Origin: Rhodococcus marinonascens NBRC 14363 | GTDB lineage: Bacteria; Actinomycetota; Actinomycetes; Mycobacteriales; Mycobacteriaceae | Reading direction: 5' to 3' | DNA length: 64,000 nucleotides | NCBI RefSeq assembly: GCF_001894885.1 | Contig: NZ_BCXB01000009.1 | Span: 1-64,000, forward strand | Part shown: one piece after another, positions 1 through 64,000 of the stretch | Layout of the letters: each line of letters begins with the position of its first letter | Numbering within the stretch: position 1 is the stretch's first letter | Translations under genes and position numbers: made by a program | The notes under the pieces: generated by a model | Databases searched by the model: none | Told to the model about the DNA's origin: nothing | What the model saw: only the letters and a program-made list of their open reading frames with translations

Positions 1-1004
1 CTGTGTTTCTGTTGGTGCCGATGCTCAGAACCAGGTCCGAAAGATCGGACTCGTCCTTCATTGGCAATAGGCCCCTGGGGGTTGGGCTCCGCGGGTACTT
101 CTGGCGATATTTGCGGCTGAGGTGGCAGCAGTGCCCGACCAATTTCCTGGATCGACTCGAGATGACACTCTGGGTCCTCGGACAGTTCAGCGAGAATGAC
201 CTCGTCAGCACCTGTGGTCGCAGCTACCCACTGGATCATGTCGACAGCTTCGATGAGAGCTCCAGTGAAGTTCACCCGGTAGGGCTGCCGTTGGCCGTCA
301 AGTCGCGCTCTGTCGGTGTCGTCGTTGACGACGAGTGTGATCGCGACGGCGGTCCGGCCTGAGGCGTTTCGAGTGTTCTGGCGGTAGCTGGCGATCGCAG
401 CCGTGCAAGTCTCAAGGTCTGGGCTCAGGAAGAGAGCGTGGCAGTAGTTGAAGGAGCGGGCGGCAGCGAGTTCAGCGGATCTGCTGGCCTTTCCATGCAT
501 CCAGCGTTCATGTGGGATGGACAGTGGATCGAGGAGATCGTGACCTCGGTCGAGCAGTGTTGTCACGAGGTCGAGGGCGCGCTCATATCCGGCGTCGTCT
601 TTACGGAGCGAGGCGACGATGTCCGAGCCGGGGCCGCCGACGTCGCCGCGACCGAATCCAATATCGAGTCGCCCGTCGCAGCATGCGGCAGCGTGGGCGA
701 TGTCTACTGCGGTGAGGTAGGGATCGCGAACTCGTAGGAGAGTGACCGCTGTTCCGACCCTGATCCGCGACGTGCGTGCACCCACGCCAGCGGCCAAGAC
801 TAGTGGGCTCGCGCTCGGGGAGCCCTTGCCGTGGTGCTCCGGAATCCAGAACCTGGTGTAGCCGACAGCGTCCGCTGCTTCGGCAGATTCGAGGGCTAGC
901 TTGTGCTTCTGACGCACAGAGCGGCCGGGCGCCAGGTCGTAGAAGTCGAGCAAACCCAGGCGTACAGGGGTTACATCATTCGGGCTGTCCGGCGCCAGTG
1001 TCAT
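1..1004 (-). CDS. LLM-class flavin-dependent monooxygenase, 3' end outside window
   Basis: Reading the complement from about 1004 gives an open frame that reaches base 1 without a stop, so the C-terminus lies outside the window. The start shows the luciferase-like N-terminus: LGLLDFYDLAPG, then a TIM-barrel segment with FWIPEHHGKGS, SPLVLAAGVGARTSRIRVG and GRLDIGFGRGD. These match the bacterial luciferase-like (MsnO8-type) family that uses reduced flavin to oxidise small organics. ATG at 1004 overlaps the stop of the upstream minus-strand fragment (ATGA), which suggests translational coupling. A second in-frame ATG lies at 1010. The substrate cannot be predicted. About 334 codons are visible, close to the family length of 330-370, so little is missing. 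Confidence 0.8.
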   Translation of the reverse strand, partial: MTLAPDSPNDVTPVRLGLLDFYDLAPGRSVRQKHKLALESAEAADAVGYTRFWIPEHHGKGSPSASPLVLAAGVGARTSRIRVGTAVTLLRVRDPYLTAVDIAHAAACCDGRLDIGFGRGDVGGPGSDIVASLRKDDAGYERALDLVTTLLDRGHDLLDPLSIPHERWMHGKASRSAELAAARSFNYCHALFLSPDLETCTAAIASYRQNTRNASGRTAVAITLVVNDDTDRARLDGQRQPYRVNFTGALIEAVDMIQWVAATTGADEVILAELSEDPECHLESIQEIGRALLPPQPQISPEVPAEPNPQGPIANEGRVRSFGPGSEHRHQQKH

Positions 1005-1600
1005 GTGCATGCCTCAGCCTCAGGTGCCGACCGCGCCGGCTCAAGTGTGCTTATCTCCGCGAGCATGTCCGCGATCAGCTCGTAGGTTCGAGCGCGCAAG
1101 CCGAAGTCCGGGCATGCGGTGGTCACTATCACCTCATCGGGTCGATGAGCAGCCACTACGTCGTCAATCTTGTCGACAAGTTGGGTCGGTGTCCCTACCA
1201 AGATCGGCAGACCGGGTGGCGTGGAATGGGCGGGCGGTACGTACTGCTGGAGTTGCGTCCAGGACGGCAGGATGCCGCCGATTGCGTTCGCGGTGGCGTG
1301 TGGATCGTGGAGCCAGTGGGTCAGTCCTTGGAGTGCGGCGACGTCGTCCGCCGAGTCGGCGCACACAACGCGAATACAGAGGCTCAGACACGGTGACGTA
1401 TTCAGTGGGCCTGGGGTGAATTCCTGGCGGTATCGCTCCGCAACATCGGGGTGATTCGTCTCGTGGATGAAGTGTGCGAATGAGTAGGGCAGGCCGAGTC
1501 GTGCCGCTAGTGCGGCGCTTCCGGCGCTGGCGCCGGTCAACCACAGCTGCGGCGTTGTCGCTTCAGGCAGGAGCGCAGTGTCGATCTCCGCGACCTCGGT
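1001..1600 (-). pseudogene. 3' half of a second LLM-class monooxygenase (5'-truncated remnant)
   Basis: The frame encodes only the C-terminal half of a luciferase-like monooxygenase: PQLWLTGASAGSAALAARLG followed by LPYSFAHFI, the typical second-half motif, then about 150 residues to the stop. The N-terminal half, with the flavin-binding first part of the barrel, is absent. Upstream the frame closes with a stop at 1661-1663, directly against the proA start on the other strand. The only available starts are internal, such as TTG at 1540, and would give about 179 residues against the usual 330 or more. I infer that a rearrangement next to proA removed the 5' half. The fragment overlaps the intact downstream paralogue by 4 bases, so the two were probably an operon. 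Confidence 0.65.
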
Positions 1601-1662
1601 GCCGAAGGCCGACCCGCTCGGGGGACGGCGTCGTTCCCGGAGCGGGTCGATAGGCTGTGTTC

Positions 1663-2943
1663 ATGACTGCAGTGACTTCCACCCCGTCATCGGACGCAGC
1701 GGTCGATACCCGCGAAGCCGTCCACGCGGCGGCCCGTCGTGCCCGCACTGCGTCGCGGATCCTCGCGCTCCTCACGACAGCGCAGAAGGATGCGGCGCTC
1801 CACGCGGCGGCCGATGCCGTGCTCGCCGCCGCAGAGGACATCCTCGCCGCCAACGCGGCCGACATCGAATCGGCTCGTACGTCGGGCACCGAGGACTCGC
1901 TCCTCGACCGTCTCCGGTTGACCCCGGAACGGATCGAGGGGATGGCGTCTGGGCTCCGCCAGGTTGCCGGTCTCCCCGATCCGATCGGCGAGGTGGTGCG
2001 TGGGTCTACGCTTCCCAACGCTCTCGAGCTCCGTCAACTACGGGTCCCTCTCGGCGTGGTGGGCATGGTGTACGAGGCGCGCCCGAACGTCACCGTCGAC
2101 GCGTTCGGTCTGGCATTCAAATCTGGCAATGCCGCCCTGCTACGGGGATCGTCGTCCGCCGCCCAGTCGAATGCGGCCCTGGTCATGGCCGTGCGGGCAT
2201 CACTGGCGGCGCAGCAGCTTCCGGAGGACGCGGTGCAGTTGCTCCCGAGCGACGACCGTTCCAGCGTCACTCACCTGATCCAGGCCCGTGGTCTGGTGGA
2301 TGTCGTCATCCCGCGCGGTGGCGCCGGACTGATCAGCGCCGTCGTGCGCGATGCCACCGTCCCGACCATCGAGACGGGCGTCGGAAACTGCCACGTTTAC
2401 ATCCATGCTGCCGCGGACCTGGAGATGGCCGAACGAATTCTGCTCAATTCCAAGACCCGGCGACCGAGCGTCTGCAACACCGCAGAGACGGTCCTGATCG
2501 ACGCCGCCATCGCCGAGACGGCGGTTCCGAGACTGCTGCAGGCCCTACAAATGCATAGCGTGATTGTTCACGGAGATCTGCCGGGTCTGGTGCCGGCGAC
2601 CGAATCGGACTGGTCGGAGGAGTACCTCACACTCGATGTGGCGCTCAAGGTGGTCGACGATTTGGGCGGTGCGGTCGAGCACATCGACCGATACGGCACC
2701 GGGCACACCGAGGCCATCGTGACGTCGGACCTCGCCGCGGCACGCGAGTTCACCGCCCGGGTCGATGCCGCCGCTGTCATGGTGAACGCTTCCACCGCGT
2801 TCACCGACGGTGAGCAGTTCGGGTTCGGTGCGGAGATCGGGATCTCCACGCAGAAGTTGCACGCACGTGGTCCTATGGGGCTCACAGAGTTGACCTCCAC
2901 CAAATGGATCGTGTGGGGAGACGGGCACACTCGTCCGGTCTAG
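1663..2943 (+). CDS. proA: Glutamate-5-semialdehyde dehydrogenase
   Basis: Gamma-glutamyl phosphate reductase, the NADPH-dependent second step of proline synthesis from glutamate, cytoplasmic. The 426-residue protein has the family's normal length. It carries [17 protein letters not shown] early in the Rossmann domain, [15 protein letters not shown] as the nucleotide-binding segment, and the catalytic cysteine in [11 protein letters not shown]. The C-terminal [22 protein letters not shown] block is diagnostic for ProA. ATG at 1663 is preferred over GTG at 1657. The partner kinase gene proB is not in the window. A truncated monooxygenase lies directly upstream on the other strand. Confidence 0.97.
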
Positions 2944-3019
2944 AACTGCGTCGCCGGCACCCCCGAACGGCGCCCTTTGCGCCCAATCCCTCTGCACAAC
3001 CCTCCTGAAAGGAGCGAGC

Positions 3020-3910
3020 GTGGATCGCACCCTCCCCACCGTGACACCGTTGTTCGCGAACGTCGACGATGTCGCCGATCGTCTCGCCGAGACCGGTTAT
3101 CTGGCTGACAAGGGCACCGCGACCGCGGTGTTTCTCGCCGACAGGCTCGGGAAGCCCCTGCTCATCGAGGGTCCTGCCGGAGTCGGCAAGACCGAACTCG
3201 CGCGTGCCGTAGCCGAGACCACGGGTGCCGAGTTGGTGAGGTTGCAGTGCTATGAGGGAGTCGACGAGGCCCGGGCGCTGTACGAGTGGAACCACGCGAA
3301 GCAGATCCTGCGCATCCAGGCCGGAGCAAACGAAGCGTCGGGGGGCTGGGACGCCACCAAGGCAGACGTCTTCTCCGAGGAGTTCCTGCTGCCACGACCG
3401 TTGCTGACGGCCATCCGGCGCGAGGGTCCGACGGTGCTGCTCATCGACGAAACCGACAAGGCCGACGTCGAGATCGAGGGGCTACTCCTCGAGGTGCTCA
3501 GCGATTTCGCGGTCACTGTCCCCGAGTTGGGCACCATAACGGCTACGAGGAAGCCGTTCGTCATTCTGACCTCGAATGCCACCCGGGAGTTGTCCGAGGC
3601 GCTCAAGCGTCGCTGCCTCTTCCTGCATCTCGATTTCCCCGATGCGGAACTCGAGCGCAAGATCCTCGCCAGCCGGGTGCCGGAGCTTCCGCAGGCCGTC
3701 GCCGAACAATTGGTCAAGACGGTCCGCGTGCTGCGAGGCATGCAGCTGAAGAAACTGCCGTCGGTGGCCGAGACCATCGACTGGGGCCGCACACTTCTGG
3801 CGCTGGGACTCGACACCCTCGACGACGCCGCCGTGCGCACCACGATGGGTGTGGTTCTCAAACATCAATCCGACCAGCTGCGCGCTGCTGCCGAGTTGCG
3901 ACTGAACTGA
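3020..3910 (+). CDS. MoxR-family AAA+ ATPase
   Basis: AAA+ ATPase of the MoxR branch, 296 residues. Walker A is GPAGVGKT (about residues 54-61), Walker B is TVLLIDETDKAD (about 140), and sensor 1 is ILTSNATRELSEALKRRC. MoxR proteins act as chaperone-like ATPases paired with a VWA-domain partner, and the gene 12 bases downstream encodes one. GTG at 3020 is chosen because AAAGGAG lies 9 bases upstream. The client of this pair is unknown. Related CoxD/CoxE pairs help mature molybdenum enzymes, but no such enzyme is nearby. Confidence 0.93.
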   Translation: MDRTLPTVTPLFANVDDVADRLAETGYLADKGTATAVFLADRLGKPLLIEGPAGVGKTELARAVAETTGAELVRLQCYEGVDEARALYEWNHAKQILRIQAGANEASGGWDATKADVFSEEFLLPRPLLTAIRREGPTVLLIDETDKADVEIEGLLLEVLSDFAVTVPELGTITATRKPFVILTSNATRELSEALKRRCLFLHLDFPDAELERKILASRVPELPQAVAEQLVKTVRVLRGMQLKKLPSVAETIDWGRTLLALGLDTLDDAAVRTTMGVVLKHQSDQLRAAAELRLN

Positions 3911-3921
3911 GGGACATTCCG

Positions 3922-5379
3922 ATGGCTGTTGCTGGTCCTCCCTCTCCGTCGAAGCCGGTCGGTTTTGCCGCGCCGTACGGACTGCCGGGGCATCTCGTCG
4001 ACTTCGTCGAGGCGCTGCGACGACGCGGGATCATGGTCGGCCCCTCCGAGACCGTCGACGCGGGACAGGTGATGTCGGTCCTCGACCTGCTCGACCGCGA
4101 ATCGCTGAGGGAAGGCCTCGCGTGTGCGCTGCTGCGCAGGCCGACCCACCGGCCCACGTTCGACGTGCTGTTCGAACTGTGGTTCCCGGCGGCGGTCGGA
4201 AGCCGCTCGGACGGGGCGATCGATGCGAGTCTGCCGCGGAATGTCAAGGGCGAGATCGACTACGACGCTGTGCGTGAGTTGATTGTCGAACTACTCACGG
4301 ACGGGTCGCCCGAGGCCATCGAGCTCACCGAACGCCTGACCGCGCAGATGGTGGAGGAACTCGGGCAGTATCAGTCGGCCAACGGTCCGTCGTTCTCCGC
4401 GTACCAGGCGCTGCGAGACGTGGCTCCGGAAACCCTGCTGAAGAAGATCCTCGACGGACTTCTGGGCAATCAGGGAAGCGGCCACGTCGCGGCGGCGCAG
4501 AGTTACGAATCGGAGGTGGCCAAGCGAATAGCGGCGCAGCGTATCGCCGATTTCAAGAAGATGGTCGAGCGTGAGACGCGGCGGCGGTCGGCCGAAAACC
4601 TGGGTAAGGTGCGGGTGGCCTCGTACGGCGTGCCCCGACTGGCCGAAGAAGTCGACTTCCTGCGCGCGTCCGATTCCGAGTTGACGGCGCTGAAACGCAA
4701 CGTCACCCCGCTGGCGAGGTTGCTGGCGAGCCGGCTCGCGGTCCGGCGCAAGCGCAACCGTGCCGGGTCCATCGATCTGAGGCGGACTCTGCGCAAGTCG
4801 ATGTCCACCGGGGGAGTGCCGATCGACCTCGTCCAGCGAAAGCCCCGGCGTACCCGCCCCGAACTCGTGGTGATGTGCGACGTGTCGGGTTCTGTGGCCG
4901 GCTTCAGCCATTTCACACTCCTGCTCGTTCACGCTCTGAGAGAACAGTTTTCCCGGGTTCGTGTGTTCGCGTTCATCGACACCACAGACGAGGTCACACA
5001 CTTCTTCGACTCCGGCGCCGACCTCGGTAGCGCCATGTCGAGAATGATCCGGGAGGCCGATCTCATCGGCTACGACGGACATTCCGACTACGGCAACGCA
5101 TTCGGTGTGCTCGCCGAAAGGTTCGCCGGATGCATCACGTCACGCACGTCGCTCCTGGTTCTCGGAGACGGGCGCAACAACTACCGGGATCCGAACCTCG
5201 GGGCACTGGCAGGACTGGTGTCCGTCGCGAAGCACGCGCACTGGCTCAACCCCGAACCCAGAGGGCAGTGGGGGTCGGGAGACTCCGCGGCCAAGGTGTA
5301 TGACGAGGTCATCAGCATGCACGAGTGCCGATCCGCCCAGCAGCTCGCGTCGGTGGTCGCCGGGTTACTTCCGGTGTGA
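3922..5379 (+). CDS. VWA-domain protein, CoxE-like partner of MoxR
   Basis: 485 residues; the open frame extends upstream inside the ATPase gene, but the ATG at 3922, 12 bases after that stop, is the sensible start. The C-terminal half is a von Willebrand A domain with the MIDAS metal-binding signature DVSGS in [18 protein letters not shown] (about residue 320) and [13 protein letters not shown] further on. The N-terminal half is helical and charged ([21 protein letters not shown]), as in the CoxE/DUF58-associated family. It should work as the metal-dependent adaptor of the preceding MoxR ATPase in the cytoplasm. The target is unknown. Confidence 0.9.
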
Positions 5380-5398
5380 GCAAGTAAGCTTGACACTC

Positions 5399-6094
5399 GT
5401 GGAACAGCGAACGCAGGGCACACGTCGGCGGCGCCTGGGGGTCATGGGCGGCACCTTCGACCCCATTCACCACGGCCACCTGGTAGCGGCCAGTGAAGTC
5501 GCCGACCGATTTGGGCTCGATGAGGTGATTTTCGTGCCGACAGGCAGACCGTGGCAGAAGGAGGGCAGGGACGTCAGCCGCGCCGAGGACCGGTATCTGA
5601 TGACAGTCATCGCCACCGCCTCGAATCCGCGTTTCTCCGTCAGCCGAGTCGATGTCGACCGCGACAAGGTCACCTACACGGTCGACACCCTGCGCGATCT
5701 GCGGAACTACCACCCCGACGCCGAGCTGTACTTCATTACCGGTGCGGACGCCCTGGCGAGTATCCTGTCCTGGCAGGACTGGGAGGAACTGTTCTCGCTG
5801 GCGAAGTTCGTCGGGGTATCGCGCCCAGGATTCGATCTCAACACCGAACATCTGGCCGGTCATCTGGACGCGTTGCCGGAGGATGCGGTCACGTTGATCG
5901 AGATCCCGGCCCTGGCGATCTCCTCGACGGAATGTCGGCGGCGTGCCAGTCGACACCGGCCTGTGTGGTATCTCGTGCCTGACGGTGTGGTCCAGTACAT
6001 CTCCAAGCGGAATCTGTATCGGCCGATGGACTCGGAGCGCCTCGACGGCGCCACGACCGTGTCCGAACCCGCCCCGGACAAGACCAATAGTTAG
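5399..6094 (+). CDS. nadD: Nicotinate-mononucleotide adenylyltransferase
   Basis: Transfers AMP from ATP to nicotinate mononucleotide, the penultimate step of NAD synthesis. The N-terminus shows the nucleotidyltransferase motif [11 protein letters not shown] (about residues 17-27), then [12 protein letters not shown] and the C-terminal ISSTECRRR signature (ISSTxxR). GTG at 5399 gives 231 residues. ATG at 5444 is too close to the motif, and the longer open frame upstream overlaps the VWA gene. It is followed 34 bases later by rsfS, the arrangement usual in mycobacteria, and the genes through degV are probably co-transcribed. Confidence 0.96.
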
Positions 6095-6128
6095 CTAACA
6101 TTTTTCAAACGAAGTGGGAGAACATCGC

Positions 6129-6545
6129 GTGAGCGCAACGACCGAAGCCATCGAGATGGCACGCATCGCGGCAGTCGCTGCCGACGAGAAGCTGGCCTCC
6201 GATGTGGTGGTGCTCGATGTTTCCGAGCATTTGGTCATTACCGACTGTTTCGTCATCGCCTCGGCTCCGAATGAGCGGCAGGTGAACGCGGTCGCCGAGA
6301 ACATCGAGGAACGTCTTCTCGAGGCAGGTCACAAGCCGGTGCGCCGCGAAGGCACTCGCGAAGGCCGTTGGGCGCTGCTCGATTTCGTGGATGTCGTGAT
6401 CCACGTCCAGCACAACGAGGAGCGTAACTTCTACGCTCTCGACCGACTCTGGAAGGACTGCCCTGTCGTGCCGGTCGAAGGCATCGGACAGGGAGACTCG
6501 GCCGACGGCGTGGCCTCCGCCGACATCGGGGAATCCGAACTGTGA
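6129..6545 (+). CDS. rsfS: Ribosomal silencing factor RsfS
   Basis: Small protein of about 138 residues that binds L14 of the 50S subunit and blocks subunit joining under starvation. Conserved family blocks are visible: VVVLDVSEHLVITDCFVIASAPNERQV and later WALLDFVDVVIHVQ followed by RNFYALDRLW. GTG at 6129 has GGGAGA about 8 bases upstream, which supports it over the GTG at 6114. The stop overlaps the next gene by 4 bases (GTGA), a sign of translational coupling. The tail after the core (GIGQGDSADGVASADIG) is acidic and probably disordered. Confidence 0.95.
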   Translation: MSATTEAIEMARIAAVAADEKLASDVVVLDVSEHLVITDCFVIASAPNERQVNAVAENIEERLLEAGHKPVRREGTREGRWALLDFVDVVIHVQHNEERNFYALDRLWKDCPVVPVEGIGQGDSADGVASADIGESEL

Positions 6546-7201
6546 CGGACGCTTCGAGTGGCGCCCGGCGCCTGATACTTCTTCGCCACGGGCAGACGGT
6601 GTACAACGCAGAAAGCCGAATGCAGGGTCAACTCGACACCGACCTGTCGGATCTGGGACGAGCGCAGGCCCGCACCGCGGCATCGGTGCTTGTCGGCCGG
6701 GAGCCGATCTCCATCGTGTCTTCGGACTTGCGCCGGGCCTACGACACCGCTGTCGAGGTCGGCGACAATGCCGGTCTGCCGGTGCAGATCGACGCTCGCT
6801 TGCGCGAGACGCATCTCGGTGAGTGGCAAGGCCTCACCCATCTCGACGTCGACACGCGTTCACCCGGCGCGCGGGCCATGTGGCGCAACGACGCGACGTG
6901 GGCACCGCCGGGCGGGGAGAGCCGTATCGACGTCGCGCGGCGCAGCAAGCCGGTGGTTGCGGAGCTGATGGAGAAGTACGAGAACTGGAGGTGCCAGCCG
7001 GTGGTTCTGGTAGCTCACGGCGGTTTGATCGCGGCGCTGACCGCGGCATTGCTCGACCTTCCGGTCGACCGGTGGCCGGTGCTCGGTGGGCTGGGCAACA
7101 CAAGTTGGGTGCAATTGAGTACCTACGGAAATTCCGATTCGCTCGACTGGCGACTCGACGTATGGAACGCTTCTGCGAGTGTGGCCAGTGACGTCCTCTG
7201 A
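6542..7201 (+). CDS. gpgP: Histidine phosphatase, probable glucosyl-3-phosphoglycerate phosphatase
   Basis: Histidine-phosphatase fold, 219 residues: [12 protein letters not shown] at the N-terminus holds the catalytic [14 protein letters not shown] the second Arg, [11 protein letters not shown] the acid, and [13 protein letters not shown] the second catalytic His. Position between rsfS and an OctT-like gene is the same as in M. tuberculosis, where the product dephosphorylates glucosyl-3-phosphoglycerate to glucosylglycerate in methylglucose lipopolysaccharide synthesis. The assignment to GpgP rather than a general phosphoglycerate-mutase-like enzyme therefore rests on context. It overlaps rsfS by 4 bases and octT by 14. 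Confidence 0.85.
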
Positions 7202-7985
7202 TTCAGGTTCAGGTTCTTGGGAACGCCCCGTCCTGCTCGTACTCGCGGATTCGTTGTCGTACTACGGCCCCAAGGGAGGGTTGCCATCCGACCACCCCGA
7301 TATCTGGCCCAATCTTGTTGCGCGAGAACTGGGCTGGGACGTCGAGTTAGTGGCGCGGATCGGCTGGACCAGCCGCGACGTTTGGTGGGCGCTGACCCAG
7401 GATCCGCGCGTGTGGTCCGCTATTCCCCGCGCCGGCGCAGTGGTGTTCGCGGTGGGAGGCATGGACTCCCTCCCGTCCCCGCTTCCGACGGCGTTCCGGG
7501 AGCAGTTGCGTTACATCCGTCCGCCGGCATTGCGCCGCCTGGTGCGATCCGGTTACCAGTGGATTCAGCCGCGTCTCTCCCCGTTGGGGTGGCCCGTGGC
7601 GTTGCCCCCGCGGTTGAGCGTCGAGTACCTCGAAAATTCACGCGCTGCACTCGCCTATGTGCGCCCCTCATTGCCTGTCATCGGAACCCTGCCGTCGGTG
7701 CACCGCAGTGAGGCATACGGCAAGGCCCATTCGGGTCGCCCAGCCGCCGTTGCGGCCATCAGTGCGTGGGCGGAACAGGAAAACGTTCCACTGGTCGACC
7801 TCGCGGAGGCGGTCCGAGCCAATATTTTCAGCGATCAGGCCAACCCGGACGGTATCCATTGGGGCTGGGACGCGCACACTGAGGTGGCCGACGCGATGCT
7901 GACCGCGCTCCGCGCCGCCGGAGTTACCCAGAATAGCCCACGAGACCAGATTCCTGCCGACACGGTATCGAACGGGGCCGAGTAG
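7188..7985 (+). CDS. octT: SGNH acyltransferase, probable diglucosylglycerate octanoyltransferase
   Basis: About 265 residues with an SGNH/GDSL-like N-terminus ([20 protein letters not shown], Ser in ADS) and a C-terminal [10 protein letters not shown] that places the catalytic Asp and His. The mycobacterial orthologue next to gpgP octanoylates diglucosylglycerate, an early intermediate of methylglucose lipopolysaccharide. Context and motifs both fit, so I infer the same role. Start: GTG at 7188 overlaps the gpgP end, and GTG at 7179 is also in frame. Only these two genes of the polysaccharide pathway are present here. Confidence 0.82.
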
Positions 7986-7989
7986 TCCG

Positions 7990-8856
7990 ATGCCTGTCGT
8001 CGTAGTCACCGATTCGTCGGCATCCTTCCAGCCCGAGTTCGTCGAGCAGTACGGGATTCGCGTGGTCCCACTGCACGTCCTGTCCGGGGACGAGGACCTC
8101 AGGGAGGGTATCGACCAGGTCCCCACGGATCTTGGCGGCGTCACTACGTCGGGTGCATCGCTGAACGAACTGACCGAGGCATACTCGGAGGCGCTCGACT
8201 CGAGCGACGGCGCGGGAGTCCTCGCGGTGCACATCTCGCGGCAACTGTCCGGCACGTGGGAGGCCGGCCGTCAGGCGGCACAGACCTTCGATGGCCGCGT
8301 GCGGATCATCGACTCGCAATCCACAGGAATGGGATTGGGCTATCCGGTCCTCGAGGCTGCGCGGGCAGCCAAGGACGGCGCGAACCTCGAGACCGTGTAC
8401 CGGCGGGCAGTGGACGTCGCGAGCGGCGGTCACTGCATGATCATCGTGGATCGACTCGACCAGTTGCGGCGCGGTGGCCGGATCGGAACGGCGGCCGCCC
8501 TACTTGGTACCGCGCTGGCGATGAAACCGGTCCTCCATCTCGTGGACGGACGACTTGTTCTCAAGGAAAAGACGCGGACCGCGACCAAGGCCATGGCCAA
8601 GATGATCGACGCGGCGGTGGAGTATGCGGGCCTGGACAGGACCGCAGTCGCCGTGCATCACATGCATGCCCGGCACCGCGCGGAAGCGGTAGCCGAGCAG
8701 TTGAAGGATCGGATTCCGCAGATCAGCGATCTCGTCGTCACCGAGTTCAGTGCGGTGATCGGAGCTCATGTCGGGACCGGCGCCGTAGGCATTGTGCTGT
8801 GCCCGGAGCCGGTGGCGCACGGCGAAGATCGCGATTCATCCACAACCCCCCATTGA
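7990..8856 (+). CDS. DegV-family fatty-acid-binding protein
   Basis: 288 residues with DegV signatures: VVTDSSASFQPEF at the N-terminus, VTTSGASLNEL near residue 50, VLAVHISRQLSGTW, IIDSQSTGMGLG, and RLDQLRRGGRIG. DegV/FakB proteins bind a fatty acid and, in firmicutes, present it to a kinase (FakA). No FakA-like gene is in the window, and the role in actinobacteria is not settled. The gene begins 4 bases after octT, so it belongs to the nadD-rsfS-gpgP-octT transcription unit. Confidence 0.93.
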   Translation: MPVVVVTDSSASFQPEFVEQYGIRVVPLHVLSGDEDLREGIDQVPTDLGGVTTSGASLNELTEAYSEALDSSDGAGVLAVHISRQLSGTWEAGRQAAQTFDGRVRIIDSQSTGMGLGYPVLEAARAAKDGANLETVYRRAVDVASGGHCMIIVDRLDQLRRGGRIGTAAALLGTALAMKPVLHLVDGRLVLKEKTRTATKAMAKMIDAAVEYAGLDRTAVAVHHMHARHRAEAVAEQLKDRIPQISDLVVTEFSAVIGAHVGTGAVGIVLCPEPVAHGEDRDSSTTPH

Positions 8857-8925
8857 TTCACAGGCGGGTTTCCCGGCCTGGTCAGCGCGCGGGTCGGGTC
8901 GGCGGGGCACTCTAACCTCGCCTCC

Positions 8926-9849
8926 ATGGGCACAAGGGAAGAACGTTCGAGAGGCCGAACCCGTCTCGCGTTCCTCACGTCGAGGGAGCAGGATGCGCTG
9001 ATTACCGGCACGCCCGCGGCTCCGGCATGGCTATCCGACAGTCGCGACACCAACCCCGGCGACACCAACCCTAGCGCCGACATCGACGGAGGCGCGTCGT
9101 GGTCGGTCCAACGTCGCTGGGGTCCGTTGTCACTACCCGGCCGTTGGCGGGGCGCAAGGATCGATCCAGGGCGCTCCGGCGCGATCGCATTGATCGTGGT
9201 GGGTATCGTCGTCGTGACGGTCGCCGTGGTCAGTGTTCGCAGCGGCCGTGCGGAGACCCAAGCGGTCCCGTCGCTGCCTGCCGCGCACTCGCAGCCACTG
9301 CAGTCCGCGACCGATCCGAATGTTCCCGGCACGGTGCTGCAGGTTCCGGCGCCGCCTCCTGCGCCGCGTCTGCCGCCACCCGCCGAGAAGATCGTCGTGA
9401 GTGTCGTCGGGCTGGTGGCGTCGTCCGGGCTCGTCGGCCTGCCTGCGGGTTCGCGCGTAGCAGACGCGCTCGCCGCCGCAGGGGGAGTGCGTGACGGTGG
9501 AGACACCCTCGGACTGAATCTGGCCCAAAGACTTTCGGACGGCGATCAGGTGGTGGTGGGTGCGGCGATCGGTGAGGCGCCACCGAGCGCCGTCAGTGGC
9601 AGGGCCACCGGACCGGGTTCGGGGACTCTGGACGCCGCGACCTCGGCGGCAATCGATGGTCGAATCAATGTGAACACGGCGACAGAAACGGAACTCGACG
9701 CGCTGTCCGGGGTCGGCCCTGTCACCGCTGCGGCCATCACCGCGTGGCGATCCACCAACGGGAAGTTCACCGACATCGAACAATTGGGAGAGGTCGACGG
9801 AATCGGACCGGTACGCCTGGCGAAGCTACGTCCGCAGATCACTCTCTGA
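8926..9849 (+). CDS. comEA: ComEA-like helix-hairpin-helix DNA-binding protein
   Basis: 307 residues. A cytoplasmic N-terminus of about 90 residues precedes one membrane helix (SGAIALIVVGIVVVTVAVVSV), then a proline-rich linker, an SLBB domain (VSVVGLVASSGLVGLPAGSRVADAL) and a C-terminal helix-hairpin-helix pair (INVNTATETELDALSGVGP and LGEVDGIGPVRLAKL). This is the layout of the ComEA DNA receptor of natural transformation. The stop overlaps the next start (TGATG), tying it to comEC. Whether competence operates in this organism cannot be told from the sequence. Confidence 0.93.
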   Translation: MGTREERSRGRTRLAFLTSREQDALITGTPAAPAWLSDSRDTNPGDTNPSADIDGGASWSVQRRWGPLSLPGRWRGARIDPGRSGAIALIVVGIVVVTVAVVSVRSGRAETQAVPSLPAAHSQPLQSATDPNVPGTVLQVPAPPPAPRLPPPAEKIVVSVVGLVASSGLVGLPAGSRVADALAAAGGVRDGGDTLGLNLAQRLSDGDQVVVGAAIGEAPPSAVSGRATGPGSGTLDAATSAAIDGRINVNTATETELDALSGVGPVTAAAITAWRSTNGKFTDIEQLGEVDGIGPVRLAKLRPQITL

Positions 9850-11408
9850 TGGTCGAGAGTGAACCCAGCCCGCTCGATCTCCGGCTCGTACCGTTCGCTG
9901 GGATGTGCTGGGCAGCAACGCTGATCGGTATCCTGTGGGGGCCGGGTGCTGCTTGGATGCTGGTGGGCTCGCTGTCCGCGACCGCCGTCGTCCTCACCGC
10001 TTCGTGGGCGCTGCGAGGGAGGGAGCGGTGGACGTCGGCAATGCTGGCGCTTCTGGTGTTCGGATCTTGCTGCGCTGCGGGTGCGGCGTGGCGAGTGCAG
10101 GCCGTCGAGCAGCACCCACTGACCGCACTGGCCCACAGCGAGTCGTGGGTGACGCTCGTCGTGACCCCGGTCGACGACCCTCGTGAGATCGCCGGTTTCG
10201 GCCGGCAGGTCGTCGTGAAGGCGAACCTACTCGAGATCCGCAAGGCCACCGAGACCGTCATCTCGGGTGGGGCCGTGGTCGTCCTCGCCCCTTCCGAGGG
10301 GTGGAAACAGATCCTGCCGGGGCAGCGGGTGGTCCTGCGTGGACAACTGAGCGTGCCGCTGCGCAGAGGCCTTGGCCTCGCGACTGTCCAAGCGTCGGGC
10401 CCGCCGTCGGAGGTCGGGCCGGCACCCTTGCATCAGCGGTGGGCGGGCGCCTTGCGTGCACGGTTGGCTGCCGCGGCCGCGGTCCTGCCGGCCGCGGAAG
10501 CGGGTCTGCTACCCGGGTTGGTGGTGGGGGACACCTCGGCGCTGTCTCGCGAAGTGAAGGTCCACTTCACCGTGACCGGACTGACCCACCTCACGGCGGT
10601 GTCTGGGGCAAACGTCAGCATCCTGCTGGGGGCGGTGTTGCTCGTGGTGCGAGGGGTAGGGCTCGGCCCAGTCGCGGGCGCCGTGCTCGCCGCCGTGGCG
10701 TTGATCGCGTTCGTGGTGGTCGCGCGACCGTCGCCGAGTGTGCTGCGCGCCGCCGCGATGGGATCGGTCGCGCTCCTGGCGTTCGTTTCCGGACGGCGGA
10801 AGCAGGCATTGCCTGCGCTGGCTGCGGGTGTCATCGCCCTGCTGGCCTGGTCGCCGGAGTTGGCGGTGGACTTCGGCTTCGCCTTGTCGGTCACGGCCAC
10901 CACAGGGCTGATAGTGATCGCCCCGATCTGGGTCGACCTGCTCGTGGGCCGCGGGTGGCCGCGTGCGGTTGCCGAGGCGCTGGCCGTGTCCGTCGCAGCC
11001 TTCGCCGTGACCGCTCCGATCGTCGCCGGAATGGCCGGAACCGTCAGCGTGGTATCCGTTGTCGCGAACATACTGGTTGCCCCTGTGGTCGGCGTGATCA
11101 CGGTCGTCGGGGCTGTCACCGCACTGGTCGCAGCAGTCAGCATGCCAGTTGCGGAAATTGTAGTGCGCCTGACCCAGTGGCCGCTGTGGTGGCTCGTGAC
11201 GGTGGCGGAACGCGGAGCGCGTATTCCCGGAGCGTCGGTGGTGGTGCCGTCCGGTCTTGCTGGTGCTGCGGTCGTCGTCGGTGGTGCCCTGACCCTCGGC
11301 GTGGCTTTGCGCTGGTACTGGTCCCGGCTGGTGATTGTGGGGGCAGTGATTGGAGTGCTGGTGCTATGGGCGCCGATCTGGCCGACGTCTCTCGTTCATG
11401 AGGTGTGA
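9849..11408 (+). CDS. comEC: ComEC/Rec2-family DNA channel protein, short form
   Basis: 519-residue polytopic membrane protein. N-terminal helices are followed by an OB-like extracellular region (PVDDPREIAGFGRQV, PGQRVVLRGQLSV) and the competence domain with VVGDTSALSREVKVHFTVTG, LTHLTAVSGANVSILLG and multiple helices. The C-terminal metallo-beta-lactamase domain found in long ComEC proteins is absent; the mycobacterial homologue is similarly short. ATG at 9849 overlaps the comEA stop. The open frame runs further upstream but inside comEA. Function is inferred to be DNA transport across the membrane. Confidence 0.92.
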   Translation: MVESEPSPLDLRLVPFAGMCWAATLIGILWGPGAAWMLVGSLSATAVVLTASWALRGRERWTSAMLALLVFGSCCAAGAAWRVQAVEQHPLTALAHSESWVTLVVTPVDDPREIAGFGRQVVVKANLLEIRKATETVISGGAVVVLAPSEGWKQILPGQRVVLRGQLSVPLRRGLGLATVQASGPPSEVGPAPLHQRWAGALRARLAAAAAVLPAAEAGLLPGLVVGDTSALSREVKVHFTVTGLTHLTAVSGANVSILLGAVLLVVRGVGLGPVAGAVLAAVALIAFVVVARPSPSVLRAAAMGSVALLAFVSGRRKQALPALAAGVIALLAWSPELAVDFGFALSVTATTGLIVIAPIWVDLLVGRGWPRAVAEALAVSVAAFAVTAPIVAGMAGTVSVVSVVANILVAPVVGVITVVGAVTALVAAVSMPVAEIVVRLTQWPLWWLVTVAERGARIPGASVVVPSGLAGAAVVVGGALTLGVALRWYWSRLVIVGAVIGVLVLWAPIWPTSLVHEV

Positions 11409-11460
11409 GAACGATCGACTCGGGGAATGCTCGGAAGAACGTGACGAGAGGAACGGAAAC

Positions 11461-12426
11461 GTGCAGGTGGGCTTCAAATTGATGGCAGAGACCTTCGATC
11501 CGAAGGAGATCGTGCGGCAGACGGTGGAGGCAGAGCGCGCAGGCTTCGACTTCGTGGAGGTGAGCGACCACTACCATCCGTGGCTGTACAGCCACGGTCA
11601 CTCGGGGTTCGCGTGGTCGATGCTGGCCGCCGCGGCCGCGAGTACCGGCACGATCGGATTGGCCACGGGAGTCACCTGTCCTTTCGGCAGATTCCACCCC
11701 GCGATCATCGCGCAGGCCGCGGCGACCACGGCCATCCTCAGCGAGGGCCGGTTCACGCTCGGACTCGGGTCGGGCGAGTGGCTCAACGAGCACGTGGTCG
11801 GTGGAGACTGGCCGCCGGTGCGCGTCCGGCACCAGATGTTGCGCGAATCGATCGACATCATCCGCCTGCTGTGGTCGGGCGGCTACCACTCGTACGAGGG
11901 GAAACACCTCACTCTCGACGATGCATGTGTCTTCGACCTTCCCGATGTGTCTCCGACGATCGCGGTGGCGGCGGGTGGCCCGGCCTCTGTCGCTCTCGCC
12001 GCCGAACTCGGGGACGGTCTCTTCACGACCGCACCGGACCCCGAACTGGTGAAGGCGTACGCGAAAGCCGGTGGATCGGGGCCGAAGTACGCAGAGGTGC
12101 CTCTGGCTTGGGCACGCGACGAGGACACCGCCGCCGAATCGGCGCACCGGATAGTCCGATTCGGCCTGACAGGATGGAAGGTCATGACGGAACTGAAGAA
12201 CCCGATCGATTTCGAGGCGGCGTCGTCCTCGATCAGTACCGAGGACGTCCGAGGGCTAGTGGCCTGCGGGCCGGATGTCCAGCGACATCTCGAAGTGGCA
12301 GGCCGATACGTGGACGCCGGATTCGATCATCTGGCATTGGCCAACTCCGGGCCGGACGTGGACGGGTTCTTCGAGTTCTTCTCCAACGAATTGAGTGAAC
12401 CGCTGCGGGCTCTGGCACGGACTTGA
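11461..12426 (+). CDS. F420-dependent LLM-class oxidoreductase (G6PDH-like)
   Basis: 321 residues with the F420-family luciferase-like pattern: KLMAETFDPKEIVRQTVEAER, then VEVSDHYHPWL, which resembles the DHxHPW F420-binding segment of F420-dependent glucose-6-phosphate dehydrogenase, and GRFTLGLGSGEWLNEHVVG. GTG at 11461 follows a GAGAGGAACGG ribosome-binding site. The open frame starts inside comEC, but that extension is not coding-like. The substrate is unknown; this subfamily (TIGR03557-type) is mostly uncharacterised. It sits alone between comEC and a small ORF. Confidence 0.88.
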   Translation: MQVGFKLMAETFDPKEIVRQTVEAERAGFDFVEVSDHYHPWLYSHGHSGFAWSMLAAAAASTGTIGLATGVTCPFGRFHPAIIAQAAATTAILSEGRFTLGLGSGEWLNEHVVGGDWPPVRVRHQMLRESIDIIRLLWSGGYHSYEGKHLTLDDACVFDLPDVSPTIAVAAGGPASVALAAELGDGLFTTAPDPELVKAYAKAGGSGPKYAEVPLAWARDEDTAAESAHRIVRFGLTGWKVMTELKNPIDFEAASSSISTEDVRGLVACGPDVQRHLEVAGRYVDAGFDHLALANSGPDVDGFFEFFSNELSEPLRALART

Positions 12427-12651
12427 CCCGGACCCTGTGTGGAAGGCGTGGTGAAGAGCCACTGCGCAAAGAGGTTTGGAGGATGTGAGCGTTCGGACAG
12501 GACCGTGGCGGCGTTTCTGAGTGGCGCCCTTTGTATCGTTTCGACGTCAATTCCTGATGTGCGCATGTAGTGCCGCGTTTCGGACTAGCATCCTGTGGCA
12601 GATGTTGAGGTGAACGATCCTGGAACGCACCCGCATGGGAGGGCGAGCGCT

Positions 12652-12825
12652 ATGCCGGAATCGGAGCGGGCAGATATCGATGTGGACGACGACGAACTCG
12701 ACGCTGGGCAGGTGCGAAGAGCGCAGCGCGTCGTGGCCGCCCAATCGCTGGACGCCAACGACTGTCGCATGCTCCTGTCCATGCTGGGAATAGCCGAGAA
12801 CCCCGATGCGTCGAACGCGGTCTGA
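12652..12825 (+). CDS. Small acidic conserved hypothetical protein
   Basis: 57 residues starting MPESERADIDVDDDELDAG, followed by a short helical part (QVRRAQRVVAAQSLDANDCRMLLSMLGI). ATG at 12652 has an excellent ribosome-binding site, GGGAGGG, 8 bases upstream. I do not recognise a named family. The acidic N-terminus and amphipathic C-terminal helix suggest a small soluble protein that binds a partner. Its position just before holA on the same strand suggests an actinobacterial accessory gene, but this is weak evidence. Confidence 0.5.
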   Translation: MPESERADIDVDDDELDAGQVRRAQRVVAAQSLDANDCRMLLSMLGIAENPDASNAV

Positions 12826-12981
12826 CGGCGAGCGGGCACCCTCCAGTTGGGGTCACTGTGTGCCGTTGTGGTCAACCTGTGCTCCTCGCGTCGTTCTGGT
12901 GAGCCCACGGGAAGGGAAGCCCGTCCGATTCAGGACCGGGGTATCGACGAATGTGTCCCCTGCACGTGGCACGATCGTCGC

Positions 12982-13959
12982 GTGAGCACTCCAACCCAGC
13001 TTGAACAGCTCCATTTGGTCCTTGGCGATGAGGAGTTCCTCGTCGATCGCGCGGTGGCACGGGTCGTCAACCAGGTACGTGCCACGGCATATGTAGCAGA
13101 GGGTGCGGAACTTCCCGTCAACCGGTTGAGGGCGGGAGACGCAGGGACGGCCGAACTCGCCGAACTGCTCAGCCCATCCCTATTCGCCGAAGACCGTGTC
13201 GTGGTACTGGAGGCGGCTGCCGAGGCGGGCAAGGACGCGGTGGCGTCGGTCCTCGACGCAGCCGGTGATCTGCCTCCCGGCGTTGTCCTGGTCGTCCTGC
13301 ATTCGGGTGGCGGACGGGCGAAGGCGATGGTTGGGGCGCTCGAGAAGTTTGGCGCAGTGGTACACCAGTGCGCCAAACCGAAGTCGGGCGACATCATCGG
13401 CTTCATCCGCGAAGAGTTCCGCGCCCTCGGCGTCCGGGTATCGCCGGACGCGGTGCGCAGCGTATTTGAGGGTGTCGGCTCGAATCTACGTGAGTTGGCG
13501 GCGGCGTGCTCACAGCTCACGGCCGACACCGGTGGGAAGATCGACGTCGCGGCCGTCCAGCGGTATTACTCGGGCAAGGCCGAGGTCAGCGGGTTCGACG
13601 TCGCGGACTTGGCTGTCTCCGGCGACAGTGCGGGCGCGATCGAGGCGCTACGTTGGGCGATGCTGAAGGGCGTCCCGCATGTGTTGCTGGCGGACGCTCT
13701 CGCCGATGCAGTGCACGCGATCGCGCGGGTCGCCCCGATCGGACGGGCCGATCCCTTCCGGATATCGTCGGAACTGGGTATGCCGCCGTGGAAGATCAAG
13801 AAGGCGCAGGCGGTGGTGAGCGGGTGGACACCCGCGTCTGTCGGTGAGGCCCTGCGGATCGTCGCCACGTTGAACGCTGACGTCAAAGGGGGCGCTGCCG
13901 ATGCCGATTTCGCCGTCGAGAGGGCGGTGGGGCGGGTCGCGCGGTTGCGCCAGGTCTGA
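12982..13959 (+). CDS. holA: DNA polymerase III delta subunit
   Basis: Delta subunit of the clamp loader, opening the beta clamp for loading at primed DNA. 325 residues with LHLVLGDEEFLVDRAVARVV at the N-terminus, SLFAEDRVVVLEAA, the AKPKSGDIIGFIREEF segment and the C-terminal PPWKIKKAQAVVSGW collar region typical of HolA. It is AAA+-like without functional Walker motifs, as expected for delta. GTG at 12982 gives the usual length; the frame is open upstream without coding character. It lies back to back with rpsT (convergent), as in mycobacteria, and shares a terminator with it. Confidence 0.95.
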   Translation: MSTPTQLEQLHLVLGDEEFLVDRAVARVVNQVRATAYVAEGAELPVNRLRAGDAGTAELAELLSPSLFAEDRVVVLEAAAEAGKDAVASVLDAAGDLPPGVVLVVLHSGGGRAKAMVGALEKFGAVVHQCAKPKSGDIIGFIREEFRALGVRVSPDAVRSVFEGVGSNLRELAAACSQLTADTGGKIDVAAVQRYYSGKAEVSGFDVADLAVSGDSAGAIEALRWAMLKGVPHVLLADALADAVHAIARVAPIGRADPFRISSELGMPPWKIKKAQAVVSGWTPASVGEALRIVATLNADVKGGAADADFAVERAVGRVARLRQV

Positions 13960-13969
13960 TCGGGATACG

Positions 13970-14006
13970 CCAAAAGCCGCTCGATCGAGGATCGAGCGGC
14001 TTTTGG
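13970..14006. terminator. Bidirectional hairpin terminator between holA and rpsT
   Basis: A perfect inverted repeat of 17 bp per arm around a 3-base loop (GAG). The left arm begins CCAAAAGCCGCTC and the right arm ends GAGCGGCTTTTGG. The A-run and T-run at the two edges provide U-tracts for both strands, so the hairpin can stop holA (plus) and rpsT (minus) transcripts. Confidence 0.9.
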
Positions 14007-14029
14007 AGAGCTTACGACGGAAGAAACCG

Positions 14030-14290
14030 TCAGATCTTGTTGGCAACCTGCGAGAGAGCAGACTTCTTGTTTGCAGCCTGGTTGGCGTGAATGACGCCCT
14101 TGCTGGCTGCCTTGTCGAGCTTGCGGCTGGTGGCGACGAGGAGCTCGTTGGCCTTGTCCTTGTCACCGGCCGCCGCAGCCTCGCGGAACGAGCGGATCGC
14201 CGTGCGCAGCGAGGACTTCACCGACTGGTTACGGAGTCGGGCTGCCTCGTTGGTACGGATCCGCTTCACCTGGGACTTGATATTGGCCAC
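14030..14290 (-). CDS. rpsT: 30S ribosomal protein S20
   Basis: 86-residue basic protein, [20 protein letters not shown] at the N-terminus and [17 protein letters not shown] near the end, which is the canonical S20 sequence. It binds 16S rRNA in the small subunit. The length is exact for the family. It is convergent with holA, and its own promoter must lie between 14291 and about 14380 on the minus strand; I could not define it. Confidence 0.98.
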
Positions 14291-14366
14291 GCGTAAAATC
14301 CTGTCGTCTTGAGCTGGTTATGGTCGAGAAGGCTCTGGGCGCACATATATGCACCGACAGGTGAGA

Positions 14367-15206
14367 TTACCAGTGATCGGCGTCCGATCCCAAACCAGCC
14401 GCCCGAGCGCCAGTCATTCTTGCGCCCGCGCGGCGGGGAGAACCTTCACCGCCCAGTGTGGGCGCGGTTCGAGGACGGCATCGGGCACACGCATCGGCCG
14501 CCCCGGCGGGTCGGGGTCCGACGGAGTCTGGTCCGTTGGCGCCTTTGGATGAATCGATGACTATCGCCTGAGCGGCTGCTCCGGCCCGGCACGGTAGCCG
14601 GCGTGGCGAACGCGGTCCGGGTGGGCGACGTTGTGAAGTCTCGAGTAGGTGAGTCATGGGTTTCCCCGGCACACTTCCTGCCGTTCGATCCCCGGTTCCC
14701 TGGCGCTGGTCCTGCTGCGCCGCTGAAAGATTCGGATCGAGTCTCGTTGTCGGCGTCAACCGAGACGAATCTGTTCACGTACTGACCCTCGATCATTCCT
14801 GTGTTGAACCATATGGTGGCGTCGCCGGTATCGGGGTCGTTGACCGCGGACTGAACGATGCTCTCGTCGATGGGAAAATCGGTTCGCGACGAATCGGTGA
14901 GCGTGTAACCGCCCGTGCGGAGGCGGTGACGATATTGCGTTTCGACGCCAGTACTACGTCGGCGTAGATCGCTTCGCCCGTCACTCGACCAACCACGTCC
15001 CCGTTCGAATTGAACGAGTACATCGTCGTCCGATCGTGATCGTGAACTGATTCGAGGCCCATTACCCCGACGGAAACTGCCCCAACCGCGCCCGCGGGCA
15101 GGGTTTCGAGTGCATCCCCTGGATACTCGTATGATGTGCAGGAAACAACGACCGACAGTATTGCCGTCAACGCCGCAGCCCCACACGCTCGGCTGATACG
15201 TGCCAT
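14367..15206 (-). pseudogene. Decayed lipoprotein gene, at least one frameshift
   Basis: ATG at 15206 starts a lipoprotein signal: MARISRACGAAALTAILSVV then a lipobox ending in VVSC, followed by TSYEYPGDALETLPAGAVG and DRTTMYSFNSNGDVVGRVTG. Near 14915-14925 the coding signal moves to another frame (TGGYTLTDSSRTDFPIDES, then DATIWFNTGMIEGQYVNRF and VSVDADNETR), and after about 14750 it seems to move again. No single frame covers the gene. It is probably a secreted, envelope-anchored protein of unknown function that has lost its reading frame. A single sequencing error could explain the first shift, but hardly the degraded tail. Confidence 0.55.
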
Positions 15207-15211
15207 ATGTG

Positions 15212-15484
15212 ATGAGCCCATTCCTGCAGTAATCGGGCGATTGGACAAACACCGTAGGGCTCGCGAGGACGCTCCTTGCGGTCGGTGCGCTACTGACTAT
15301 GGTCGCATTGAATCCTGACCGTGTCTTTTCCTACCTGCTCGGGATAGGACAGACACCGGTCTGCGACGGCGCCCGAGGACTTCTAGCGTTCTGCCTGCTT
15401 CCACGAGATCAGATCGGCGTGCCCTACGTCCTCGCCATCTGCATCTTGGTAGTCGTGGCGTCAGGTTGGCGTCCAAGACGGGTC
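15212..15484 (+). pseudogene. SdpB-family membrane protein fragment (nonsense codon and truncation)
   Basis: One frame reads MSPFLQ, a TAA at codon 7 (15230-15232), then SGDWTNTVGLARTLLAVGA, then LLTMVALNPDRVF, TPVCDGARGLLAFCLL and LAICILVVVASGWRPR. WTNxxGLARTLLA, the P-V-C pair and the GWRPR end are, to my recollection, the N-terminal half of the SdpB family, a multi-pass protein needed to mature the SDP toxin in Bacillus. After GWRPR the homology stops and the frame closes at 15499. About half of the protein is missing. No SdpA- or SdpC-like gene is visible nearby. Confidence 0.5.
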
Positions 15485-15705
15485 CATCGGCGTTCGTAGT
15501 CGAATCCGAGGAACATCTGGGCGATCGCCGGGCCGTGAAGAGTTCGGTTGCCGGGTGGAGGGATACGGACACCCGCTGTTGAGAAGGCTTTACTCCGCTC
15601 GCAGAGTGGCAGATTCCGAATTCGCGGCGATCGCAATTGCCGTAGAGTCTGAGCCATATTCGTGGGCAGCAGGACGAACGATCCATTTCCAAGAAGGTGG
15701 GTTCA

Positions 15706-16479
15706 GTGTCTCCAACCTCGAAGGAATACGCAGAAGTCGAACCGGTCTCGGATCTCAGAATATTCGGCGCCGAGGCGATCGGTACGTTCATTCTGGTCTT
15801 CTGTGCGGTGGGTACGGCCGTCTTTGCCGGAGCGAAGGTCGGGAACCTCGGTATAGCACTGGCATTCGGTCTGACACTTCTCTTCCTCATTTACGCCATC
15901 GGCTCCATTTCTGGCTGCCACGTCAACCCGGCCGTCACCGTCGGGCAGTTGGTGCTCGGTCGGTTATCCGTCGCGAAGGCGGGGGTGTACATTGCCGCGC
16001 AGGTCATCGGTGGTCTCGTCGCTGGTGCCGTGATTTATCTGATCGCCCAAAGCCTTCCGTCCTACAACCGGGCCGACGACGGCTTGGCCGCCAACGGCTG
16101 GGGTGCGCACAGCCCATCGGCCACTGAAGGACCGCTCGGCGGGATCGTCCAGAACGGATACGGCATCGGTGCGGCGATGACCGTCGAAGTCCTCTTCACC
16201 GCGCTACTGGTATTTGTAATCCTCGCGTCGACCGACCGGATCTCGAACGTTCCGCTGGCCGGGATCTCGATCGGATTCACCCTCGCCGTGATCAACCTCG
16301 CGTCGATCCCGATCGACAACACTTCCGTCAATCCGGTCCGCAGCCTCGCCGTTGCGCCCTATCAAGACGGTGCGCTGTCCCAGGTGTGGGTGTTCATCGT
16401 GTTTCCGCTGATCGGTGGTGCGGTGGGTGCGCTGACATACCGGTCGCTGTTCGGCCGCGATGACCGACTGCAGAGTTGA
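15706..16479 (+). CDS. Aquaporin / MIP-family channel
   Basis: Major intrinsic protein of about 257 residues with six predicted membrane helices in two repeats. The first pore loop is SGCHVNPAVTVGQLVLG (NPA). The second is TSVNPVRSLAVAP, with NPV in place of NPA followed by the conserved Arg. The overall sequence (FGAEAIGTFILVFCAVGTAV) is AqpZ-like, so water conduction is likely. GTG at 15706 lies 8 bases after AAGAAGG; GTG at 15697 overlaps that site and is less likely. The gene stands alone downstream of two pseudogenes. Confidence 0.92.
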   Translation: MSPTSKEYAEVEPVSDLRIFGAEAIGTFILVFCAVGTAVFAGAKVGNLGIALAFGLTLLFLIYAIGSISGCHVNPAVTVGQLVLGRLSVAKAGVYIAAQVIGGLVAGAVIYLIAQSLPSYNRADDGLAANGWGAHSPSATEGPLGGIVQNGYGIGAAMTVEVLFTALLVFVILASTDRISNVPLAGISIGFTLAVINLASIPIDNTSVNPVRSLAVAPYQDGALSQVWVFIVFPLIGGAVGALTYRSLFGRDDRLQS

Positions 16480-16541
16480 GCATTGCTTGGTAGTAGCATT
16501 CCGCGCTGGTAGGTCCGGCACGGAACGAGCGGGGGACACGG

Positions 16542-17423
16542 GTGTCGACGAGCAAGGGCCTGCGGGCCGGAACTCTGACGAGCGTGGTTCTCGCGCTCAC
16601 AGTGGTGGCCCCCGTGACCGCCACCGCCGCCGAGGATGCCCCGCGGGCGAGACTGAACTATGTGGCATTGGGCGATTCCCGGGCCTCGGGGCCACTCATT
16701 GCCCCCTCTTCGCACCGGGATCTGTGTCTTCGCTCGCCGGACGTGAACTACCCAGCCGAACTGGCGGCGCGAATCGGCGCTGCGAGTTTCACCGACGTCA
16801 CCTGCTCGGCGGCAAAGCCGGGCCACGTGATCGACACCCCGCAGTTCGTCGGGACAGGCTTCGCCCCGCCGCAGATCGAGTTCCTCGGAGCGGACACCGA
16901 CCTTGTGACGTTGAGCATCGGTGGAGGCGACTCCAACCACCTGCCGGTGTCGGTGCGCTGCGGTGCGATCGCCCCCGGGGCGGATGCTCGCTGTCGCGAC
17001 AATCCACAGGCGGAGCAACTCGCGGTCGAGGGCATTGAGCGGATGGCACCCCAGGTCGATGCCGTGGTCGCTGCCATCGTCGCGAAGGCGCCGAAGGCCG
17101 AGGTCTACGTGATCGGGCACGGCGGTTCCGTCGGTGTGCGCGGATGCTGGCCGAACATGCCGGTATCCGATGCTGACGCGATCTGGTTGAACGGGTATTT
17201 CGAGCGGTTCAACCAGATCTATGTCGATGCGGCGGCAAAGTACGGGGTCCACTACATCGATATCGGGAAGGCGGCCGTCGACGGCGGACACGACGCGTGC
17301 GCACCTACCGGACAGCGATGGTTCGAGGGACTGCTCCCACAGTCCCCGGCAGAGCCGGCCCATCCCAACGCGATCGCGATGGCAGAGATCGCCGACATGG
17401 TCGCCGAGGATCTCGGGTACTGA
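16542..17423 (+). CDS. Secreted SGNH/GDSL hydrolase, paralogue 1
   Basis: 293 residues with a Sec signal peptide (KGLRAGTLTSVVLALTVVAP followed by VTATAAED). The catalytic serine lies in LNYVALGDSRASGP, the Asn block in LSIGGGDSNHLP, and the C-terminal His in PAHPNAIAMAEIADM. Cysteines (LCLRS, VTCSAAK, RCGAIAP, RCRDN, GCWPN, DACAP) suggest disulfides in the mature enzyme. It resembles actinobacterial secreted lipases/esterases of the SGNH clan. A paralogue lies 0.7 kb downstream, with a PemK-like gene between them on the other strand. The substrate is unknown. Confidence 0.88.
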   Translation: MSTSKGLRAGTLTSVVLALTVVAPVTATAAEDAPRARLNYVALGDSRASGPLIAPSSHRDLCLRSPDVNYPAELAARIGAASFTDVTCSAAKPGHVIDTPQFVGTGFAPPQIEFLGADTDLVTLSIGGGDSNHLPVSVRCGAIAPGADARCRDNPQAEQLAVEGIERMAPQVDAVVAAIVAKAPKAEVYVIGHGGSVGVRGCWPNMPVSDADAIWLNGYFERFNQIYVDAAAKYGVHYIDIGKAAVDGGHDACAPTGQRWFEGLLPQSPAEPAHPNAIAMAEIADMVAEDLGY

Positions 17424-17459
17424 GGATCTCAGTTACTGGGAATCTCGGGGACTGGGGCA

Positions 17460-18038
17460 TCACCGCCAACTGAAGTCCGCCCGCAGGCGTTTCGCGACAG
17501 CCTCGAACCTGTCCGGGTCCATGATCGCGCCCTCACGACGGATCCCAGCCTCCGGGACGTCGAGCACCCGGTCGAGACGGATCCAGCTCGGACGGCCTTT
17601 CGAGTCCCATGAGCCCGAGCCGATCGCGATCCAGTCCCGGTCGCCCTCGTGCCTGCTCTGCGACGACAGCATCAGTCCGAGCAGTGTGTCGCCGTCGCGT
17701 CCGACGACGAGGACGGGACGGTCTTTGCCCTGACTCGGATCCTCCTCGTATGTCGTCCAGGTCCAGACGATTTCACCGGGATCGGCGCGACCGTCGAGGT
17801 CGGGGGAGTACTCGACCTTTCGGGCCCGATGGGCTGTCGGCGCGGCATTCGCGCTGACCGGCCGGCCGGGTGCGGTCTCCTGCCCGGTGGCCGTCGACCT
17901 GGTGAGGACACCGGCAGCGCGGTCCAACGCACCCGACTTCTGCAACCGCTGTAACAGCTCGGGACCCTTGTCCCGTACGATTCGGCCCATTGCTTTTCCG
18001 ATACCAGATTTTCCGATGCCGCTCCACGCGCTCGCCAT
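17460..18038 (-). CDS. PemK/MazF-like family protein, orphan
   Basis: 192 residues. The C-terminal ~110 residues match the PemK/MazF fold: PGEIVWTWTTYEEDPSQGKD then RPVLVVGRDGDTLLGLMLSS. The N-terminal ~80 residues are a helical extension (GRIVRDKGPELLQRLQKSG) not found in classical MazF toxins. No antitoxin gene is adjacent. A gene of this kind occupies the same place near lepA in mycobacteria, so it is probably a conserved housekeeping relative rather than an active toxin. It is convergent with the first SGNH gene and divergent from the second. Confidence 0.8.
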   Translation of the reverse strand: MASAWSGIGKSGIGKAMGRIVRDKGPELLQRLQKSGALDRAAGVLTRSTATGQETAPGRPVSANAAPTAHRARKVEYSPDLDGRADPGEIVWTWTTYEEDPSQGKDRPVLVVGRDGDTLLGLMLSSQSRHEGDRDWIAIGSGSWDSKGRPSWIRLDRVLDVPEAGIRREGAIMDPDRFEAVAKRLRADFSWR

Positions 18039-18117
18039 GCAGTGAGTTTAGTAGGCGCGAAACGGAATACCGATGCGCCATCGCCGTGGCGCAGTTCGTC
18101 AAAGGGGGAGCAGTTCA

Positions 18118-19014
18118 TTGAAGAGGGTGGGCGCAGGGAAGTCGAGTTCATGGCGGGTGCGGGGAGCTGTGGTCGTCTGTTCTCTGGTCGCATCGACGGT
18201 GGCGGCTACGGGCGGTGCGGCCGCGGACAACCGCACCGAGGGCCTCGACTATGTCGCCCTGGGTGATTCACGTGCGGCCGGGCCCTTCATCAATACGCTT
18301 TCGCATCGCGACTTATGCATGCGCTCGGACCAGAATTTCGCTTCGAAGCTGGCCCGGATCGCCGACGTCGCGAGCTTCACGGACGTATCGTGCATCGCAG
18401 CGCAGGTCGAGCATGTTGTCGACACTCCGCAGCAGATCGGTACGACGGTCGCGCCTGCGCAGTTGGAGGCTCTGGGTCCGGGCACAGATCCCGTCACGAT
18501 CAGCATCGACGGGGTGGACTCGAACCACGTAGTCATCACCCGCGAGAGCTGTGCGATTCCGATCCCGGATGGCGATCGAAACTGCCGAAACAACCCTGAC
18601 GTCGAGGAGAAGGCGGTCGAAGGCACCGCGAAGGTCGCTTCCATGGTGGATCGTGCAATCGGTGCGATTGCGGAGAAGGCACCGAACGCCGAGATCGTGA
18701 TCGTCGGACACGGCGGGGCAGTGGGCAATCGCGGTTGCTGGCCGTCGATTCCGTACTCGGATGCCGATGCACAGTGGATGGTCACATACTTCGAGCGGTT
18801 CAACCAGGTGTATGTCGATGCGGCGCGAAAGTATGGCGCGCATTACATCGACATCGGCAAGGCCATTATCGACGGCGGGCACGATCCGTGCGCCGCACCC
18901 GAGGACAAGTGGTTCGAGGGCCTGACCCCGACCTCTGATGCCCAGCCCGGCCACTTCAACGAGCGGGGTATGCAGGCTGTCGCAGACATGATTGCAGACG
19001 AGCTGGGGTACTGA
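18118..19014 (+). CDS. Secreted SGNH/GDSL hydrolase, paralogue 2
   Basis: 298 residues from TTG at 18118, chosen because AAAGGGGGAG lies 7 bases upstream and the start then precedes a signal peptide (WRVRGAVVVCSLVASTVAA). It closely resembles the first SGNH gene: LDYVALGDSRAAGP keeps the catalytic Ser, GHFNERGMQAVADMIADELG keeps the His, and the block YFERFNQVYVDAARKYG is nearly identical. The Asn block reads SIDGVDSNHV, with two glycines changed relative to SIGGGDSNH in paralogue 1, so activity may differ. An ATG further upstream (18073) would lengthen the signal without a ribosome-binding site. Confidence 0.86.
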   Translation: MKRVGAGKSSSWRVRGAVVVCSLVASTVAATGGAAADNRTEGLDYVALGDSRAAGPFINTLSHRDLCMRSDQNFASKLARIADVASFTDVSCIAAQVEHVVDTPQQIGTTVAPAQLEALGPGTDPVTISIDGVDSNHVVITRESCAIPIPDGDRNCRNNPDVEEKAVEGTAKVASMVDRAIGAIAEKAPNAEIVIVGHGGAVGNRGCWPSIPYSDADAQWMVTYFERFNQVYVDAARKYGAHYIDIGKAIIDGGHDPCAAPEDKWFEGLTPTSDAQPGHFNERGMQAVADMIADELGY

Positions 19015-19112
19015 GCCGGGTCCTGGGCGGGAGCGGAGTTGCCAATTGGATATCCTGAGCGGTGACAGCGGCCCGGAACCGGGCCGGTGCCGGTCCAGGT
19101 TAGGGGTCCCCC

Positions 19113-20954
<1,842 letters not shown>

Positions 20955-21025
20955 TGCCCCCAAGAATTAGTGCCCTGTATTCCTGTTGTTCTCTGACGGG
21001 GTGTGATCGAAAGTAGGTGCAGAAC

Positions 21026-21964
21026 GTGGCTCTTGAAACGTGGCTCACGCGGACACTGGGAATCGAGGTGCCGATCCTCGGTGCTCCGATGGGTGGTCGA
21101 GCTGGTGGGATCCTCGTCGGTGAGGTGTCGAAGGCGGGTGGGCTCGGGCTTCTCGGCGCCGCGCGCTATGACACCCCGGAGTGGGTCGCGAGGGAGGCGG
21201 CGGTCGCGCGGAGGATCGGCGGCGACGCCTTCGGGATCGGGTTGATGACGTGGTCGCTCGACGAGAGCGATGCCATGCTAGATGCCGCGCTCGCCGAGAA
21301 TCCGCGGATCGTGTCGCTCTCCTTCGGTGACCCCGCACCCTACGTGGAGCGGGTTCGTGCCGCGGGCGCGTTGGTGGTGTCTCAGGTGAACACGATCGAC
21401 GATCTACGTGTCGTGGAGGCCGCAGGTGTCGACTTCGTCATCGTTCAGGGAGGTGAGGCGGGCGGGCACACAGGCCGGATCGGGACGTTGCCACTACTGC
21501 AGGAGATCCTCGACGCCACCGAGCTGCCGGTGTTGGCGGCAGGCGGTATCGCGACGGGCCGCGGTCTCGCCGCAGTCCTCGCCGCGGGCGCAGAGGGTGC
21601 GATGATCGGGACGGCGCTTCTGGCCAGCCCCGAGACCATCGGACCCGAGTATGCCCGGAATAGGATCATCGCCGCGCGAAGCACCGACACCGTGTACACC
21701 TCGGTGTTCGATCAGGCGCGCAGTCAACCCTGGCCCGAGCGATGGGGTGGGAGGGCGCTGAGAAACGAGTTCACCTCGCGGTGGCACGGCAGCGACGCTC
21801 CCGGAGAGGAACTCGCCTCCGCGTACGATCCCAACAACCCCGATCTCGGTGTCGTGTACGCCGGCGAGGCTGCCGGCCTCGTCACGTCGGAGCGGCCCGC
21901 CGGTGCGGTCGTACGGCAGATCGCGGCCGATGCCGAACGGTTGCTGCACCGCTTCGACAAGTAG
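21026..21964 (+). CDS. Nitronate monooxygenase family flavoprotein
   Basis: 312 residues of the 2-nitropropane dioxygenase TIM-barrel family: PILGAPMGGRAGG at the N-terminus for FMN, VDFVIVQGGEAGGHTG with the family's catalytic-site GGEAGGH, and PVLAAGGIATGRGLAAVLAAGAEGA for phosphate binding. These enzymes oxidise nitronates such as propionate 3-nitronate. GTG at 21026 sits about 7 bases after AGTAGG; GTG at 21017 is too close. It follows lepA by 71 bases and may form its own unit. The physiological substrate is unknown. Confidence 0.9.
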   Translation: MALETWLTRTLGIEVPILGAPMGGRAGGILVGEVSKAGGLGLLGAARYDTPEWVAREAAVARRIGGDAFGIGLMTWSLDESDAMLDAALAENPRIVSLSFGDPAPYVERVRAAGALVVSQVNTIDDLRVVEAAGVDFVIVQGGEAGGHTGRIGTLPLLQEILDATELPVLAAGGIATGRGLAAVLAAGAEGAMIGTALLASPETIGPEYARNRIIAARSTDTVYTSVFDQARSQPWPERWGGRALRNEFTSRWHGSDAPGEELASAYDPNNPDLGVVYAGEAAGLVTSERPAGAVVRQIAADAERLLHRFDK

Positions 21965-22007
21965 CCCGCACGGAATCCGCCGGTGGGTGGCGTTGGCCTC
22001 GAGCTGC

Positions 22008-23966
22008 TCAGATGGTGCTGTGAGCAGGCTGGAACATGCCCGCCGCGGACTCCTCGGCGCGGATGACGTGCAATACGGCATTGATCAGCGCCAGGTGGGT
22101 GAACGCCTGAGGGAAATTCCCGAGGTGCCGACCGGAATCGGAGTCGATCTCCTCGGCGTACAACTCGAGGGGGCTCGCGAATCCGAGGAGCCGATCACAG
22201 AGACACTTGGCGCGGTTGAGTTCCCCGATCTCGACGAGGGCCGATACGAGCCAGAACGAGCAGATCGTGAATGTGCCCTCCTTTCCCGACAGGCCGTCGT
22301 CGGTGGTCTCCACCCGGTAGCGCAGCACCAGCCCGTTTTCGGTCAGCTCGTCGGCGATGGCGAGCACAGTGGCACGGATGCGAGGGTCGTCGGCGGGAAG
22401 GAACCGGAGCAGAGGGGCGAGAAGTAGAGAGGCGTCGAGGTCGTCGCTGCCGTACCGCTGGGTGAGTACCCCGCGCGCATCGACACCGTGTTCGAGGATG
22501 TCTTCCTTGATCTCGTCGGCCAATTTGGACCACTGCTGCGCGTAGCTCGTCTCGCCCTGCAGTTCGGCAAGTTTCGCGCCCCGGTCTAGGGCCACCCAGC
22601 ACATGATCTTCGACGACGTGAAGTGCTGCGGCTCGCCGCGCACCTCCCAGATCCCACGGTCAGGCAGTCGCCAATGCTTGACCGCCTCCTCGACCTGGCG
22701 TTTGAGCATCGGCCACAGTGTCTCGGGGACCCGTTCCCGAGATCTCACGTGCAGGTACACCGAATCGAGGATCGTTCCCCAGATATCGTGCTGGACTTGA
22801 TCGTAGGCGCCGTTGCCGATCCGGACCGGCCGGGCTCCGTCGTAGCCGGAAAGATGAGGCAACTCCGATTCCTCGAGCGTGTGCTCGCCACCCACGCCGT
22901 ACATCACCTGAAGCGGATGGAGGTGGCCGTCATCGGCGCTCGACACGTCATAGAGGAAAGAGAAGAAATCGTTGGCCTCTCGGTCGAGCCCGAGGCTGTA
23001 GAGCCCCCACAGCGCAAACGTCGAATCGCGAACCCACGCATAGCGGTAGTCCCAGTTCCGTTCGCCGCCGGGTGCTTCCGGCAGGGAGGTCGTCGACGCA
23101 GCGAGCAGCGCGCCCGTCGGGGTGTAGGTCAAGCCCTTGAGCGTCAGGGCGCTGCGCTGGAGGTAACCGCGCCACTGGTGGTCGGGGAATCGGCCGATGG
23201 TGATCCACTCCCGCCAGCACTTCGCCGTCTGCCACATCTTGTCGGCGGCCTCGTCGAAGGTCTGTGGTGCGGGCATGTGGGACCACGACAGCGCCACGAA
23301 CACATTGTCACCTTCGACCATCCGCGTGCGGGAGCGGGCCTCGCGGCCCTCCAGCCCGATCTTCATGTTCGTGGTCAGTTTCAGTGTGGGGTGATCGCCC
23401 GGAAGGCTCGACTTGCAGATGGCCGTGGCCTCCTCGTAGACCTTGCCGGTGTACTCCCATTGCGCAGTACCGCGGTGATAGTCGAAGGCTGGTTCACAGC
23501 TCATTTCGATTTCGACCGTTCCGTTGACGCACTTCACCGTGCGGAGCAGGATGTGCTCGGCATCCCAGTCGGTGGGGGTGCGGCGGTGGGAGCGGGAGCG
23601 CTCCTCGATGTTGTGCCACGGACCGAGCACCAGGGCGTCGCGCACGATGAGCCACCCCGTCTCGGTCTGCCACGTGGTCTCGACGATCAGTCCACCGGGA
23701 AGATAGCGGCGGGCAGCGGGCACGTTCTGCCCGTATGGTCCGATACGGAAATGTCCCGCACTGCGGTCGAGGACGGCACCGAAGACGCTGGGCGAGTCCG
23801 GTCGCGGAATGCACATCCACTCGACGGACCCGTTGCGGGCGATCAGGCAGGTGGACTCGCAGTCCGAAAGGAAGGCGTAGTCGTCGATCGGCGGAAAAGA
23901 ATGGCGATGGTGCGGGGTCGCGTGGGGCCGGCCTGAGGAGTGTGCATCGGTGGACACCATCTGCAT
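22008..23966 (-). CDS. Glycoside hydrolase family 15, probable trehalase
   Basis: About 652 residues with the GH15 (alpha/alpha)6-barrel signatures: IDDYAFLSDCESTCLIARNG at the N-terminus, GERNWDYRYAWVRDSTF around the substrate pocket with the likely catalytic acids, and GTFTICSFWLVSALVEIGEL near the C-terminus. In mycobacteria the homologue in this position is a GH15 trehalase. I infer the same function here, with glucoamylase-like activity as the alternative. ATG at 23966 is chosen; GTG at 23996 is also in frame. The gene is divergent from a small membrane protein, whose frame begins near 24039. Confidence 0.88.
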   Translation of the reverse strand: MQMVSTDAHSSGRPHATPHHRHSFPPIDDYAFLSDCESTCLIARNGSVEWMCIPRPDSPSVFGAVLDRSAGHFRIGPYGQNVPAARRYLPGGLIVETTWQTETGWLIVRDALVLGPWHNIEERSRSHRRTPTDWDAEHILLRTVKCVNGTVEIEMSCEPAFDYHRGTAQWEYTGKVYEEATAICKSSLPGDHPTLKLTTNMKIGLEGREARSRTRMVEGDNVFVALSWSHMPAPQTFDEAADKMWQTAKCWREWITIGRFPDHQWRGYLQRSALTLKGLTYTPTGALLAASTTSLPEAPGGERNWDYRYAWVRDSTFALWGLYSLGLDREANDFFSFLYDVSSADDGHLHPLQVMYGVGGEHTLEESELPHLSGYDGARPVRIGNGAYDQVQHDIWGTILDSVYLHVRSRERVPETLWPMLKRQVEEAVKHWRLPDRGIWEVRGEPQHFTSSKIMCWVALDRGAKLAELQGETSYAQQWSKLADEIKEDILEHGVDARGVLTQRYGSDDLDASLLLAPLLRFLPADDPRIRATVLAIADELTENGLVLRYRVETTDDGLSGKEGTFTICSFWLVSALVEIGELNRAKCLCDRLLGFASPLELYAEEIDSDSGRHLGNFPQAFTHLALINAVLHVIRAEESAAGMFQPAHSTI

Positions 23967-24038
23967 ATCATCGACCGCTTCCGCCGCGGCGTCCACCTGT
24001 GCGGCCCAGGCGTGTCGGCGAAGGATAAGGTAAGGCCC

Positions 24039-24230
24039 GTGGACCGGATAGCGAGTTGGTGGGACAGCTTCGAGCTATGGATCACCGGACTCCCGTTCGT
24101 TCCACAGGTTGCTCTCGTGCTGCTGGTGATGGTGCCGGTGTGCCGAATATTGGCATGGCTGCTCGATCGTGGTCTGGTCACAGTCTTCGTCCTGCTCAAG
24201 CGTGACGTCTCGAAGGTGGAGGAACCCTGA
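24039..24230 (+). CDS. Small single-pass membrane protein
   Basis: 63 residues, MDRIASWWDSFELWITGL followed by a hydrophobic stretch (PFVPQVALVLLVMVPVCRIL) and a basic/acidic tail (LLKRDVSKVEEP). GTG at 24039 follows AAGGATAAGG. A protein of about this size lies at the same place in mycobacteria (Rv2401A). Topology looks like one, perhaps two, membrane helices. Function is unknown. It overlaps the next micro-ORF by one base, so the two are probably co-translated. Confidence 0.65.
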   Translation: MDRIASWWDSFELWITGLPFVPQVALVLLVMVPVCRILAWLLDRGLVTVFVLLKRDVSKVEEP

Positions 24231-24307
24231 TGCCACGCTCACGCGTCACTCTCGCACTGCTCGCGCTCATCGTTCTCGTGGTCGTTGCCTGGCTGCTCAC
24301 CAGGTAG
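24230..24307 (+). CDS. 25-residue membrane micro-ORF
   Basis: ATG at 24230 shares its A with the preceding stop codon (TGATG). The peptide is MPRSRVTLALLALIVLVVVA then WLLTR, one perfect membrane helix with basic ends. GGAGG lies about 9 bases upstream. It resembles other short hydrophobic membrane peptides whose function is unknown. It could also be a small partner of the 63-residue protein upstream. Confidence 0.45.
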   Translation: MPRSRVTLALLALIVLVVVAWLLTR

Positions 24308-24341
24308 CCTGTTCGATTCGAGTGGTTGGTCCGGCCTCTGA

Positions 24342-24347
24342 TAAAGT
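24342..24347 (+). promoter_or_regulatory. Possible -10 element of a leaderless cysteine-leader transcript
   Basis: TAAAGT ends 7 bases before the GTG at 24355. In actinobacteria such spacing puts transcription start at the first base of the start codon, which would make the leader ORF leaderless. No clear -35 box is visible. Confidence 0.4.
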
Positions 24348-24354
24348 TCACGGC

Positions 24355-24444
24355 GTGTCTGAAGCCGCCGTACACCAGATCCGCCATGAATTGGCGTTGA
24401 TCGCGGTCGGCATGCTTGCAGTCGCCGATATCGACTGTTGCTGA
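24355..24444 (+). CDS. Cys-Cys leader peptide ORF upstream of sbp-cysTWA (putative attenuator)
   Basis: 29-residue ORF starting MSEAAVHQIRHELALIAVG and ending ADIDCC, with two consecutive Cys codons directly before the stop. It precedes the sulfate transporter genes by about 170 bases. Leaderless short ORFs ending in poly-Cys are reported in mycobacteria as cysteine-responsive attenuators of sulfur operons. Ribosomes stalled on Cys codons when Cys-tRNA is scarce would change folding or translation of the downstream leader. By that logic, cysteine shortage should raise transporter expression. The position, the terminal Cys pair and the -10 at the right distance all fit; the mechanism here is inferred. 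Confidence 0.7.
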   Translation: MSEAAVHQIRHELALIAVGMLAVADIDCC

Positions 24445-24616
24445 TCTGTCCTCGCACGTCGCTTGCGGCCCCAGGTGGTGCTGAGAACCCCCGTGCGCGC
24501 TCGTTCCACCGAGCCGACACGTGCCCCCGGAATCCGGGCCGACGATGCCTGCATCCCCACCCGGAATTTGTCTCGCTGTTCTTTCGTACCACTCCTCATT
24601 TCAGGAAGGTGTCCCC
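24445..24616 (+). promoter_or_regulatory. Untranslated leader between Cys leader ORF and sbp
   Basis: 172 bases without a convincing gene. A small hairpin CCCGG-AAT-CCGGG lies at 24526-24538, and several GC-rich segments could form alternative stems. AGGAAGG at 24603-24609 is the sbp ribosome-binding site. This is where an attenuation switch would act, but I cannot define competing structures by eye. Confidence 0.35.
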
Positions 24617-25648
24617 ATGCGGCGCTGTTCTCGTCGTTTCCTCCCGGCCATCATGACGCTCGGAGTAGTGGCGCTGACCGCGTGCAGTGGTGGCACGAGC
24701 GATACTGTCGGCGGCGATACGGTAGGCGGGGACGGCAGCGCAGGCACGATCAATCTGTACGCCTACGCAGTTCCGAAGCCTGGCTTCGACAAGATGTTTC
24801 CCGCGTTCGACGCAACCGAGGCGGGTGAGGGCGTGAAGATTCAGCCGTCCTACGGTGCCTCCGGCGACCAGTCCCGCAAAGTGAAGGACGGTGCCGACGC
24901 CGACGTCGTCAATTTCTCCGTCGAACCCGACATCACCCGTCTCGTCGATGTCGGGCTCGTCGACAGAGGTTGGAACCAGGACGCCTACAACGGAATTCCG
25001 TTCGGTTCGGTCGTCACACTGGTCGTGCGGGACGGAAACCCGAAGAACATCCGTGACTGGGACGACCTGCTTCGTCCGGGCGTGGAGGTGGTGGCCCCCA
25101 ACCCGTTCAGTTCCGGATCTGCGAAATGGGATCTGCTCGCCCCCTATGCGGCCAAGAGTAACGGCGGCCAGGACCCGGCGGCCGGCCTCGCCTACATCAC
25201 CTCGCTCGTGAACGATCATGTGAAGATCCAGCCGAAGTCGGGGCGTGAGGCGTCCGAGGCGTTCCTGCAGGGCACGGGTGACGTCCTGCTCAGCTACGAG
25301 AACGAGGCCCTGTTCATCGAGGAGCACGGCGATCCCGTCGAGCATGTGACACCCCCGACCACCTTCAAGATCGAGAATCCCGTCGCTGTAATGGCGAACA
25401 GCAAGAACCTCGGGAAGGCCGTCGCGTTCAAGGACTTCCTGTACACGACCGAGGCGCAGAGGCTGTGGGCACAGGCGGGGTTCCGCCCGGTCGATCCCGC
25501 CGTGAAGTTGGAGTTCACCGACAAGTTTCCGGAACCGACCATGCTGTGGACCATCGCCGATCTCGGCGGCTGGTCCGCGGTCGATTCCGAATTGTTCGCC
25601 GATGACTCCGGGTCCATCGCCATGATTTACGACAATGCAACCAGGTAA
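24617..25648 (+). CDS. sbp: Sulfate-binding lipoprotein of ABC transporter
   Basis: Periplasmic-type solute-binding lipoprotein, 343 residues. The lipobox is LTAC at the end of the signal peptide (AIMTLGVVALTACSGG). The sulfate-binding fold shows SYGASGDQSRKVKDGADADV, VNFSVEPDITRLVD and GSAKWDLLAPYAAKSNGGQ, as in CysP/Sbp (SubI in mycobacteria). ATG at 24617 has AGGAAGG upstream; the frame extends further 5' without coding features. It is first in sbp-cysT-cysW-cysA and probably controlled by the Cys leader ORF upstream. Confidence 0.95.
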   Translation: MRRCSRRFLPAIMTLGVVALTACSGGTSDTVGGDTVGGDGSAGTINLYAYAVPKPGFDKMFPAFDATEAGEGVKIQPSYGASGDQSRKVKDGADADVVNFSVEPDITRLVDVGLVDRGWNQDAYNGIPFGSVVTLVVRDGNPKNIRDWDDLLRPGVEVVAPNPFSSGSAKWDLLAPYAAKSNGGQDPAAGLAYITSLVNDHVKIQPKSGREASEAFLQGTGDVLLSYENEALFIEEHGDPVEHVTPPTTFKIENPVAVMANSKNLGKAVAFKDFLYTTEAQRLWAQAGFRPVDPAVKLEFTDKFPEPTMLWTIADLGGWSAVDSELFADDSGSIAMIYDNATR

Positions 25649-25655
25649 GACCGAC

Positions 25656-26537
25656 GTGAGCGACACACAGACAACGATGAGCGGAGGCGCCATCACGGCG
25701 CAGGCTCCGCCGGTTCCACCCATCCGGCGGAAGGTCGCCCGGGTCACCGGAACGGTGGGACCTCTCGGTATCGGCATCGCGACGCTGTGGCTGAGCATCA
25801 TGGTGGTTCTGCCCCTCGCTGCGCTCACCGCCGCATCCTTCGGCGACGGCCTCGGCGGTTTCTGGGACGCGATCACCAGCCCGGCTGCGCTGGCTTCGCT
25901 GCGCGTGACCGTGTTCGTGTCTGTGGTGGTGGCCGTGATCAACGTGATCATGGGCACTCTGATCGCGTGGGTACTCGTGCGAGACGAGTTCCCCGGCAAA
26001 CGGATCGTCAACGCGCTGATCGACTTGCCCTTTGCGCTGCCGACCATCGTGGCCAGCATCGTGCTGCTGTCCCTCTACGGCCCGGAGAGCCCGATCGGTA
26101 TTCAGCTGAACGCCACGCAGCCGGGACTGATCGTGGCCCTCGCGTTCGTGACGTTGCCGTTCGTCGTTCGCTCGGTACAGCCGGTACTGATCGAGGTGGA
26201 CAAAGAAGTGGAGGAGGCCGCGGCCTCGCTCGGTGCGGACAACATGACGATCTTCCGCAAGGTGGTTCTGCCGACCCTGACCCCGGCGATCATCGGCGGT
26301 GCGGGGCTCGCGTTCGCCCGCGCGATCGGCGAATACGGATCCGTCGTTCTGATCGGCGGCAACATTCCGCGAGAGACTCAGGTCGCTTCCCAATACATTC
26401 AACAGCAGATCGAAATCGATCGGCCCGCGGCTGCCGCGGCCGTGTCGGTGGTCCTCCTGGCCATTGCATTTGTGACGTTGTTCGCGCTCCGGCTTTTCTC
26501 GAACCGGGGACAGCGTCGTGAGGAGCAGGCGGAATGA
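25656..26537 (+). CDS. cysT: Sulfate ABC transporter permease
   Basis: About 293 residues, six predicted helices with a cytoplasmic N-terminal tail. The EAA-loop motif is EEAAASLGADNMTIFRKVVLP followed by TLTPAIIGG. Together with CysW it forms the membrane channel of the sulfate/thiosulfate importer. ATG at 25635 overlaps the sbp 3' end and is in frame, but GTG at 25656, just after the sbp stop with AGGTAAG upstream, is preferred. The stop overlaps the cysW start (ATGA). Confidence 0.95.
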   Translation: MSDTQTTMSGGAITAQAPPVPPIRRKVARVTGTVGPLGIGIATLWLSIMVVLPLAALTAASFGDGLGGFWDAITSPAALASLRVTVFVSVVVAVINVIMGTLIAWVLVRDEFPGKRIVNALIDLPFALPTIVASIVLLSLYGPESPIGIQLNATQPGLIVALAFVTLPFVVRSVQPVLIEVDKEVEEAAASLGADNMTIFRKVVLPTLTPAIIGGAGLAFARAIGEYGSVVLIGGNIPRETQVASQYIQQQIEIDRPAAAAAVSVVLLAIAFVTLFALRLFSNRGQRREEQAE

Positions 26538-27340
26538 AGCTGTCGGCGCCCACACGGATCACTCTGCGCACGATCGCCCTGCTCTATCTGTTCGGATTGC
26601 TGGTGGTGCCGATCGCCATCATCTTGTTCCGAACGTTCCAGCACGGCATCGTCGCGTTCGTGGAATCGATCAGCACGCCGGCCGCGATTTCCGCGCTCAA
26701 TCTGTCGCTGCTGATAGTGGCGATCGTCGTCCCGGTCAACGTCGTCTTCGGGATCGTTACGGCTCTGGCGCTCGTTCGCGGGCGCTTCCCCGGCCGTGGG
26801 CTGGTCCAGGCCGTCGTCGATCTTCCGTTCGCGGTCTCGCCCATCGTGGTCGGTGTCTCGCTGATCTTGCTCTGGGGTGTCAACGGCTGGTTCGGTGGCC
26901 TGGACTCGCTGGGATTCAAGGTGATATTCGGGCTTCCCGGCATGGTGATCGCCACCTTGTTCGTGACTTTGCCGTTCGTCGTGCGGGAGGTCGAACCCGT
27001 CCTGCGCGAGATCGGCGAGGATCAGGAACAGGCCGCCGCGACACTCGGCGCCAACCGGTGGCAGACCTTTCGGTTGATCACCCTGCCCGCAATTCGGTGG
27101 GGTCTGACGTACGGCGTGATCCTCACCGTCGCGCGAGCGCTCGGGGAGTTCGGTGCGGTGATCATGGTGTCCTCGGGATTCCCGGGCGTGTCACAGACAC
27201 TGACGCTGCTGGTGCACTCCCGCTACATCGACGACCACAACACCTTCGGTGCGTACGCCGCGGCCACTCTGCTGATGGGCATTGCGCTGATCACCCTGTT
27301 TCTGATGACTCTGCTCGACCGTAAGAGGAGTACCACGTGA
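26534..27340 (+). CDS. cysW: Sulfate ABC transporter permease
   Basis: 268-residue partner of CysT, with six helices and the EAA-loop [20 protein letters not shown] then PAIRWGL. It shares segments such as [20 protein letters not shown] with the family. It overlaps cysT by 4 bases and cysA by 4 bases (GTGA), so all four transporter genes are translated from one messenger. It should sit in the cytoplasmic membrane as half of the permease pair. Confidence 0.95.
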
Positions 27341-28350
27341 TTACCGTGACCGCCGCCCGCAAGAACTACGGGACCTTTGCTGCTCTCGACGACGTCACCC
27401 TCGACATTCCCTCGGGTTCGCTCACCGCGCTGCTGGGACCGAGTGGTTCGGGCAAGTCGACTTTGCTCCGATCCATCGCCGGGCTCGAAACACTCGACAC
27501 CGGCACGGTCGTCATCGGCGGCAACGATGTCACGAACGTCTCCCCTCAGAAGCGGGACATCGGCTTCGTGTTCCAGCACTACGCAGCCTTCAAGCACATG
27601 ACGGTGCGCGACAACGTCGCGTTCGGCTTGAAAATCCGCAAGCGACCGAAGTCGGAGATCAGTAAGAAGGTCAACGAACTCCTCGCGATAGTGGGCCTCG
27701 ACGGATTTCAGCACCGCTATCCAGCGCAACTGTCCGGTGGTCAGCGTCAGCGCATGGCGCTGGCGCGCGCACTCGCCGTCGACCCGAAGGTGCTGTTGCT
27801 CGACGAGCCGTTCGGTGCCCTCGACGCGAAGGTGCGTACGGACCTGCGCACCTGGCTGCGTCGACTACACGACGAGGTGAATGTGACCACCGTGCTCGTC
27901 ACACACGATCAGGAGGAGGCACTCGATGTCGCCGACCGGATCGCGGTTCTCAACAATGGTCGGATCGAGCAGATCGGTGAACCAGAGGATCTCTACGACC
28001 GTCCGGCCAACGACTTCGTCATGTCCTTCCTCGGCTCGGTCGCCAAGCTCAACGGCCAACTGGTTCGCCCGCACGACATCCGACTCGGACGGGACCCGGG
28101 CATGGCGCTCGCCCAGAATTCGGGAACTGCCGAATCGCTAGGCGTTACGCGGGCCACAGTCGAGCGCGTGGTGCACCTCGGCTTCGAGGTCCGGGTCGAC
28201 CTTCGGAACGAGGCGACGGGTGAACCGTTCTGTGCCCAGGTGACGCGGGGTGACAGCGCGGCTCTCGGGTTGGAAGAGGGGCAGACCGTGTACGCACGTG
28301 CAACGCGGGTGCCCGACCTCCCGGAGGCCGAGGTCCGCGTCTCCCCGTAG
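27337..28350 (+). CDS. cysA: Sulfate ABC transporter ATP-binding protein
   Basis: 337-residue ABC ATPase: Walker [10 protein letters not shown] (about residues 35-43), signature [15 protein letters not shown], Walker [13 protein letters not shown], and the H-loop [10 protein letters not shown]-terminal TOBE-like domain follows ([19 protein letters not shown]), typical of CysA. It energises sulfate import. GTG at 27337 overlaps the cysW stop. The gene is convergent with the universal stress protein; a hairpin lies between them. Confidence 0.96.
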
Positions 28351-28375
28351 CTCTGGGCGGGACGAACGCCCGGAG
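28351..28375. terminator. Possible bidirectional hairpin after cysA
   Basis: CTCTGGGCG and CGCCCGGAG can pair over 9 positions (one T-G wobble) around a 7-base loop in the 43-base gap between two convergent genes. There is no T-run, so termination is uncertain. Confidence 0.35.
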
Positions 28376-28393
28376 GGGATCCGGCCGCCTGTG

Positions 28394-29272
28394 TCAACCC
28401 TTCCGGCAGATGAGCACCGGGCACCGGGCGTGGTGGATGAGGCTCTGGCTCGTCGAGCCCACGATGGAGGCCGTGAACGGAGTGCGCCCGTGACTGCCGA
28501 CGGCCATCAGTTGTGCGTCGACAGAGTGCTCGAGGAGAACTCTGGCCGGCTTGCCCCGCTCGACACAGCGGGTGACCGCGACATCGGGGTACTTCTCGCT
28601 CCACCCGGCCAGGCTCTCGGCCAGCAAGGCGGTTTCTTGTTGTGCGTGCGGTTGCCAGTCGGTGAAACGCCTTTCCTCCGAGTACCACGCGCCGAGGGTT
28701 GAGTGCTCGGACCAGGTGTGCACGGCGACGAGCGGTGCGCCGAAGAATGCGGCGAACTCGAAGGCGTGGGCGACGGCCATGTCGCTCAGCTCGCTACCGT
28801 CCACACCCACCACGACGGGCCGGTCAGTACCGACTTCGTGCCCCTGTATTCCGCGCCAGACAACGACAGGGCACTCGGCGCGATTCGACACCCGGACGAC
28901 ATCGGAACCGACATACACCGACCTCATCTCACTGGTAGCGGCCGGTCCGAGCACCATCATGCGGGCCGTCTTGGAGAGTTCTACCAGAGCGTGTGCGGGC
29001 GGGCCGGGTTCGACATTCCGCTCGACGGGAAGGTCCCGCTGTCCATCGAGTACTACCTGTTCGGCGATGTCGAGTAACTTCTCGCCGGCGGGGTGACTGC
29101 CTGCGTCGATCTGGTCGTCGGATTTCAAGTACTTTGGCAGAACGTGGACGAGGCGTAGCGGTTCATCGAGGTGCCTCGCGGCGGATGCGGCCCAGGCCGC
29201 AGCCTCGAGTGCACCTTCCGATCCGTCGATACCTGCCACGATCCCGTGTCTGATTCGTGTTGTCGTCATCGC
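28394..29272 (-). CDS. Tandem universal stress protein
   Basis: About 292 residues with two UspA domains. Domain 1 begins IVAGIDGSEGALEAAAWAAS and carries MVLGPAATSEMRSVYVGSDV; domain 2 begins PVVVGVDGSELSDMAVAHAF and carries the ATP-binding GSHGRTPFTASIVGSTSQSL. The second domain keeps the G-2x-G-9x-G(S/T) pattern of ATP-binding USPs. In actinobacteria such proteins are often induced in dormancy. ATG at 29272 follows GGTGAG at a good distance; the longer frame from 29290 lacks this. It is divergent from the sigma gene. Confidence 0.93.
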   Translation of the reverse strand, partial: AMTTTRIRHGIVAGIDGSEGALEAAAWAASAARHLDEPLRLVHVLPKYLKSDDQIDAGSHPAGEKLLDIAEQVVLDGQRDLPVERNVEPGPPAHALVELSKTARMMVLGPAATSEMRSVYVGSDVVRVSNRAECPVVVWRGIQGHEVGTDRPVVVGVDGSELSDMAVAHAFEFAAFFGAPLVAVHTWSEHSTLGAWYSEERRFTDWQPHAQQETALLAESLAGWSEKYPDVAVTRCVERGKPARVLLEHSVDAQLMAVGSHGRTPFTASIVGSTSQSLIHHARCPVLICRKG

Positions 29273-29376
29273 AATTCTCACCGCCTCCATATCAGTCTGG
29301 TCCAGGAGGGTGGTGGTGCGCTAGAGGTAAATCTTGTGCGCTCCCACCTGCGGTTTGCAGCAGTCTCGTGCCGCGG

Positions 29377-29404
29377 TGAACCGATTGGGTGCTTGTACCG
29401 TGTG
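29377..29404 (+). promoter_or_regulatory. SigL-like ECF promoter before the sigma gene (autoregulation)
   Basis: TGAACC (29377-29382), a 16-base spacer, then CGTGTG (29399-29404), 23 bases before the sigma start. Mycobacterial SigL promoters are described with TGAACC at -35 and CGTgtr at -10. ECF sigma factors of this group usually control their own gene, so this is the expected place. Confidence 0.7.
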
Positions 29405-29426
29405 TATGGCCAAGAGGTGGTGACCT

Positions 29427-29933
29427 GTGCCGGATGTCCAGACAGAACTGATGCGCGCTCTGTACGAGGAGCATGCGCCTGCACTGTGGCGGTATGCGCT
29501 CAGGTTGACCGGTGACCGCGCCCGCGCCGAGGACGTCGTGCAGGAAGTACTGCTGCGCGCGTGGAAGCATCCGAACGTGCTCGACCAATCCGAATCGTCG
29601 GCGCGGGCCTGGCTGTTCACCGTTGGCCGCAACCTCGTGTTCGACGAGTACCGCAGCGCACGATCCCGGCGCGAGATCGGGATGAACTCGACCCCAGATC
29701 TGGCGGCACCGGACCGATGGGATGGCGCACTCGACTCCTGGATGATGGGCGACGCCCTCGTCCGACTGACTCCAGACCACCGGGCCGTACTCGTCCTCAG
29801 CTACTACCAGGGAATGTCGACCCACCAGATTGCTGACGAACTCGGAATACCTGAAGGAACGGTGAAATCTCGCATGCATTACGGATTGCGGGCCCTCCGA
29901 TTGGCTCTGCAGGAAATGGGGGTGACCCGATGA
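29427..29933 (+). CDS. sigL: ECF RNA polymerase sigma factor, SigL type
   Basis: 168 residues. Region 2: LYEEHAPALWRYALRLTGDR with ARAEDVVQEVLLRAWKHP. Region 4: LTPDHRAVLVLSYYQGMSTH then QIADELGIPEGTVKSRMHYG, a complete helix-turn-helix. The downstream gene, overlapping by 4 bases (ATGA), is a zinc anti-sigma factor of the RslA kind, which supports the SigL assignment. GTG at 29427 follows GAGGTGG. A TGAACC/CGTGTG promoter lies just upstream, and a matching one lies in front of the four-gene operon after the anti-sigma gene. Confidence 0.88.
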   Translation: MPDVQTELMRALYEEHAPALWRYALRLTGDRARAEDVVQEVLLRAWKHPNVLDQSESSARAWLFTVGRNLVFDEYRSARSRREIGMNSTPDLAAPDRWDGALDSWMMGDALVRLTPDHRAVLVLSYYQGMSTHQIADELGIPEGTVKSRMHYGLRALRLALQEMGVTR

Positions 29934-30715
29934 CGATCGACGACTTCGAATCGCACGAAGACGACCCGTACGCGAGCTGGGATGCGGCGTACGTGCTGGG
30001 CGCTCTGTCGCCTGGTGACCGGCGCGAATATGAAGGCCACCTCGCGCGCTGCAGACGATGCTCCCTCGCCGTCGCCGAGCTGGCGGGGATGCCCGGGTTG
30101 CTGGCCCAGATCTCCCCTGAGGTCGCGCTGGGCGCCCTGTCCGAGAACCAGGCGGACGAACATGAGGAACCGCCCGCGCCGCACGTGCTTACTCGACTGG
30201 TGGGCACCGTAGTGCGGCGGCGGCGCTACCAGCGCGCCGCCGCCGCACTCGCGGCCGCGGCCGCTGTGGTGGCCGTCGCCGTTCCTGTCGGTGTGCTGGT
30301 AACACAGACCAGGACACCGGGGACGTCGGTCAGTGCGACGGGCGTCCTCCCGGACGGGGCGACGGGCGTCCTCCCGGACGGGGCGAACACGACCGAGGCG
30401 GTCTTCACACCTCTGGTTCCAACCAAGATCACTGCGAATGCGTCCGTCGCATCGATGTCCTGGGGCACGGTCATCCTCGTTCGGTGCTCCTATGCGGAGG
30501 CGTTGCTCGGCGACACTGGTTACGCCGGCGCCGAGGACTACGCGCTGACGGTCACCGATCACTCGGGGGTCGTCACGAAGTTGGCCACCTGGACCGGCGA
30601 CGCCGGACAGACGGTACGGCCCACAGGCACCACCAGCCTGCCCGTCGAATCGATAGCGAGCATCGACGTGCGGTCTGTCGCCGACAATCAAGTTCTGCTG
30701 ACGACGGCGTTGTGA
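29930..30715 (+). CDS. rslA: Zinc-binding anti-sigma factor, RslA type
   Basis: 261 residues. The N-terminal cytoplasmic anti-sigma domain contains the zinc motif HLARCRRCS (HxxxCxxC) after DAAYVLGALSPGDRREYEGH. A membrane helix follows (AALAAAAAVVAVAVPVGVLV), and then an extracellular beta domain with no catalytic motif. The RslA family releases SigL when the zinc/cysteine site is oxidised or the outer domain senses stress. A perfect 24-base tandem duplication after the helix gives ATGVLPDGATGVLPDGA in the linker. Confidence 0.88.
   Translation: MTIDDFESHEDDPYASWDAAYVLGALSPGDRREYEGHLARCRRCSLAVAELAGMPGLLAQISPEVALGALSENQADEHEEPPAPHVLTRLVGTVVRRRRYQRAAAALAAAAAVVAVAVPVGVLVTQTRTPGTSVSATGVLPDGATGVLPDGANTTEAVFTPLVPTKITANASVASMSWGTVILVRCSYAEALLGDTGYAGAEDYALTVTDHSGVVTKLATWTGDAGQTVRPTGTTSLPVESIASIDVRSVADNQVLLTTAL
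30335..30382 (+). repeat. Two perfect 24-base tandem copies inside the anti-sigma gene
   Basis: The unit (starting GCGACGGGCGTCC, 24 bases) is repeated exactly, at 30335-30358 and 30359-30382. It encodes ATGVLPDG twice in the linker just outside the membrane helix. The length is a multiple of three, so the frame is kept. A recent slippage event is the simplest explanation. Confidence 0.9.
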
Positions 30716-30785
30716 GCGGAATGTGGTGTCGATCGTCCTGTTCCCGTCGTTGCGCGAACACTTTCGAAAAAGGTTCCGCCGTGGG

Positions 30786-30813
30786 TGAACCCGCTGCACC
30801 ACCTATTTGTGTG
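30786..30813 (+). promoter_or_regulatory. SigL-like ECF promoter before the four-enzyme operon
   Basis: TGAACC (30786-30791), a 16-base spacer, then TGTGTG (30808-30813), followed by TAT. The sigma-gene promoter reads TGAACC-N16-CGTGTGTAT, so the two differ by one base over both boxes and keep the same spacing. It lies 59 bases before the start of the first operon gene. Confidence 0.65.
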
Positions 30814-30871
30814 TATACCTAGCTAGATACCGATACGTTGCCCCATCGATCCACGACACGGGAGTCTGCCG

Positions 30872-32590
30872 ATGAACACCACGCATGACGAGCCGAGGAA
30901 TGCCGACGGCTGTCGGAGTATGCGCGTCGTCGATTACATCGTTGAGGCACTGGCAGCGGAGGGGGTCGGCCACATCTTCGGTGTCGGCGGCGCGAACATC
31001 GAGGACTTGTACGACGCGATTCACCATTCGGGCGCTGTCGAAGGCGTCGTCGCCAAACACGAATTCTCGGCGACGACGATGGCCGACGGCTATGCCAGGA
31101 CGTCGAACCGACTGGGGGTGGTGGTGGCGACGTCCGGCGGAGGAGCACTCAACCTCGTTGCCGGGCTTGGTGAGGCTTTTGCCTCACACACCGCGATTCT
31201 CGCGTTGGTCGGCCAACCGCCGACGACGCTCGAAGGAGCGGGCGCATTCCAGGATACGAGTGGGCTGGCGGGGACGATCGATGCTTCTCGCTTGTTCGGT
31301 GAGGTGTCGGTCTACTGCGCGCGCGTCGAGTCGCCGCTCCACGTGGAGCGTCAACTCGCCGAAGCGCTGTCCGCGGCGCACCGTGGTGGGCCGGCAGTTC
31401 TGCTGCTGCCGAAAGATATCCAGCAAGAATTGGGGTTGTTTCCAGAGCCTCCAGGAGAGGCCCCGACGATGCCGCGCCGTGCGGCGCCGGACGTGAAACG
31501 CCTTGCCGACGCTCTGCGCGACGAATACGGCCGAGTCGTCATCGTGGCTGGTGACGAGGTCGCGAGGGAAGGCGCACGGACCGAACTCGCCGAACTCGTG
31601 CATGCACTCGGTGCGCGGGTAGCCGTCACGCCTGACGCCAAGGACGTGGTCGATCCGCTTGCGCCGGGGCGACTCGGCGTCACCGGGGTGATGGGCAACT
31701 CGGATGTCGCCGACGCGCTGCAGGACACCTGCGTCTGCCTGCTCGTCGGCACCAGACTGCCGGTGATGGCCAGCGGCGGCCTCGACGCCGTCCTGGAGAA
31801 GACATTGGTGTACAGCGTTGGTTCGGCATCCCCGTTCACCGAGGCACACCACACGCAGACGCGAGATCTGCGTGTGACGTTGCGCCGACTCGTCAGCGAG
31901 ATCGGACCGGCCGCGTCGCCTGTACTCGTCGAACAGTGTGATCCGACGCCGCTCGACGTACCGGCCACCGAAACCTCGGGCCTGCACTACACGGACGCGG
32001 TGAAGGCGCTCGCCACGGTGCTGCCCGCCGGTGTCGACGTGTTTGCCGACGCGGGGAACACGGGTGCTGCCGTGGTGCATCATCTTCCGGTGCCGAGCGA
32101 CGGCCGGTTCGTCGTCGCACTGGGCATGGGCGGGATGGGGTACACCTTCGGTGCGGCGATCGGTTCTGCGCTCTCGCGCGGACGGCGGACCATCGTGATC
32201 GCGGGAGACGGCGCATTTTACGCGCACGGACTCGAGATCCACACAGCGGTCGAGTATGACGTGCCGGTGACATTCGTCGTATTCAACAACAATGCCCACG
32301 CGATGTGCCTGACCCGAGAGCAGGTGCAATTCGGGGGCGCATATACCTACAGCCGGTTCCGTCCCGCACACATCGCCGCAGGCGTCGGCGCGCTGTTCCC
32401 GGGACTTGCATCGCACACGGTCGAGACGAGTTCAGCCCTGATGGACGCGTTGCAGGCCACGATGGGTTCGGCGGGGCCGGCCATCATCGAAGTCGCTTGC
32501 GACGCGGACGAGTTACCGCCATTCCGGGCATTCCTGCCCACCGGACACACGAATGGGACATCCAGGTCCCGAGATGGAGTACGCCGATGA
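30872..32590 (+). CDS. Thiamine-diphosphate-dependent enzyme, acetolactate-synthase-like
   Basis: 572 residues, three-domain ThDP enzyme of the POX/AHAS group. The N-terminal PYR domain has the activating glutamate in VAKHEFSATTMADGYAR. The C-terminal PP domain has the ThDP motif GDGAFYAHGLEIHTAVEYDV then VTFVVFNNN. The middle domain shows no clear FAD-binding pattern. It should decarboxylate a 2-keto acid and pass the carbanion to an acceptor; pyruvate or a longer keto acid is possible. ATG at 30872 has GGGAG 8 bases upstream. It is first of four genes and overlaps the second (ATGA). It is not the core IlvB: context and the missing small subunit argue against it. Confidence 0.85.
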   Translation: MNTTHDEPRNADGCRSMRVVDYIVEALAAEGVGHIFGVGGANIEDLYDAIHHSGAVEGVVAKHEFSATTMADGYARTSNRLGVVVATSGGGALNLVAGLGEAFASHTAILALVGQPPTTLEGAGAFQDTSGLAGTIDASRLFGEVSVYCARVESPLHVERQLAEALSAAHRGGPAVLLLPKDIQQELGLFPEPPGEAPTMPRRAAPDVKRLADALRDEYGRVVIVAGDEVAREGARTELAELVHALGARVAVTPDAKDVVDPLAPGRLGVTGVMGNSDVADALQDTCVCLLVGTRLPVMASGGLDAVLEKTLVYSVGSASPFTEAHHTQTRDLRVTLRRLVSEIGPAASPVLVEQCDPTPLDVPATETSGLHYTDAVKALATVLPAGVDVFADAGNTGAAVVHHLPVPSDGRFVVALGMGGMGYTFGAAIGSALSRGRRTIVIAGDGAFYAHGLEIHTAVEYDVPVTFVVFNNNAHAMCLTREQVQFGGAYTYSRFRPAHIAAGVGALFPGLASHTVETSSALMDALQATMGSAGPAIIEVACDADELPPFRAFLPTGHTNGTSRSRDGVRR

Positions 32591-33240
32591 CCAATCAAGG
32601 AAGCGCAGCGTTGTCCGACCTCCCGGCGGACCTGTCCGGACTGGTCCGTATCGAGACCTCCGACCGTGAAGCGATGCTGCCAATAGTCATGGACATGATG
32701 AGATCGGTGTACCCCCACGACCAGGTCTTCGGAAAGTACTGCACTGTCAACGAATACATCAACTGTCCGCCGGACGAGGTGTTCCGCTATCTCTCCCACA
32801 CACTCAGCCTCGAGGAGTGGACCTACAGTCTGCGGGGATTCGCCCCGACGGACGAAGCTGGGCTGTGGCTCTCGACCGACCGTCTGGGCGGCGAAACCTA
32901 CCTGCGCACGGTGGCACACGCCGATGCGAGGACCGTCGACTATCACTGTGCCTGGGACCAGGGAAAACATCTGTGGATGGTGTACCTGATGCGGGTGGTC
33001 GACGCGCGCACGGTGCTCGACGTCGACGGATCCGTCGTGCTGTGGACGAATTGTCATCACCCGTTCTATGACGAGAATCCGTATCCAGAGACGGTACCGG
33101 CGGGTCGAACCGAGTGGGTGGGCGACCTCTGGGAAATGTTCGGTCCCGGACACCAACTCGAGGCGAGCAATCTCAAGGCGATATGCGAATACCGCTGGGC
33201 CAACAACCTGCCCGTGACCCCGACGTGGATGAGTGAGTGA
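32587..33240 (+). CDS. SRPBCC-superfamily protein, aromatase/cyclase-like
   Basis: 217 residues. The central part (CTVNEYINCPPDEVFRYLSH followed by TLSLEEWTYSLRGF) resembles the START/Bet v 1-like SRPBCC fold of polyketide aromatase/cyclases and lipid-transfer proteins, with ARTVDYHCAWDQGKHLWMVY and GSVVLWTNCHHPFY after it. Such a fold would hold a hydrophobic intermediate in a deep cavity. ATG at 32587 overlaps the preceding stop. The role in the operon is probably to bind or shape the product of the neighbouring condensing enzyme; the reaction is unknown. Confidence 0.65.
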   Translation: MTNQGSAALSDLPADLSGLVRIETSDREAMLPIVMDMMRSVYPHDQVFGKYCTVNEYINCPPDEVFRYLSHTLSLEEWTYSLRGFAPTDEAGLWLSTDRLGGETYLRTVAHADARTVDYHCAWDQGKHLWMVYLMRVVDARTVLDVDGSVVLWTNCHHPFYDENPYPETVPAGRTEWVGDLWEMFGPGHQLEASNLKAICEYRWANNLPVTPTWMSE

Positions 33241-33244
33241 AGAT

Positions 33245-34267
33245 ATGGACACGATCAGCCTGATCGATATCGCCAGCTATTTGCCCGAGAGCCGTGTGAG
33301 CGCAGACTATTTCGCCCAGTTCGCCACCTCCGACCGTTTGGCGCACAATGTCATGTTCCGGTCGCCGAAATACCGCCACCACATCGCAAGTGACGAGAAT
33401 GCCGTCGACATGGCCGAACGCGCCGTCGCCCCGTTGATCGAACGGCACGGCTCCGAGACCATATCGAACGTCGATATCCTCATCACTCACACCCAACTGC
33501 CCGATGTTCCCGTCCTCGGCACCGGTGGAGATCTCGCGCGCCGGATGGGGATGACCCCAGACTGGGTGGTGGACCTGCACAACGGAGGCTGCGCGTCGTT
33601 CGTGTACATGATCAAGCTGGCCCGCCAGATCATGCAGACCAGCGACGCATCGACCGCATTGATCGTTTCGGTGCAGAACAGCGCCGGACAGTTCTGCATA
33701 CAGTCGGACGTGCGCGCACGACCGGAATCGGCAATTCCGGGTGATGGCGCAGGTGTGTGTCTGCTGGCGAAATCGGAGGCCGCGCCCGTGCTCGGGCTCG
33801 AGTGCCGCGCCTACCCGGAGTTCGCCGGGGACATGACCGGTGTGGTGGATCCGCCCCGCAAGTACTGGGAGGCGGGAACGGGGCAATTTCGTATCGCATT
33901 CACCGAATCGAAGATCGCGAAAGTGTTCGCCAGGGGGAACCGTCTCGTCCCGGAGGTTGCGATGGCGGTGTGCAAGCAGATAGACATCGCACCGTCCGCC
34001 ATCGACACCCTGGTGACCAACCAGCCCAATAGGTTGTTCCTCCGCAATTGGCGCGACGCGCTCGAACTCCCGGTAGAACGCCACCCCGACACGTTCGACG
34101 AATGCGGGAACCTGTTCGGCGCAGCGATACCCGTGACTCTCGACACAGAGAACAGGGCTGGCCGTATCCCCAACGGATCGTTGGTGATGATGTCTGCCTT
34201 CGCGCATGCGGGGGATTTCGCGGGCGCCGGAGCGGTCCGATGGGGTGCAGCGCCGGTGGGGGTGTGA
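33245..34267 (+). CDS. Ketoacyl-ACP synthase III homologue with altered active site
   Basis: 340 residues, thiolase fold. The nucleophile is Cys in HNGGCASFVYMIKLARQ (codon about 33590). The conserved Asn is kept in ECGNLFGAAIPVTLD. At the place of the usual PHQAN motif the protein has TNQPNRLF, so the catalytic His is replaced by Asn. KAS III enzymes use Cys-His-Asn for decarboxylative condensation. Loss of His suggests acyl transfer or non-decarboxylating chemistry. ATG at 33245 overlaps nothing but lies 4 bases after the SRPBCC stop; GTG at 33233 is an alternative. Distinct from FabH of fatty-acid synthesis. Confidence 0.8.
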   Translation: MDTISLIDIASYLPESRVSADYFAQFATSDRLAHNVMFRSPKYRHHIASDENAVDMAERAVAPLIERHGSETISNVDILITHTQLPDVPVLGTGGDLARRMGMTPDWVVDLHNGGCASFVYMIKLARQIMQTSDASTALIVSVQNSAGQFCIQSDVRARPESAIPGDGAGVCLLAKSEAAPVLGLECRAYPEFAGDMTGVVDPPRKYWEAGTGQFRIAFTESKIAKVFARGNRLVPEVAMAVCKQIDIAPSAIDTLVTNQPNRLFLRNWRDALELPVERHPDTFDECGNLFGAAIPVTLDTENRAGRIPNGSLVMMSAFAHAGDFAGAGAVRWGAAPVGV

Positions 34268-34268
34268 G

Positions 34269-35318
34269 ATGGCGAGCCCGACGATCGTACAACCCAGCGC
34301 TGGATTCGATCTCGCGCTGAGCGAGAACCCTTTCGCCCCGTTGCCTTCGGTGGCCTCGGCGCTCGTCGACGTCATGCATCAGGTGCAGCGGTATCCGGAG
34401 TTCCTACCCCACCGACTGATCGACGTCATCGCGAATCACGAAGGGCTCGAAAGTGATCAAGTAGTGGTGGGTGCGGGCGCCACCGGTGTCGCGATGCAGA
34501 TCATGCAGTCCGTCGCGCGGCCGGGGGAGCGGATCGTGTACACCGCTCCCACGTTCGACGGCTACCCCATTCTGGCGGAAATGGCGTCGCTCGGCGCGGT
34601 CCCGGTGCCGATCCTTCAGGACGGTGGGCAGGATCTGATTGCGATGGCGAACGCGATCGACGACCGCACTCGGCTCGTCGTAGTTTGCCGTCCGCACAAT
34701 CCAACGGGGACGCTTGTCGATGCCGGCGAACTGAAGACCTTCCTCCGTCGTGTCCCGAAGAGGGTGGTCGTCGTCCTCGACGAGGCCTATTTGGAATTCG
34801 TCGACCGCGGCCTGGTCCTGGACGCGCACCGTATCATCGCCGAGCATCCGAACGTTGTCTTCCTGAGAACGTTCTCCAAGGCGTACGGACTGGCGGGATT
34901 GCGCATCGGATTCGGGTTCGCGAGTGCGGTTTTGGCGCGGAAGATTCGAACATTGCAAATACCGTTCGGGATGGGGAGCGCCGCCGTCGCCGCCGTCACG
35001 GCGTCGTACGCAGCGGAAGGCGAACTCCTCGATCGGGTGTCCGCCATTGTCTCGGAACGGGACGCATTGCGAAGGGCGTTGCGTGGTTGGGGAGTGCCGG
35101 TCGTCCGCAGTCACGCAAATTTCCTGTACATCCCGGGCGAGAGTGTCGGCGACGCACTGGCCCGCGCCGGCATTCGCGCGCGCACTTACCCGGGTGGCGC
35201 GGCTCGGATCGCAGTGGGCGATCCTGCCGCGGGCCGCGCGGTGCTGTCCGCCCTCAGGCCGACAGTGCGTGGAATTCCTGAAGAAGTGCAAGTGTTTGCC
35301 AGTAGCGGTCGAGCATGA
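34269..35318 (+). CDS. PLP-dependent aminotransferase, class I/II (HisC-like)
   Basis: 349 residues, fold type I. RPHNPTGTLVD is the PLP-binding NPTG loop, VVVLDEAYLEF the conserved Asp with Tyr, and RTFSKAYGLAGLRIGF carries the Schiff-base Lys (SKAYGLAGLR). It resembles histidinol-phosphate aminotransferase in layout, but the context excludes histidine synthesis. In the cassette it could aminate a keto product of the ThDP/KAS III steps. ATG at 34269 lies 1 base after the KAS III stop. Its last 65 bases overlap the convergent chelatase gene. Confidence 0.85.
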   Translation: MASPTIVQPSAGFDLALSENPFAPLPSVASALVDVMHQVQRYPEFLPHRLIDVIANHEGLESDQVVVGAGATGVAMQIMQSVARPGERIVYTAPTFDGYPILAEMASLGAVPVPILQDGGQDLIAMANAIDDRTRLVVVCRPHNPTGTLVDAGELKTFLRRVPKRVVVVLDEAYLEFVDRGLVLDAHRIIAEHPNVVFLRTFSKAYGLAGLRIGFGFASAVLARKIRTLQIPFGMGSAAVAAVTASYAAEGELLDRVSAIVSERDALRRALRGWGVPVVRSHANFLYIPGESVGDALARAGIRARTYPGGAARIAVGDPAAGRAVLSALRPTVRGIPEEVQVFASSGRA

Positions 35319-36012
35319 CGTCGAGCAACCCGGGATGCGGTCCGATGGTGGCGGCATAGGTGATGCCGGGCCCGCAGGTTTCCGCAGCGTGGCTGAGGCG
35401 GTCCGTGAGCAGTCCCGGGGCCAGGAACCAGGGCGCAATGACGATGCGGTCGGCACCCACGTGTCTTGCGGTTGAGATCGCCTGCTGCACGGTGGGTTCG
35501 GCGGAGGTGGCGAAACAGGTGATACCGCCCGACCAGGAAGTGCCCGCGACGACTGACTCGGCCAGTGCCCGGGTACGAGCATTGGTGGCCAGGTCCGAGG
35601 AGCCGACGGCGGCGAGGATCACACCGAGACCGGAGTCCCCGGTCGAGCCACCGGCTTCGACGATGCGATCGCGAACGGCGTCGATCAAGCGCGTGTCCTG
35701 CCCGAGCACGTCGGCCTGTTGGACGTGCAGGTGGGGGTGGCGCAGGCGGACGGCGTCGAGCAATCCGGGAAGGTCGACGCGCGCATGAAAAGCGCTGCCC
35801 AGCAGCATCGGCACCACCACCGCTGAGGGGTGTCCCTCGGCGGCGACGGCGTCGAGAACCTGATCGACGGATGGTGCGTTGAGGTCGAGGAAACACAACC
35901 GGACGTCGAGGTCTGGTCGCTGCGCACGGAGCGCCGACACGGCAGTCGCCACCACTCGCGCACTGCGGGGGTCACGACTGCCGTGGGCGACAGCGATCAG
36001 CGGGGGCGTCAC
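35254..36012 (-). CDS. Sirohydrochlorin chelatase (CbiX-type)
   Basis: 252 residues, two-domain class II chelatase. Domain 1 begins PLIAVAHGSRDPRSARVV with the metal-site His in HGSRDP and VVPMLLGSAFHARVDLP. Domain 2 shows VILAAVGSSDLATNARTRAL and VIAPWFLAPGLLTDRL. It inserts ferrous iron into sirohydrochlorin to make siroheme, the cofactor of the sulfite reductase in the same operon. It starts 3 bases after cysN, last in sirA-cysH-cysD-cysN-chelatase, and overlaps the aminotransferase on the other strand by 65 bases. GTG start at 36012. Confidence 0.92.
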   Translation of the reverse strand: MTPPLIAVAHGSRDPRSARVVATAVSALRAQRPDLDVRLCFLDLNAPSVDQVLDAVAAEGHPSAVVVPMLLGSAFHARVDLPGLLDAVRLRHPHLHVQQADVLGQDTRLIDAVRDRIVEAGGSTGDSGLGVILAAVGSSDLATNARTRALAESVVAGTSWSGGITCFATSAEPTVQQAISTARHVGADRIVIAPWFLAPGLLTDRLSHAAETCGPGITYAATIGPHPGLLDVMLDRYWQTLALLQEFHALSA

Positions 36013-36015
36013 TTC

Positions 36016-37335
36016 TTAGACGCGGTTGCCTAGTTCCACCGCGGAGAGGGCGTCTCCGATCAAACCTGCGGCGAGCGTATTGCCGCTTGCCGGGTCGATC
36101 AGCAGGAAGCTGCCGGTGTGCCGGTTGACGGTATAGTCGTCGGCGGCGATCGGCTCGGCGACCCGAACCGAGAGCTTCCCGATTTCGTTGAGCTCCAATG
36201 ACTCCGGGTTCGGGTCGGAGGCAAGCTCCTGCTCGTCGAGGCGCTCCACCAGTGATGCGACAATGGCCTGCGTGGTCTTCGTGCCGTGCTTGAGGAGCAG
36301 TCGGGCACCGGGGCGCAGAGGCTTCTCGGCCAGCCAGCACACGGTGGCGTCGAACTCGCCGAGGGGCTCCGGTGCGTCGGTCGCGGACGCGATGGTGTCG
36401 CCGCGGGACACGTCCACGTCGTCGGTGAGTACGACGGTCACGCTGCGGCCCGCACGCGCGACATCCAGTTCTCCGTCGGCTGTGTCGATCCGCTCGACCG
36501 TGGTCCGCACGCCGGACGGCAGAATCACGATCTCGTCGCCCGGACGCACCTCGCCGGCAGCGACCTGCCCGGCGTAGCCGCGGTAGTCGGGGAACTCGGG
36601 TGTGCGCGGCCGGATCACGTACTGCACTGGGAACCGCAAGCCCACCCGGTGCGGTTCGCCGTCCACAGGCACGGACTCGAGGTGCTCGATGAGCGTCGGG
36701 CCGTCGTAGTACGGGGTATTCTCCGAGCGCTCGGCCACGTTGTCGCCGTTCAGTGCGGACACCGGGATCTCGAGGACGTCACCCGACGACCAGCCCAGCG
36801 AACGCGTGAGGGAGTTGAACTCGGCCGAAATGTCTGCGAACACCGTGGCCGGGTTCTCGACCAGGTCGATCTTGTTGACCGCGAGCACCAGCCTGGGAAC
36901 GCCGAGCAGTGCCAGTACGGCGGCGTGCTTGCGGGTCTGGGAGATGACCCCCTTGCGGGCGTCGACCAACAGGATCACCAACTGTGCGGTGGACGCGCCG
37001 GAGACCGTATTTCGGGTGTACTGCACGTGACCGGGGGTGTCGGCGAGCACGAACGAGCGGCGCGGCGTCGCGAAGTACCGGTAGGCCACGTCGATCGTGA
37101 TGCCCTGCTCGCGTTCGGCCCGCAGTCCGTCGACGAGAAGCGAGAGGTCGGGCGTGGACAGGCCCTTGTCGACCGACGCACGGGTGACTGCGTCTATCTG
37201 ATCGGCGAGAACCGATTTGGTGTCGAACAACAGCCGGCCCACGAGGGTGGACTTGCCGTCGTCGACGCTGCCCGCGGTAGCGAGTCGCAGAAGTTGCGTC
37301 TCGCTACGCAGGCTTCGCTCGTGAAGGTCGCTCAT
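36016..37335 (-). CDS. cysN: Sulfate adenylyltransferase, large subunit (GTPase)
   Basis: 439 residues. EF-Tu-like GTPase: G1 GSVDDGKST, switch region EREQGITIDVAYRYF, G3 DTPGHVQY and G4 NKID, then beta-barrel domains. It couples GTP hydrolysis to APS formation with CysD. No CysC (APS kinase) fusion is present, so this is the short form, and the pathway continues directly from APS through CysH. The start, ATG at 37335, follows the cysD stop closely. Cytoplasmic, part of the minus-strand sulfate reduction operon. Confidence 0.95.
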   Translation of the reverse strand: MSDLHERSLRSETQLLRLATAGSVDDGKSTLVGRLLFDTKSVLADQIDAVTRASVDKGLSTPDLSLLVDGLRAEREQGITIDVAYRYFATPRRSFVLADTPGHVQYTRNTVSGASTAQLVILLVDARKGVISQTRKHAAVLALLGVPRLVLAVNKIDLVENPATVFADISAEFNSLTRSLGWSSGDVLEIPVSALNGDNVAERSENTPYYDGPTLIEHLESVPVDGEPHRVGLRFPVQYVIRPRTPEFPDYRGYAGQVAAGEVRPGDEIVILPSGVRTTVERIDTADGELDVARAGRSVTVVLTDDVDVSRGDTIASATDAPEPLGEFDATVCWLAEKPLRPGARLLLKHGTKTTQAIVASLVERLDEQELASDPNPESLELNEIGKLSVRVAEPIAADDYTVNRHTGSFLLIDPASGNTLAAGLIGDALSAVELGNRV

Positions 37336-37337
37336 GG

Positions 37338-38285
37338 TCAGAAGTAGCCCTCTCGCTTGCGGTCTTCCATGGCCGCTTCGGAAACTCGGTCGTCGCCGCG
37401 GGTGGCGCCGCGCTCGGTCAGCCGGGACGCCGCGACCTCGGCGAGGATCGCCTCGTTGTCAGCGGCGTCGGACAGCACCGCACCAGTGGTGGAGCCGTCG
37501 CCGACAGTGCGGTAGCGCACCGACAGCGTCTGCAGGTCTTCACTCTCGGTCGGTCCGCCCCAGACTCCGGGCGTCATCCACATGCCATCGCGCTGGTACA
37601 CCGGACGCTGGTGCGCGTAGTAGATGCTCGCGAGCTCCACGTCGTCACGCGCGATGTAGCGCCAGATGTCGAGCTCGGTAAAGTTGCTGAGCGGGAAGAC
37701 CCGAACCTGCTCACCGGGAGAGTGCTTGCCGTTGTACAGGTTCCACAGTTCGGGACGCTGCTTCTTCGGGTCCCACTGGCCGAACGAGTTGCGTAGTGAG
37801 AAGATCCGCTCCTTCGCGCGGGCGCGCTCCTCGTCACGGCGAGCGCCGCCGAAGACCGCGTCGAAACGGTTCTCGGAGATCGCGTCGAGCAGTGGAACGG
37901 TCTGCAGGGGGTTGCGGATGCCGTCAGGACGCTCGGTGAGCCTGCCGTCGGCCAGATAGTCCTCGACCTTTGCCACGTGCAGGCGCAGGTTGTACCTCGA
38001 TACGACGTGGTCGCGGAAGTCCAGAACCTCGGGCAGGTTGTGGCCTGTGTCGACGTGCAGCAACGCGAACGGTAGCGGAGCCGGCCAGAACGCCTTGATC
38101 GCCAGGTGCAGCAGCACCGTCGAGTCTTTGCCACCGGAGAACAGGATGACGGGGCGCTCGAACTCGCCCGCCACCTCGCGGAAGATGTGGATCGCTTCCG
38201 ACTCGAGGGCGTCGAGGGTATCGAACTGGGATCCGTCGAGTTGCGGTCGTGCCACGGTCGGGGAAGGGGAGATGTCGATTGTCAT
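37338..38285 (-). CDS. cysD: Sulfate adenylyltransferase, small subunit
   Basis: 315 residues, PP-loop ATP pyrophosphatase. FSGGKDSTVLLHLAIKAFWP is the SGGKDS loop, and VDTGHNLPEVLDFRD and FGGARRDEERARAKERIFSL are CysD blocks. With CysN it makes adenosine 5'-phosphosulfate from sulfate and ATP. ATG at 38285 overlaps the cysH stop (ATGA). The open frame extends upstream within cysH, but that is a shadow. The C-terminus ends RKREGYF, as usual for this family. Confidence 0.96.
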   Translation of the reverse strand: MTIDISPSPTVARPQLDGSQFDTLDALESEAIHIFREVAGEFERPVILFSGGKDSTVLLHLAIKAFWPAPLPFALLHVDTGHNLPEVLDFRDHVVSRYNLRLHVAKVEDYLADGRLTERPDGIRNPLQTVPLLDAISENRFDAVFGGARRDEERARAKERIFSLRNSFGQWDPKKQRPELWNLYNGKHSPGEQVRVFPLSNFTELDIWRYIARDDVELASIYYAHQRPVYQRDGMWMTPGVWGGPTESEDLQTLSVRYRTVGDGSTTGAVLSDAADNEAILAEVAASRLTERGATRGDDRVSEAAMEDRKREGYF

Positions 38286-38998
38286 GATGAGTGCAACCCG
38301 CATTCTGTCTTGGCCAGACCGGCCCAGCGACCGCTGCGCGGGTCGGTGCCGGGGGCAGGCTTGCGGGTGCACGGAGCGCACCCGATGGACGGATAGCCCT
38401 CGTCCACGAGCGGATTCACCAGAATCGAGTGCTCGTCGATGTAGGCCTGCATGTCTTCGTCCGACCACGCGGCGATCGGGTTGATCTTCACCAGCCCGAA
38501 AGCCTCGTCGAACGAGATCAAGGGGGCATTGGCGCGGGTCGGGGCCTCGACACGCCGGATACCGGTGACCCACGCCTGGTAGCCGGCGAGCGTCTTCTTC
38601 AACGGGGCAACCTTGCGTAACGCGCAGCACCGGCTGGGGTCGCGGGCGAACAGGTCCTTGCCCTCCGCGGCATCCTGCTCGGCGACCGACGCCTCGGCCT
38701 TCGCGTTGATGATGTTCACGCCGTACACCTGTTCCACCGCGTCACGGGTCCCGATGGTCTCGGCGAAGTGGTACCCGGTTTCGAGGAACAACACGTCCAC
38801 GCCGGGGTGGACCTGGGTGGCCAGGTGCACGAGGACGGCGTCCTGCATGTTCGACGCCACGATGTAGCTGTCTCCGAATGTGTCCTCGGTCCACTGCAGC
38901 AATTCCTGCGCGGTGGCGCCTTCGAGGTTTGCCGCACCCTGCGCGGCGAGCTGCCGAAGATCGTCCTGGCTAGCCGTTGTCAATTTCATCGCAGTCAT
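38282..38998 (-). CDS. cysH: Adenylyl-sulfate reductase
   Basis: 238 residues. CysH PP-loop-like fold with DTFGDSYIVASNMQDAVLVH and LETGYHFAETIGTRD. The two cysteine pairs RCCALRKVAP and GCAPCTRKPAP are present, which mark the 4Fe-4S, APS-using form rather than the PAPS enzyme. The C-terminal ECGLHSS holds the catalytic cysteine that carries the thiosulfonate. It fits the absence of APS kinase in this operon. ATG at 38998 overlaps the sirA stop (ATGA). Confidence 0.95.
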   Translation of the reverse strand: MTAMKLTTASQDDLRQLAAQGAANLEGATAQELLQWTEDTFGDSYIVASNMQDAVLVHLATQVHPGVDVLFLETGYHFAETIGTRDAVEQVYGVNIINAKAEASVAEQDAAEGKDLFARDPSRCCALRKVAPLKKTLAGYQAWVTGIRRVEAPTRANAPLISFDEAFGLVKINPIAAWSDEDMQAYIDEHSILVNPLVDEGYPSIGCAPCTRKPAPGTDPRSGRWAGLAKTECGLHSS

Positions 38999-40716
38999 CG
39001 CAAGTCTCCTTCTTCTGCGCGCACAGCCCATTCCGCGAAGCGCTCACTCTCGTTGCGCTGCTTCACGAACTGCCGGACCACGCGGTCGATGTAGTCGCCG
39101 AGCTCGTCGGTGGTCACCTTGTGCTGGCGCAACTTCCGGCCGAAACCGCTGTCGAGGCCGAGGCTGCCGCCGAGGTGGACCTGAAAGCCCTCCACCTGGT
39201 TGCCTTCACCGTCGTCGACGAGCTGTCCTTTGAATCCGATGTCGGCGATCTGCGAACGCGCGCACGAGTTGGGGCAGCCGTTGATGTTGATAGTCACCGG
39301 CACGTCGAGCTGAGCATTGATGTCGTCGAGGCGCCGATCGAGCTCGGGTACCAGGGCCTGTGAGCGTTTCCTCGTCTCGGCGAACGACAGCTTGCAGAAC
39401 TCGATGCCCGAGCAGGCCATCAGATTCTTGCGCCAGTGCGACGGGCGGGCGGGCAGGCCGATCTCGTCGAGATCGGCGATCAGTCGCTCGAGCTTGTCGT
39501 CGGCGACGTCGAGAATGATCAGCTTCTGGTACGGCGTGAACCGGATCTTGTCGCTGCCCGCGCGCTCGGCGGCGTCGGCGACCTTCGTCAAGATCGCCCC
39601 GGACACGCGGCCCGCGATGGGGGCGACGCCGACCGCATTGAGACCGTTTCGGGTCTTCTGTACTCCGATGTGGTCGATCGGGCGGATGGGCTTCTCAGGG
39701 GCGGGGCCGTCGAGAAGCCTGCGCTTCAGGTATTCCGTCTCGAGTACCTCACGGAACTTTTCGATGCCCCAGTCCTTGATGAGGAATTTAAGCCGGGCCT
39801 TGGAACGCAGCCGACGGTAGCCGTAGTCGCGGAAAATCGAGACGACGGCCTCCCATACGTCGGGCACCTCGTCGAGCGGAACCCAGACACCGACGCGCTG
39901 CGCCAACATCGGGTTGGTGGACAGGCCGCCGCCGACCCACAGATCAAGGCCGGGACCGTGCTCGGGGTGGTTGACCCCCACAAACGCGATGTCGTTGATC
40001 TCGTGCACTACGTCCTGCTGGCCCGAGATTGCGGTCTTGAACTTGCGCGGCAGGTTGGAGTATTCGGGCCTGCCGATGTAGCGGCGGACGATCTCGTCGA
40101 TCGCGGGGGTCGGGTCGAGCACTTCGTCGAACGACTGGCCGGCCAGCGGCGAGCCGAGCACGACACGGGGGCAGTCGCCGCACGCCTCGGTGGTCTTCAG
40201 GCCGACGCCCTCGAGGCGCTTCCAGATCTCGGGGACGTTCTCGACCTCGATCCAGTGGTATTGGACGTTCTCGCGGTCCGACAGGTCGGCGGTGTCTCGT
40301 GCGAACTCGGTTGAAATCCCGGCGAGCGTGCGCAGCTGCTCGACGTTCAGTGCGCCGGCATCGCAGCGCACCCTCATCATGAAGTACCTGGCCTCGAGGA
40401 GGTCGATATTCTCGTCACCGGTGAAGGTGCCGTCGTAGCCCTGCTCACGCTGGGTGTAGAGGCCCCACCAGCGCATGCGGCCGCGCAGGTCACCCTTGTC
40501 GATGCTGTCGAAGCCCTGCTTCGAGTAGATGTTCTCGATGCGGGCCCGGACGTTGAGCGGGTTGTCGTCCTTCTTGGCCTGCTCGTTGGCATTGAGCGGC
40601 TCGCGATAGCCGAGAGCCCACTGGCCCTCGGCGCGTCGTCGGGCCGGTTTCGCCGTGCGCGTGCGCACGGGGGCTGCCTCGACGGCAGCTGGGGAGGCGT
40701 CGGAGGTCGACGTCAT
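38995..40716 (-). CDS. sirA: Sulfite reductase (ferredoxin)
   Basis: 573 residues, siroheme 4Fe-4S reductase giving sulfide for cysteine synthesis. Repeats of the ferredoxin-like half domain are visible (GDLRGRMRWWGLYTQREQGYD). The cluster ligands are in MACSGIEFCKLSF (CxxxxxC) and INGCPNSCARSQIAD (CxxxC). EACGDCPRVVLGSPLAG lies in the siroheme-binding part. ATG at 40716 has AGGAG 9 bases upstream, followed by a T-run. The mycobacterial homologue (annotated NirA/SirA) is in the same place. The gene heads an operon with a cysteine leader ORF upstream. Confidence 0.95.
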   Translation of the reverse strand: MTSTSDASPAAVEAAPVRTRTAKPARRRAEGQWALGYREPLNANEQAKKDDNPLNVRARIENIYSKQGFDSIDKGDLRGRMRWWGLYTQREQGYDGTFTGDENIDLLEARYFMMRVRCDAGALNVEQLRTLAGISTEFARDTADLSDRENVQYHWIEVENVPEIWKRLEGVGLKTTEACGDCPRVVLGSPLAGQSFDEVLDPTPAIDEIVRRYIGRPEYSNLPRKFKTAISGQQDVVHEINDIAFVGVNHPEHGPGLDLWVGGGLSTNPMLAQRVGVWVPLDEVPDVWEAVVSIFRDYGYRRLRSKARLKFLIKDWGIEKFREVLETEYLKRRLLDGPAPEKPIRPIDHIGVQKTRNGLNAVGVAPIAGRVSGAILTKVADAAERAGSDKIRFTPYQKLIILDVADDKLERLIADLDEIGLPARPSHWRKNLMACSGIEFCKLSFAETRKRSQALVPELDRRLDDINAQLDVPVTININGCPNSCARSQIADIGFKGQLVDDGEGNQVEGFQVHLGGSLGLDSGFGRKLRQHKVTTDELGDYIDRVVRQFVKQRNESERFAEWAVRAEEGDLR

Positions 40717-40831
40717 AAAAAACGCTCCTGATTCTCACGTGCACCGGCCGAGCCGAGGACGAGGGTCGACCTCGCTCAGCGCATTCGAATCCGGCCGGAA
40801 GTCGAGAAGAATGAACGGGCTGACGGGCTGG
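40717..40831 (-). promoter_or_regulatory. Untranslated leader between Cys leader ORF and sirA
   Basis: 115 bases without a gene. Several GGCCGG/CCGGCC segments can pair (for example about 40740-40755 with 40785-40800). They could form the competing stems of an attenuator, but I cannot fix the structure by reading. Confidence 0.35.
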
Positions 40832-40933
40832 CTATCGCCCGATACAGGGCAGACAGCTGCCGCCGCAGACGCGCTTGAGATCGACGTGGCGCCGCGCCAC
40901 AAGTCGCACTCCGGGTCCGATCATGCGGTCCAT
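40832..40933 (-). CDS. Cysteine-rich leader peptide ORF upstream of sirA (putative attenuator)
   Basis: Up to 33 residues from ATG at 40933: MDRMIGPG, then VRLVARRHVDLKRVCGGSCL and PCIGR, with Cys at positions 23, 27 and 30. The RRHVDL core matches actinobacterial putative leader peptides seen upstream of sulfur-metabolism operons. A GTG at the Val of VRLVARR could be the true, perhaps leaderless, start. Ribosome stalling at the Cys codons under cysteine limitation is the likely signal for the sirA-cysH-cysDN-chelatase operon about 115 bases downstream. The role is inferred from position and composition. Confidence 0.7.
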   Translation of the reverse strand: MDRMIGPGVRLVARRHVDLKRVCGGSCLPCIGR

Positions 40934-41062
40934 TGTGCCACGTCAAATCGCTGATGCAGATTTCGGCATCGAAGTCCTGCATTTCTGTGGGAAATATCGC
41001 AAGGATGCGACTGCGACGCTCGGGTGGGACAAGCCGTTCCCGGCGCCTGGAAGACTGGCCGG

Positions 41063-42391
41063 GTGAGCGGAGCCAGCACTACCAATGACAGTCGGCAGGA
41101 GTCGGCGGAGTTCATGCTTCCCGAACGGGCGTTGGCGGGGGTTCGGAACCGGCCGTTCGGGATCTACGTGCACGTGCCCTTCTGTGCCACGCGTTGCGGG
41201 TATTGCGATTTCAACACCTATACGGCCGGCGAGTTGGGCACGTCGGCATCGCCGCAGTCGTGGATGGAGGGGCTTCGCCGCGAACTCGATGCGGCGGCGG
41301 AGATGACGGGTGCTCCGACCGTCGACACGGTATTCGTCGGAGGCGGGACGCCATCCCTGCTCGGGGGCGACGGACTGGCAGACGTCCTCGGCGCGATCCG
41401 TTCGAGTTTCGGGGTCGCGAGCGGCGCCGAGGTGACCACGGAGTCGAACCCGGAGTCCACGTCGCCGGAGTTCTTCGATCGCCTGCGGACCGGCGGATTC
41501 ACGCGGATCTCGCTGGGGATGCAATCGGCGGCGCAGCACGTCCTGAAAGTGCTCGACCGCACCCACACGCCAGGTCGCGCGGTGTCTGCGGCGCTGGAGG
41601 CGCGGGCGGCGGGATTCGAGCACGTCAACCTCGATCTCATCTACGGGACACCCGGCGAACGGGACGAGGACTTGGACGCGTCGCTGGATGCGGTGCTGTC
41701 GGCCGGGGTGGACCACGTCTCCGCGTACGCGCTGATCGTCGAGGACGGCACGGCGCTGGCCAGGAAGGTGCGCCGAGGCGAACTGCCCGCGCCCGACGAC
41801 GACGTCCTCGCCTCGCGGTACGAGCGCATCGATGCACGGCTGGCAGAGGCGGGTCTGACCTGGTACGAGGTGTCGAACTGGGCGCGGAGCAATGGTGCCG
41901 GGGCGAGCGAAGCGACGGGGGATTGGCGCGGGGCGAGCGAAGCGACGGGGGATTGGCGCGGGGCGAGCGAAGCGACGGGGGATTGGCGCGGGGCGAGCGA
42001 AGCGAGGGGGGAGTCTCGTTGCAGGCACAACCTGGGGTACTGGGACGGTGGGAACTGGTGGGGTGCCGGGCCTGGCGCGCACAGTCACGTCGGCGGGGTG
42101 CGCTGGTGGAACGTCAAGCATCCGGCGCGCTATGCGGAACAGTTGGCGGCCGGCCGACTGCCGGTCGGGGGAAGCGAGCAGCTGACCGTCGAGGACCTCC
42201 ACGTCGAGCGCGTGATGCTGACTGCCCGGCTGCGGACGGGACTGCCGGTTGCGGAACTGGATGCCGGAGAGCAGCGCGCGGCCGAGGAAGTTGCGGCCGA
42301 CGGACTGCTGGTGCGCGAACACGACCACTTTGTGCTGACCGGCCGAGGACGACTCCTGGCCGACGCCGTGATCCGAACCGTGCTGAGGTAG
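41063..42391 (+). CDS. hemW: Heme chaperone / radical SAM protein HemW
   Basis: About 442 residues. FGIYVHVPFCATRCGYCDFN carries the radical-SAM CxxxCxxC cluster motif, and the following Phe is typical of the HemN/HemW group. VDTVFVGGGTPSLL and VNLDLIYGTPG complete the core, and the C-terminal HemN domain follows after RCRHNLGYWDGGNWWGAGPG. HemW lacks coproporphyrinogen oxidase activity in other bacteria and delivers heme. Between the core and the C-terminal domain lie three perfect 10-residue repeats GASEATGDWR. GTG at 41063 or ATG at 41114 (GGAG upstream) could be the start. Confidence 0.92.
   Translation: MSGASTTNDSRQESAEFMLPERALAGVRNRPFGIYVHVPFCATRCGYCDFNTYTAGELGTSASPQSWMEGLRRELDAAAEMTGAPTVDTVFVGGGTPSLLGGDGLADVLGAIRSSFGVASGAEVTTESNPESTSPEFFDRLRTGGFTRISLGMQSAAQHVLKVLDRTHTPGRAVSAALEARAAGFEHVNLDLIYGTPGERDEDLDASLDAVLSAGVDHVSAYALIVEDGTALARKVRRGELPAPDDDVLASRYERIDARLAEAGLTWYEVSNWARSNGAGASEATGDWRGASEATGDWRGASEATGDWRGASEARGESRCRHNLGYWDGGNWWGAGPGAHSHVGGVRWWNVKHPARYAEQLAAGRLPVGGSEQLTVEDLHVERVMLTARLRTGLPVAELDAGEQRAAEEVAADGLLVREHDHFVLTGRGRLLADAVIRTVLR
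41901..42020 (+). repeat. 30-base minisatellite inside hemW (three perfect units plus one degenerate)
   Basis: Units at 41901-41930, 41931-41960 and 41961-41990 are identical; 41991-42020 is a diverged fourth copy. Each begins GGGCGAGCGAAGCGACGGGG and encodes GASEATGDWR. Because each unit is 30 bases, copy-number changes keep the frame. The GCGAGCGAAGCGA core is a motif also found as dispersed short repeats in other actinobacteria, by my recollection. The repeat falls in a loop before the HemN C-terminal domain. Confidence 0.95.
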
Positions 42392-42396
42392 TGGCC

Positions 42397-42714
42397 TCAG
42401 CCGGTGATGATGCCGGGCATCTCGTCGAAGTCGAAGACTCGCGCGTGCAGCACGACGCGGTTGCGCAGGGCCGAACGCACAGCCCTGTGAAGCCCGTCCT
42501 CGAGGTAGACGACCCCGTGCCACTGCACGGCGTGCGGGAACAGGTCGCCGTAGAAAGTCGAGTCTTCGGATAGCAGTCGGTCGAGTTCGAGAACCTTGGT
42601 GGTGGTCACGATCTCGTCGAGGCGCAATTGCCGAGGGGGGATCTTGGACCAGTCGCGTAGCGACAGCCCGTGGTCCGGGTACGGTTTGCCGTCCATGACA
42701 CCTTTGAAGATCAT
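42397..42714 (-). CDS. Conserved actinobacterial hypothetical protein
   Basis: 105 residues, MIFKGVMDGKPYPDHGLSLR at the N-terminus and a C-terminal VYLEDGLHRAVRSALRNRVV followed by LHARVFDFDE. It resembles a ParB-N-like fragment only faintly. A protein of this length lies in the same place in mycobacteria (Rv2375). It is convergent with hemW and divergent from hrcA. Function unknown. Confidence 0.75.
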   Translation of the reverse strand: MIFKGVMDGKPYPDHGLSLRDWSKIPPRQLRLDEIVTTTKVLELDRLLSEDSTFYGDLFPHAVQWHGVVYLEDGLHRAVRSALRNRVVLHARVFDFDEMPGIITG

Positions 42715-42921
42715 CGCCTGTCATCCCGGGTCGTTGCCGCGCTTGCCCATTTCCGGTCCCCACAGTAAGGGTAGGGCGGGAAATGAGGGTGCGCCGATTA
42801 GACTGGACCAAGACGAGATGCGCGTGCGCACGCACGTAGCTCAGGGGATGTGACGGTCGATTCGAATGTGAGTTCGGTGAGACGGCCGATCGTAGTGATC
42901 GAGAACTGGAGGTGAATGGCG

Positions 42922-43965
42922 ATGTCGAGTACGGACGACAGGCGATTCGAGATTCTCCGCGCGATCGTCGCCGACTACGTCTCCACCCAGGAGCCGGTGG
43001 GATCGAAAGCGCTGGTGGAGCGGCACAACCTGGGTGTCTCCAGTGCCACCGTGCGCAACGATATGGCGGCCCTCGAGAGCGAGGGCTATATTGCCCAGCC
43101 GCACACGAGTTCGGGCCGTGTCCCGACCGACAAGGGCTATCGGCAGTTCGTCGACCGCATCGCCGACGTGAAGCCGTTGTCGAACGCCGAGCGCCGCGCG
43201 ATTCTCGATTTCCTGGAGTCCGGTGTCGATCTGGACGACGTTCTCAGGCGTGGTGTTCGCCTCCTCGCGCAACTCACACGCCAGGTCGCGGTTGTGCAAT
43301 ATCCCACACTGTCTGCCTCTTCCGTGCGCCACCTCGAGGTGGTGGCGCTGACCCCCGCTCGTCTGCTGCTGGTGCTTATCACCGACTCGGGCCGGGTGGA
43401 TCAGCGCATCGTCGACCACGGTGACGTGCTCGACGACGAGGACATGTCGCGGCTGCGCGGCCTGCTCGGTGGCGCGTTGGATGGTAAACGGTTGGCGGCG
43501 GCGTCGATCGCGGTCTCGGAATTGGCCAACGAGGCCCCAGACGGTCTGCGTGACGCCGTGATCCGGTCAGCCACCGTCCTGGTGGAGACCCTCGTCGAAC
43601 ACCCCGAGGAGAGGCTGGTTCTCGGCGGCACGTCGAACCTGACCCGCAATGCCGCAGACTTCACGGGAATCAGCGGATTCCCGGGGTCGTTGCGTGCGGT
43701 GCTCGAGGCGCTCGAGGAGCAGGTAGTGGTCCTCAAACTGCTGGCTGCCACCCAGGACGCCAGCACCGTCACAGTGCGGATCGGTGAGGAAACGCAGGCA
43801 GAGCAGATGCGTGGTACGTCCGTCATCTCCACCGGCTACGGTGCGGCAGGCACTGTGCTCGGCGGAATGGGTGTGCTCGGACCCACGCGTATGGACTATC
43901 CGGGAACAATCGCGTCGGTCGCTGCTGTTGCGAGATACATCGGCCAGGTGCTCGCCGAGCGCTGA
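42922..43965 (+). CDS. hrcA: Heat-inducible transcription repressor HrcA
   Basis: 347 residues. The N-terminal winged helix is [20 protein letters not shown] then [20 protein letters not shown], followed by [20 protein letters not shown]. The C-terminal [23 protein letters not shown] is the HrcA signature. It represses chaperone genes through CIRCE elements. I see no CIRCE palindrome in its own upstream region. ATG at 42922 lies 9 bases after GGAGG; ATG at 42916 is too close. It is followed by dnaJ2. Confidence 0.96.
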
Positions 43966-43996
43966 CGGCCGCCTCGGCACAAGCCGTGCCGGCCAG

Positions 43997-44032
43997 ACGA
44001 CCAGTGGTGAGATTACGACCAGTGGTGAGATA
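43997..44032 (+). repeat. Tandem 18-base repeat between hrcA and dnaJ2
   Basis: ACGACCAGTGGTGAGATT is repeated at once, the second copy ending in A instead of T. The two copies occupy 43997-44014 and 44015-44032 and end 29 bases before dnaJ2. It could be a regulator-binding pair or simple slippage. Confidence 0.85.
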
Positions 44033-44061
44033 ACGAAGTAGAGAAGGACGAGAGACTCAAC

Positions 44062-45219
44062 GTGGCACGGGATTACTACGCAACGCTCGGCGTCGACAAG
44101 AAGGCGACCGATCAGGAACTCAAGCGGGCGTACCGCAAACTTGCGCGGGAACTGCATCCCGACGTGAACCCGGATGAGGCGGCGCAGGCCCGGTTCCGGG
44201 AAATCTCGACGGCCTACGAGGTGCTGTCGGACCCCGAGAAGCGCCGTGTCGTCGACCTCGGCGGCGACCCGTTGTCCTCGGGCGGCGGCGGCGGCGGGGG
44301 CGGTTTCGGTGCCGGTTTCGGGGGTGGCGGCGGCCTTGGCGACGTGTTCGAGGCGTTCTTCGGGGGCGGGGGCGGTGCCGGGCGCGGTCCGCGCGGCCGG
44401 GTGCAGCCAGGTGCCGACGCGCTCCTTCGCACCAAGCTGACGTTGGCGGAGTGCGCGACCGGAGTGAGCAAGCACGTCACTGTCGAGACCGCGATCCTGT
44501 GTGACACCTGCACGGGTTCGGGTACCAACGACGATTCGAAGCCGGTGCGGTGTGAGACGTGTGGTGGCGCGGGCGAGGTCCAGTCGGTGCAGCGGTCGTT
44601 CCTCGGTCAGGTCATGACTTCGCGGCCCTGCCCGACCTGCCGCGGTGCGGGCGAGACCATCCCGGACCCGTGCCACAAATGCAACGGTGACGGACGGGTG
44701 CGCGCCCGCCGGGACATCACAGTGAAGGTGCCCGCCGGTGTCGCTGGTGGGATGCGGATCCGGCTTGCCGCGCAAGGTGAGGTGGGTCCCGGTGGCGGCC
44801 CCGCCGGAGACCTGTACGTCGAGGTGATCGAGCAGGCGCATGAGGTATTCGTCCGCGACGGCGAAGACCTGCACTGCACGATCCGGGTCCCGATGATCGA
44901 CGCCGCACTCGGCACTACGGTCACGATCGAGACGGTCATCGACGGCCCCAAGGAGATCAACATCGAGCCCGGGACTCAGCCGGGAGCGGTCACAATCTTG
45001 CGCGGGCACGGCATGCCGAAGTTGCGGACCGGAATACGCGGCGATGTGCACGCACATCTGGAGGTCGTGGTTCCTTCGCGGCTCGACCACCGGGAGACGA
45101 AGCTCCTGAGCGAATTCAAGGACCTGCGTGACCGCGAGTTTGCTGAGGTTGTGTCGACCCAGTCACAGCACAGCGGTGGACTGTTTTCGCGTCTGCGTGA
45201 AGCCTTCAGCGGTCGCTGA
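44062..45219 (+). CDS. dnaJ2: Chaperone protein DnaJ (second copy type)
   Basis: 385 residues. J-domain with the HPD motif in [20 protein letters not shown], a Gly-rich stretch ([18 protein letters not shown]), then a zinc domain with four CxxCxGxG motifs: [24 protein letters not shown] and CHKCNGDG. The C-terminal beta domains bind client protein. It stimulates DnaK. It follows hrcA by 96 bases, so heat-shock control is likely. GTG start at 44062. Confidence 0.96.
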
Positions 45220-45221
45220 CC

Positions 45222-45983
45222 GTGGCGGCGACGGTCTTCTTCCTGGACCCGTTACCTGAAGTCGGGCACACCGCCGTCCTGGACGGTTCCGAGGGCAGGC
45301 ACGCGGCGACCGTGCGCCGGATCGGTGTCGGGGAGCGGATCGTGCTGGCCGACGGCCGCGGAGGTCTCGCGGACACGGAGGTGACGGCTGCGGCGAAGGA
45401 TCGGTTGGAGTTGTCCGTTCACGTACGACGTCAGATCTCTCTGCCGTCGCCGATCGTTACTGTGGTGCAAGCACTTCCGAAGGCAGACCGATCCGAACTC
45501 GCAGTCGAACTGGCCACCGAGGCGGGTGCCGACGCGATCGTGCCGTGGCAGTCGTCTCGGTGTGTGGCGCGATGGGACGGCCCGAAGGTCGCCAAGGGGG
45601 TCGCGCGGTGGCGTGGCGCCGCCCTGGCGGCCGCCAAGCAGTCCAGGCGTGCGATCGTGCCCGACGTGTCGGAACCGCTGCGGACCGCTGGGGTGTTGGC
45701 CCTCGTGCGTGAGGTGATCGGCCGCGGCGGAGTCGTCGCTGTGCTGCACGAGTCTGCGGCGCTGGGCCTGGCCGAACTCTCGTTACGCTCGGCGGCTGAA
45801 ATCGTGTTGGTCGTCGGCCCCGAAGGCGGCGTCTCCGACGAGGAGATCGACTCATTGACGGAGGCGGGCGCGGTGTCGGTGTTGCTCGGACCGCACGTCC
45901 TGCGAACATCCACCGCAGCAGCGGTGGCGTTGGGTGCGCTCGGTGTGCTTACCGACCGTTGGGGCGCGGCGCCGCTCGCCTGA
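45222..45983 (+). CDS. rsmE: 16S rRNA (uracil1498-N3)-methyltransferase
   Basis: 253 residues. PUA-like N-terminal half (TVFFLDPLPEVGHTAVLDGS, HAATVRRIGVGERI) and SPOUT methyltransferase C-terminus with VTVVQALPKADRSELAVELA, VVGPEGGVSDEEIDSLTEAG and LLGPHVLRTSTAAAVAL. These form the knot that binds S-adenosylmethionine. It methylates U1498 of 16S rRNA. GTG at 45222 follows the dnaJ2 stop by 2 bases, so it is co-transcribed with the chaperone gene, as in mycobacteria. Confidence 0.95.
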   Translation: MAATVFFLDPLPEVGHTAVLDGSEGRHAATVRRIGVGERIVLADGRGGLADTEVTAAAKDRLELSVHVRRQISLPSPIVTVVQALPKADRSELAVELATEAGADAIVPWQSSRCVARWDGPKVAKGVARWRGAALAAAKQSRRAIVPDVSEPLRTAGVLALVREVIGRGGVVAVLHESAALGLAELSLRSAAEIVLVVGPEGGVSDEEIDSLTEAGAVSVLLGPHVLRTSTAAAVALGALGVLTDRWGAAPLA

Positions 45984-46032
45984 CCACACCGGTGCTGCGC
46001 GGAGCTGATCTACCCCGATAGCCTGGTCCTTC

Positions 46033-46794
46033 GTGGACCGCATTCAAATCGCTTACGGACCCGAACCGCAGCAGTTCGGGCACCTCTACGTGCCGGACCA
46101 GCCGGTGTCTGCTCCGGTACCGGTGGTGATGGTCGTGCACGGCGGGTTCTGGAGCGGCGACTACCACCTCAACCTCGGCACGAGCTTCGCGGTCGATCTG
46201 GCGCGACACGGACTCGCGGTGTGGAACATCGAATACCGCCGGCTCGGCGCGGGCGGGGCGTGGCCGGAGATGTCGGCGGACGTCGTCAGCGCGCTCGAGG
46301 CGATCGCGGGACCGGTGGCCGAGCGGTCCCCGATTCCGTTCGACCTCAACCGGATCCGAGTTGTGGGCCACTCGGCAGGCGGGCAGCTCGCGGTGTGGCT
46401 TGCGGGCGAGCCGGACTTGCGGGTCCGGCCAGAACTGGTGGTGTCTCAGGCCGGCGCGCTGGATCTCGCGTCAGCGGCGGAGCGGGGCCGCCGGATCAGA
46501 TACATCGAGGACCTCCTCGGCATGCCTTACCAGGAGAATCCCGACGTGTACCGGTCGGCGTCGCCGCACCACCGGATACCGGTGGGAGTTCCGGTGGTAT
46601 GTGTACACGGCGCCGAGGATGTCCAGGTTCCGGCGAAGGTCAGTGTCCGGTACAGCAAGGCTGCGGCCGAAGCCGGAGACCCGGTCGATCTGCACATCGT
46701 CGAGGGCGAGGACCACTACGCCTTCCTCAATCCCGGCACGGAGTGCTGGACGATCTCGCGGACGGCGCTGTTGTCCGGCGCCGACCAGTTCTGA
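46033..46794 (+). CDS. Alpha/beta hydrolase, esterase-like
   Basis: 253 residues. HGGFWSG after PVPVVMVVHG is the oxyanion HGG motif of BD-FAE/HSL-like esterases, and VVGHSAGGQLAVWLA holds the nucleophile in GHSAG. The acid is probably Asp in CVHGAEDVQVP, and the His in EGEDHYAFLNP. It looks like a kynurenine-formamidase-type or carboxylesterase relative; the substrate is unknown. GTG at 46033 is 49 bases after rsmE. A 277-base gap with no recognisable gene follows (46795-47071). Confidence 0.85.
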   Translation: MDRIQIAYGPEPQQFGHLYVPDQPVSAPVPVVMVVHGGFWSGDYHLNLGTSFAVDLARHGLAVWNIEYRRLGAGGAWPEMSADVVSALEAIAGPVAERSPIPFDLNRIRVVGHSAGGQLAVWLAGEPDLRVRPELVVSQAGALDLASAAERGRRIRYIEDLLGMPYQENPDVYRSASPHHRIPVGVPVVCVHGAEDVQVPAKVSVRYSKAAAEAGDPVDLHIVEGEDHYAFLNPGTECWTISRTALLSGADQF

Positions 46795-47071
46795 CCGATA
46801 CTCGACGGTATTGATAGTCAGCGCGATGCCGCTGCGTGGGGCAAGCTCACGCTGCTCGATCAGACAAGCGCCGGCGCGGTCTGGGATTCGGGTCGGGGGT
46901 GTGCGCTCCCGCGTTTCGCGATGCCCGGGGTTCCCGCCGCATCGGGCCGTTGACCGGGTTTTAAGCCAGCGACCAATCGGGTGGGACCACGGGTGTCCCG
47001 GCGCTAGACTTTGAACATCACGACATCCGTCGCGAATCCTCGGGAACCGGAAAGTAGGCCATATTCCACAC

Positions 47072-48145
47072 GTGAGCGAACAACACCAGGCCGGCGAGGC
47101 GTTCGGCGCAACGCGCCCGGCGGAACGCACAGTGCGTTCGAGTATCGACCTTCCTCCCGACACCGTCCCGCCTCTGCTGGGTTCCTCCGACGGGAATTTG
47201 CGCACCTTGGAACGGGTCCTGGACGCCGACATCCACGTTCGAGGCAACACGGTCACGCTGACGGGGAAACCGGGTGACGTGGCGCTCGCCGAGCGTGTCA
47301 TCGCCGAACTCGGCGCCATCGTTGGTCGCGGTCAGCCGCTGGGTTCCGACGCTGTCCGTCGCACGGTAGGCATGCTCACGCAGGGCTCGAGCGAATCGCC
47401 CGCCGAGATCTTGACCCTCGACATCCTGTCGAGGCGTGGCAAGACGATCCGGCCGAAGACTCTCAACCAGAAGAGGTACGTCGACGCGATCGACGCGCAC
47501 ACGATCGTGTTCGGCATCGGGCCCGCGGGCACGGGCAAGACCTACTTGGCCATGGCGAAAGCGGTGCAGGCGCTGCAGACCAAACAGGTGTCGCGGATCA
47601 TCCTCACCCGCCCGGCGGTCGAGGCGGGTGAGCGGCTCGGATTCCTGCCCGGCACGCTGCACGAGAAGATCGATCCGTATCTGCGGCCGCTGCACGACGC
47701 GCTCCACGACATGATGGACCCCGAGGCCATTCCGAAGCTGATGCAGTCGGGAGTCATCGAGGTGGCGCCGCTTGCCTACATGCGTGGTCGCACGCTCAAC
47801 GACGCGTTCATCATCCTCGACGAGGCGCAGAACACCACCGCGGAGCAGATGAAGATGTTCCTCACCCGCCTGGGATTCGGGTCGAAGGTCGTCGTCACCG
47901 GCGATGTCACCCAGGTGGACCTTCCCGGCGGCTCCCGGTCGGGGCTCCGCGCTGCCACCGAGATCCTCGGGGACGTCGACGACATCTACTTCACCGAACT
48001 CAACAGCAGCGACGTGATCCGGCACCGCTTGGTGTCCGACATCGTCGACGCGTACGAGCGTTTCGAAGCGGACCGGGATGAGAAGGTCGAGTTCGGAAAC
48101 CGCGCGCAACGTAGAGCTGCGCACGCGCGTTCTCCACGACGGTAG
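47072..48145 (+). CDS. phoH: PhoH-family ATPase
   Basis: 357 residues. Walker A GPAGTGKTYLAMAKAVQALQ (about residue 150), then RIILTRPAVEAGERLGFLPG and the Walker B region FIILDEAQNTT. The N-terminal part (RTLERVLDADIHVRGNTVTL) is KH-like. PhoH proteins are RNA-associated ATPases. The gene is adjacent to ybeY, the usual arrangement. GTG at 47072 is the start. Confidence 0.94.
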   Translation: MSEQHQAGEAFGATRPAERTVRSSIDLPPDTVPPLLGSSDGNLRTLERVLDADIHVRGNTVTLTGKPGDVALAERVIAELGAIVGRGQPLGSDAVRRTVGMLTQGSSESPAEILTLDILSRRGKTIRPKTLNQKRYVDAIDAHTIVFGIGPAGTGKTYLAMAKAVQALQTKQVSRIILTRPAVEAGERLGFLPGTLHEKIDPYLRPLHDALHDMMDPEAIPKLMQSGVIEVAPLAYMRGRTLNDAFIILDEAQNTTAEQMKMFLTRLGFGSKVVVTGDVTQVDLPGGSRSGLRAATEILGDVDDIYFTELNSSDVIRHRLVSDIVDAYERFEADRDEKVEFGNRAQRRAAHARSPRR

Positions 48146-48181
48146 GGTGAGTGCCGCCGGAACCAGGAGGAAGCGACACAC

Positions 48182-48724
48182 ATGAGCATCGAAGTCTCGA
48201 ACGAATCGGGCATGGACGTCTCCGAAGAGGAGCTGATCAGCGTTGCCCGCTTCGTGATTGCGAGGATGGACTTGCACCCCGCGGCCGAGTTGTCGATGGT
48301 CCTGGTGGACTCAGCCACCATGGCTGACCTCCATATGCGGTGGATGGATCTACCTGGCCCCACTGACGTGATGTCGTTCCCGATGGACGAACTCGAGCCT
48401 GGCGGTCGCCCGGACTCGCCGGAGCCGGGACCGTTGATGCTGGGCGACATCGTGCTGTGCCCGTCCTTCGCGTCGGATCAGGCCGACCAGGCCGGTCACC
48501 CGCTGGCGCGTGAACTCGCTCTGCTCACCGTGCACGGCGTGCTCCATCTCCTCGGCTACGACCATGCCGAACCGGCAGAGGAGAAGGAGATGTTCGGGCT
48601 GCAGAACCAGTTGCTCGACGACTGGTACGAGGATTTACGCAGAGCCGAGATCGACGCCGAACTTGCTGCCCGGGATCAGAAGTTGCTCGGCAAGGCCGGA
48701 TTCTTCGATTCACCGGATCGGTAA
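48182..48724 (+). CDS. ybeY: Endoribonuclease YbeY
   Basis: 180 residues with the zinc motif [11 protein letters not shown] (HxxxHxxxxxH) and the family block [13 protein letters not shown]. YbeY takes part in 16S rRNA 3' maturation and ribosome quality control. ATG at 48182 follows AGGAGGAAGC, a strong ribosome-binding site. The C-terminus is longer than in E. coli and acidic. It precedes corC by 20 bases. Confidence 0.96.
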
Positions 48725-48744
48725 CTCCACGTGAAGGGTTTTTT

Positions 48745-50058
48745 GTGAGTAGCGCCATCGCGCTGATCGTTCTCGCGATCGTCTTAGTCCCTCTCGGCGG
48801 TATCTTCGCCGCCGCCGATTCCGCTCTCAACACGATCTCGTCCGCGCGCATCGAAGAGATGGTGAAGGAAGACCGACCGGGCGCGACCCGGGTGCTCCGT
48901 ATCCTGTCGGATCGTCCCCGCTACGTGAATCTCATGGTGCTGCTGCGCATCCTGTGTGAGATCACGGCGACGGTGGTGCTCGTCGGTGGACTGATCGATC
49001 TCCTCGAACCTGCCTGGGCGCTCACGATCACCGCGATCATCATGGTGCTCGTCGACTACGTGGTGATCGGGGTCGGCCCCCGCACACTCGGACGTCAGCA
49101 CGCCTACTCGATCTCGCTGATCGCGTCGGTTCCCCTCCAGTTCATCGGGACCCTGCTGGGTCCGATCAGTCGCCTCCTCATCCTGATCGGTAACGCGATC
49201 ACACCGGGTAAGGGATTTCGCAACGGACCCTTCGCATCCGAGATCGAACTGCGCGAACTCGTCGACATGGCGCAGGAGCGCGGTGTGGTAGCCGCCGAGG
49301 AACGACGGATGATCCAGTCGGTGTTCGAACTGGGCGATACGCCGGCCCGCGAGGTGATGGTGCCCCGCACCGAGATGGTGTGGATCGAGAGCGACAAGAG
49401 CGCCGGACAGGCGACGTCGCTGGCCGTCCGCAGCGGGCACTCGCGGATTCCGGTGATCGGTGAGAATGTCGACGACGTCCTCGGGGTCGTGTATCTCAAG
49501 GACCTCGTGCAGCAGACCTATCATTCACGCGACGGGGGACGCGGTGTCCGCGTCCACGACGTGATGCGCCCCGCCGTCTTCGTGCCGGACTTCAAGCCCC
49601 TCGACAGCTTGCTCGCCGAGATGCAACGCGACCGCAACCACATGGCCGTTCTTGTGGACGAGTACGGCGGAGTCGCCGGATTGGTCACGATCGAGGATGT
49701 CATCGAGGAAATCGTCGGTGAGATAGCGGACGAGTACGACCAGGACGAGACACCGCCGATCGAGGACCTCGGAGACGGCATGTTCCGGGTGTCTGCGCGA
49801 CTGCCCATCGAGGACCTCGGCGAACTGTTCGGCATCGAACTCCTGAACGACGAAGTCGAAACCGTCGGCGGGCTGATCGGATACCAACTCGGCAGGGTTC
49901 CGCTCCCGGGATCCGAGGTTGTGTCGCAGGGATTGATCCTGCGCGGCGAGGGTTCACCCGATGTGCGCGGGCGAGTTCGGGTCACCACGGTCTTCGTGCA
50001 ACGCATCCCGGTAGACGAGGACGAAGACGACGCCGTTCGGGAGAGTGACGATGACTGA
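48745..50058 (+). CDS. Hemolysin-C/CorC-like membrane protein with CBS domains
   Basis: 437 residues. An N-terminal CNNM/DUF21 membrane region ([20 protein letters not shown] and three more helices), two CBS domains ([40 protein letters not shown]) and a C-terminal CorC_HlyC domain ([20 protein letters not shown]). The family is linked to magnesium and cobalt efflux. GTG at 48745 lies directly after a T6 run and AAGGG. It overlaps the next start by 8 bases, so phoH-ybeY-corC-era is one unit. Confidence 0.92.
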
Positions 50059-50374
50059 ACTGAGCGCCGAGGATGCCAAGCTGGTCGTACTTGCACGAGG
50101 AGCATTCGGCCGCACCGGAAGTGGTCAAGGGGCTGCCATCCGAGATCTCGACGGGCGCACCTACTCCGCGGGCGCGGTCGCGCTGAAGTTGCTGTCGCTG
50201 ACCGCACTGCAGGCCACCATTTCGGCGGCGGTTTCGAGTGGTGCCGAGGGCTTCGAGGCGGCCGTCGTGATCGGAGCGAGCACGGACGACCCGGGTATCG
50301 CCGCATTACACGAAGTCAGTGCGCAGGCAGTCGTCGTCTTCGCGCAAGCCGATGGATCCGTGATCGAGGAGTGA
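50051..50374 (+). CDS. Cytidine-deaminase-like protein without catalytic motifs
   Basis: 107 residues, [20 protein letters not shown] then [20 protein letters not shown] and [20 protein letters not shown]. This has the fold pattern of cytidine deaminase (first strands and helices), but the zinc motifs HAE/CAE and PCxxC are absent. It corresponds to a short conserved protein between corC and era in mycobacteria. ATG at 50051 overlaps the corC end; era starts 1 base after its stop. Probably non-catalytic; role unknown. Confidence 0.75.
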
Positions 50375-50375
50375 C

Positions 50376-51293
50376 ATGAGTAGATCCGAATTCCGTTCAG
50401 GATTCGTCTGTTTCGTCGGACGGCCGAACACGGGCAAATCCACGCTGACCAATGCGCTGGTGGGCAGCAAGATCGCGATCACGTCTTCGCGTCCGCAGAC
50501 CACGCGGCACACCATCCGCGGCATCGTGCACCGCGACCACGCGCAGCTGATCCTCGTCGACACCCCTGGCCTGCACCGCCCTCGAACGCTCCTGGGGCAG
50601 CGACTCAATGACCTCGTGCAAGACACCTACTCCGAGGTCGACGTGATCTGCCTGTGCATTCCGGCGGACGAGAAGATCGGCCCCGGCGACCGGTGGATCG
50701 TGCGGCAGGTGCGTCAGATCGCGCCGAAAACGACGATCATCGGCATCGTGACGAAGATCGACAAGGTCAGCAAGGACGCGGTAGGGCAGCAACTGCTGGC
50801 CGTGTCCCAGCTTCTCGGGCCCGAGGCCGACGTCGTGCCGGTGTCCGCCACGTCGGGTGAACAGGTGGAGGTCCTGGTCGACGTTCTCGCGTCGAAGATG
50901 GAGGAGGGCCCGGCGTTCTACCCTGACGGCGAACTCACCGACGAACCCGAGGAAACGCTGATGGCCGAACTCATTCGTGAGGCCGCACTCGAAGGTCTCG
51001 GCGACGAGTTGCCGCACTCCCTCGCGGTGGTCATAGAGGAGATCATCCCTCGCGAAGGCCGCACCGAGAAGCAGGGCGAGCTGCTCGACGTCCACGCCCT
51101 GCTCTATGTCGAGCGCCCGTCGCAGAAGGGCATCGTGATCGGCAAGGGTGGTGCCCGCCTGCGTGAGGTCGGAACGAAGGCACGCCTGCAGATCGAGAAA
51201 CTGCTCGGCGCCAAGATCTTTCTCGAACTACACGTCAAGGTTGCCAAGGACTGGCAGCGAGACCCGAAACAGCTTGGTCGCCTGGGTTTTTAG
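50376..51293 (+). CDS. era: GTPase Era
   Basis: 305 residues. G1 GRPNTGKST, G2 TTRHTIRGI, G3 DTPGLH, G4 TKID, and a C-terminal KH domain with GIVIGKGGARLREVGTKARL then QIEKLLGAKIFLELHVKV. It binds the 3' end of 16S rRNA and is essential for small-subunit assembly. ATG at 50376 begins one base after the preceding stop. The stop is followed by a gap of 5 bases before the convergent tetR end. Confidence 0.97.
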   Translation: MSRSEFRSGFVCFVGRPNTGKSTLTNALVGSKIAITSSRPQTTRHTIRGIVHRDHAQLILVDTPGLHRPRTLLGQRLNDLVQDTYSEVDVICLCIPADEKIGPGDRWIVRQVRQIAPKTTIIGIVTKIDKVSKDAVGQQLLAVSQLLGPEADVVPVSATSGEQVEVLVDVLASKMEEGPAFYPDGELTDEPEETLMAELIREAALEGLGDELPHSLAVVIEEIIPREGRTEKQGELLDVHALLYVERPSQKGIVIGKGGARLREVGTKARLQIEKLLGAKIFLELHVKVAKDWQRDPKQLGRLGF

Positions 51294-51298
51294 TGGGT

Positions 51299-51871
51299 TC
51301 ACGCCCGGATGGAGGCACTGAGCAGTAGTAGCACCGACGCCGAGATGTCGTGATCGCCGCCGCTTCCGGTAGCGAGTCTCCTCAGTTGCAGGCCGGTGAT
51401 GGTGGCGACGATCGTCGGAGCGATCGCGGCGGCATCGGGGACACCCAGGGTGTTGAGTATTGTCACCGCCAGCTCGTCGTATGCGGTGAAACACTCGGCC
51501 GCGGCCTCCCGCAGTTCGTGGTCGCGTCCGGCCTGGATATACAGCTCGAACGGCGCGATCCGTTCGGCGGAGAACGTCAGATCCTTCGCAACTTTCTCTG
51601 TCAGCGCGGCGGCGTCTTCGAGGCTCAGGCCCTTGTCTCGGTACCCATCCGCCAGGTCTGAGAGGCGTTGTGTCTCTTCGACCACGAACCCCGACAGAGC
51701 GGCGCGAAGCAGGTCCGTCTGGGTGGGGAAGTGGTAGGTGATCGATCCGAGTGAGACCCCGGCCGTCGCAGCGATCCGACGATTGGTGACGCCTGGAATG
51801 CCCTCTGTGCCGACGATGTGGAGCGCCGCTGCGAGGACGCGGTCACGAACGTCTGTCGACGCCACCGTCAC
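51299..51871 (-). CDS. TetR-family transcriptional regulator
   Basis: 190 residues. The N-terminal helix-turn-helix is VTNRRIAATAGVSLGSITYH followed by FPTQTDLLRAAL. The rest is an all-helical ligand domain with no recognisable ligand pocket. GTG at 51871 overlaps the amidase stop (GTGA), so it is translated with the amidase. A perfect palindrome just upstream of the amidase gene is a good candidate for its operator, which would make the unit autoregulated. Confidence 0.9.
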   Translation of the reverse strand: MTVASTDVRDRVLAAALHIVGTEGIPGVTNRRIAATAGVSLGSITYHFPTQTDLLRAALSGFVVEETQRLSDLADGYRDKGLSLEDAAALTEKVAKDLTFSAERIAPFELYIQAGRDHELREAAAECFTAYDELAVTILNTLGVPDAAAIAPTIVATITGLQLRRLATGSGGDHDISASVLLLLSASIRA

Positions 51872-53313
51872 CACCACTGCTCGGGGCGTACCTGATCCCA
51901 CCGGAGCACCGACTCGAGTTGTGCGGCGACCGAAACCAGCAGTGGTTCGGCGCCCTCGTGGCCCATCAGCTGGGCGCCGATCGGAAGGTTGTCGGACGTG
52001 AACCCGGCCGGCACATTCACGCTCGGCCAGCCCAGGACGTTCCACGGCCACGCGTAGGGGCAGGTCGCGGTGATGAGCTTGTCCGTGTCCCACGCACTGA
52101 TGCCGTCCATTGCATCGACGCGAGGCGGGGGAGTCGCGGTCGTCGGGGCCAGGACCACGTCGTACTTGTCGAAGATCGCGCCCACGCGCCGATGCATCCG
52201 ACGCTCGGCCGCACGAGCCCCGCGGAGGGGCAGCCCGTGCAGCTTCCGACCGGTGCGCGCGTTGGACTTCGTGCGGGAGTCGACGAGAGAAGGATCCGGG
52301 AGTTTCCGCATCCAGTCATCGACGCCCGCCAGCGATCTCGGCAAGAAGCCCAGGCCGAAAGCGATTCCGTAGTCCGGGTCGTCCACCACGACGCGGTGCC
52401 CGAGCCCCCGCAGGGCGTCGGCGATCCGGTAGACGCCTCGGCGAACCTCCGGGTGCAGGCTCGTGGGAACCGGGGTGAACGGACTGCGCAGGGACAGTGC
52501 GATGCGCAGCGAGCCGGGGTCGCGGCCCACCGCGTCGCTGACGGAGACCGGGGCGGGTGTGTGCAGGTCACCCTGGTGTGGTCCCGATGCGACGTCGAGA
52601 AGCAGTGCCGCGTCCGCGACCGTCCGTGCAAGCGGTCCGTTGACAGTGAGGCCGTGGAAGGCTTCGGCGGCGGGCCAGGTGGAAATGCGTCCCCGCTGGG
52701 GTTTGATCCCGACCAGGTTGGTCCACGCGGCGGGAATCCGGACGGAACCGGCGCCGTCGGATCCGATCGCAGCAGACACCACACCGGCGGAGACGGCCGC
52801 TGCGGCGCCACCGGAGGATCCCCCCGGTGTGTGGTCGCCGTTCCAGGGGTTGCGGGTCCAGCCGAAGGCGGCTCCGCCGGTGAACGGCCACTGCCCCAGT
52901 TCGGGGCTGTTGGTCTTACCCACGATCACGGCGCCGGCGGCGCGCAGTCGGCGCACGACCTCGGCGTCTCGCGCTGCGGGCGGGAAGTCTCCGGGGCATC
53001 CGAACGCGGTCGGTTCGCCCGCCACGTCGACGTCGTCCTTCACGGCGATAGGTACACCGAGCAACGGCAGACGTTCACCGGCCGCGAGGCGACGGTCCGC
53101 CTCGGCGGCCTCGGCCAATGCCTTGCCCCGGCGGACCAGTTTGAACGCGTTGAGCGTCGGCTGGCTCGCCTCGATGCGGTCGAGGGCGGCGCGAGTGGCC
53201 TCGACGGAGGTGGCGGCGCCGGATGCGAGCGCCTTCACCTGCTCGGCGAGTCCCGGCGCCAATTCCCGGCCTTCGCCGCGCTGCTGTTCACTACCCAGTT
53301 GTTCCGTGCTCAT
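51868..53313 (-). CDS. Amidase-signature family amidase
   Basis: 481 residues. The catalytic Lys is in PIAVKDDVDVAGEP, the first Ser in TPGGSSGGAAAAVSAG, and the second in IGSDGAGSVRIPAAWTNLVG, which make the Ser-cisSer-Lys triad. It hydrolyses an amide of unknown type. A similar amidase (AmiA2) lies near era in mycobacteria. ATG at 53313 (MSTEQLGSEQQ) is chosen over the ATG/GTG at 53331. The overlapping tetR gene and the palindrome at 53330-53351 point to ligand-induced expression. Confidence 0.93.
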   Translation of the reverse strand: MSTEQLGSEQQRGEGRELAPGLAEQVKALASGAATSVEATRAALDRIEASQPTLNAFKLVRRGKALAEAAEADRRLAAGERLPLLGVPIAVKDDVDVAGEPTAFGCPGDFPPAARDAEVVRRLRAAGAVIVGKTNSPELGQWPFTGGAAFGWTRNPWNGDHTPGGSSGGAAAAVSAGVVSAAIGSDGAGSVRIPAAWTNLVGIKPQRGRISTWPAAEAFHGLTVNGPLARTVADAALLLDVASGPHQGDLHTPAPVSVSDAVGRDPGSLRIALSLRSPFTPVPTSLHPEVRRGVYRIADALRGLGHRVVVDDPDYGIAFGLGFLPRSLAGVDDWMRKLPDPSLVDSRTKSNARTGRKLHGLPLRGARAAERRMHRRVGAIFDKYDVVLAPTTATPPPRVDAMDGISAWDTDKLITATCPYAWPWNVLGWPSVNVPAGFTSDNLPIGAQLMGHEGAEPLLVSVAAQLESVLRWDQVRPEQWW

Positions 53314-53329
53314 TTCGCCCTCCCGCGTC

Positions 53330-53351
53330 ACTGTTCGTTCGAACGAACAGT
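53330..53351. promoter_or_regulatory. Perfect 22-base palindrome, likely TetR operator
   Basis: Two 11-base arms, ACTGTTCGTTC and its exact complement, without a gap. It lies 17 bases upstream of the amidase start, in the 39-base gap after the MocR gene. Autoregulated tetR-linked operons often have such an operator over the promoter. Confidence 0.75.
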
Positions 53352-53352
53352 A

Positions 53353-54801
53353 TCAGGTCAGATGCCGTTGGACTGTGTTTCCGATCACTTCTGCGGCGCC
53401 GCGAGCTCGAGACTCGGGCAACCGCGCGTATCCGCAGACCAGACCTCTTGGCCCCTTCTCGGTGGTGCGGTAATTGGCGAGGCTGGGGACGCGCACGCCG
53501 CGTGCCTGCAGTTCGAGAGCGAGAGTGGCATCGTCGACCGAACCGGGCAGTGTGAGGGCGACGTGTAGACCGGCCTCGATACCGGCGAGCCCGATGACGT
53601 CCGTGTCGATCGTGGGCAGTTGCTGCTGCAGCGCGGTGACGAAGGCTGTCCTACGCGCAGAGTAGGTGCGGGAGGCGCGGGCGATGTGCTGTGAGAGCGC
53701 ACCCGAGTCGATGAAGTGCGACAGCGCGAGGGTGGTGACGGAGCAGCAGGCTTCACCGGTTGCGCGCAGAGCCTGGACGAGGCGGGGGTGGAGCGCGGGA
53801 GGTGCGATCACCCACGCCACCCGGATCGAGGGGGTGAGGATCTTCGACGCGGTTCCGACGTATGCCACGCATTCACGCCCGCGGTCGATGCTGCGCAGGG
53901 CCGGCAACGCCGACACGTCGTAGCGGAACTCGCCGTCGTAGTCGTCCTCGATGAGGAGTGTCCCGGAAGTGGTTGCGTGGGCGACGAGTTGGGCTCTGCG
54001 GCTTACCGGCATCCGTGCACCCATCGGATACTGATGGGCCGGGGTGCAGTAGGCCGCGACGTCTGTGGCGCACAGCAGTCCGCGATCGAAGCCGTCCCCG
54101 TCCACGGAAACGCAGCGAGCTCGCACGCCCGAATCTTCGAGGACCCTACGCGCGCGGCTGTAGCCGGGTTCTTCGAACGCGACGTCCCGGCCGCCGAATC
54201 CCGCCGCGGCGACGAGGGTGCGGAGCGCGGAGTCGACCCCGGGGACGATCACCAGTTCGTCGGCGTGCGCCGAGATACCCCGGGTGCGGCGCAGATGCTC
54301 CGCGAGGGAACGCCGCAACTCCGGGTGCGCGTCGGGGCCGGGGACGTCGGAGGTCACGGCGGCGGTGGCGGCGAGCCGCCACGCCCTGCGCCAGTCGGTG
54401 GTGGAGATAAGGGAGGGATCGGGGTGGCCTGGGGTGAGATCCCACGACGCATCAGGCTTCTCGGAGGCGGCAGGTGACGCCGGCTGCGACGACGGGGTGA
54501 TCGCGTGCGAGGAGACGTGGGCACGGGCTGCGACGTCAGCACCCGGTGCGATCCGTGTGCCGGAGCCGGCGCGGGCATTGGCGTATCCGGATGAGCACAG
54601 TTCGTCGTACGCGTCGACCACCGAGGCACGGGCGACCGCCAGGTGTTCGGCCAGTGCGCGCGTGGACGGAAGGGGATCGCCGGGCTGGAGGCGACCCATG
54701 CGGATCTCGTCGACGATCGACTCCGCGATGCGGTGCCGAAGCGGTGCGCCGGTGTCCGGCAGCCGCAATGTCAGGTGCAGTTCAGGGCTGATCCGGGGCA
54801 T
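53353..54801 (-). CDS. MocR/PdxR-type GntR regulator with aminotransferase domain
   Basis: 482 residues. An N-terminal winged helix (DEIRMGRLQPGDPLPSTRAL, then AEHLAVARASVVDAYDELC) is joined by a linker to an aminotransferase-like domain with PGHPDPSLI, ELRRSLAEHLRRTRGI, TSGTLLIEDDYDGEFRYD and the PLP Lys in YVGTASKILTPSIRVAW. MocR proteins bind PLP and usually regulate vitamin B6 or amine genes. It is divergent from a pyridoxamine-oxidase-like flavin protein, which is its probable target. ATG at 54801. Confidence 0.93.
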   Translation of the reverse strand: MPRISPELHLTLRLPDTGAPLRHRIAESIVDEIRMGRLQPGDPLPSTRALAEHLAVARASVVDAYDELCSSGYANARAGSGTRIAPGADVAARAHVSSHAITPSSQPASPAASEKPDASWDLTPGHPDPSLISTTDWRRAWRLAATAAVTSDVPGPDAHPELRRSLAEHLRRTRGISAHADELVIVPGVDSALRTLVAAAGFGGRDVAFEEPGYSRARRVLEDSGVRARCVSVDGDGFDRGLLCATDVAAYCTPAHQYPMGARMPVSRRAQLVAHATTSGTLLIEDDYDGEFRYDVSALPALRSIDRGRECVAYVGTASKILTPSIRVAWVIAPPALHPRLVQALRATGEACCSVTTLALSHFIDSGALSQHIARASRTYSARRTAFVTALQQQLPTIDTDVIGLAGIEAGLHVALTLPGSVDDATLALELQARGVRVPSLANYRTTEKGPRGLVCGYARLPESRARGAAEVIGNTVQRHLT

Positions 54802-54837
54802 GGACCCGACAATACTGGTCTGCAGATAATCGCGATT

Positions 54838-54859
54838 GTGGATCTGGAACCTGATCCAC
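54838..54859. promoter_or_regulatory. Inverted repeat in the MocR/PPOX-like divergent gap
   Basis: GTGGATC (54838-54844), 8 bases, then GATCCAC (54853-54859). It lies between the two divergent starts and is a candidate binding site for the MocR regulator. Confidence 0.4.
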
Positions 54860-54891
54860 ACTGGGGCGAGGATCATCTGGTGGACAAGATC

Positions 54892-55539
54892 ATGAGATAT
54901 CCGGACCGTGCCCGAACCGAACGAGCGCAGCTCGATGCAGTCCTGGATGCCGCACCGATGGGCACTCTCGCCACCGTCGTCGACGGCATGCCGTGGGCCG
55001 TGCCTATGCTCTACGCCCGTGACGGCGACAGAATTCTGCTACACGGGTCTACCGGGGCCGGTGCGCTGCGGCAGGTGGCAGCGGGCGCGCCGGCGGTGCT
55101 GTGCGTCGCGATGCTCGACGGAATCGTCGTCGCGGACACCCTGTTCGACTCGTCCGCCAACTATCGATCCGCCGTGGTGCAGGGTAACCTCGTCACGCTG
55201 GAAGAGGACGACTCTGCCGACGCGTTGAGCGCGCTGTCGGACGTTCTGATCCCCGGCCGCAGCGTGGAGGTCCGGGGGCACAGGCGCAAGGAACTCGCCG
55301 CGACGCTGACCCTCGCCCTTCCGATCTCGCCGGGTCAGTGGACGGTCAAGGTGCGCGACGCGCCACCGGGCGAACCCACCGAACCCGGCAACGCCTGGGC
55401 CGGAGTTGTTCCCATGCGGTCGGTCGCCGGTGCGCCCGTCCCCGCACCGTGGGTGGCGAGCGGCACACCGGTGCCCACGTCCGTGTCACGACTGGTGGAG
55501 ACCGCGCATCGAACGTCAAAGGTAATCGCAGACCCGTAA
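54892..55539 (+). CDS. Pyridoxamine 5'-phosphate oxidase family (FMN-binding) protein
   Basis: About 215 residues. LDAVLDAAPMGTLATVVDGM followed by PWAVPMLYARDGDRILLHGS is the split-barrel flavin-binding fold of NimA/PPOX-like proteins, and later AAGAPAVLCVAMLDGIVVAD and YRSAVVQGNLVTLEED. It may act on pyridoxamine phosphate or use F420/flavin; the substrate is open. Divergent from the MocR regulator, 90 bases apart. GTG at 54880 is an alternative start. Confidence 0.82.
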   Translation: MRYPDRARTERAQLDAVLDAAPMGTLATVVDGMPWAVPMLYARDGDRILLHGSTGAGALRQVAAGAPAVLCVAMLDGIVVADTLFDSSANYRSAVVQGNLVTLEEDDSADALSALSDVLIPGRSVEVRGHRRKELAATLTLALPISPGQWTVKVRDAPPGEPTEPGNAWAGVVPMRSVAGAPVPAPWVASGTPVPTSVSRLVETAHRTSKVIADP

Positions 55540-55649
55540 GCTGTTCCAGCCAAAGGTATCCCGGATATCGTGCACCGTGCCGTGAAACTGGGTGTGATTC
55601 ACGCAATGAGTGCGAACGCTTCTCGCTTGGAGGGAGGGCCTGATGAGGT

Positions 55650-55666
55650 GCTGATCTAAGATCAGC
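55650..55666. promoter_or_regulatory. Short palindrome upstream of the DUF4190-type gene
   Basis: GCTGATCT-A-AGATCAGC, arms of 8 bases, about 100 bases before the start at 55765. It could be an operator or a weak hairpin. Nothing else is recognisable in the 225-base gap 55540-55764. Confidence 0.35.
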
Positions 55667-55764
55667 GACGTTGGCTTCGCGAGGGAGAGCGGGTTGTCAA
55701 TGCTGGGGCATATCACGTGGTTGATGTCGGTGTCGTGTTGTTCACGGTGAGGGCGGGGTAGCTG

Positions 55765-56290
55765 ATGACCACAGCCGACCTGTCGAAAGACGTCACACGG
55801 CCACCGCTTCATCCGAGCAACCCGTACGCAGTGATCTCGCTTGCCGCGGCCCTTCTGGGCCTGTTTCCTGTGGCGATCGTGTTCGCCGCCCTCGCGTTCG
55901 CGCGCCCTGGTGGCCGAGGCATCGCAATCGCTGGGTTGGTCCTCGGGATAGTCGAAGCGCTCGCCACCGCTGCGATCGTGTATTCAGCGAGCACCGAGTT
56001 CACCGTCTCCGGGACTGCCACGGCATCGAAGAACTTTTCGATGCCGGCAGACGTGCCCACCATCATCTCGCCCCCACCAACAACCGCGGCACCGACCACT
56101 ACCGTTGACGAGATCACCACCCTCGACGAGTCCGAAGTCACAGAGGTCCCAGAACCTGCGCCGGCGGTCAACGGGAACTGTGATCCCTCAGTCAACAACC
56201 ATGCGACTGCTCAGGACGGGACGTTCCTCAAGTGCACATTCGCTGGATCCTCCCGGGCTCACTGGGTTCGATCATCGAATACCGCCCGAG
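55765..56290 (+). pseudogene. DUF4190-type membrane protein, interrupted by a TnpB element (5' part)
   Basis: The N-terminus HPSNPYAVISLAAALLGLFP and the helices that follow are of the DUF4190 kind (two membrane segments). Then comes a Thr/Pro-rich extracellular linker and a small domain NGNCDPSVNNHATAQDGTF with LKCTFAGSSRAHW. From about 56290 the frame runs into an insertion element and stops at 56400 after about 35 foreign residues. The lost 3' end reappears beyond the element at 57576-57714. The function of the protein is unknown; the intact form is probably a surface protein. Confidence 0.7.
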
Positions 56291-56392
56291 AAACCCCCGG
56301 ATTTATCCGTGGGGAGGAAAGGGCGGCGGGGCATTGCGTTCGTTCTCGATATAACGGCAATCCTCAATCATGTTGTGGTATATACGTTTTGA

Positions 56393-57544
56393 GTGATTGA
56401 AACAGTGCGCTACAACTACCGGCTGCGCCCCGGCGCGCAAGCCGGGCGCGCACTGCTCACCGAGTGGCATCGCTGCCGGTTCCTGTGGAATGAGGCCGTC
56501 CACCAGCAGAAGTCCGGGAGCCGCCCGGACCTCAAGAAGCTGGGAAAGCTCCTCACCGAGGCCCGCAGGAGTAGTCAATGGTTGCGAAACGGGTCTCAGA
56601 ACGTCCAGCAACAGATGCTGCGTACCTACATGCAAGCCCTCGCGCACTCCTTCAAGGTGAAAGGCCGCGGGCGACCGAAGGTCAAGGCCCGGAAGAAGAC
56701 GTTGCCGTCGCTCGAGTACACCACCCGAGGCTTCTCCATTCGTGACAGCCGGTTGGTGCTGCCGAAAGGTGTCACCATCCCCGTCGTGTGGTCCCGTAGC
56801 CTGCCATCCGAACCAGCCTCCGTCCGGGTATTCCAAGATTTGCTCGGGCATTGGTACGCCTCGTTCGTGGTGCAGCGTGACACCGAACCCGCCCCCGACA
56901 CTGATGGTGTGGTCGGTGTCGACTGGGGTGTCACCACCACCGCCACCGCCACCGACGAAGCCCACGACCTGCCCTATTTGGGGCACCGGCAACGGTGCGC
57001 CGCCGAACTCGCCAAAGCGCAACGCCGCATGTCCCGACGCCGCAGCGGCAAGCGCGGACCCCAATCCAACGGATATCAGCGGGCGAAACGGGACGCCGCG
57101 AGGCTGCACAAAAAAGCCGCACGCCAAACCCAGCACGACTCCCGCGTGTGGGCGAAACAGATGGTCGATGGCCACCAGTTGCTCGCGGTCGAAGACTTCA
57201 AACCGAAGTTCCTGGCGAAGTCCACCATGGCACGCAAAGCCGCTGATTCCGCGATCGGTGCAGCGAAACGAGAACTGATCGACCGTGGTCTGCGGGCTGG
57301 CCGGAAGGTGGTGTTGGTCAAGCCCGCGTACACGACGATGACGTGTTCGAGTTGCTTCGCGAGAGCCAAGCAGCAACTCGAACTCGACGAACGAACCTTC
57401 CTGTGCCACTGCTGCGGATACACCGACAGTCGGGACAGGAACGCCGCCAAGACGATCTTGGCTGTGGCAGAACGAGGTCACACCAGCGTTGACGATGTAA
57501 GACATGTGCATCCCTCCTCCGGGTCGGGTGTATGTGCGGTCTGA
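56393..57544 (+). CDS. tnpB: RNA-guided endonuclease TnpB
   Basis: 383 residues from GTG at 56393. The RuvC-like nuclease has its first Asp in GVDWGVTTTATATDEAHD, the Glu in LLAVEDFKPKFLAK, and the last Asp in SRDRNAAKTILA, so all three catalytic acids are kept. A zinc finger CSSC ... CHCC is intact. TnpB uses an RNA made from the right end of the element (omegaRNA) to cut DNA, which keeps the element in place. There is no sign of decay in the gene, so it may be active. Confidence 0.93.
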   Translation: MIETVRYNYRLRPGAQAGRALLTEWHRCRFLWNEAVHQQKSGSRPDLKKLGKLLTEARRSSQWLRNGSQNVQQQMLRTYMQALAHSFKVKGRGRPKVKARKKTLPSLEYTTRGFSIRDSRLVLPKGVTIPVVWSRSLPSEPASVRVFQDLLGHWYASFVVQRDTEPAPDTDGVVGVDWGVTTTATATDEAHDLPYLGHRQRCAAELAKAQRRMSRRRSGKRGPQSNGYQRAKRDAARLHKKAARQTQHDSRVWAKQMVDGHQLLAVEDFKPKFLAKSTMARKAADSAIGAAKRELIDRGLRAGRKVVLVKPAYTTMTCSSCFARAKQQLELDERTFLCHCCGYTDSRDRNAAKTILAVAERGHTSVDDVRHVHPSSGSGVCAV

Positions 57545-57580
57545 GTTGGAAATCCCCCGGCTCCATGCCGTGGGGAACCG
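57440..57580 (+). ncRNA. Predicted omegaRNA region at the right end of the TnpB element
   Basis: In IS200/IS605 elements the guide RNA overlaps the 3' end of tnpB and runs to the right end, with the guide taken from the flank. Here the hairpin CCCCCGG-N-CCGTGGGG at 57553-57577 would be its 3' scaffold, and the guide would begin near 57578 in the DUF4190 gene. Position only; not shown by other evidence. Confidence 0.35.
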
Positions 57581-57714
57581 TTAAAGGAACGGCGTCGGAT
57601 GGTGACTCGTGCGATCCATCAGTGACCGGTATCGCCGTCTCACCCGAAGGACAGGACCTTTTCTGTGTATCGAACTTTCGGACCGGTGGCGGAACCTGGA
57701 CACCAGGCCCATAG
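57576..57714 (+). pseudogene. 3' part of the split DUF4190-type gene
   Basis: The frame reads GTASDGDSCDPSVTGIAVSP then EGQDLFCVSNFRTGGGTWTP, ending at 57714. It resembles the domain at the end of the 5' part (NGNCDPSV...DGTFLKC), so the original gene seems to have two copies of a small Cys-containing domain with the element inserted between them. It has no start of its own. Confidence 0.55.
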
Positions 57715-57784
57715 CCCTGTCGGGAAATGGCGCGGCGCGAAACTCTTGCGGTATCCCGTCGCCGCGACGTGAAAGACTGAACGG

Positions 57785-58600
57785 GTGAGGTTGTATCGAG
57801 ACAATGCGGTTGTGCTGCGCCAGCACAAGCTGGGTGAGGCCGACCGTATCGTCACGCTCCTCACCCGTCAGCAGGGTCTGGTGCGGGGGGTGGCCAAGGG
57901 GGTGCGTCGCACGCGCTCCAAGTTCGGGGCCCGGCTCGAGCCGTTCGCGCACATCGACGTGCAGCTATATCCCGGCCGCAACCTCGACGTCGTCACCCAG
58001 GTCGAGACGATCGACGCGTTCGCGACCGACATCGTCGACGACTACTCTCGGTACACCACGGCGTGCGCGATCCTCGAGACCGCCGAGCGGCTTGCCGGTG
58101 AGGAACGGGCACCGGCCCCGCAATTGCACCGGCTCACGGTCGGGGCTCTGCGTGCCGTCGCTGAACATCACCGCCCGTGTGAGCTGATCCTTGACGCCTT
58201 CCTGCTGCGGGCTATGGGTTTTGCCGGATGGGCTCCCGCACTGGAGGACTGTGCGCGCTGCAGTGCGCCCGGCCCGCACCGGGCGTTCCACGTGGCTGCA
58301 GGGGGTGCGGTGTGCGTTCATTGCAGGCCCCCGGGTGCCGCCACCCCGTCGTCGGGTGTCCTCGATCTGATGCATGCCCTGCTCCGTGGCGACTGGGCGG
58401 TCACTGAGAGCGTTCCCGAGTCTCTGCGCGGTCAGGCCAGCGGTCTCGTCGCGGCACATCTGCAGTGGCACCTGGAACGGCAACTGCGCACCCTTCCGCT
58501 GATCGAACGCGCACGACCGCATGCGGCGGTAGGTGCGGAGGATTCGGTCAGGCAGGATGGGGACCGTGATTCGACGACGCGAACCGCAAGCTCCGCATAG
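57785..58600 (+). CDS. recO: DNA repair protein RecO
   Basis: 271 residues. N-terminal OB fold ([40 protein letters not shown]), a helical part, and a zinc motif [13 protein letters not shown] ... CVHC (CxxC-CxxC). RecO helps load RecA on SSB-covered DNA in RecFOR repair. GTG at 57785 has no strong ribosome-binding site but matches the family's start. It overlaps uppS by 44 bases, so the two are co-transcribed. Confidence 0.95.
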
Positions 58601-59375
58601 CTCCGCGGCCGAGCATCAGATCCGGCCGCCCGACCCACACCCGTCGGGTGCCCGACCGCCCGGACTGCAGACCGAACTCGTGCCTCGGCACATCGCGCTG
58701 GTGATGGACGGTAACGGCCGCTGGGCTCAGGATCGGGGGCTGCCGCGCACCGCCGGTCACGAACGCGGTGAGGCCGTGTTGATGGACACCGTCTGCGGTT
58801 GCATCGAGATGGGCGTCGGGTGGTTGTCGGCCTACGCGTTCTCCACGGAGAACTGGAAGCGCAGTCCGGAGGAGGTGCGCTTCCTGATGGGATTCAACCG
58901 GGACGTGATCCGCCGTCGACGCGACGAGATGCACGAGATGGGCGTGCGCGTGCGCTGGGCGGGGCGCCGTCCGAGGTTGTGGCGCAGTGTCATCAAGGAA
59001 CTCGAGATCGCCGAGGAGTTGACGAAGCACAATACGGTGATGAACTTGACCATGTGCGTCAACTACGGCGGCCGTGCGGAGATCGCGGATGCCGCCAAGG
59101 AGATTGGCCGCCGGGTAGCGGCGGGGCAACTCGATCCGGAGAAGATCACAGAGGCGACACTCGCCAGGCATCTCGACGAGCCCGATATGCCGGACGTCGA
59201 CCTGTTCCTCCGGCCCTCCGGTGAGCAGCGCACGTCCAACTTTCTGATCTGGCAGTCGGCTTACGCCGAGATGGTGTACCAGGCGAAGCTGTTCCCTGAC
59301 TTCGACCGGCGCGACCTGTGGGCGGCGTGCGTCGAATATGCTTCCCGCGACCGTAGATTCGGTGGAGTCAAATGA
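58557..59375 (+). CDS. uppS: Polyprenyl (decaprenyl) diphosphate synthase, cis type
   Basis: 272 residues. [20 protein letters not shown] (DGNGRWA holds the catalytic Asp), [32 protein letters not shown] and [20 protein letters not shown], which is a full set of cis-prenyltransferase motifs. It elongates a prenyl diphosphate to the C50 carrier for cell-wall synthesis. ATG at 58557 and GTG at 58566 are possible; both overlap recO. A basic, Pro-rich N-terminal tail precedes the core, as in mycobacteria. Confidence 0.95.
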
Positions 59376-59397
59376 TGGTTCACGGGAGCGCAGCCAC

Positions 59398-59799
59398 ATG
59401 ACCATCGACGGAGCGCCCGCGCTACTCGACCGCGCAGCGAACGCCCTCGGGCATTTCACGACCGTCGATCGGGGAGACGGCGGCTCACTGAGCTTCGAGT
59501 ATGCGGGCGCATTGTGCTCTATCAGTGCGATGACCCTGACCGAGGGACTCGACGTGCTGTCGATGACGTGTGTGCTTGCCTGGGATCGTCCGGTGAGCCC
59601 CTCATTGCACAAGAAGGCCGCCGAGCGCAACAGTGCGCTTCAGTTCGGTTCGATCGCGGTATTCGGACACGGCCGGTTCGCCGATGTCATCCTCCGCTAC
59701 ACGTTCCCGGCTGGCGGCCTGGCAGAGGAGGCGTTGACCACGATGCTGCTCCTGGTGCTGAGCGGAGCCGACACGTCCCGGCAGGGTCTGCTGCCCTGA
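59398..59799 (+). CDS. Conserved protein, YbjN-like
   Basis: 133 residues, GGSLSFEYAGALCSISAMTL and LDVLSMTCVLAWDRPVSPSL, resembling the YbjN / type-III-chaperone-like fold. An equivalent short gene follows uppS in mycobacteria (Rv2360c). ATG at 59398 has GGGAG about 9 bases upstream. Function unknown; position suggests co-transcription with uppS. Confidence 0.75.
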   Translation: MTIDGAPALLDRAANALGHFTTVDRGDGGSLSFEYAGALCSISAMTLTEGLDVLSMTCVLAWDRPVSPSLHKKAAERNSALQFGSIAVFGHGRFADVILRYTFPAGGLAEEALTTMLLLVLSGADTSRQGLLP

Positions 59800-59853
59800 A
59801 CCTCGGGCGAATCGTCCCCGCAAGCCCGAGACCACGTTGTTTGACCCCGAAGG

Positions 59854-59904
59854 GGGCGAATGTACCTTTGGGCGCAACCGAAGCGTCGAACGGTACATTC
59901 GCCC
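59854..59904. terminator. Long inverted repeat between two convergent genes
   Basis: GGGCGAATGTACC (59854-59866) and GGTACATTCGCCC (59892-59904) are perfect 13-base arms around a 25-base loop that has short internal pairings. It lies between the plus-strand unit ending at 59799 and the minus-strand zur gene. It may terminate both or be a copy of a dispersed repeat; there is no T-run. Confidence 0.6.
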
Positions 59905-59976
59905 GGCGACTCCCGCCCTGACCGACGCGCAAAGAAGGAGGTAGCGGGACGCCTGCTTGGGCCTGGGATCCTGCTT

Positions 59977-60405
59977 CTACGCTGAGTGACAGTCGCGACA
60001 GAGGCCGAAGATTTCGACGGTGTGGCTGACATCGGAGAAATCATTGGCCTCGGCGACGGACTGCGACCACTGCTCGACGGTCGGTCCTTCGACCTCGACG
60101 GTGTAACCGCAAGCGCGGCAGACGAGGTGATGGTGGTGCCCTGTCGAGCACCGGCGGTACACGGATTCGCCGGTGTCGATCCGCAGGACGTCGACGGTTC
60201 CGGCATCAGCGAGCGTCTGAAGGGTGCGGTAGACGGTGGTCAACCCGATGCCCTCGCCCCGTTTGCGGAGTTCGTCGTGCAGTTCCTGTGCGGACCGGAA
60301 CTCGTCGAGGTCGTCGAGAAGCGCGGAGATCGCGCTGCGCTGCTTGGTTGCGCGCACGCCGACGACTGGCTTGACCGGGCCGGTTCCCTGGCTCAAACGG
60401 TTCAT
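59977..60405 (-). CDS. zur: Zinc uptake regulator, Fur family
   Basis: 142 residues. The N-terminal helix-turn-helix is KQRSAISALLDDLDEFRSAQ then ELHDELRKRGEGIGLTTVYR. Metal ligands are in HHHHLVCRACG and the C-terminal CRDCHSA (CxxC pairs, His-rich). The smtB-zur operon is the mycobacterial zinc regulator arrangement, so Zur is more likely than Fur. ATG at 60405 overlaps the smtB stop (ATGA). Zinc-bound Zur should repress uptake genes elsewhere. Confidence 0.93.
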   Translation of the reverse strand: MNRLSQGTGPVKPVVGVRATKQRSAISALLDDLDEFRSAQELHDELRKRGEGIGLTTVYRTLQTLADAGTVDVLRIDTGESVYRRCSTGHHHHLVCRACGYTVEVEGPTVEQWSQSVAEANDFSDVSHTVEIFGLCRDCHSA

Positions 60406-60755
60406 CCTTCCTCGGCGTGTGCGACGGCGTCTACGACAATGTGGGCGAGGTGGTCGTCCACCAGTCGGTAAAGGACCTCGCGGCCGCTGCGCTCACCTCG
60501 GACGACGCCCGCTGCCTTGAGTACCCGAAGATGCTGACTGATCAGCGGCTGGGTAACTCCGAGTGCGCCCACGAGTTCGTGGACGCACCGTTCCGATTCG
60601 CGGAGTTGAAGGACTATCGCGATTCGGACGGGTGCGGCGAGCGCGCGCAGGATGTCACCGGCCGCTATCAGCGTCTCTCTTGGCGGTGTCTCCCTCGGCG
60701 GCACCGGAGTCGGCGCGGCTGCGTCGAATGGATCCCCGGTATCGGTAACGCTCAC
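60402..60755 (-). CDS. smtB: ArsR/SmtB-family metal-sensing repressor
   Basis: 117 residues. Winged helix: LAAPVRIAIVLQLRESERCV then HELVGALGVTQPLISQHLRV and LKAAGVVRGERSGREVLYRL. The C-terminal DDHLAHIVVDAVAHAEE supplies the D-x-H/H-x-x-H metal site of SmtB-type sensors. It is first in the smtB-zur operon, and in mycobacteria it represses the operon in the absence of zinc. GTG at 60755. Confidence 0.92.
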   Translation of the reverse strand: MSVTDTGDPFDAAAPTPVPPRETPPRETLIAAGDILRALAAPVRIAIVLQLRESERCVHELVGALGVTQPLISQHLRVLKAAGVVRGERSGREVLYRLVDDHLAHIVVDAVAHAEEG

Positions 60756-60853
60756 GGGATCTCCTTCGGCGCGGCGGATAATGGTCGAGCGTGGCTACGA
60801 GGCGGTCGGCCTCGGTGGATCCCAAAATCTTATTGCAAAGCGATTCCATTTTG

Positions 60854-60873
60854 ATATGCACGAATGCGCATGT
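60854..60873. promoter_or_regulatory. Possible SmtB operator
   Basis: ATATGCAC-GAAT-GCGCATGT is an imperfect inverted repeat (6 of 8 positions in the arms) about 100 bases upstream of smtB, between smtB and glyS. ArsR-type repressors bind sites of this size. Weak evidence. Confidence 0.35.
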
Positions 60874-60971
60874 CAACCGGGTGGGTGGACCCCCAGAATC
60901 GGGAAGATAGGCTGGGCTTCGAAAAGCGCACGTGAATCTACGCATCTATTACCCAGATGGAGAGCACCCGA

Positions 60972-62363
60972 GTGGCACCGAAGTCCAAAGTCGAAACCGT
61001 CGTCAATCTCGCCAAGCGTCGTGGCCTGGTCTACCCGTGCGGTGAGATCTACGGAGGCACGAAGTCGGCCTGGGACTACGGCCCCTTGGGTGTCGAACTC
61101 AAGGAGAACATCAAGAAGCAGTGGTGGCGGAACATGGTCACCAGCCGTGACGACGTCGTCGGTCTCGACTCGTCGGTGATCCTGCCGCGCGAGGTGTGGG
61201 TGGCATCCGGGCATGTCGGTGTGTTCAATGACCCTCTGGTCGAGTGCCTCAACTGTCACAAGCGTCACCGTCAGGACCACTTGCAGGAGGCGTACGCGGA
61301 GAAGAAGGGCAAGGACAACCCCGACGACGTCGCCATGGACGTCCTGGCTTGCCCCGATTGCGGCACGGTCGGCCGGTGGACCGAGCCCCGCGACTTCAAC
61401 ATGATGCTCAAGACGTATCTTGGCCCGGTCGAGAGCGAAGAGGGCATGCACTTCCTCCGCCCGGAGACCGCGCAGGGCATCTTCGTGAACTTCGCGAACG
61501 TGCTCACCACGTCGCGTAAGAAGCCGCCGTTCGGTATCGGTCAGATCGGCAAGAGCTTCCGCAACGAGATCACGCCCGGCAACTTCATTTTCCGCACCCG
61601 CGAGTTCGAGCAGATGGAGATGGAGTTCTTCGTCAAGCCCGGCGACGACGAAGAATGGCACCAGTACTGGATCGACTATCGCATGGACTGGTACACGGGA
61701 CTGGGCATCAACAAGGACAACCTGCGCCTTTACGAGCACGCGAAAGACAAGCTGTCGCACTACTCCAAACGCACAGTGGACATCGAGTACCGCTTCCATT
61801 TCCAGGGCGGGGAGTGGGGTGAACTCGAGGGTGTGGCCAACCGCACCGACTTCGACCTGGCAACGCACTCGAAGCACTCGGGTACCGAACTGAACTACTA
61901 CGATCAGGCCACCGGCGAGCGGTACACGCCGTACGTCATCGAGCCGGCAGCGGGACTCACCCGTTCGCTGATGGCGTTCCTCGTCGATGCCTATACCGAG
62001 GACGAGGCGCCGAACGCGAAGGGGGGCGTCGACAAGCGCACCGTCCTGCGCCTGGACCGTCGTCTCGCTCCTGTGAAGGCCGCCGTGCTGCCCTTGTCAC
62101 GGAATGCCGACCTGACGCCGAAGGCCAAGGACCTCGCCGCGACGCTCCGTCAGCACTGGAACGTCGAGTTCGACGACGCCGGTGCGATCGGTCGCCGCTA
62201 CCGCCGCCAGGACGAGATCGGCACACCGTTCTGCATCACCGTGGACTTCGACACCCTCGAGGATCACGCCGTGACGGTGCGTGAGCGTGACTCGATGGCC
62301 CAGGAGCGAGTAGCCCTCGACCAGGTCGAGGGCTACCTAGCGCAGCGCCTGATCGGTTCCTGA
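60972..62363 (+). CDS. glyS: Glycine--tRNA ligase (class II, single chain)
   Basis: 463 residues. [20 protein letters not shown] then [13 protein letters not shown] is motif-1 type, [12 protein letters not shown] motif 2 and [14 protein letters not shown] motif 3. A zinc-like insert has CLNCHKRH ... CPDCG. GTG at 60972 ([18 protein letters not shown]) has GGAG upstream and fits the family start; ATG at 60957 is the alternative. Divergent from smtB. A hairpin follows the stop. Confidence 0.97.
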
Positions 62364-62371
62364 CCCCTGAG

Positions 62372-62405
62372 CGTGGTTGACGGGTCTCTGGACCCGTCAA
62401 CCACG
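62372..62405 (+). terminator. Hairpin after glyS
   Basis: Perfect 15-base stem: CGTGGTTGACGGGTC, loop TCTG, then the complement. It lies 8 bases after the glyS stop and faces a convergent gene; there is no T-run. Confidence 0.7.
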
Positions 62406-62421
62406 TACAGGCGGCGTGCCG

Positions 62422-62946
62422 CTATGGGGCTAGTTGTTTTGCGAACAACGTTCGGGCTCGTGCACAGTCGCATTCATCGATCTGGTGCGGCGGCAGGAAA
62501 TATTCCAGCTGCCAGGTCTGAGTGTTCCGCGCCTGACGACTGGTCGGTGCCACCCACGGGGGATAGACGCGAATCGCGCGCTTGCCGCCCACACCGTCGC
62601 GCGAGACGACACCGCGCCGGACGAGTGTGTCGACGGGAAACACGAACTGCCCGAACTGCTCGTGGTCTCGAACACTGATGACGAAGAGTTTCACGTTGTC
62701 GGACGTGTCGAACGGGCGAATCGGTCCAGCCTCCCCGCGCTGCCAGAGTGTGACGAACTGGCCCACCTTGGTGGGAGTGGTCTTCGCCACTCGAAATCTC
62801 GTCGCGAGGCCGTTGATCGACAACGCATACGCCCCGTATGCCGCGCTTTCCGGTTCACGCATCGGTGTGGTGCAAGCGAGCTCGTGTGGGCCGTAGATCA
62901 GCGACTTCGCTGCGAGCAGGTCGGGATGAAGTGACAGGTCGGTCAT
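62422..62946 (-). CDS. MepB-family protein
   Basis: 174 residues. ARTLFAKQLAP at the C-terminus and FPVDTLVRRGVVSRDGVGGK with RAIRVYPPWVAPTSRQA are MepB-like (the protein encoded with the staphylococcal MepRA efflux operon). TLWQRGEAGPIRPFDTSDNV and KLFVISVRDHEQFGQFVFP also fit. The biochemical function of the family is unclear. It is 7 bases from the next minus-strand gene and convergent with glyS. Confidence 0.75.
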   Translation of the reverse strand: MTDLSLHPDLLAAKSLIYGPHELACTTPMREPESAAYGAYALSINGLATRFRVAKTTPTKVGQFVTLWQRGEAGPIRPFDTSDNVKLFVISVRDHEQFGQFVFPVDTLVRRGVVSRDGVGGKRAIRVYPPWVAPTSRQARNTQTWQLEYFLPPHQIDECDCARARTLFAKQLAP

Positions 62947-62953
62947 GATGGAG

Positions 62954-64000
62954 TCAGAAGCGTCCGCCCCCGCTGATCCGACCGGAACTGCTCGGTCCCC
63001 CGAAGGACCGCGGACCGCCGCCGAAGCCGCCGCGCGAGCCTCGGCGGCCCCGGTTGCCGCCCCCGCTGAACCCGCCGCGCAGAACGCTGTCGATCAGGAT
63101 GCCGCCGAGGATCGCGCCGGCGGCATTGCCGCCCCCGCCTCCGGGTCCGGGGCGCTGGCTCGATTCCCAGCGGCCGACGTCGTTGTGAGCCAGTCGCAGC
63201 GCGTCGGCGGCCAGCGTGGATGCGGCTTGCGCCTCCTGTAGTGCACGGGAGGCGTCGGCGGCACGCAACTGCTGGGCACTCGCCAGGTGACGCTGAGCCT
63301 CCGTCAGGCGGGTTCGGGCCTCCGCGCCTACCACTCCACGGCGCGTGCCGATGAAGTCCGAGGCTGCCGTCACCTGCGACTGGGCAGCCACGAGGTCCCG
63401 GTCGAGGTGCTGCTGAGCGCGCTCGGCCTGCTGACGGGATTCCTGAGCCTCGGCGAGGACGGCATCGAGATGCGCGTCGGCCTTGACGATCTGGGTGAAG
63501 CTACCGAGTGGGTCGGTGTCCTTGGCGGTCCGCGCCGACGCCAGCGCAGCTTCTGCAGCAGTCCGGGCCTCGGCGAGTTTGCCACCGCCCTGCTCGGTGA
63601 ACTGGGCGGCGGTGGCGATTCCGGCCTCCACGTCGGTCATCGCCGCAGGCAATGTGGCAATGGCGTGGCGAATGTCTTCGGCGGCGTGGTCGACCGCGTC
63701 GAGGAGATTTCTTGCCTGCTCGAGCGCGCCCTCGGCGCCGCGAATCGCGGAGACCGCCGGCCCCTGCTTGCCGGGAGGCAGAGCGATCGCTTCTCGGCCC
63801 TCGGCCACGGCCTGCTCCACGAAGCCGAGTCGCTCCTGCGTCATCGTCACGTTGTGGGCGATGGAAGCAATTGCTGTGGAGGGGAATTCGGTCTGCAGAG
63901 TGGCGAGCGTCTGCGTGGATTCGGGTATCCGCACGGTCAACGCGACCATGTGCCGGGTGAGTGCGTCGAGCCGGTCGGGGGCGTTGATCAGCAGATCCCG
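62954..64000 (-). CDS. TPM-domain-type membrane protein, C-terminal part (5' end outside window)
   Basis: The open frame continues past base 64000, so the N-terminus is missing. The visible part is a long helical/coiled-coil stretch (AQEAQAASTLAADALRLAHN-like segments, LLDAVDHAAEDIRHAIATLP) that ends in a membrane-like helix and a Gly/Arg/Ser-rich tail (GGGGGNAAGAILGGILIDSV, then GFGGGPRSFGGPSSSGRISG). In mycobacteria a TPM-domain protein near glyS has the same C-terminus, so the missing part is probably a TPM domain with a signal. The function is unknown. Confidence 0.7.
   Translation of the reverse strand, partial: RDLLINAPDRLDALTRHMVALTVRIPESTQTLATLQTEFPSTAIASIAHNVTMTQERLGFVEQAVAEGREAIALPPGKQGPAVSAIRGAEGALEQARNLLDAVDHAAEDIRHAIATLPAAMTDVEAGIATAAQFTEQGGGKLAEARTAAEAALASARTAKDTDPLGSFTQIVKADAHLDAVLAEAQESRQQAERAQQHLDRDLVAAQSQVTAASDFIGTRRGVVGAEARTRLTEAQRHLASAQQLRAADASRALQEAQAASTLAADALRLAHNDVGRWESSQRPGPGGGGGNAAGAILGGILIDSVLRGGFSGGGNRGRRGSRGGFGGGPRSFGGPSSSGRISGGGRF

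Follow-up and report, generated by a model that had tools for sequence, protein, structure and literature searches.

The four adjacent enzyme genes on this stretch of Rhodococcus marinonascens NBRC 14363 DNA (64,000 nucleotides, hereafter the window) raise the question of what they make together and what switches them on. The preliminary description had placed a ThDP enzyme, an SRPBCC protein, a KAS III homologue and a PLP aminotransferase side by side with overlaps or gaps of one to four bases, and could match this exact set to no named pathway. Four open frames on the plus strand bear out that layout (Table 1): the ThDP and SRPBCC genes overlap by 4 bases, the KAS gene may start at ATG 33245 (gap of 4 after the cyclase gene) or at GTG 33233 (overlap of 8), and the aminotransferase ATG at 34269 stands beside the KAS stop (gap of 1), its frame being open already from 34206. 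The enzyme classes were also right, with Pfam supporting the ThDP, KAS III and aminotransferase assignments; profile searches of the SRPBCC protein gave no Pfam or NCBIfam match and PHROGs none either, so that its assignment is based on PDB chain 6ipv (CqsB2). The statement about the pathway was mistaken, as bacterial carbazole biosynthesis uses the same set of enzymes (CqsB7, B3, B1 and B2; NzsH, NzsJ and NzsI; PMC7466098).

Table 1 Features of the cassette and of the adjoining sigma/anti-sigma pair, in window positions.
Feature	Position	Strand	Basis
SigL-type promoter TGAACC-N16-CGTGTG before sigma gene	29377..29404	+	Pattern match
ECF sigma factor, SigL-like	29427..29933	+	phmmer, NCBIfam NF007227
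Anti-sigma factor, RslA-like	29930..30715	+	phmmer to 3hug_B; HxxxCxxC at residues 37-44
SigL-type promoter TGAACC-N16-TGTGTG before cassette	30786..30813	+	Pattern match
ThDP enzyme gene	30872..32590	+	Pfam TPP N, M, C domains
SRPBCC protein / carbazole synthase homologue (CqsB2/NzsI-like cyclase)	32587..33240	+	phmmer to 6ipv_A
KAS III-like condensing enzyme gene	33245..34267	+	Pfam ACP_syn_III_C, ACP_syn_III
HisC-like PLP aminotransferase gene	34269..35318	+	Pfam and PDB matches

We consider it likely that the four genes make a carbazole alkaloid core and form an operon under a SigL-type promoter. By sequence, the cassette looks like CqsB3-B2-B1-B7, the carbazole core of carquinostatin and neocarazostatin, without ACP or prenyltransferase. 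The cyclase matches CqsB2 (6ipv_A) with a phmmer E-value of 9.2e-46 over residues 15-205, at 44% identity (83 of 190 aligned residues). Four of the catalytic residues proposed for CqsB2 (named in PMC7466098), Y144, Y172, H206 and E209, correspond to Y133, Y161, H189 and E192 of the cyclase, which are kept in 139/139, 139/139, 140/140 and 140/140 aligned loci, respectively, some genomes being counted twice. The fifth, Glu105, is conservatively changed to Asp98, which recurs in 136 of the 139 aligned loci (again with some genomes counted twice), whereas L037, L079 and L213 have Glu. In a tree of 44 loci, hand-picked from the 140 aligned, among which some genomes appear twice via two collections, a long, fully supported branch sets the CqsB2 clade off from the cassette subfamily. 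The closest relative by cyclase identity (G422, 87%) carries neither the sigma pair nor the aminotransferase. Since the cyclase has a far nearer relative in CqsB2, the parallel with the MAP branch of prodigiosin was set aside.

The sequences thus place the cassette in a subfamily separate from CqsB2, in which the KAS III histidine is replaced by asparagine. Numbered from GTG 33233, the site of the condensing enzyme reads Cys120, Asn263 and Asn293, that is, Cys-Asn-Asn in place of Cys-His-Asn; of 136 aligned loci, in which some genomes appear twice, 134 have Asn at position 263, and the two CqsB-type ones, L037 and L213, have His. The AlphaFold2 model of the enzyme has a mean pLDDT of 84.9 and a pTM of 0.88.

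For the ThDP enzyme, the top PDB matches are BbmA (1e-58) and CsmA, followed by acetolactate synthases; we infer that it takes the CqsB3/NzsH role of an acyloin synthase, joining indole-3-pyruvate and pyruvate. The aminotransferase is closest to 4r2n, a putative phenylalanine aminotransferase (2.1e-53), and then to HisC (1e-35), and would take the role of CqsB7, which acts first in the carbazole pathway by converting tryptophan to indole-3-pyruvate (PMC7466098). These best matches would also suit a ThDP enzyme that uses another aromatic keto acid, such as phenyl- or hydroxyphenylpyruvate, and leads to no carbazole; this is improbable, as the known cyclase closes onto the nucleophilic indole C2, which has no counterpart in a phenyl ring, the proposed catalytic residues of the cyclase are kept and a TrpB-like gene lies one gene away from the Tsukamurella tyrosinosolvens copy.

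The preliminary description had supposed that the ThDP enzyme and the KAS join a keto acid to an acyl chain, which the carbazole pathway supports, and had expected an amino-ketone or acyloin-derived lipid amine formed by the aminotransferase as the last enzyme, which it does not. Such a product is allowed by the enzyme classes alone, but it is not expected because the aminotransferase of the pathway comes first, and it was set aside for a carbazole on account of the CqsB2 match, since the SRPBCC protein has a carbazole synthase as its best-matching homologue. Moreover, no aminotransferase was found beside the trio of the other three genes in Tsukamurella (L033, L214-L216), in second Mycobacterium copies (L061, L062, L068) or in L217, as would be expected of a first step for which a housekeeping enzyme can stand in. 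We regard the lipid amine as extremely improbable.

In the carbazole route that we propose, the aminotransferase would convert L-tryptophan to indole-3-pyruvate, the KAS III-like enzyme, acyl-loaded on Cys120, would condense with the acid produced by the ThDP enzyme under loss of CO2, and the cyclase, judged by its homology, would close ring A onto indole C2 and aromatise it, so that tryptophan, pyruvate and an acyl thioester would give a 1-alkyl-2-methylcarbazole. With no tailoring genes recognised, the expected product would be an otherwise unmodified 1-alkyl-2-methylcarbazole that carries one or two ring oxygens. Inspection by eye of frames of at least 90 aa between 24000 and 42000 recognised no P450, second KAS III or IPP isomerase, and no phytoene/squalene-synthase-type prenyltransferase occurs on the contig, the single genome match to PF00494 lying on another contig. 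Likewise there is no dedicated ACP, as PF00550 matches 56 times in the genome and not at all in the window, the nearest match being about 66 kb from the cassette. The alkyl group would come from a primary acyl-CoA or acyl-ACP and quite possibly be long, of the lipocarbazole or carbazoquinocin type, and by analogy the product is possibly a lipid antioxidant resembling the Tsukamurella lipocarbazoles.

However, CqsB1 and CqsB2 are reported to take beta-hydroxyacyl substrates only (PMC7466098), so a plain fatty tail misfits unless the cassette subfamily differs. This requirement favours a carbazole core with a short beta-hydroxyacyl chain (3-hydroxybutyryl), so that the product would not be a lipid but a diffusible ortho-quinone or catechol of the precarquinostatin kind. 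It might serve in redox cycling or bind metal, as a catechol could, and the available text of PMC10449499 links sigL to low-iron growth in M. tuberculosis. We hold this short-chain reading to be rather unlikely, given the lack of a dedicated ACP in the window, the long branch to the CqsB2 clade, the changed KAS His and cyclase Glu, and a Tsukamurella that makes lipocarbazoles, according to a reference title in PMC7466098.

That the genes form a unit, as the operon claim held, is borne out by a tblastn map of the 80 named loci kept from at least 515 related stretches, where the trio ThDP-cyclase-KAS stands in this order in 78, all four genes in 76 and all six, sigma pair included, in 54, with Rhodococcus jostii (L087) showing the six-gene order; conservation of order in 76 and 54 of the 80 argues against chance. 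In 48 of these 80 (of at least 515) the gene order is map, sigma pair, cyclase, MarR gene. A cyclase homologue was found in 131 of 198 Mycobacterium, 15 of 16 Tsukamurella and 12 of 28 Rhodococcus genomes, and the trio is present in the examined Tsukamurella loci L033, L074, L075 and L214-L216. Co-occurrence with the sigma pair, which the preliminary description had proposed to check, was observed: counted per genome, ignoring shared ancestry, 126 of the 198 Mycobacterium genomes have both the cyclase and a SigL-like factor, five the cyclase only, 45 the sigma factor only and 22 neither.

Turning to control, the sigma factor is nearest to SigL among solved structures (6dv9_F, phmmer E 3.8e-62; 261.7 bits on NCBIfam NF007227, cut-off 202), and the anti-sigma factor, a zinc anti-sigma, is nearest to RslA (3hug_B, E 1.7e-17). 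An anti-sigma factor was aligned in 58 of the 80 named loci (of at least 515), and all 58 have the HxxxCxxC zinc/redox motif; the remaining 22 have none aligned. The SigL consensus of Hahn 2005 and Dainese 2006 is reportedly TGAACC-N16-18-CGTGTC. The strict pattern TGAACCN{16,17}YGTGTG matches twice in the whole 4.92-Mb genome, before the sigL and the ThDP genes, and not once in the reversed control; of 200 shuffled versions of the window, 2 reached two strict sites anywhere. A relaxed pattern gave 18 genome matches versus 9 in the reversed control, which leaves the strict one as the only informative form, and we claim no further SigL targets.

Across the named loci (80 of at least 515), the promoter count excludes seven, L150 and L157 having no aligned ThDP gene and L105, L117, L133, L152 and L160 too little upstream sequence. 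Among the 73 usable ones, 53 have a strict site before the ThDP gene, eight of them without an adjacent pair; where the pair adjoins, 45 of 54 have this site and 9 do not, and the site before the sigma gene is absent in 28 of 54. The spacers average only 45% identity across 50 distinct sites. The pair was not found beside the cassette in 19 of the 73, nor at the fetched Tsukamurella loci, the second Mycobacterium copies L061, L062 and L068 and the R. opacus plasmid copy. The many copies without a nearby pair would suit a sigma pair that is a mere neighbour without control of the cassette, but against this stand the presence of just two strict sites in the 4.92-Mb genome, one ahead of each transcription unit, the recurrence of the ThDP-gene site despite diverged spacers, and L217, which keeps TGAACC-N16-CGTGTG before the ThDP gene although its sigL and rslA, judged by eye, look like remnants; we find mere adjacency quite improbable.

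The link to the sigma pair made in the preliminary description stands, and the sequence evidence suggests that a redox-sensing sigma factor probably activates the cassette: SigL would transcribe both the cassette and sigL-rslA after oxidation frees it from the RslA-like factor, a release that is probable because the adjacent anti-sigma factor is RslA-like with an HxxxCxxC zinc site. For RslA of M. tuberculosis, redox release of the sigma factor is shown in the available text of PMC2877774. Titles and abstract starts revealed no published work on the cassette operon as a SigL target.

Together, the match to a characterised pathway extends to the core chemistry, which is already known, and not to the subfamily, its mycobacterial spread and its SigL link, which appear new, no published description of them having been found in the available parts of the literature. 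Descriptions of the carbazole machinery cover a few Streptomyces, with three other bacteria named (PMC7466098). With a cyclase homologue in two thirds of the sampled Mycobacterium genomes, the mycobacteria may be its principal hosts and may make an uncharacterised indole alkaloid. The cassette is a candidate gene set for lipocarbazoles, and it gives SigL-RslA, a redox-sensing pair of which most is known from M. tuberculosis, a direct candidate target. We tentatively suggest, as a possibility, that a lipid-tailed carbazole acting as a membrane radical scavenger is made by most Mycobacterium species and many Rhodococcus, Nocardia and Tsukamurella, through a second carbazole-synthase branch and a Cys-Asn-Asn condensing enzyme, that it is induced by oxidation via SigL-RslA, and that the cassette is an ancestral SigL target lost in the M. 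tuberculosis lineage, which kept the regulator.

Among known systems, the lipocarbazoles of Tsukamurella pseudospumae Acta 1857 would fit the expected 1-alkyl-2-methylcarbazole, as far as the available sources describe them, and their producer's genus-mates carry the cassette subfamily; the available lipocarbazole literature yielded no gene cluster. With classical KAS III (FabH), in which the catalytic His aids decarboxylation, the cassette enzyme shares the KAS III domains and the active-site Cys and Asn, but it has Asn for that His, which speaks against the proposed reaction, and scores 90.9 bits on NCBIfam FabH TIGR00747, below the cut-off of 292.1; such a family bears on the decarboxylation of beta-keto-acid nucleophiles. 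The sigma pair resembles SigL-RslA of M. tuberculosis in both proteins and in the zinc motif, and mycobacterial cassette copies have secY-adk-map upstream as well. In M. tuberculosis, by contrast, the available text of PMC13002591 gives pks7-pks10, Rv1138c-Rv1139c and recN as SigL targets, and a MarR gene is reported, in sources available in part, directly downstream of sigL-rslA, leaving no cassette between them. The cqs and nzs systems of Streptomyces, finally, share with the cassette the ThDP acyloin enzyme, the KAS III-like enzyme, the cofactor-free carbazole synthase with its proposed catalytic residues (save the Glu105 to Asp change) and the tryptophan aminotransferase, whereas the Rhodococcus cassette differs in adjoining a SigL/RslA-like pair, in its KAS Asn for His and in a cyclase that forms a separate clade.

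The four-gene cassette described previously was borne out, with six frames following one another on the + strand once the sigma factor/anti-sigma factor pair is included (see table). Its core chemistry, however, is already known in outline, since the set matches CqsB7, CqsB3, CqsB1 and CqsB2 of carquinostatin biosynthesis in Streptomyces, and the preliminary description of the cassette as undescribed thus does not hold. What makes it of interest is a separate cyclase/KAS subfamily, the prevalence in Mycobacterium and the link to SigL.

Genes of the cassette and sigma pair, and strict SigL-type promoter sites (TGAACCN{16,17}YGTGTG)
Feature	Position	Strand	Remark
Strict site	29377	+	before sigma gene
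ECF sigma factor	29427-29933	+	first of six consecutive genes
Anti-sigma factor	29930-30715	+	156 bases before ThDP gene
Strict site	30786	+	before ThDP gene
ThDP enzyme	30872-32590	+	first cassette gene
SRPBCC protein (cyclase)	32587-33240	+	second cassette gene
KAS III-like enzyme	33245-34267 (alternative start 33233)	+	third cassette gene
PLP aminotransferase	34269-35318	+	fourth cassette gene

The cassette is surrounded upstream by sulfate-type transport genes and a universal stress protein, and downstream by CbiX and a CysN-like GTPase; the transport genes, like further sulfate genes in the surroundings, were recognised by eye. The anti-sigma gene carries a tandem repeat at 30335-30382 (ATGVLPDG twice), past the presumed membrane helix, and ORF 41024-42391, by eye resembling a HemW/HemN-type radical SAM protein, contains four GASEATGDWR-like repeat units at 41900-42019, three identical and one variant.

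Pfam, NCBIfam and PHROGs searches gave no match for the SRPBCC protein, while phmmer against the PDB returned CqsB2 (6ipv) as best match (E 9.2e-46; 83 of 190 aligned residues identical), the second match reaching only 0.0088. In carquinostatin biosynthesis CqsB2 acts as carbazole synthase without a cofactor, and Glu105, Tyr144, Tyr172, His206 and Glu209 are its likely catalytic residues (reviewed in PMC7466098). In the phmmer alignment these correspond to Asp98, Tyr133, Tyr161, His189 and Glu192 of the window's cyclase, and among the aligned rows of 140 loci Tyr133 and Tyr161 are each present in 139/139, His189 and Glu192 in 140/140, and Asp at position 98 in 136/139.

In the carquinostatin pathway the aminotransferase CqsB7 provides indole-3-pyruvate, which the ThDP enzyme CqsB3 couples with pyruvate; the keto acid so formed is condensed with an acyl thioester by the KAS III-like CqsB1, and cyclisation by CqsB2 follows (PMC7466098). 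By sequence, the window's other three proteins fit this pathway too. The ThDP enzyme is a member of the acetolactate-synthase-like group, and the nearest PDB entry of the aminotransferase is 4r2n, a putative phenylalanine aminotransferase (2e-53), with HisC enzymes well behind. The KAS III-like enzyme (AlphaFold2 model: mean pLDDT 84.9, pTM 0.88) retains the active-site Cys and Asn, but has Asn263 where KAS III enzymes, including the three PDB relatives compared, have His. Of 136 aligned loci, 134 carry this Asn; the exceptions, L037 (Embleya) and L213 (genome G664), have His.

Cyclases from these two loci share 85% and 70% identity, respectively, with CqsB2, and in the tree they form a clade with it that is set off from the remaining 43 rows (branch 1.38, support 100/100). 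The residue at cyclase position 98 (Glu or Asp) follows the same split as His versus Asn in the KAS, with locus L079 as sole exception, having Glu yet lying outside the CqsB2 clade. The tree split and the matching residue changes in both enzymes place the window's cassette in a second branch of this machinery, which among the loci surveyed occurs mainly in Mycobacteriales. Both branches are present in G664, from another family of the class (L212 and L213). Two or three cyclase matches each were seen in G007, G142 and other Mycobacterium genomes. The second-type Mycobacterium copies (L061, L062, L068) form their own clade, and aminotransferase, sigma pair and promoter site were not found near them.

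The cyclase was detected in 41/397 genomes of the order and, in a class survey partly sharing these genomes, in 28/394 genomes and 7/138 genera; by genus, it occurs in 131/198 Mycobacterium, 15/16 Tsukamurella and 12/28 Rhodococcus genomes, counts that include some partial or decayed matches. A contig scan yielded at least 515 related stretches, the best 80 of which (the named loci) are mostly from Mycobacterium/Mycolicibacterium, with some from Rhodococcus and Nocardia; the closest cyclases among these 80 are from Rhodococcus (81-82% identity). ThDP enzyme, cyclase and KAS were in order in 78 of these best 80, with the aminotransferase as well in 76 and all six genes in 54, the corresponding numbers for loci L033-L084 (n = 52) being 47, 36 and 25. 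Locus L215 is 99.99% identical to a Tsukamurella tyrosinosolvens record over 16,001 bases. In the Mycobacterium genomes G851 and G886 (~3.3 Mb, one contig each) the cyclase was matched only weakly (E 8e-29 and 2e-31, respectively), probably by decayed remnants, and a search at E 1e-40 found no SigL-like factor, as would fit the genome reduction of the leprosy group.

Matches were to SigL (6dv9, 3.8e-62) for the sigma factor and to the RslA chain of 3hug (1.7e-17) for the anti-sigma factor, which has HxxxCxxC starting at residue 37; oxidation of M. tuberculosis RslA forms a CXXC disulfide, releases zinc and lowers SigL affinity eightfold (PMC2877774). In the whole 4.92-Mb genome the strict pattern has two matches, both in the window, and the reversed pattern none. 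The wider TGAAC[CT]-N16-[CT]GTGT finds the same two window sites only, and 2/200 dinucleotide shuffles reach two anywhere. Among the 73 usable loci of the best 80 of at least 515, 54 have the pair no more than 2.5 kb from the ThDP gene; strict sites precede the ThDP gene in 45 of these 54 and the sigma gene in 26, and eight of the 19 loci without an adjacent pair still carry the site ahead of the ThDP gene. Overall, 85 strict sites were counted in 2,084,332 strand-bases versus about two expected from a uniform-base estimate, and because the spacers of 50 distinct sites average only 45% identity, close relatedness alone does not account for the conservation of the two boxes, the loci being nonetheless related.

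Counting against the overall model, the pair or the aminotransferase is often not near the cassette, as in T. tyrosinosolvens L033, the three second-type Mycobacterium copies and an R. opacus plasmid (L034). Neither was found in the stretch examined of G422, the closest relative by cyclase identity (87%), where TGAACC-N16-CGTGTG precedes the ThDP gene (locus L217). By eye, sigL/rslA-like remnants lie before this gene (L217, ~11280-11680), with no aminotransferase downstream. Some non-adjacent pairs are still linked to the cyclase: in 12 Mycobacterium genomes, the top of the cyclase list from 126 with both genes, the sigma gene starts ~3.1-3.2 kb (five) or 8.7-8.8 kb (seven) away on the same contig and strand. 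Across 198 Mycobacterium genomes, 126 have both cyclase and SigL-like factor, five the cyclase only, 45 the SigL-like factor only and 22 neither (Fisher p 6e-8, without correction for shared ancestry). In M. europaeum L106 no sigma pair was found within 7 kb upstream; on the opposite strand, just before the ThDP gene, lie a large ORF of membrane type and another resembling an ABC ATPase (by eye; 1996-5183). Hemerythrin-domain proteins adjoin cassette genes in R. opacus (L034:5547-6257) and Nocardia sp. NBC_01327 (L036:9127-9759). The genes flanking the Tsukamurella copy (L033:9816-22879) encode a flavodoxin-domain protein, an alpha/beta hydrolase and a TrpB-like enzyme, with a styrene/indole monooxygenase family protein farther out.

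In the simplest case the product would be a 1-alkyl-2-methylcarbazole whose acyl chain is drawn from primary metabolism. Beta-hydroxyacyl donors are reported necessary for CqsB1/CqsB2, which counts against a plain acyl tail, whereas the carbazoquinocin enzyme is expected to accept plain acyl groups (PMC7466098). Of 56 carrier-protein matches (PF00550) in the genome none lies in the window, the nearest being at C9:101428 on the same contig, ~66 kb from the cassette, and among frames of at least 90 aa at 24000-42000 neither a P450 nor a second KAS III could be recognised. Known carbazole prenyltransferases are of the squalene/phytoene-synthase type (PMC7466098), and the genome's only match to that family is on a different contig. 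Lipocarbazoles, carbazoquinocins and carazostatin share the 1-alkyl-2-methylcarbazole framework, and carbazoquinocins inhibit lipid peroxidation (PMC11350554); lipocarbazoles, titled antioxidative, are products of Tsukamurella pseudospumae Acta 1857 (reference 7 in PMC7466098). By analogy with these compounds, together with the redox control of SigL, the cassette product may serve as an antioxidant. Among the papers listed by our literature search, titles, opening lines of abstracts and selected passages mentioned no carbazole cluster for Mycobacterium, Rhodococcus, Nocardia or Tsukamurella, a weak negative with most subscription papers outside its scope. Other bacteria are named in PMC7466098 (Streptomyces cattleya, Sorangium cellulosum and Scytonema tolypothrichoides), Mycobacterium figures only as test organism in PMC10100901, and in PMC10221244, as in both papers matching carbazole alkaloids together with Rhodococcus, the terms occur in the reference list only.

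The M. gastri locus (L158) reads secY, adk, map, sigL, rslA, ThDP, cyclase, KAS, aminotransferase, MarR. Among the best 80 of at least 515 loci, this MarR gene lies downstream of the cyclase in 64, and in 48 map and the sigma pair are also found upstream. The MarR regulator Rv0737 of M. tuberculosis is reported to lie directly 3' of sigL-rslA (PMC13002591), and the cassette thus occupies an rslA-MarR junction that is closed in that species. We infer orthology between the cassette-side MarR gene and Rv0737, and loss of the cassette in M. tuberculosis rather than its gain elsewhere.
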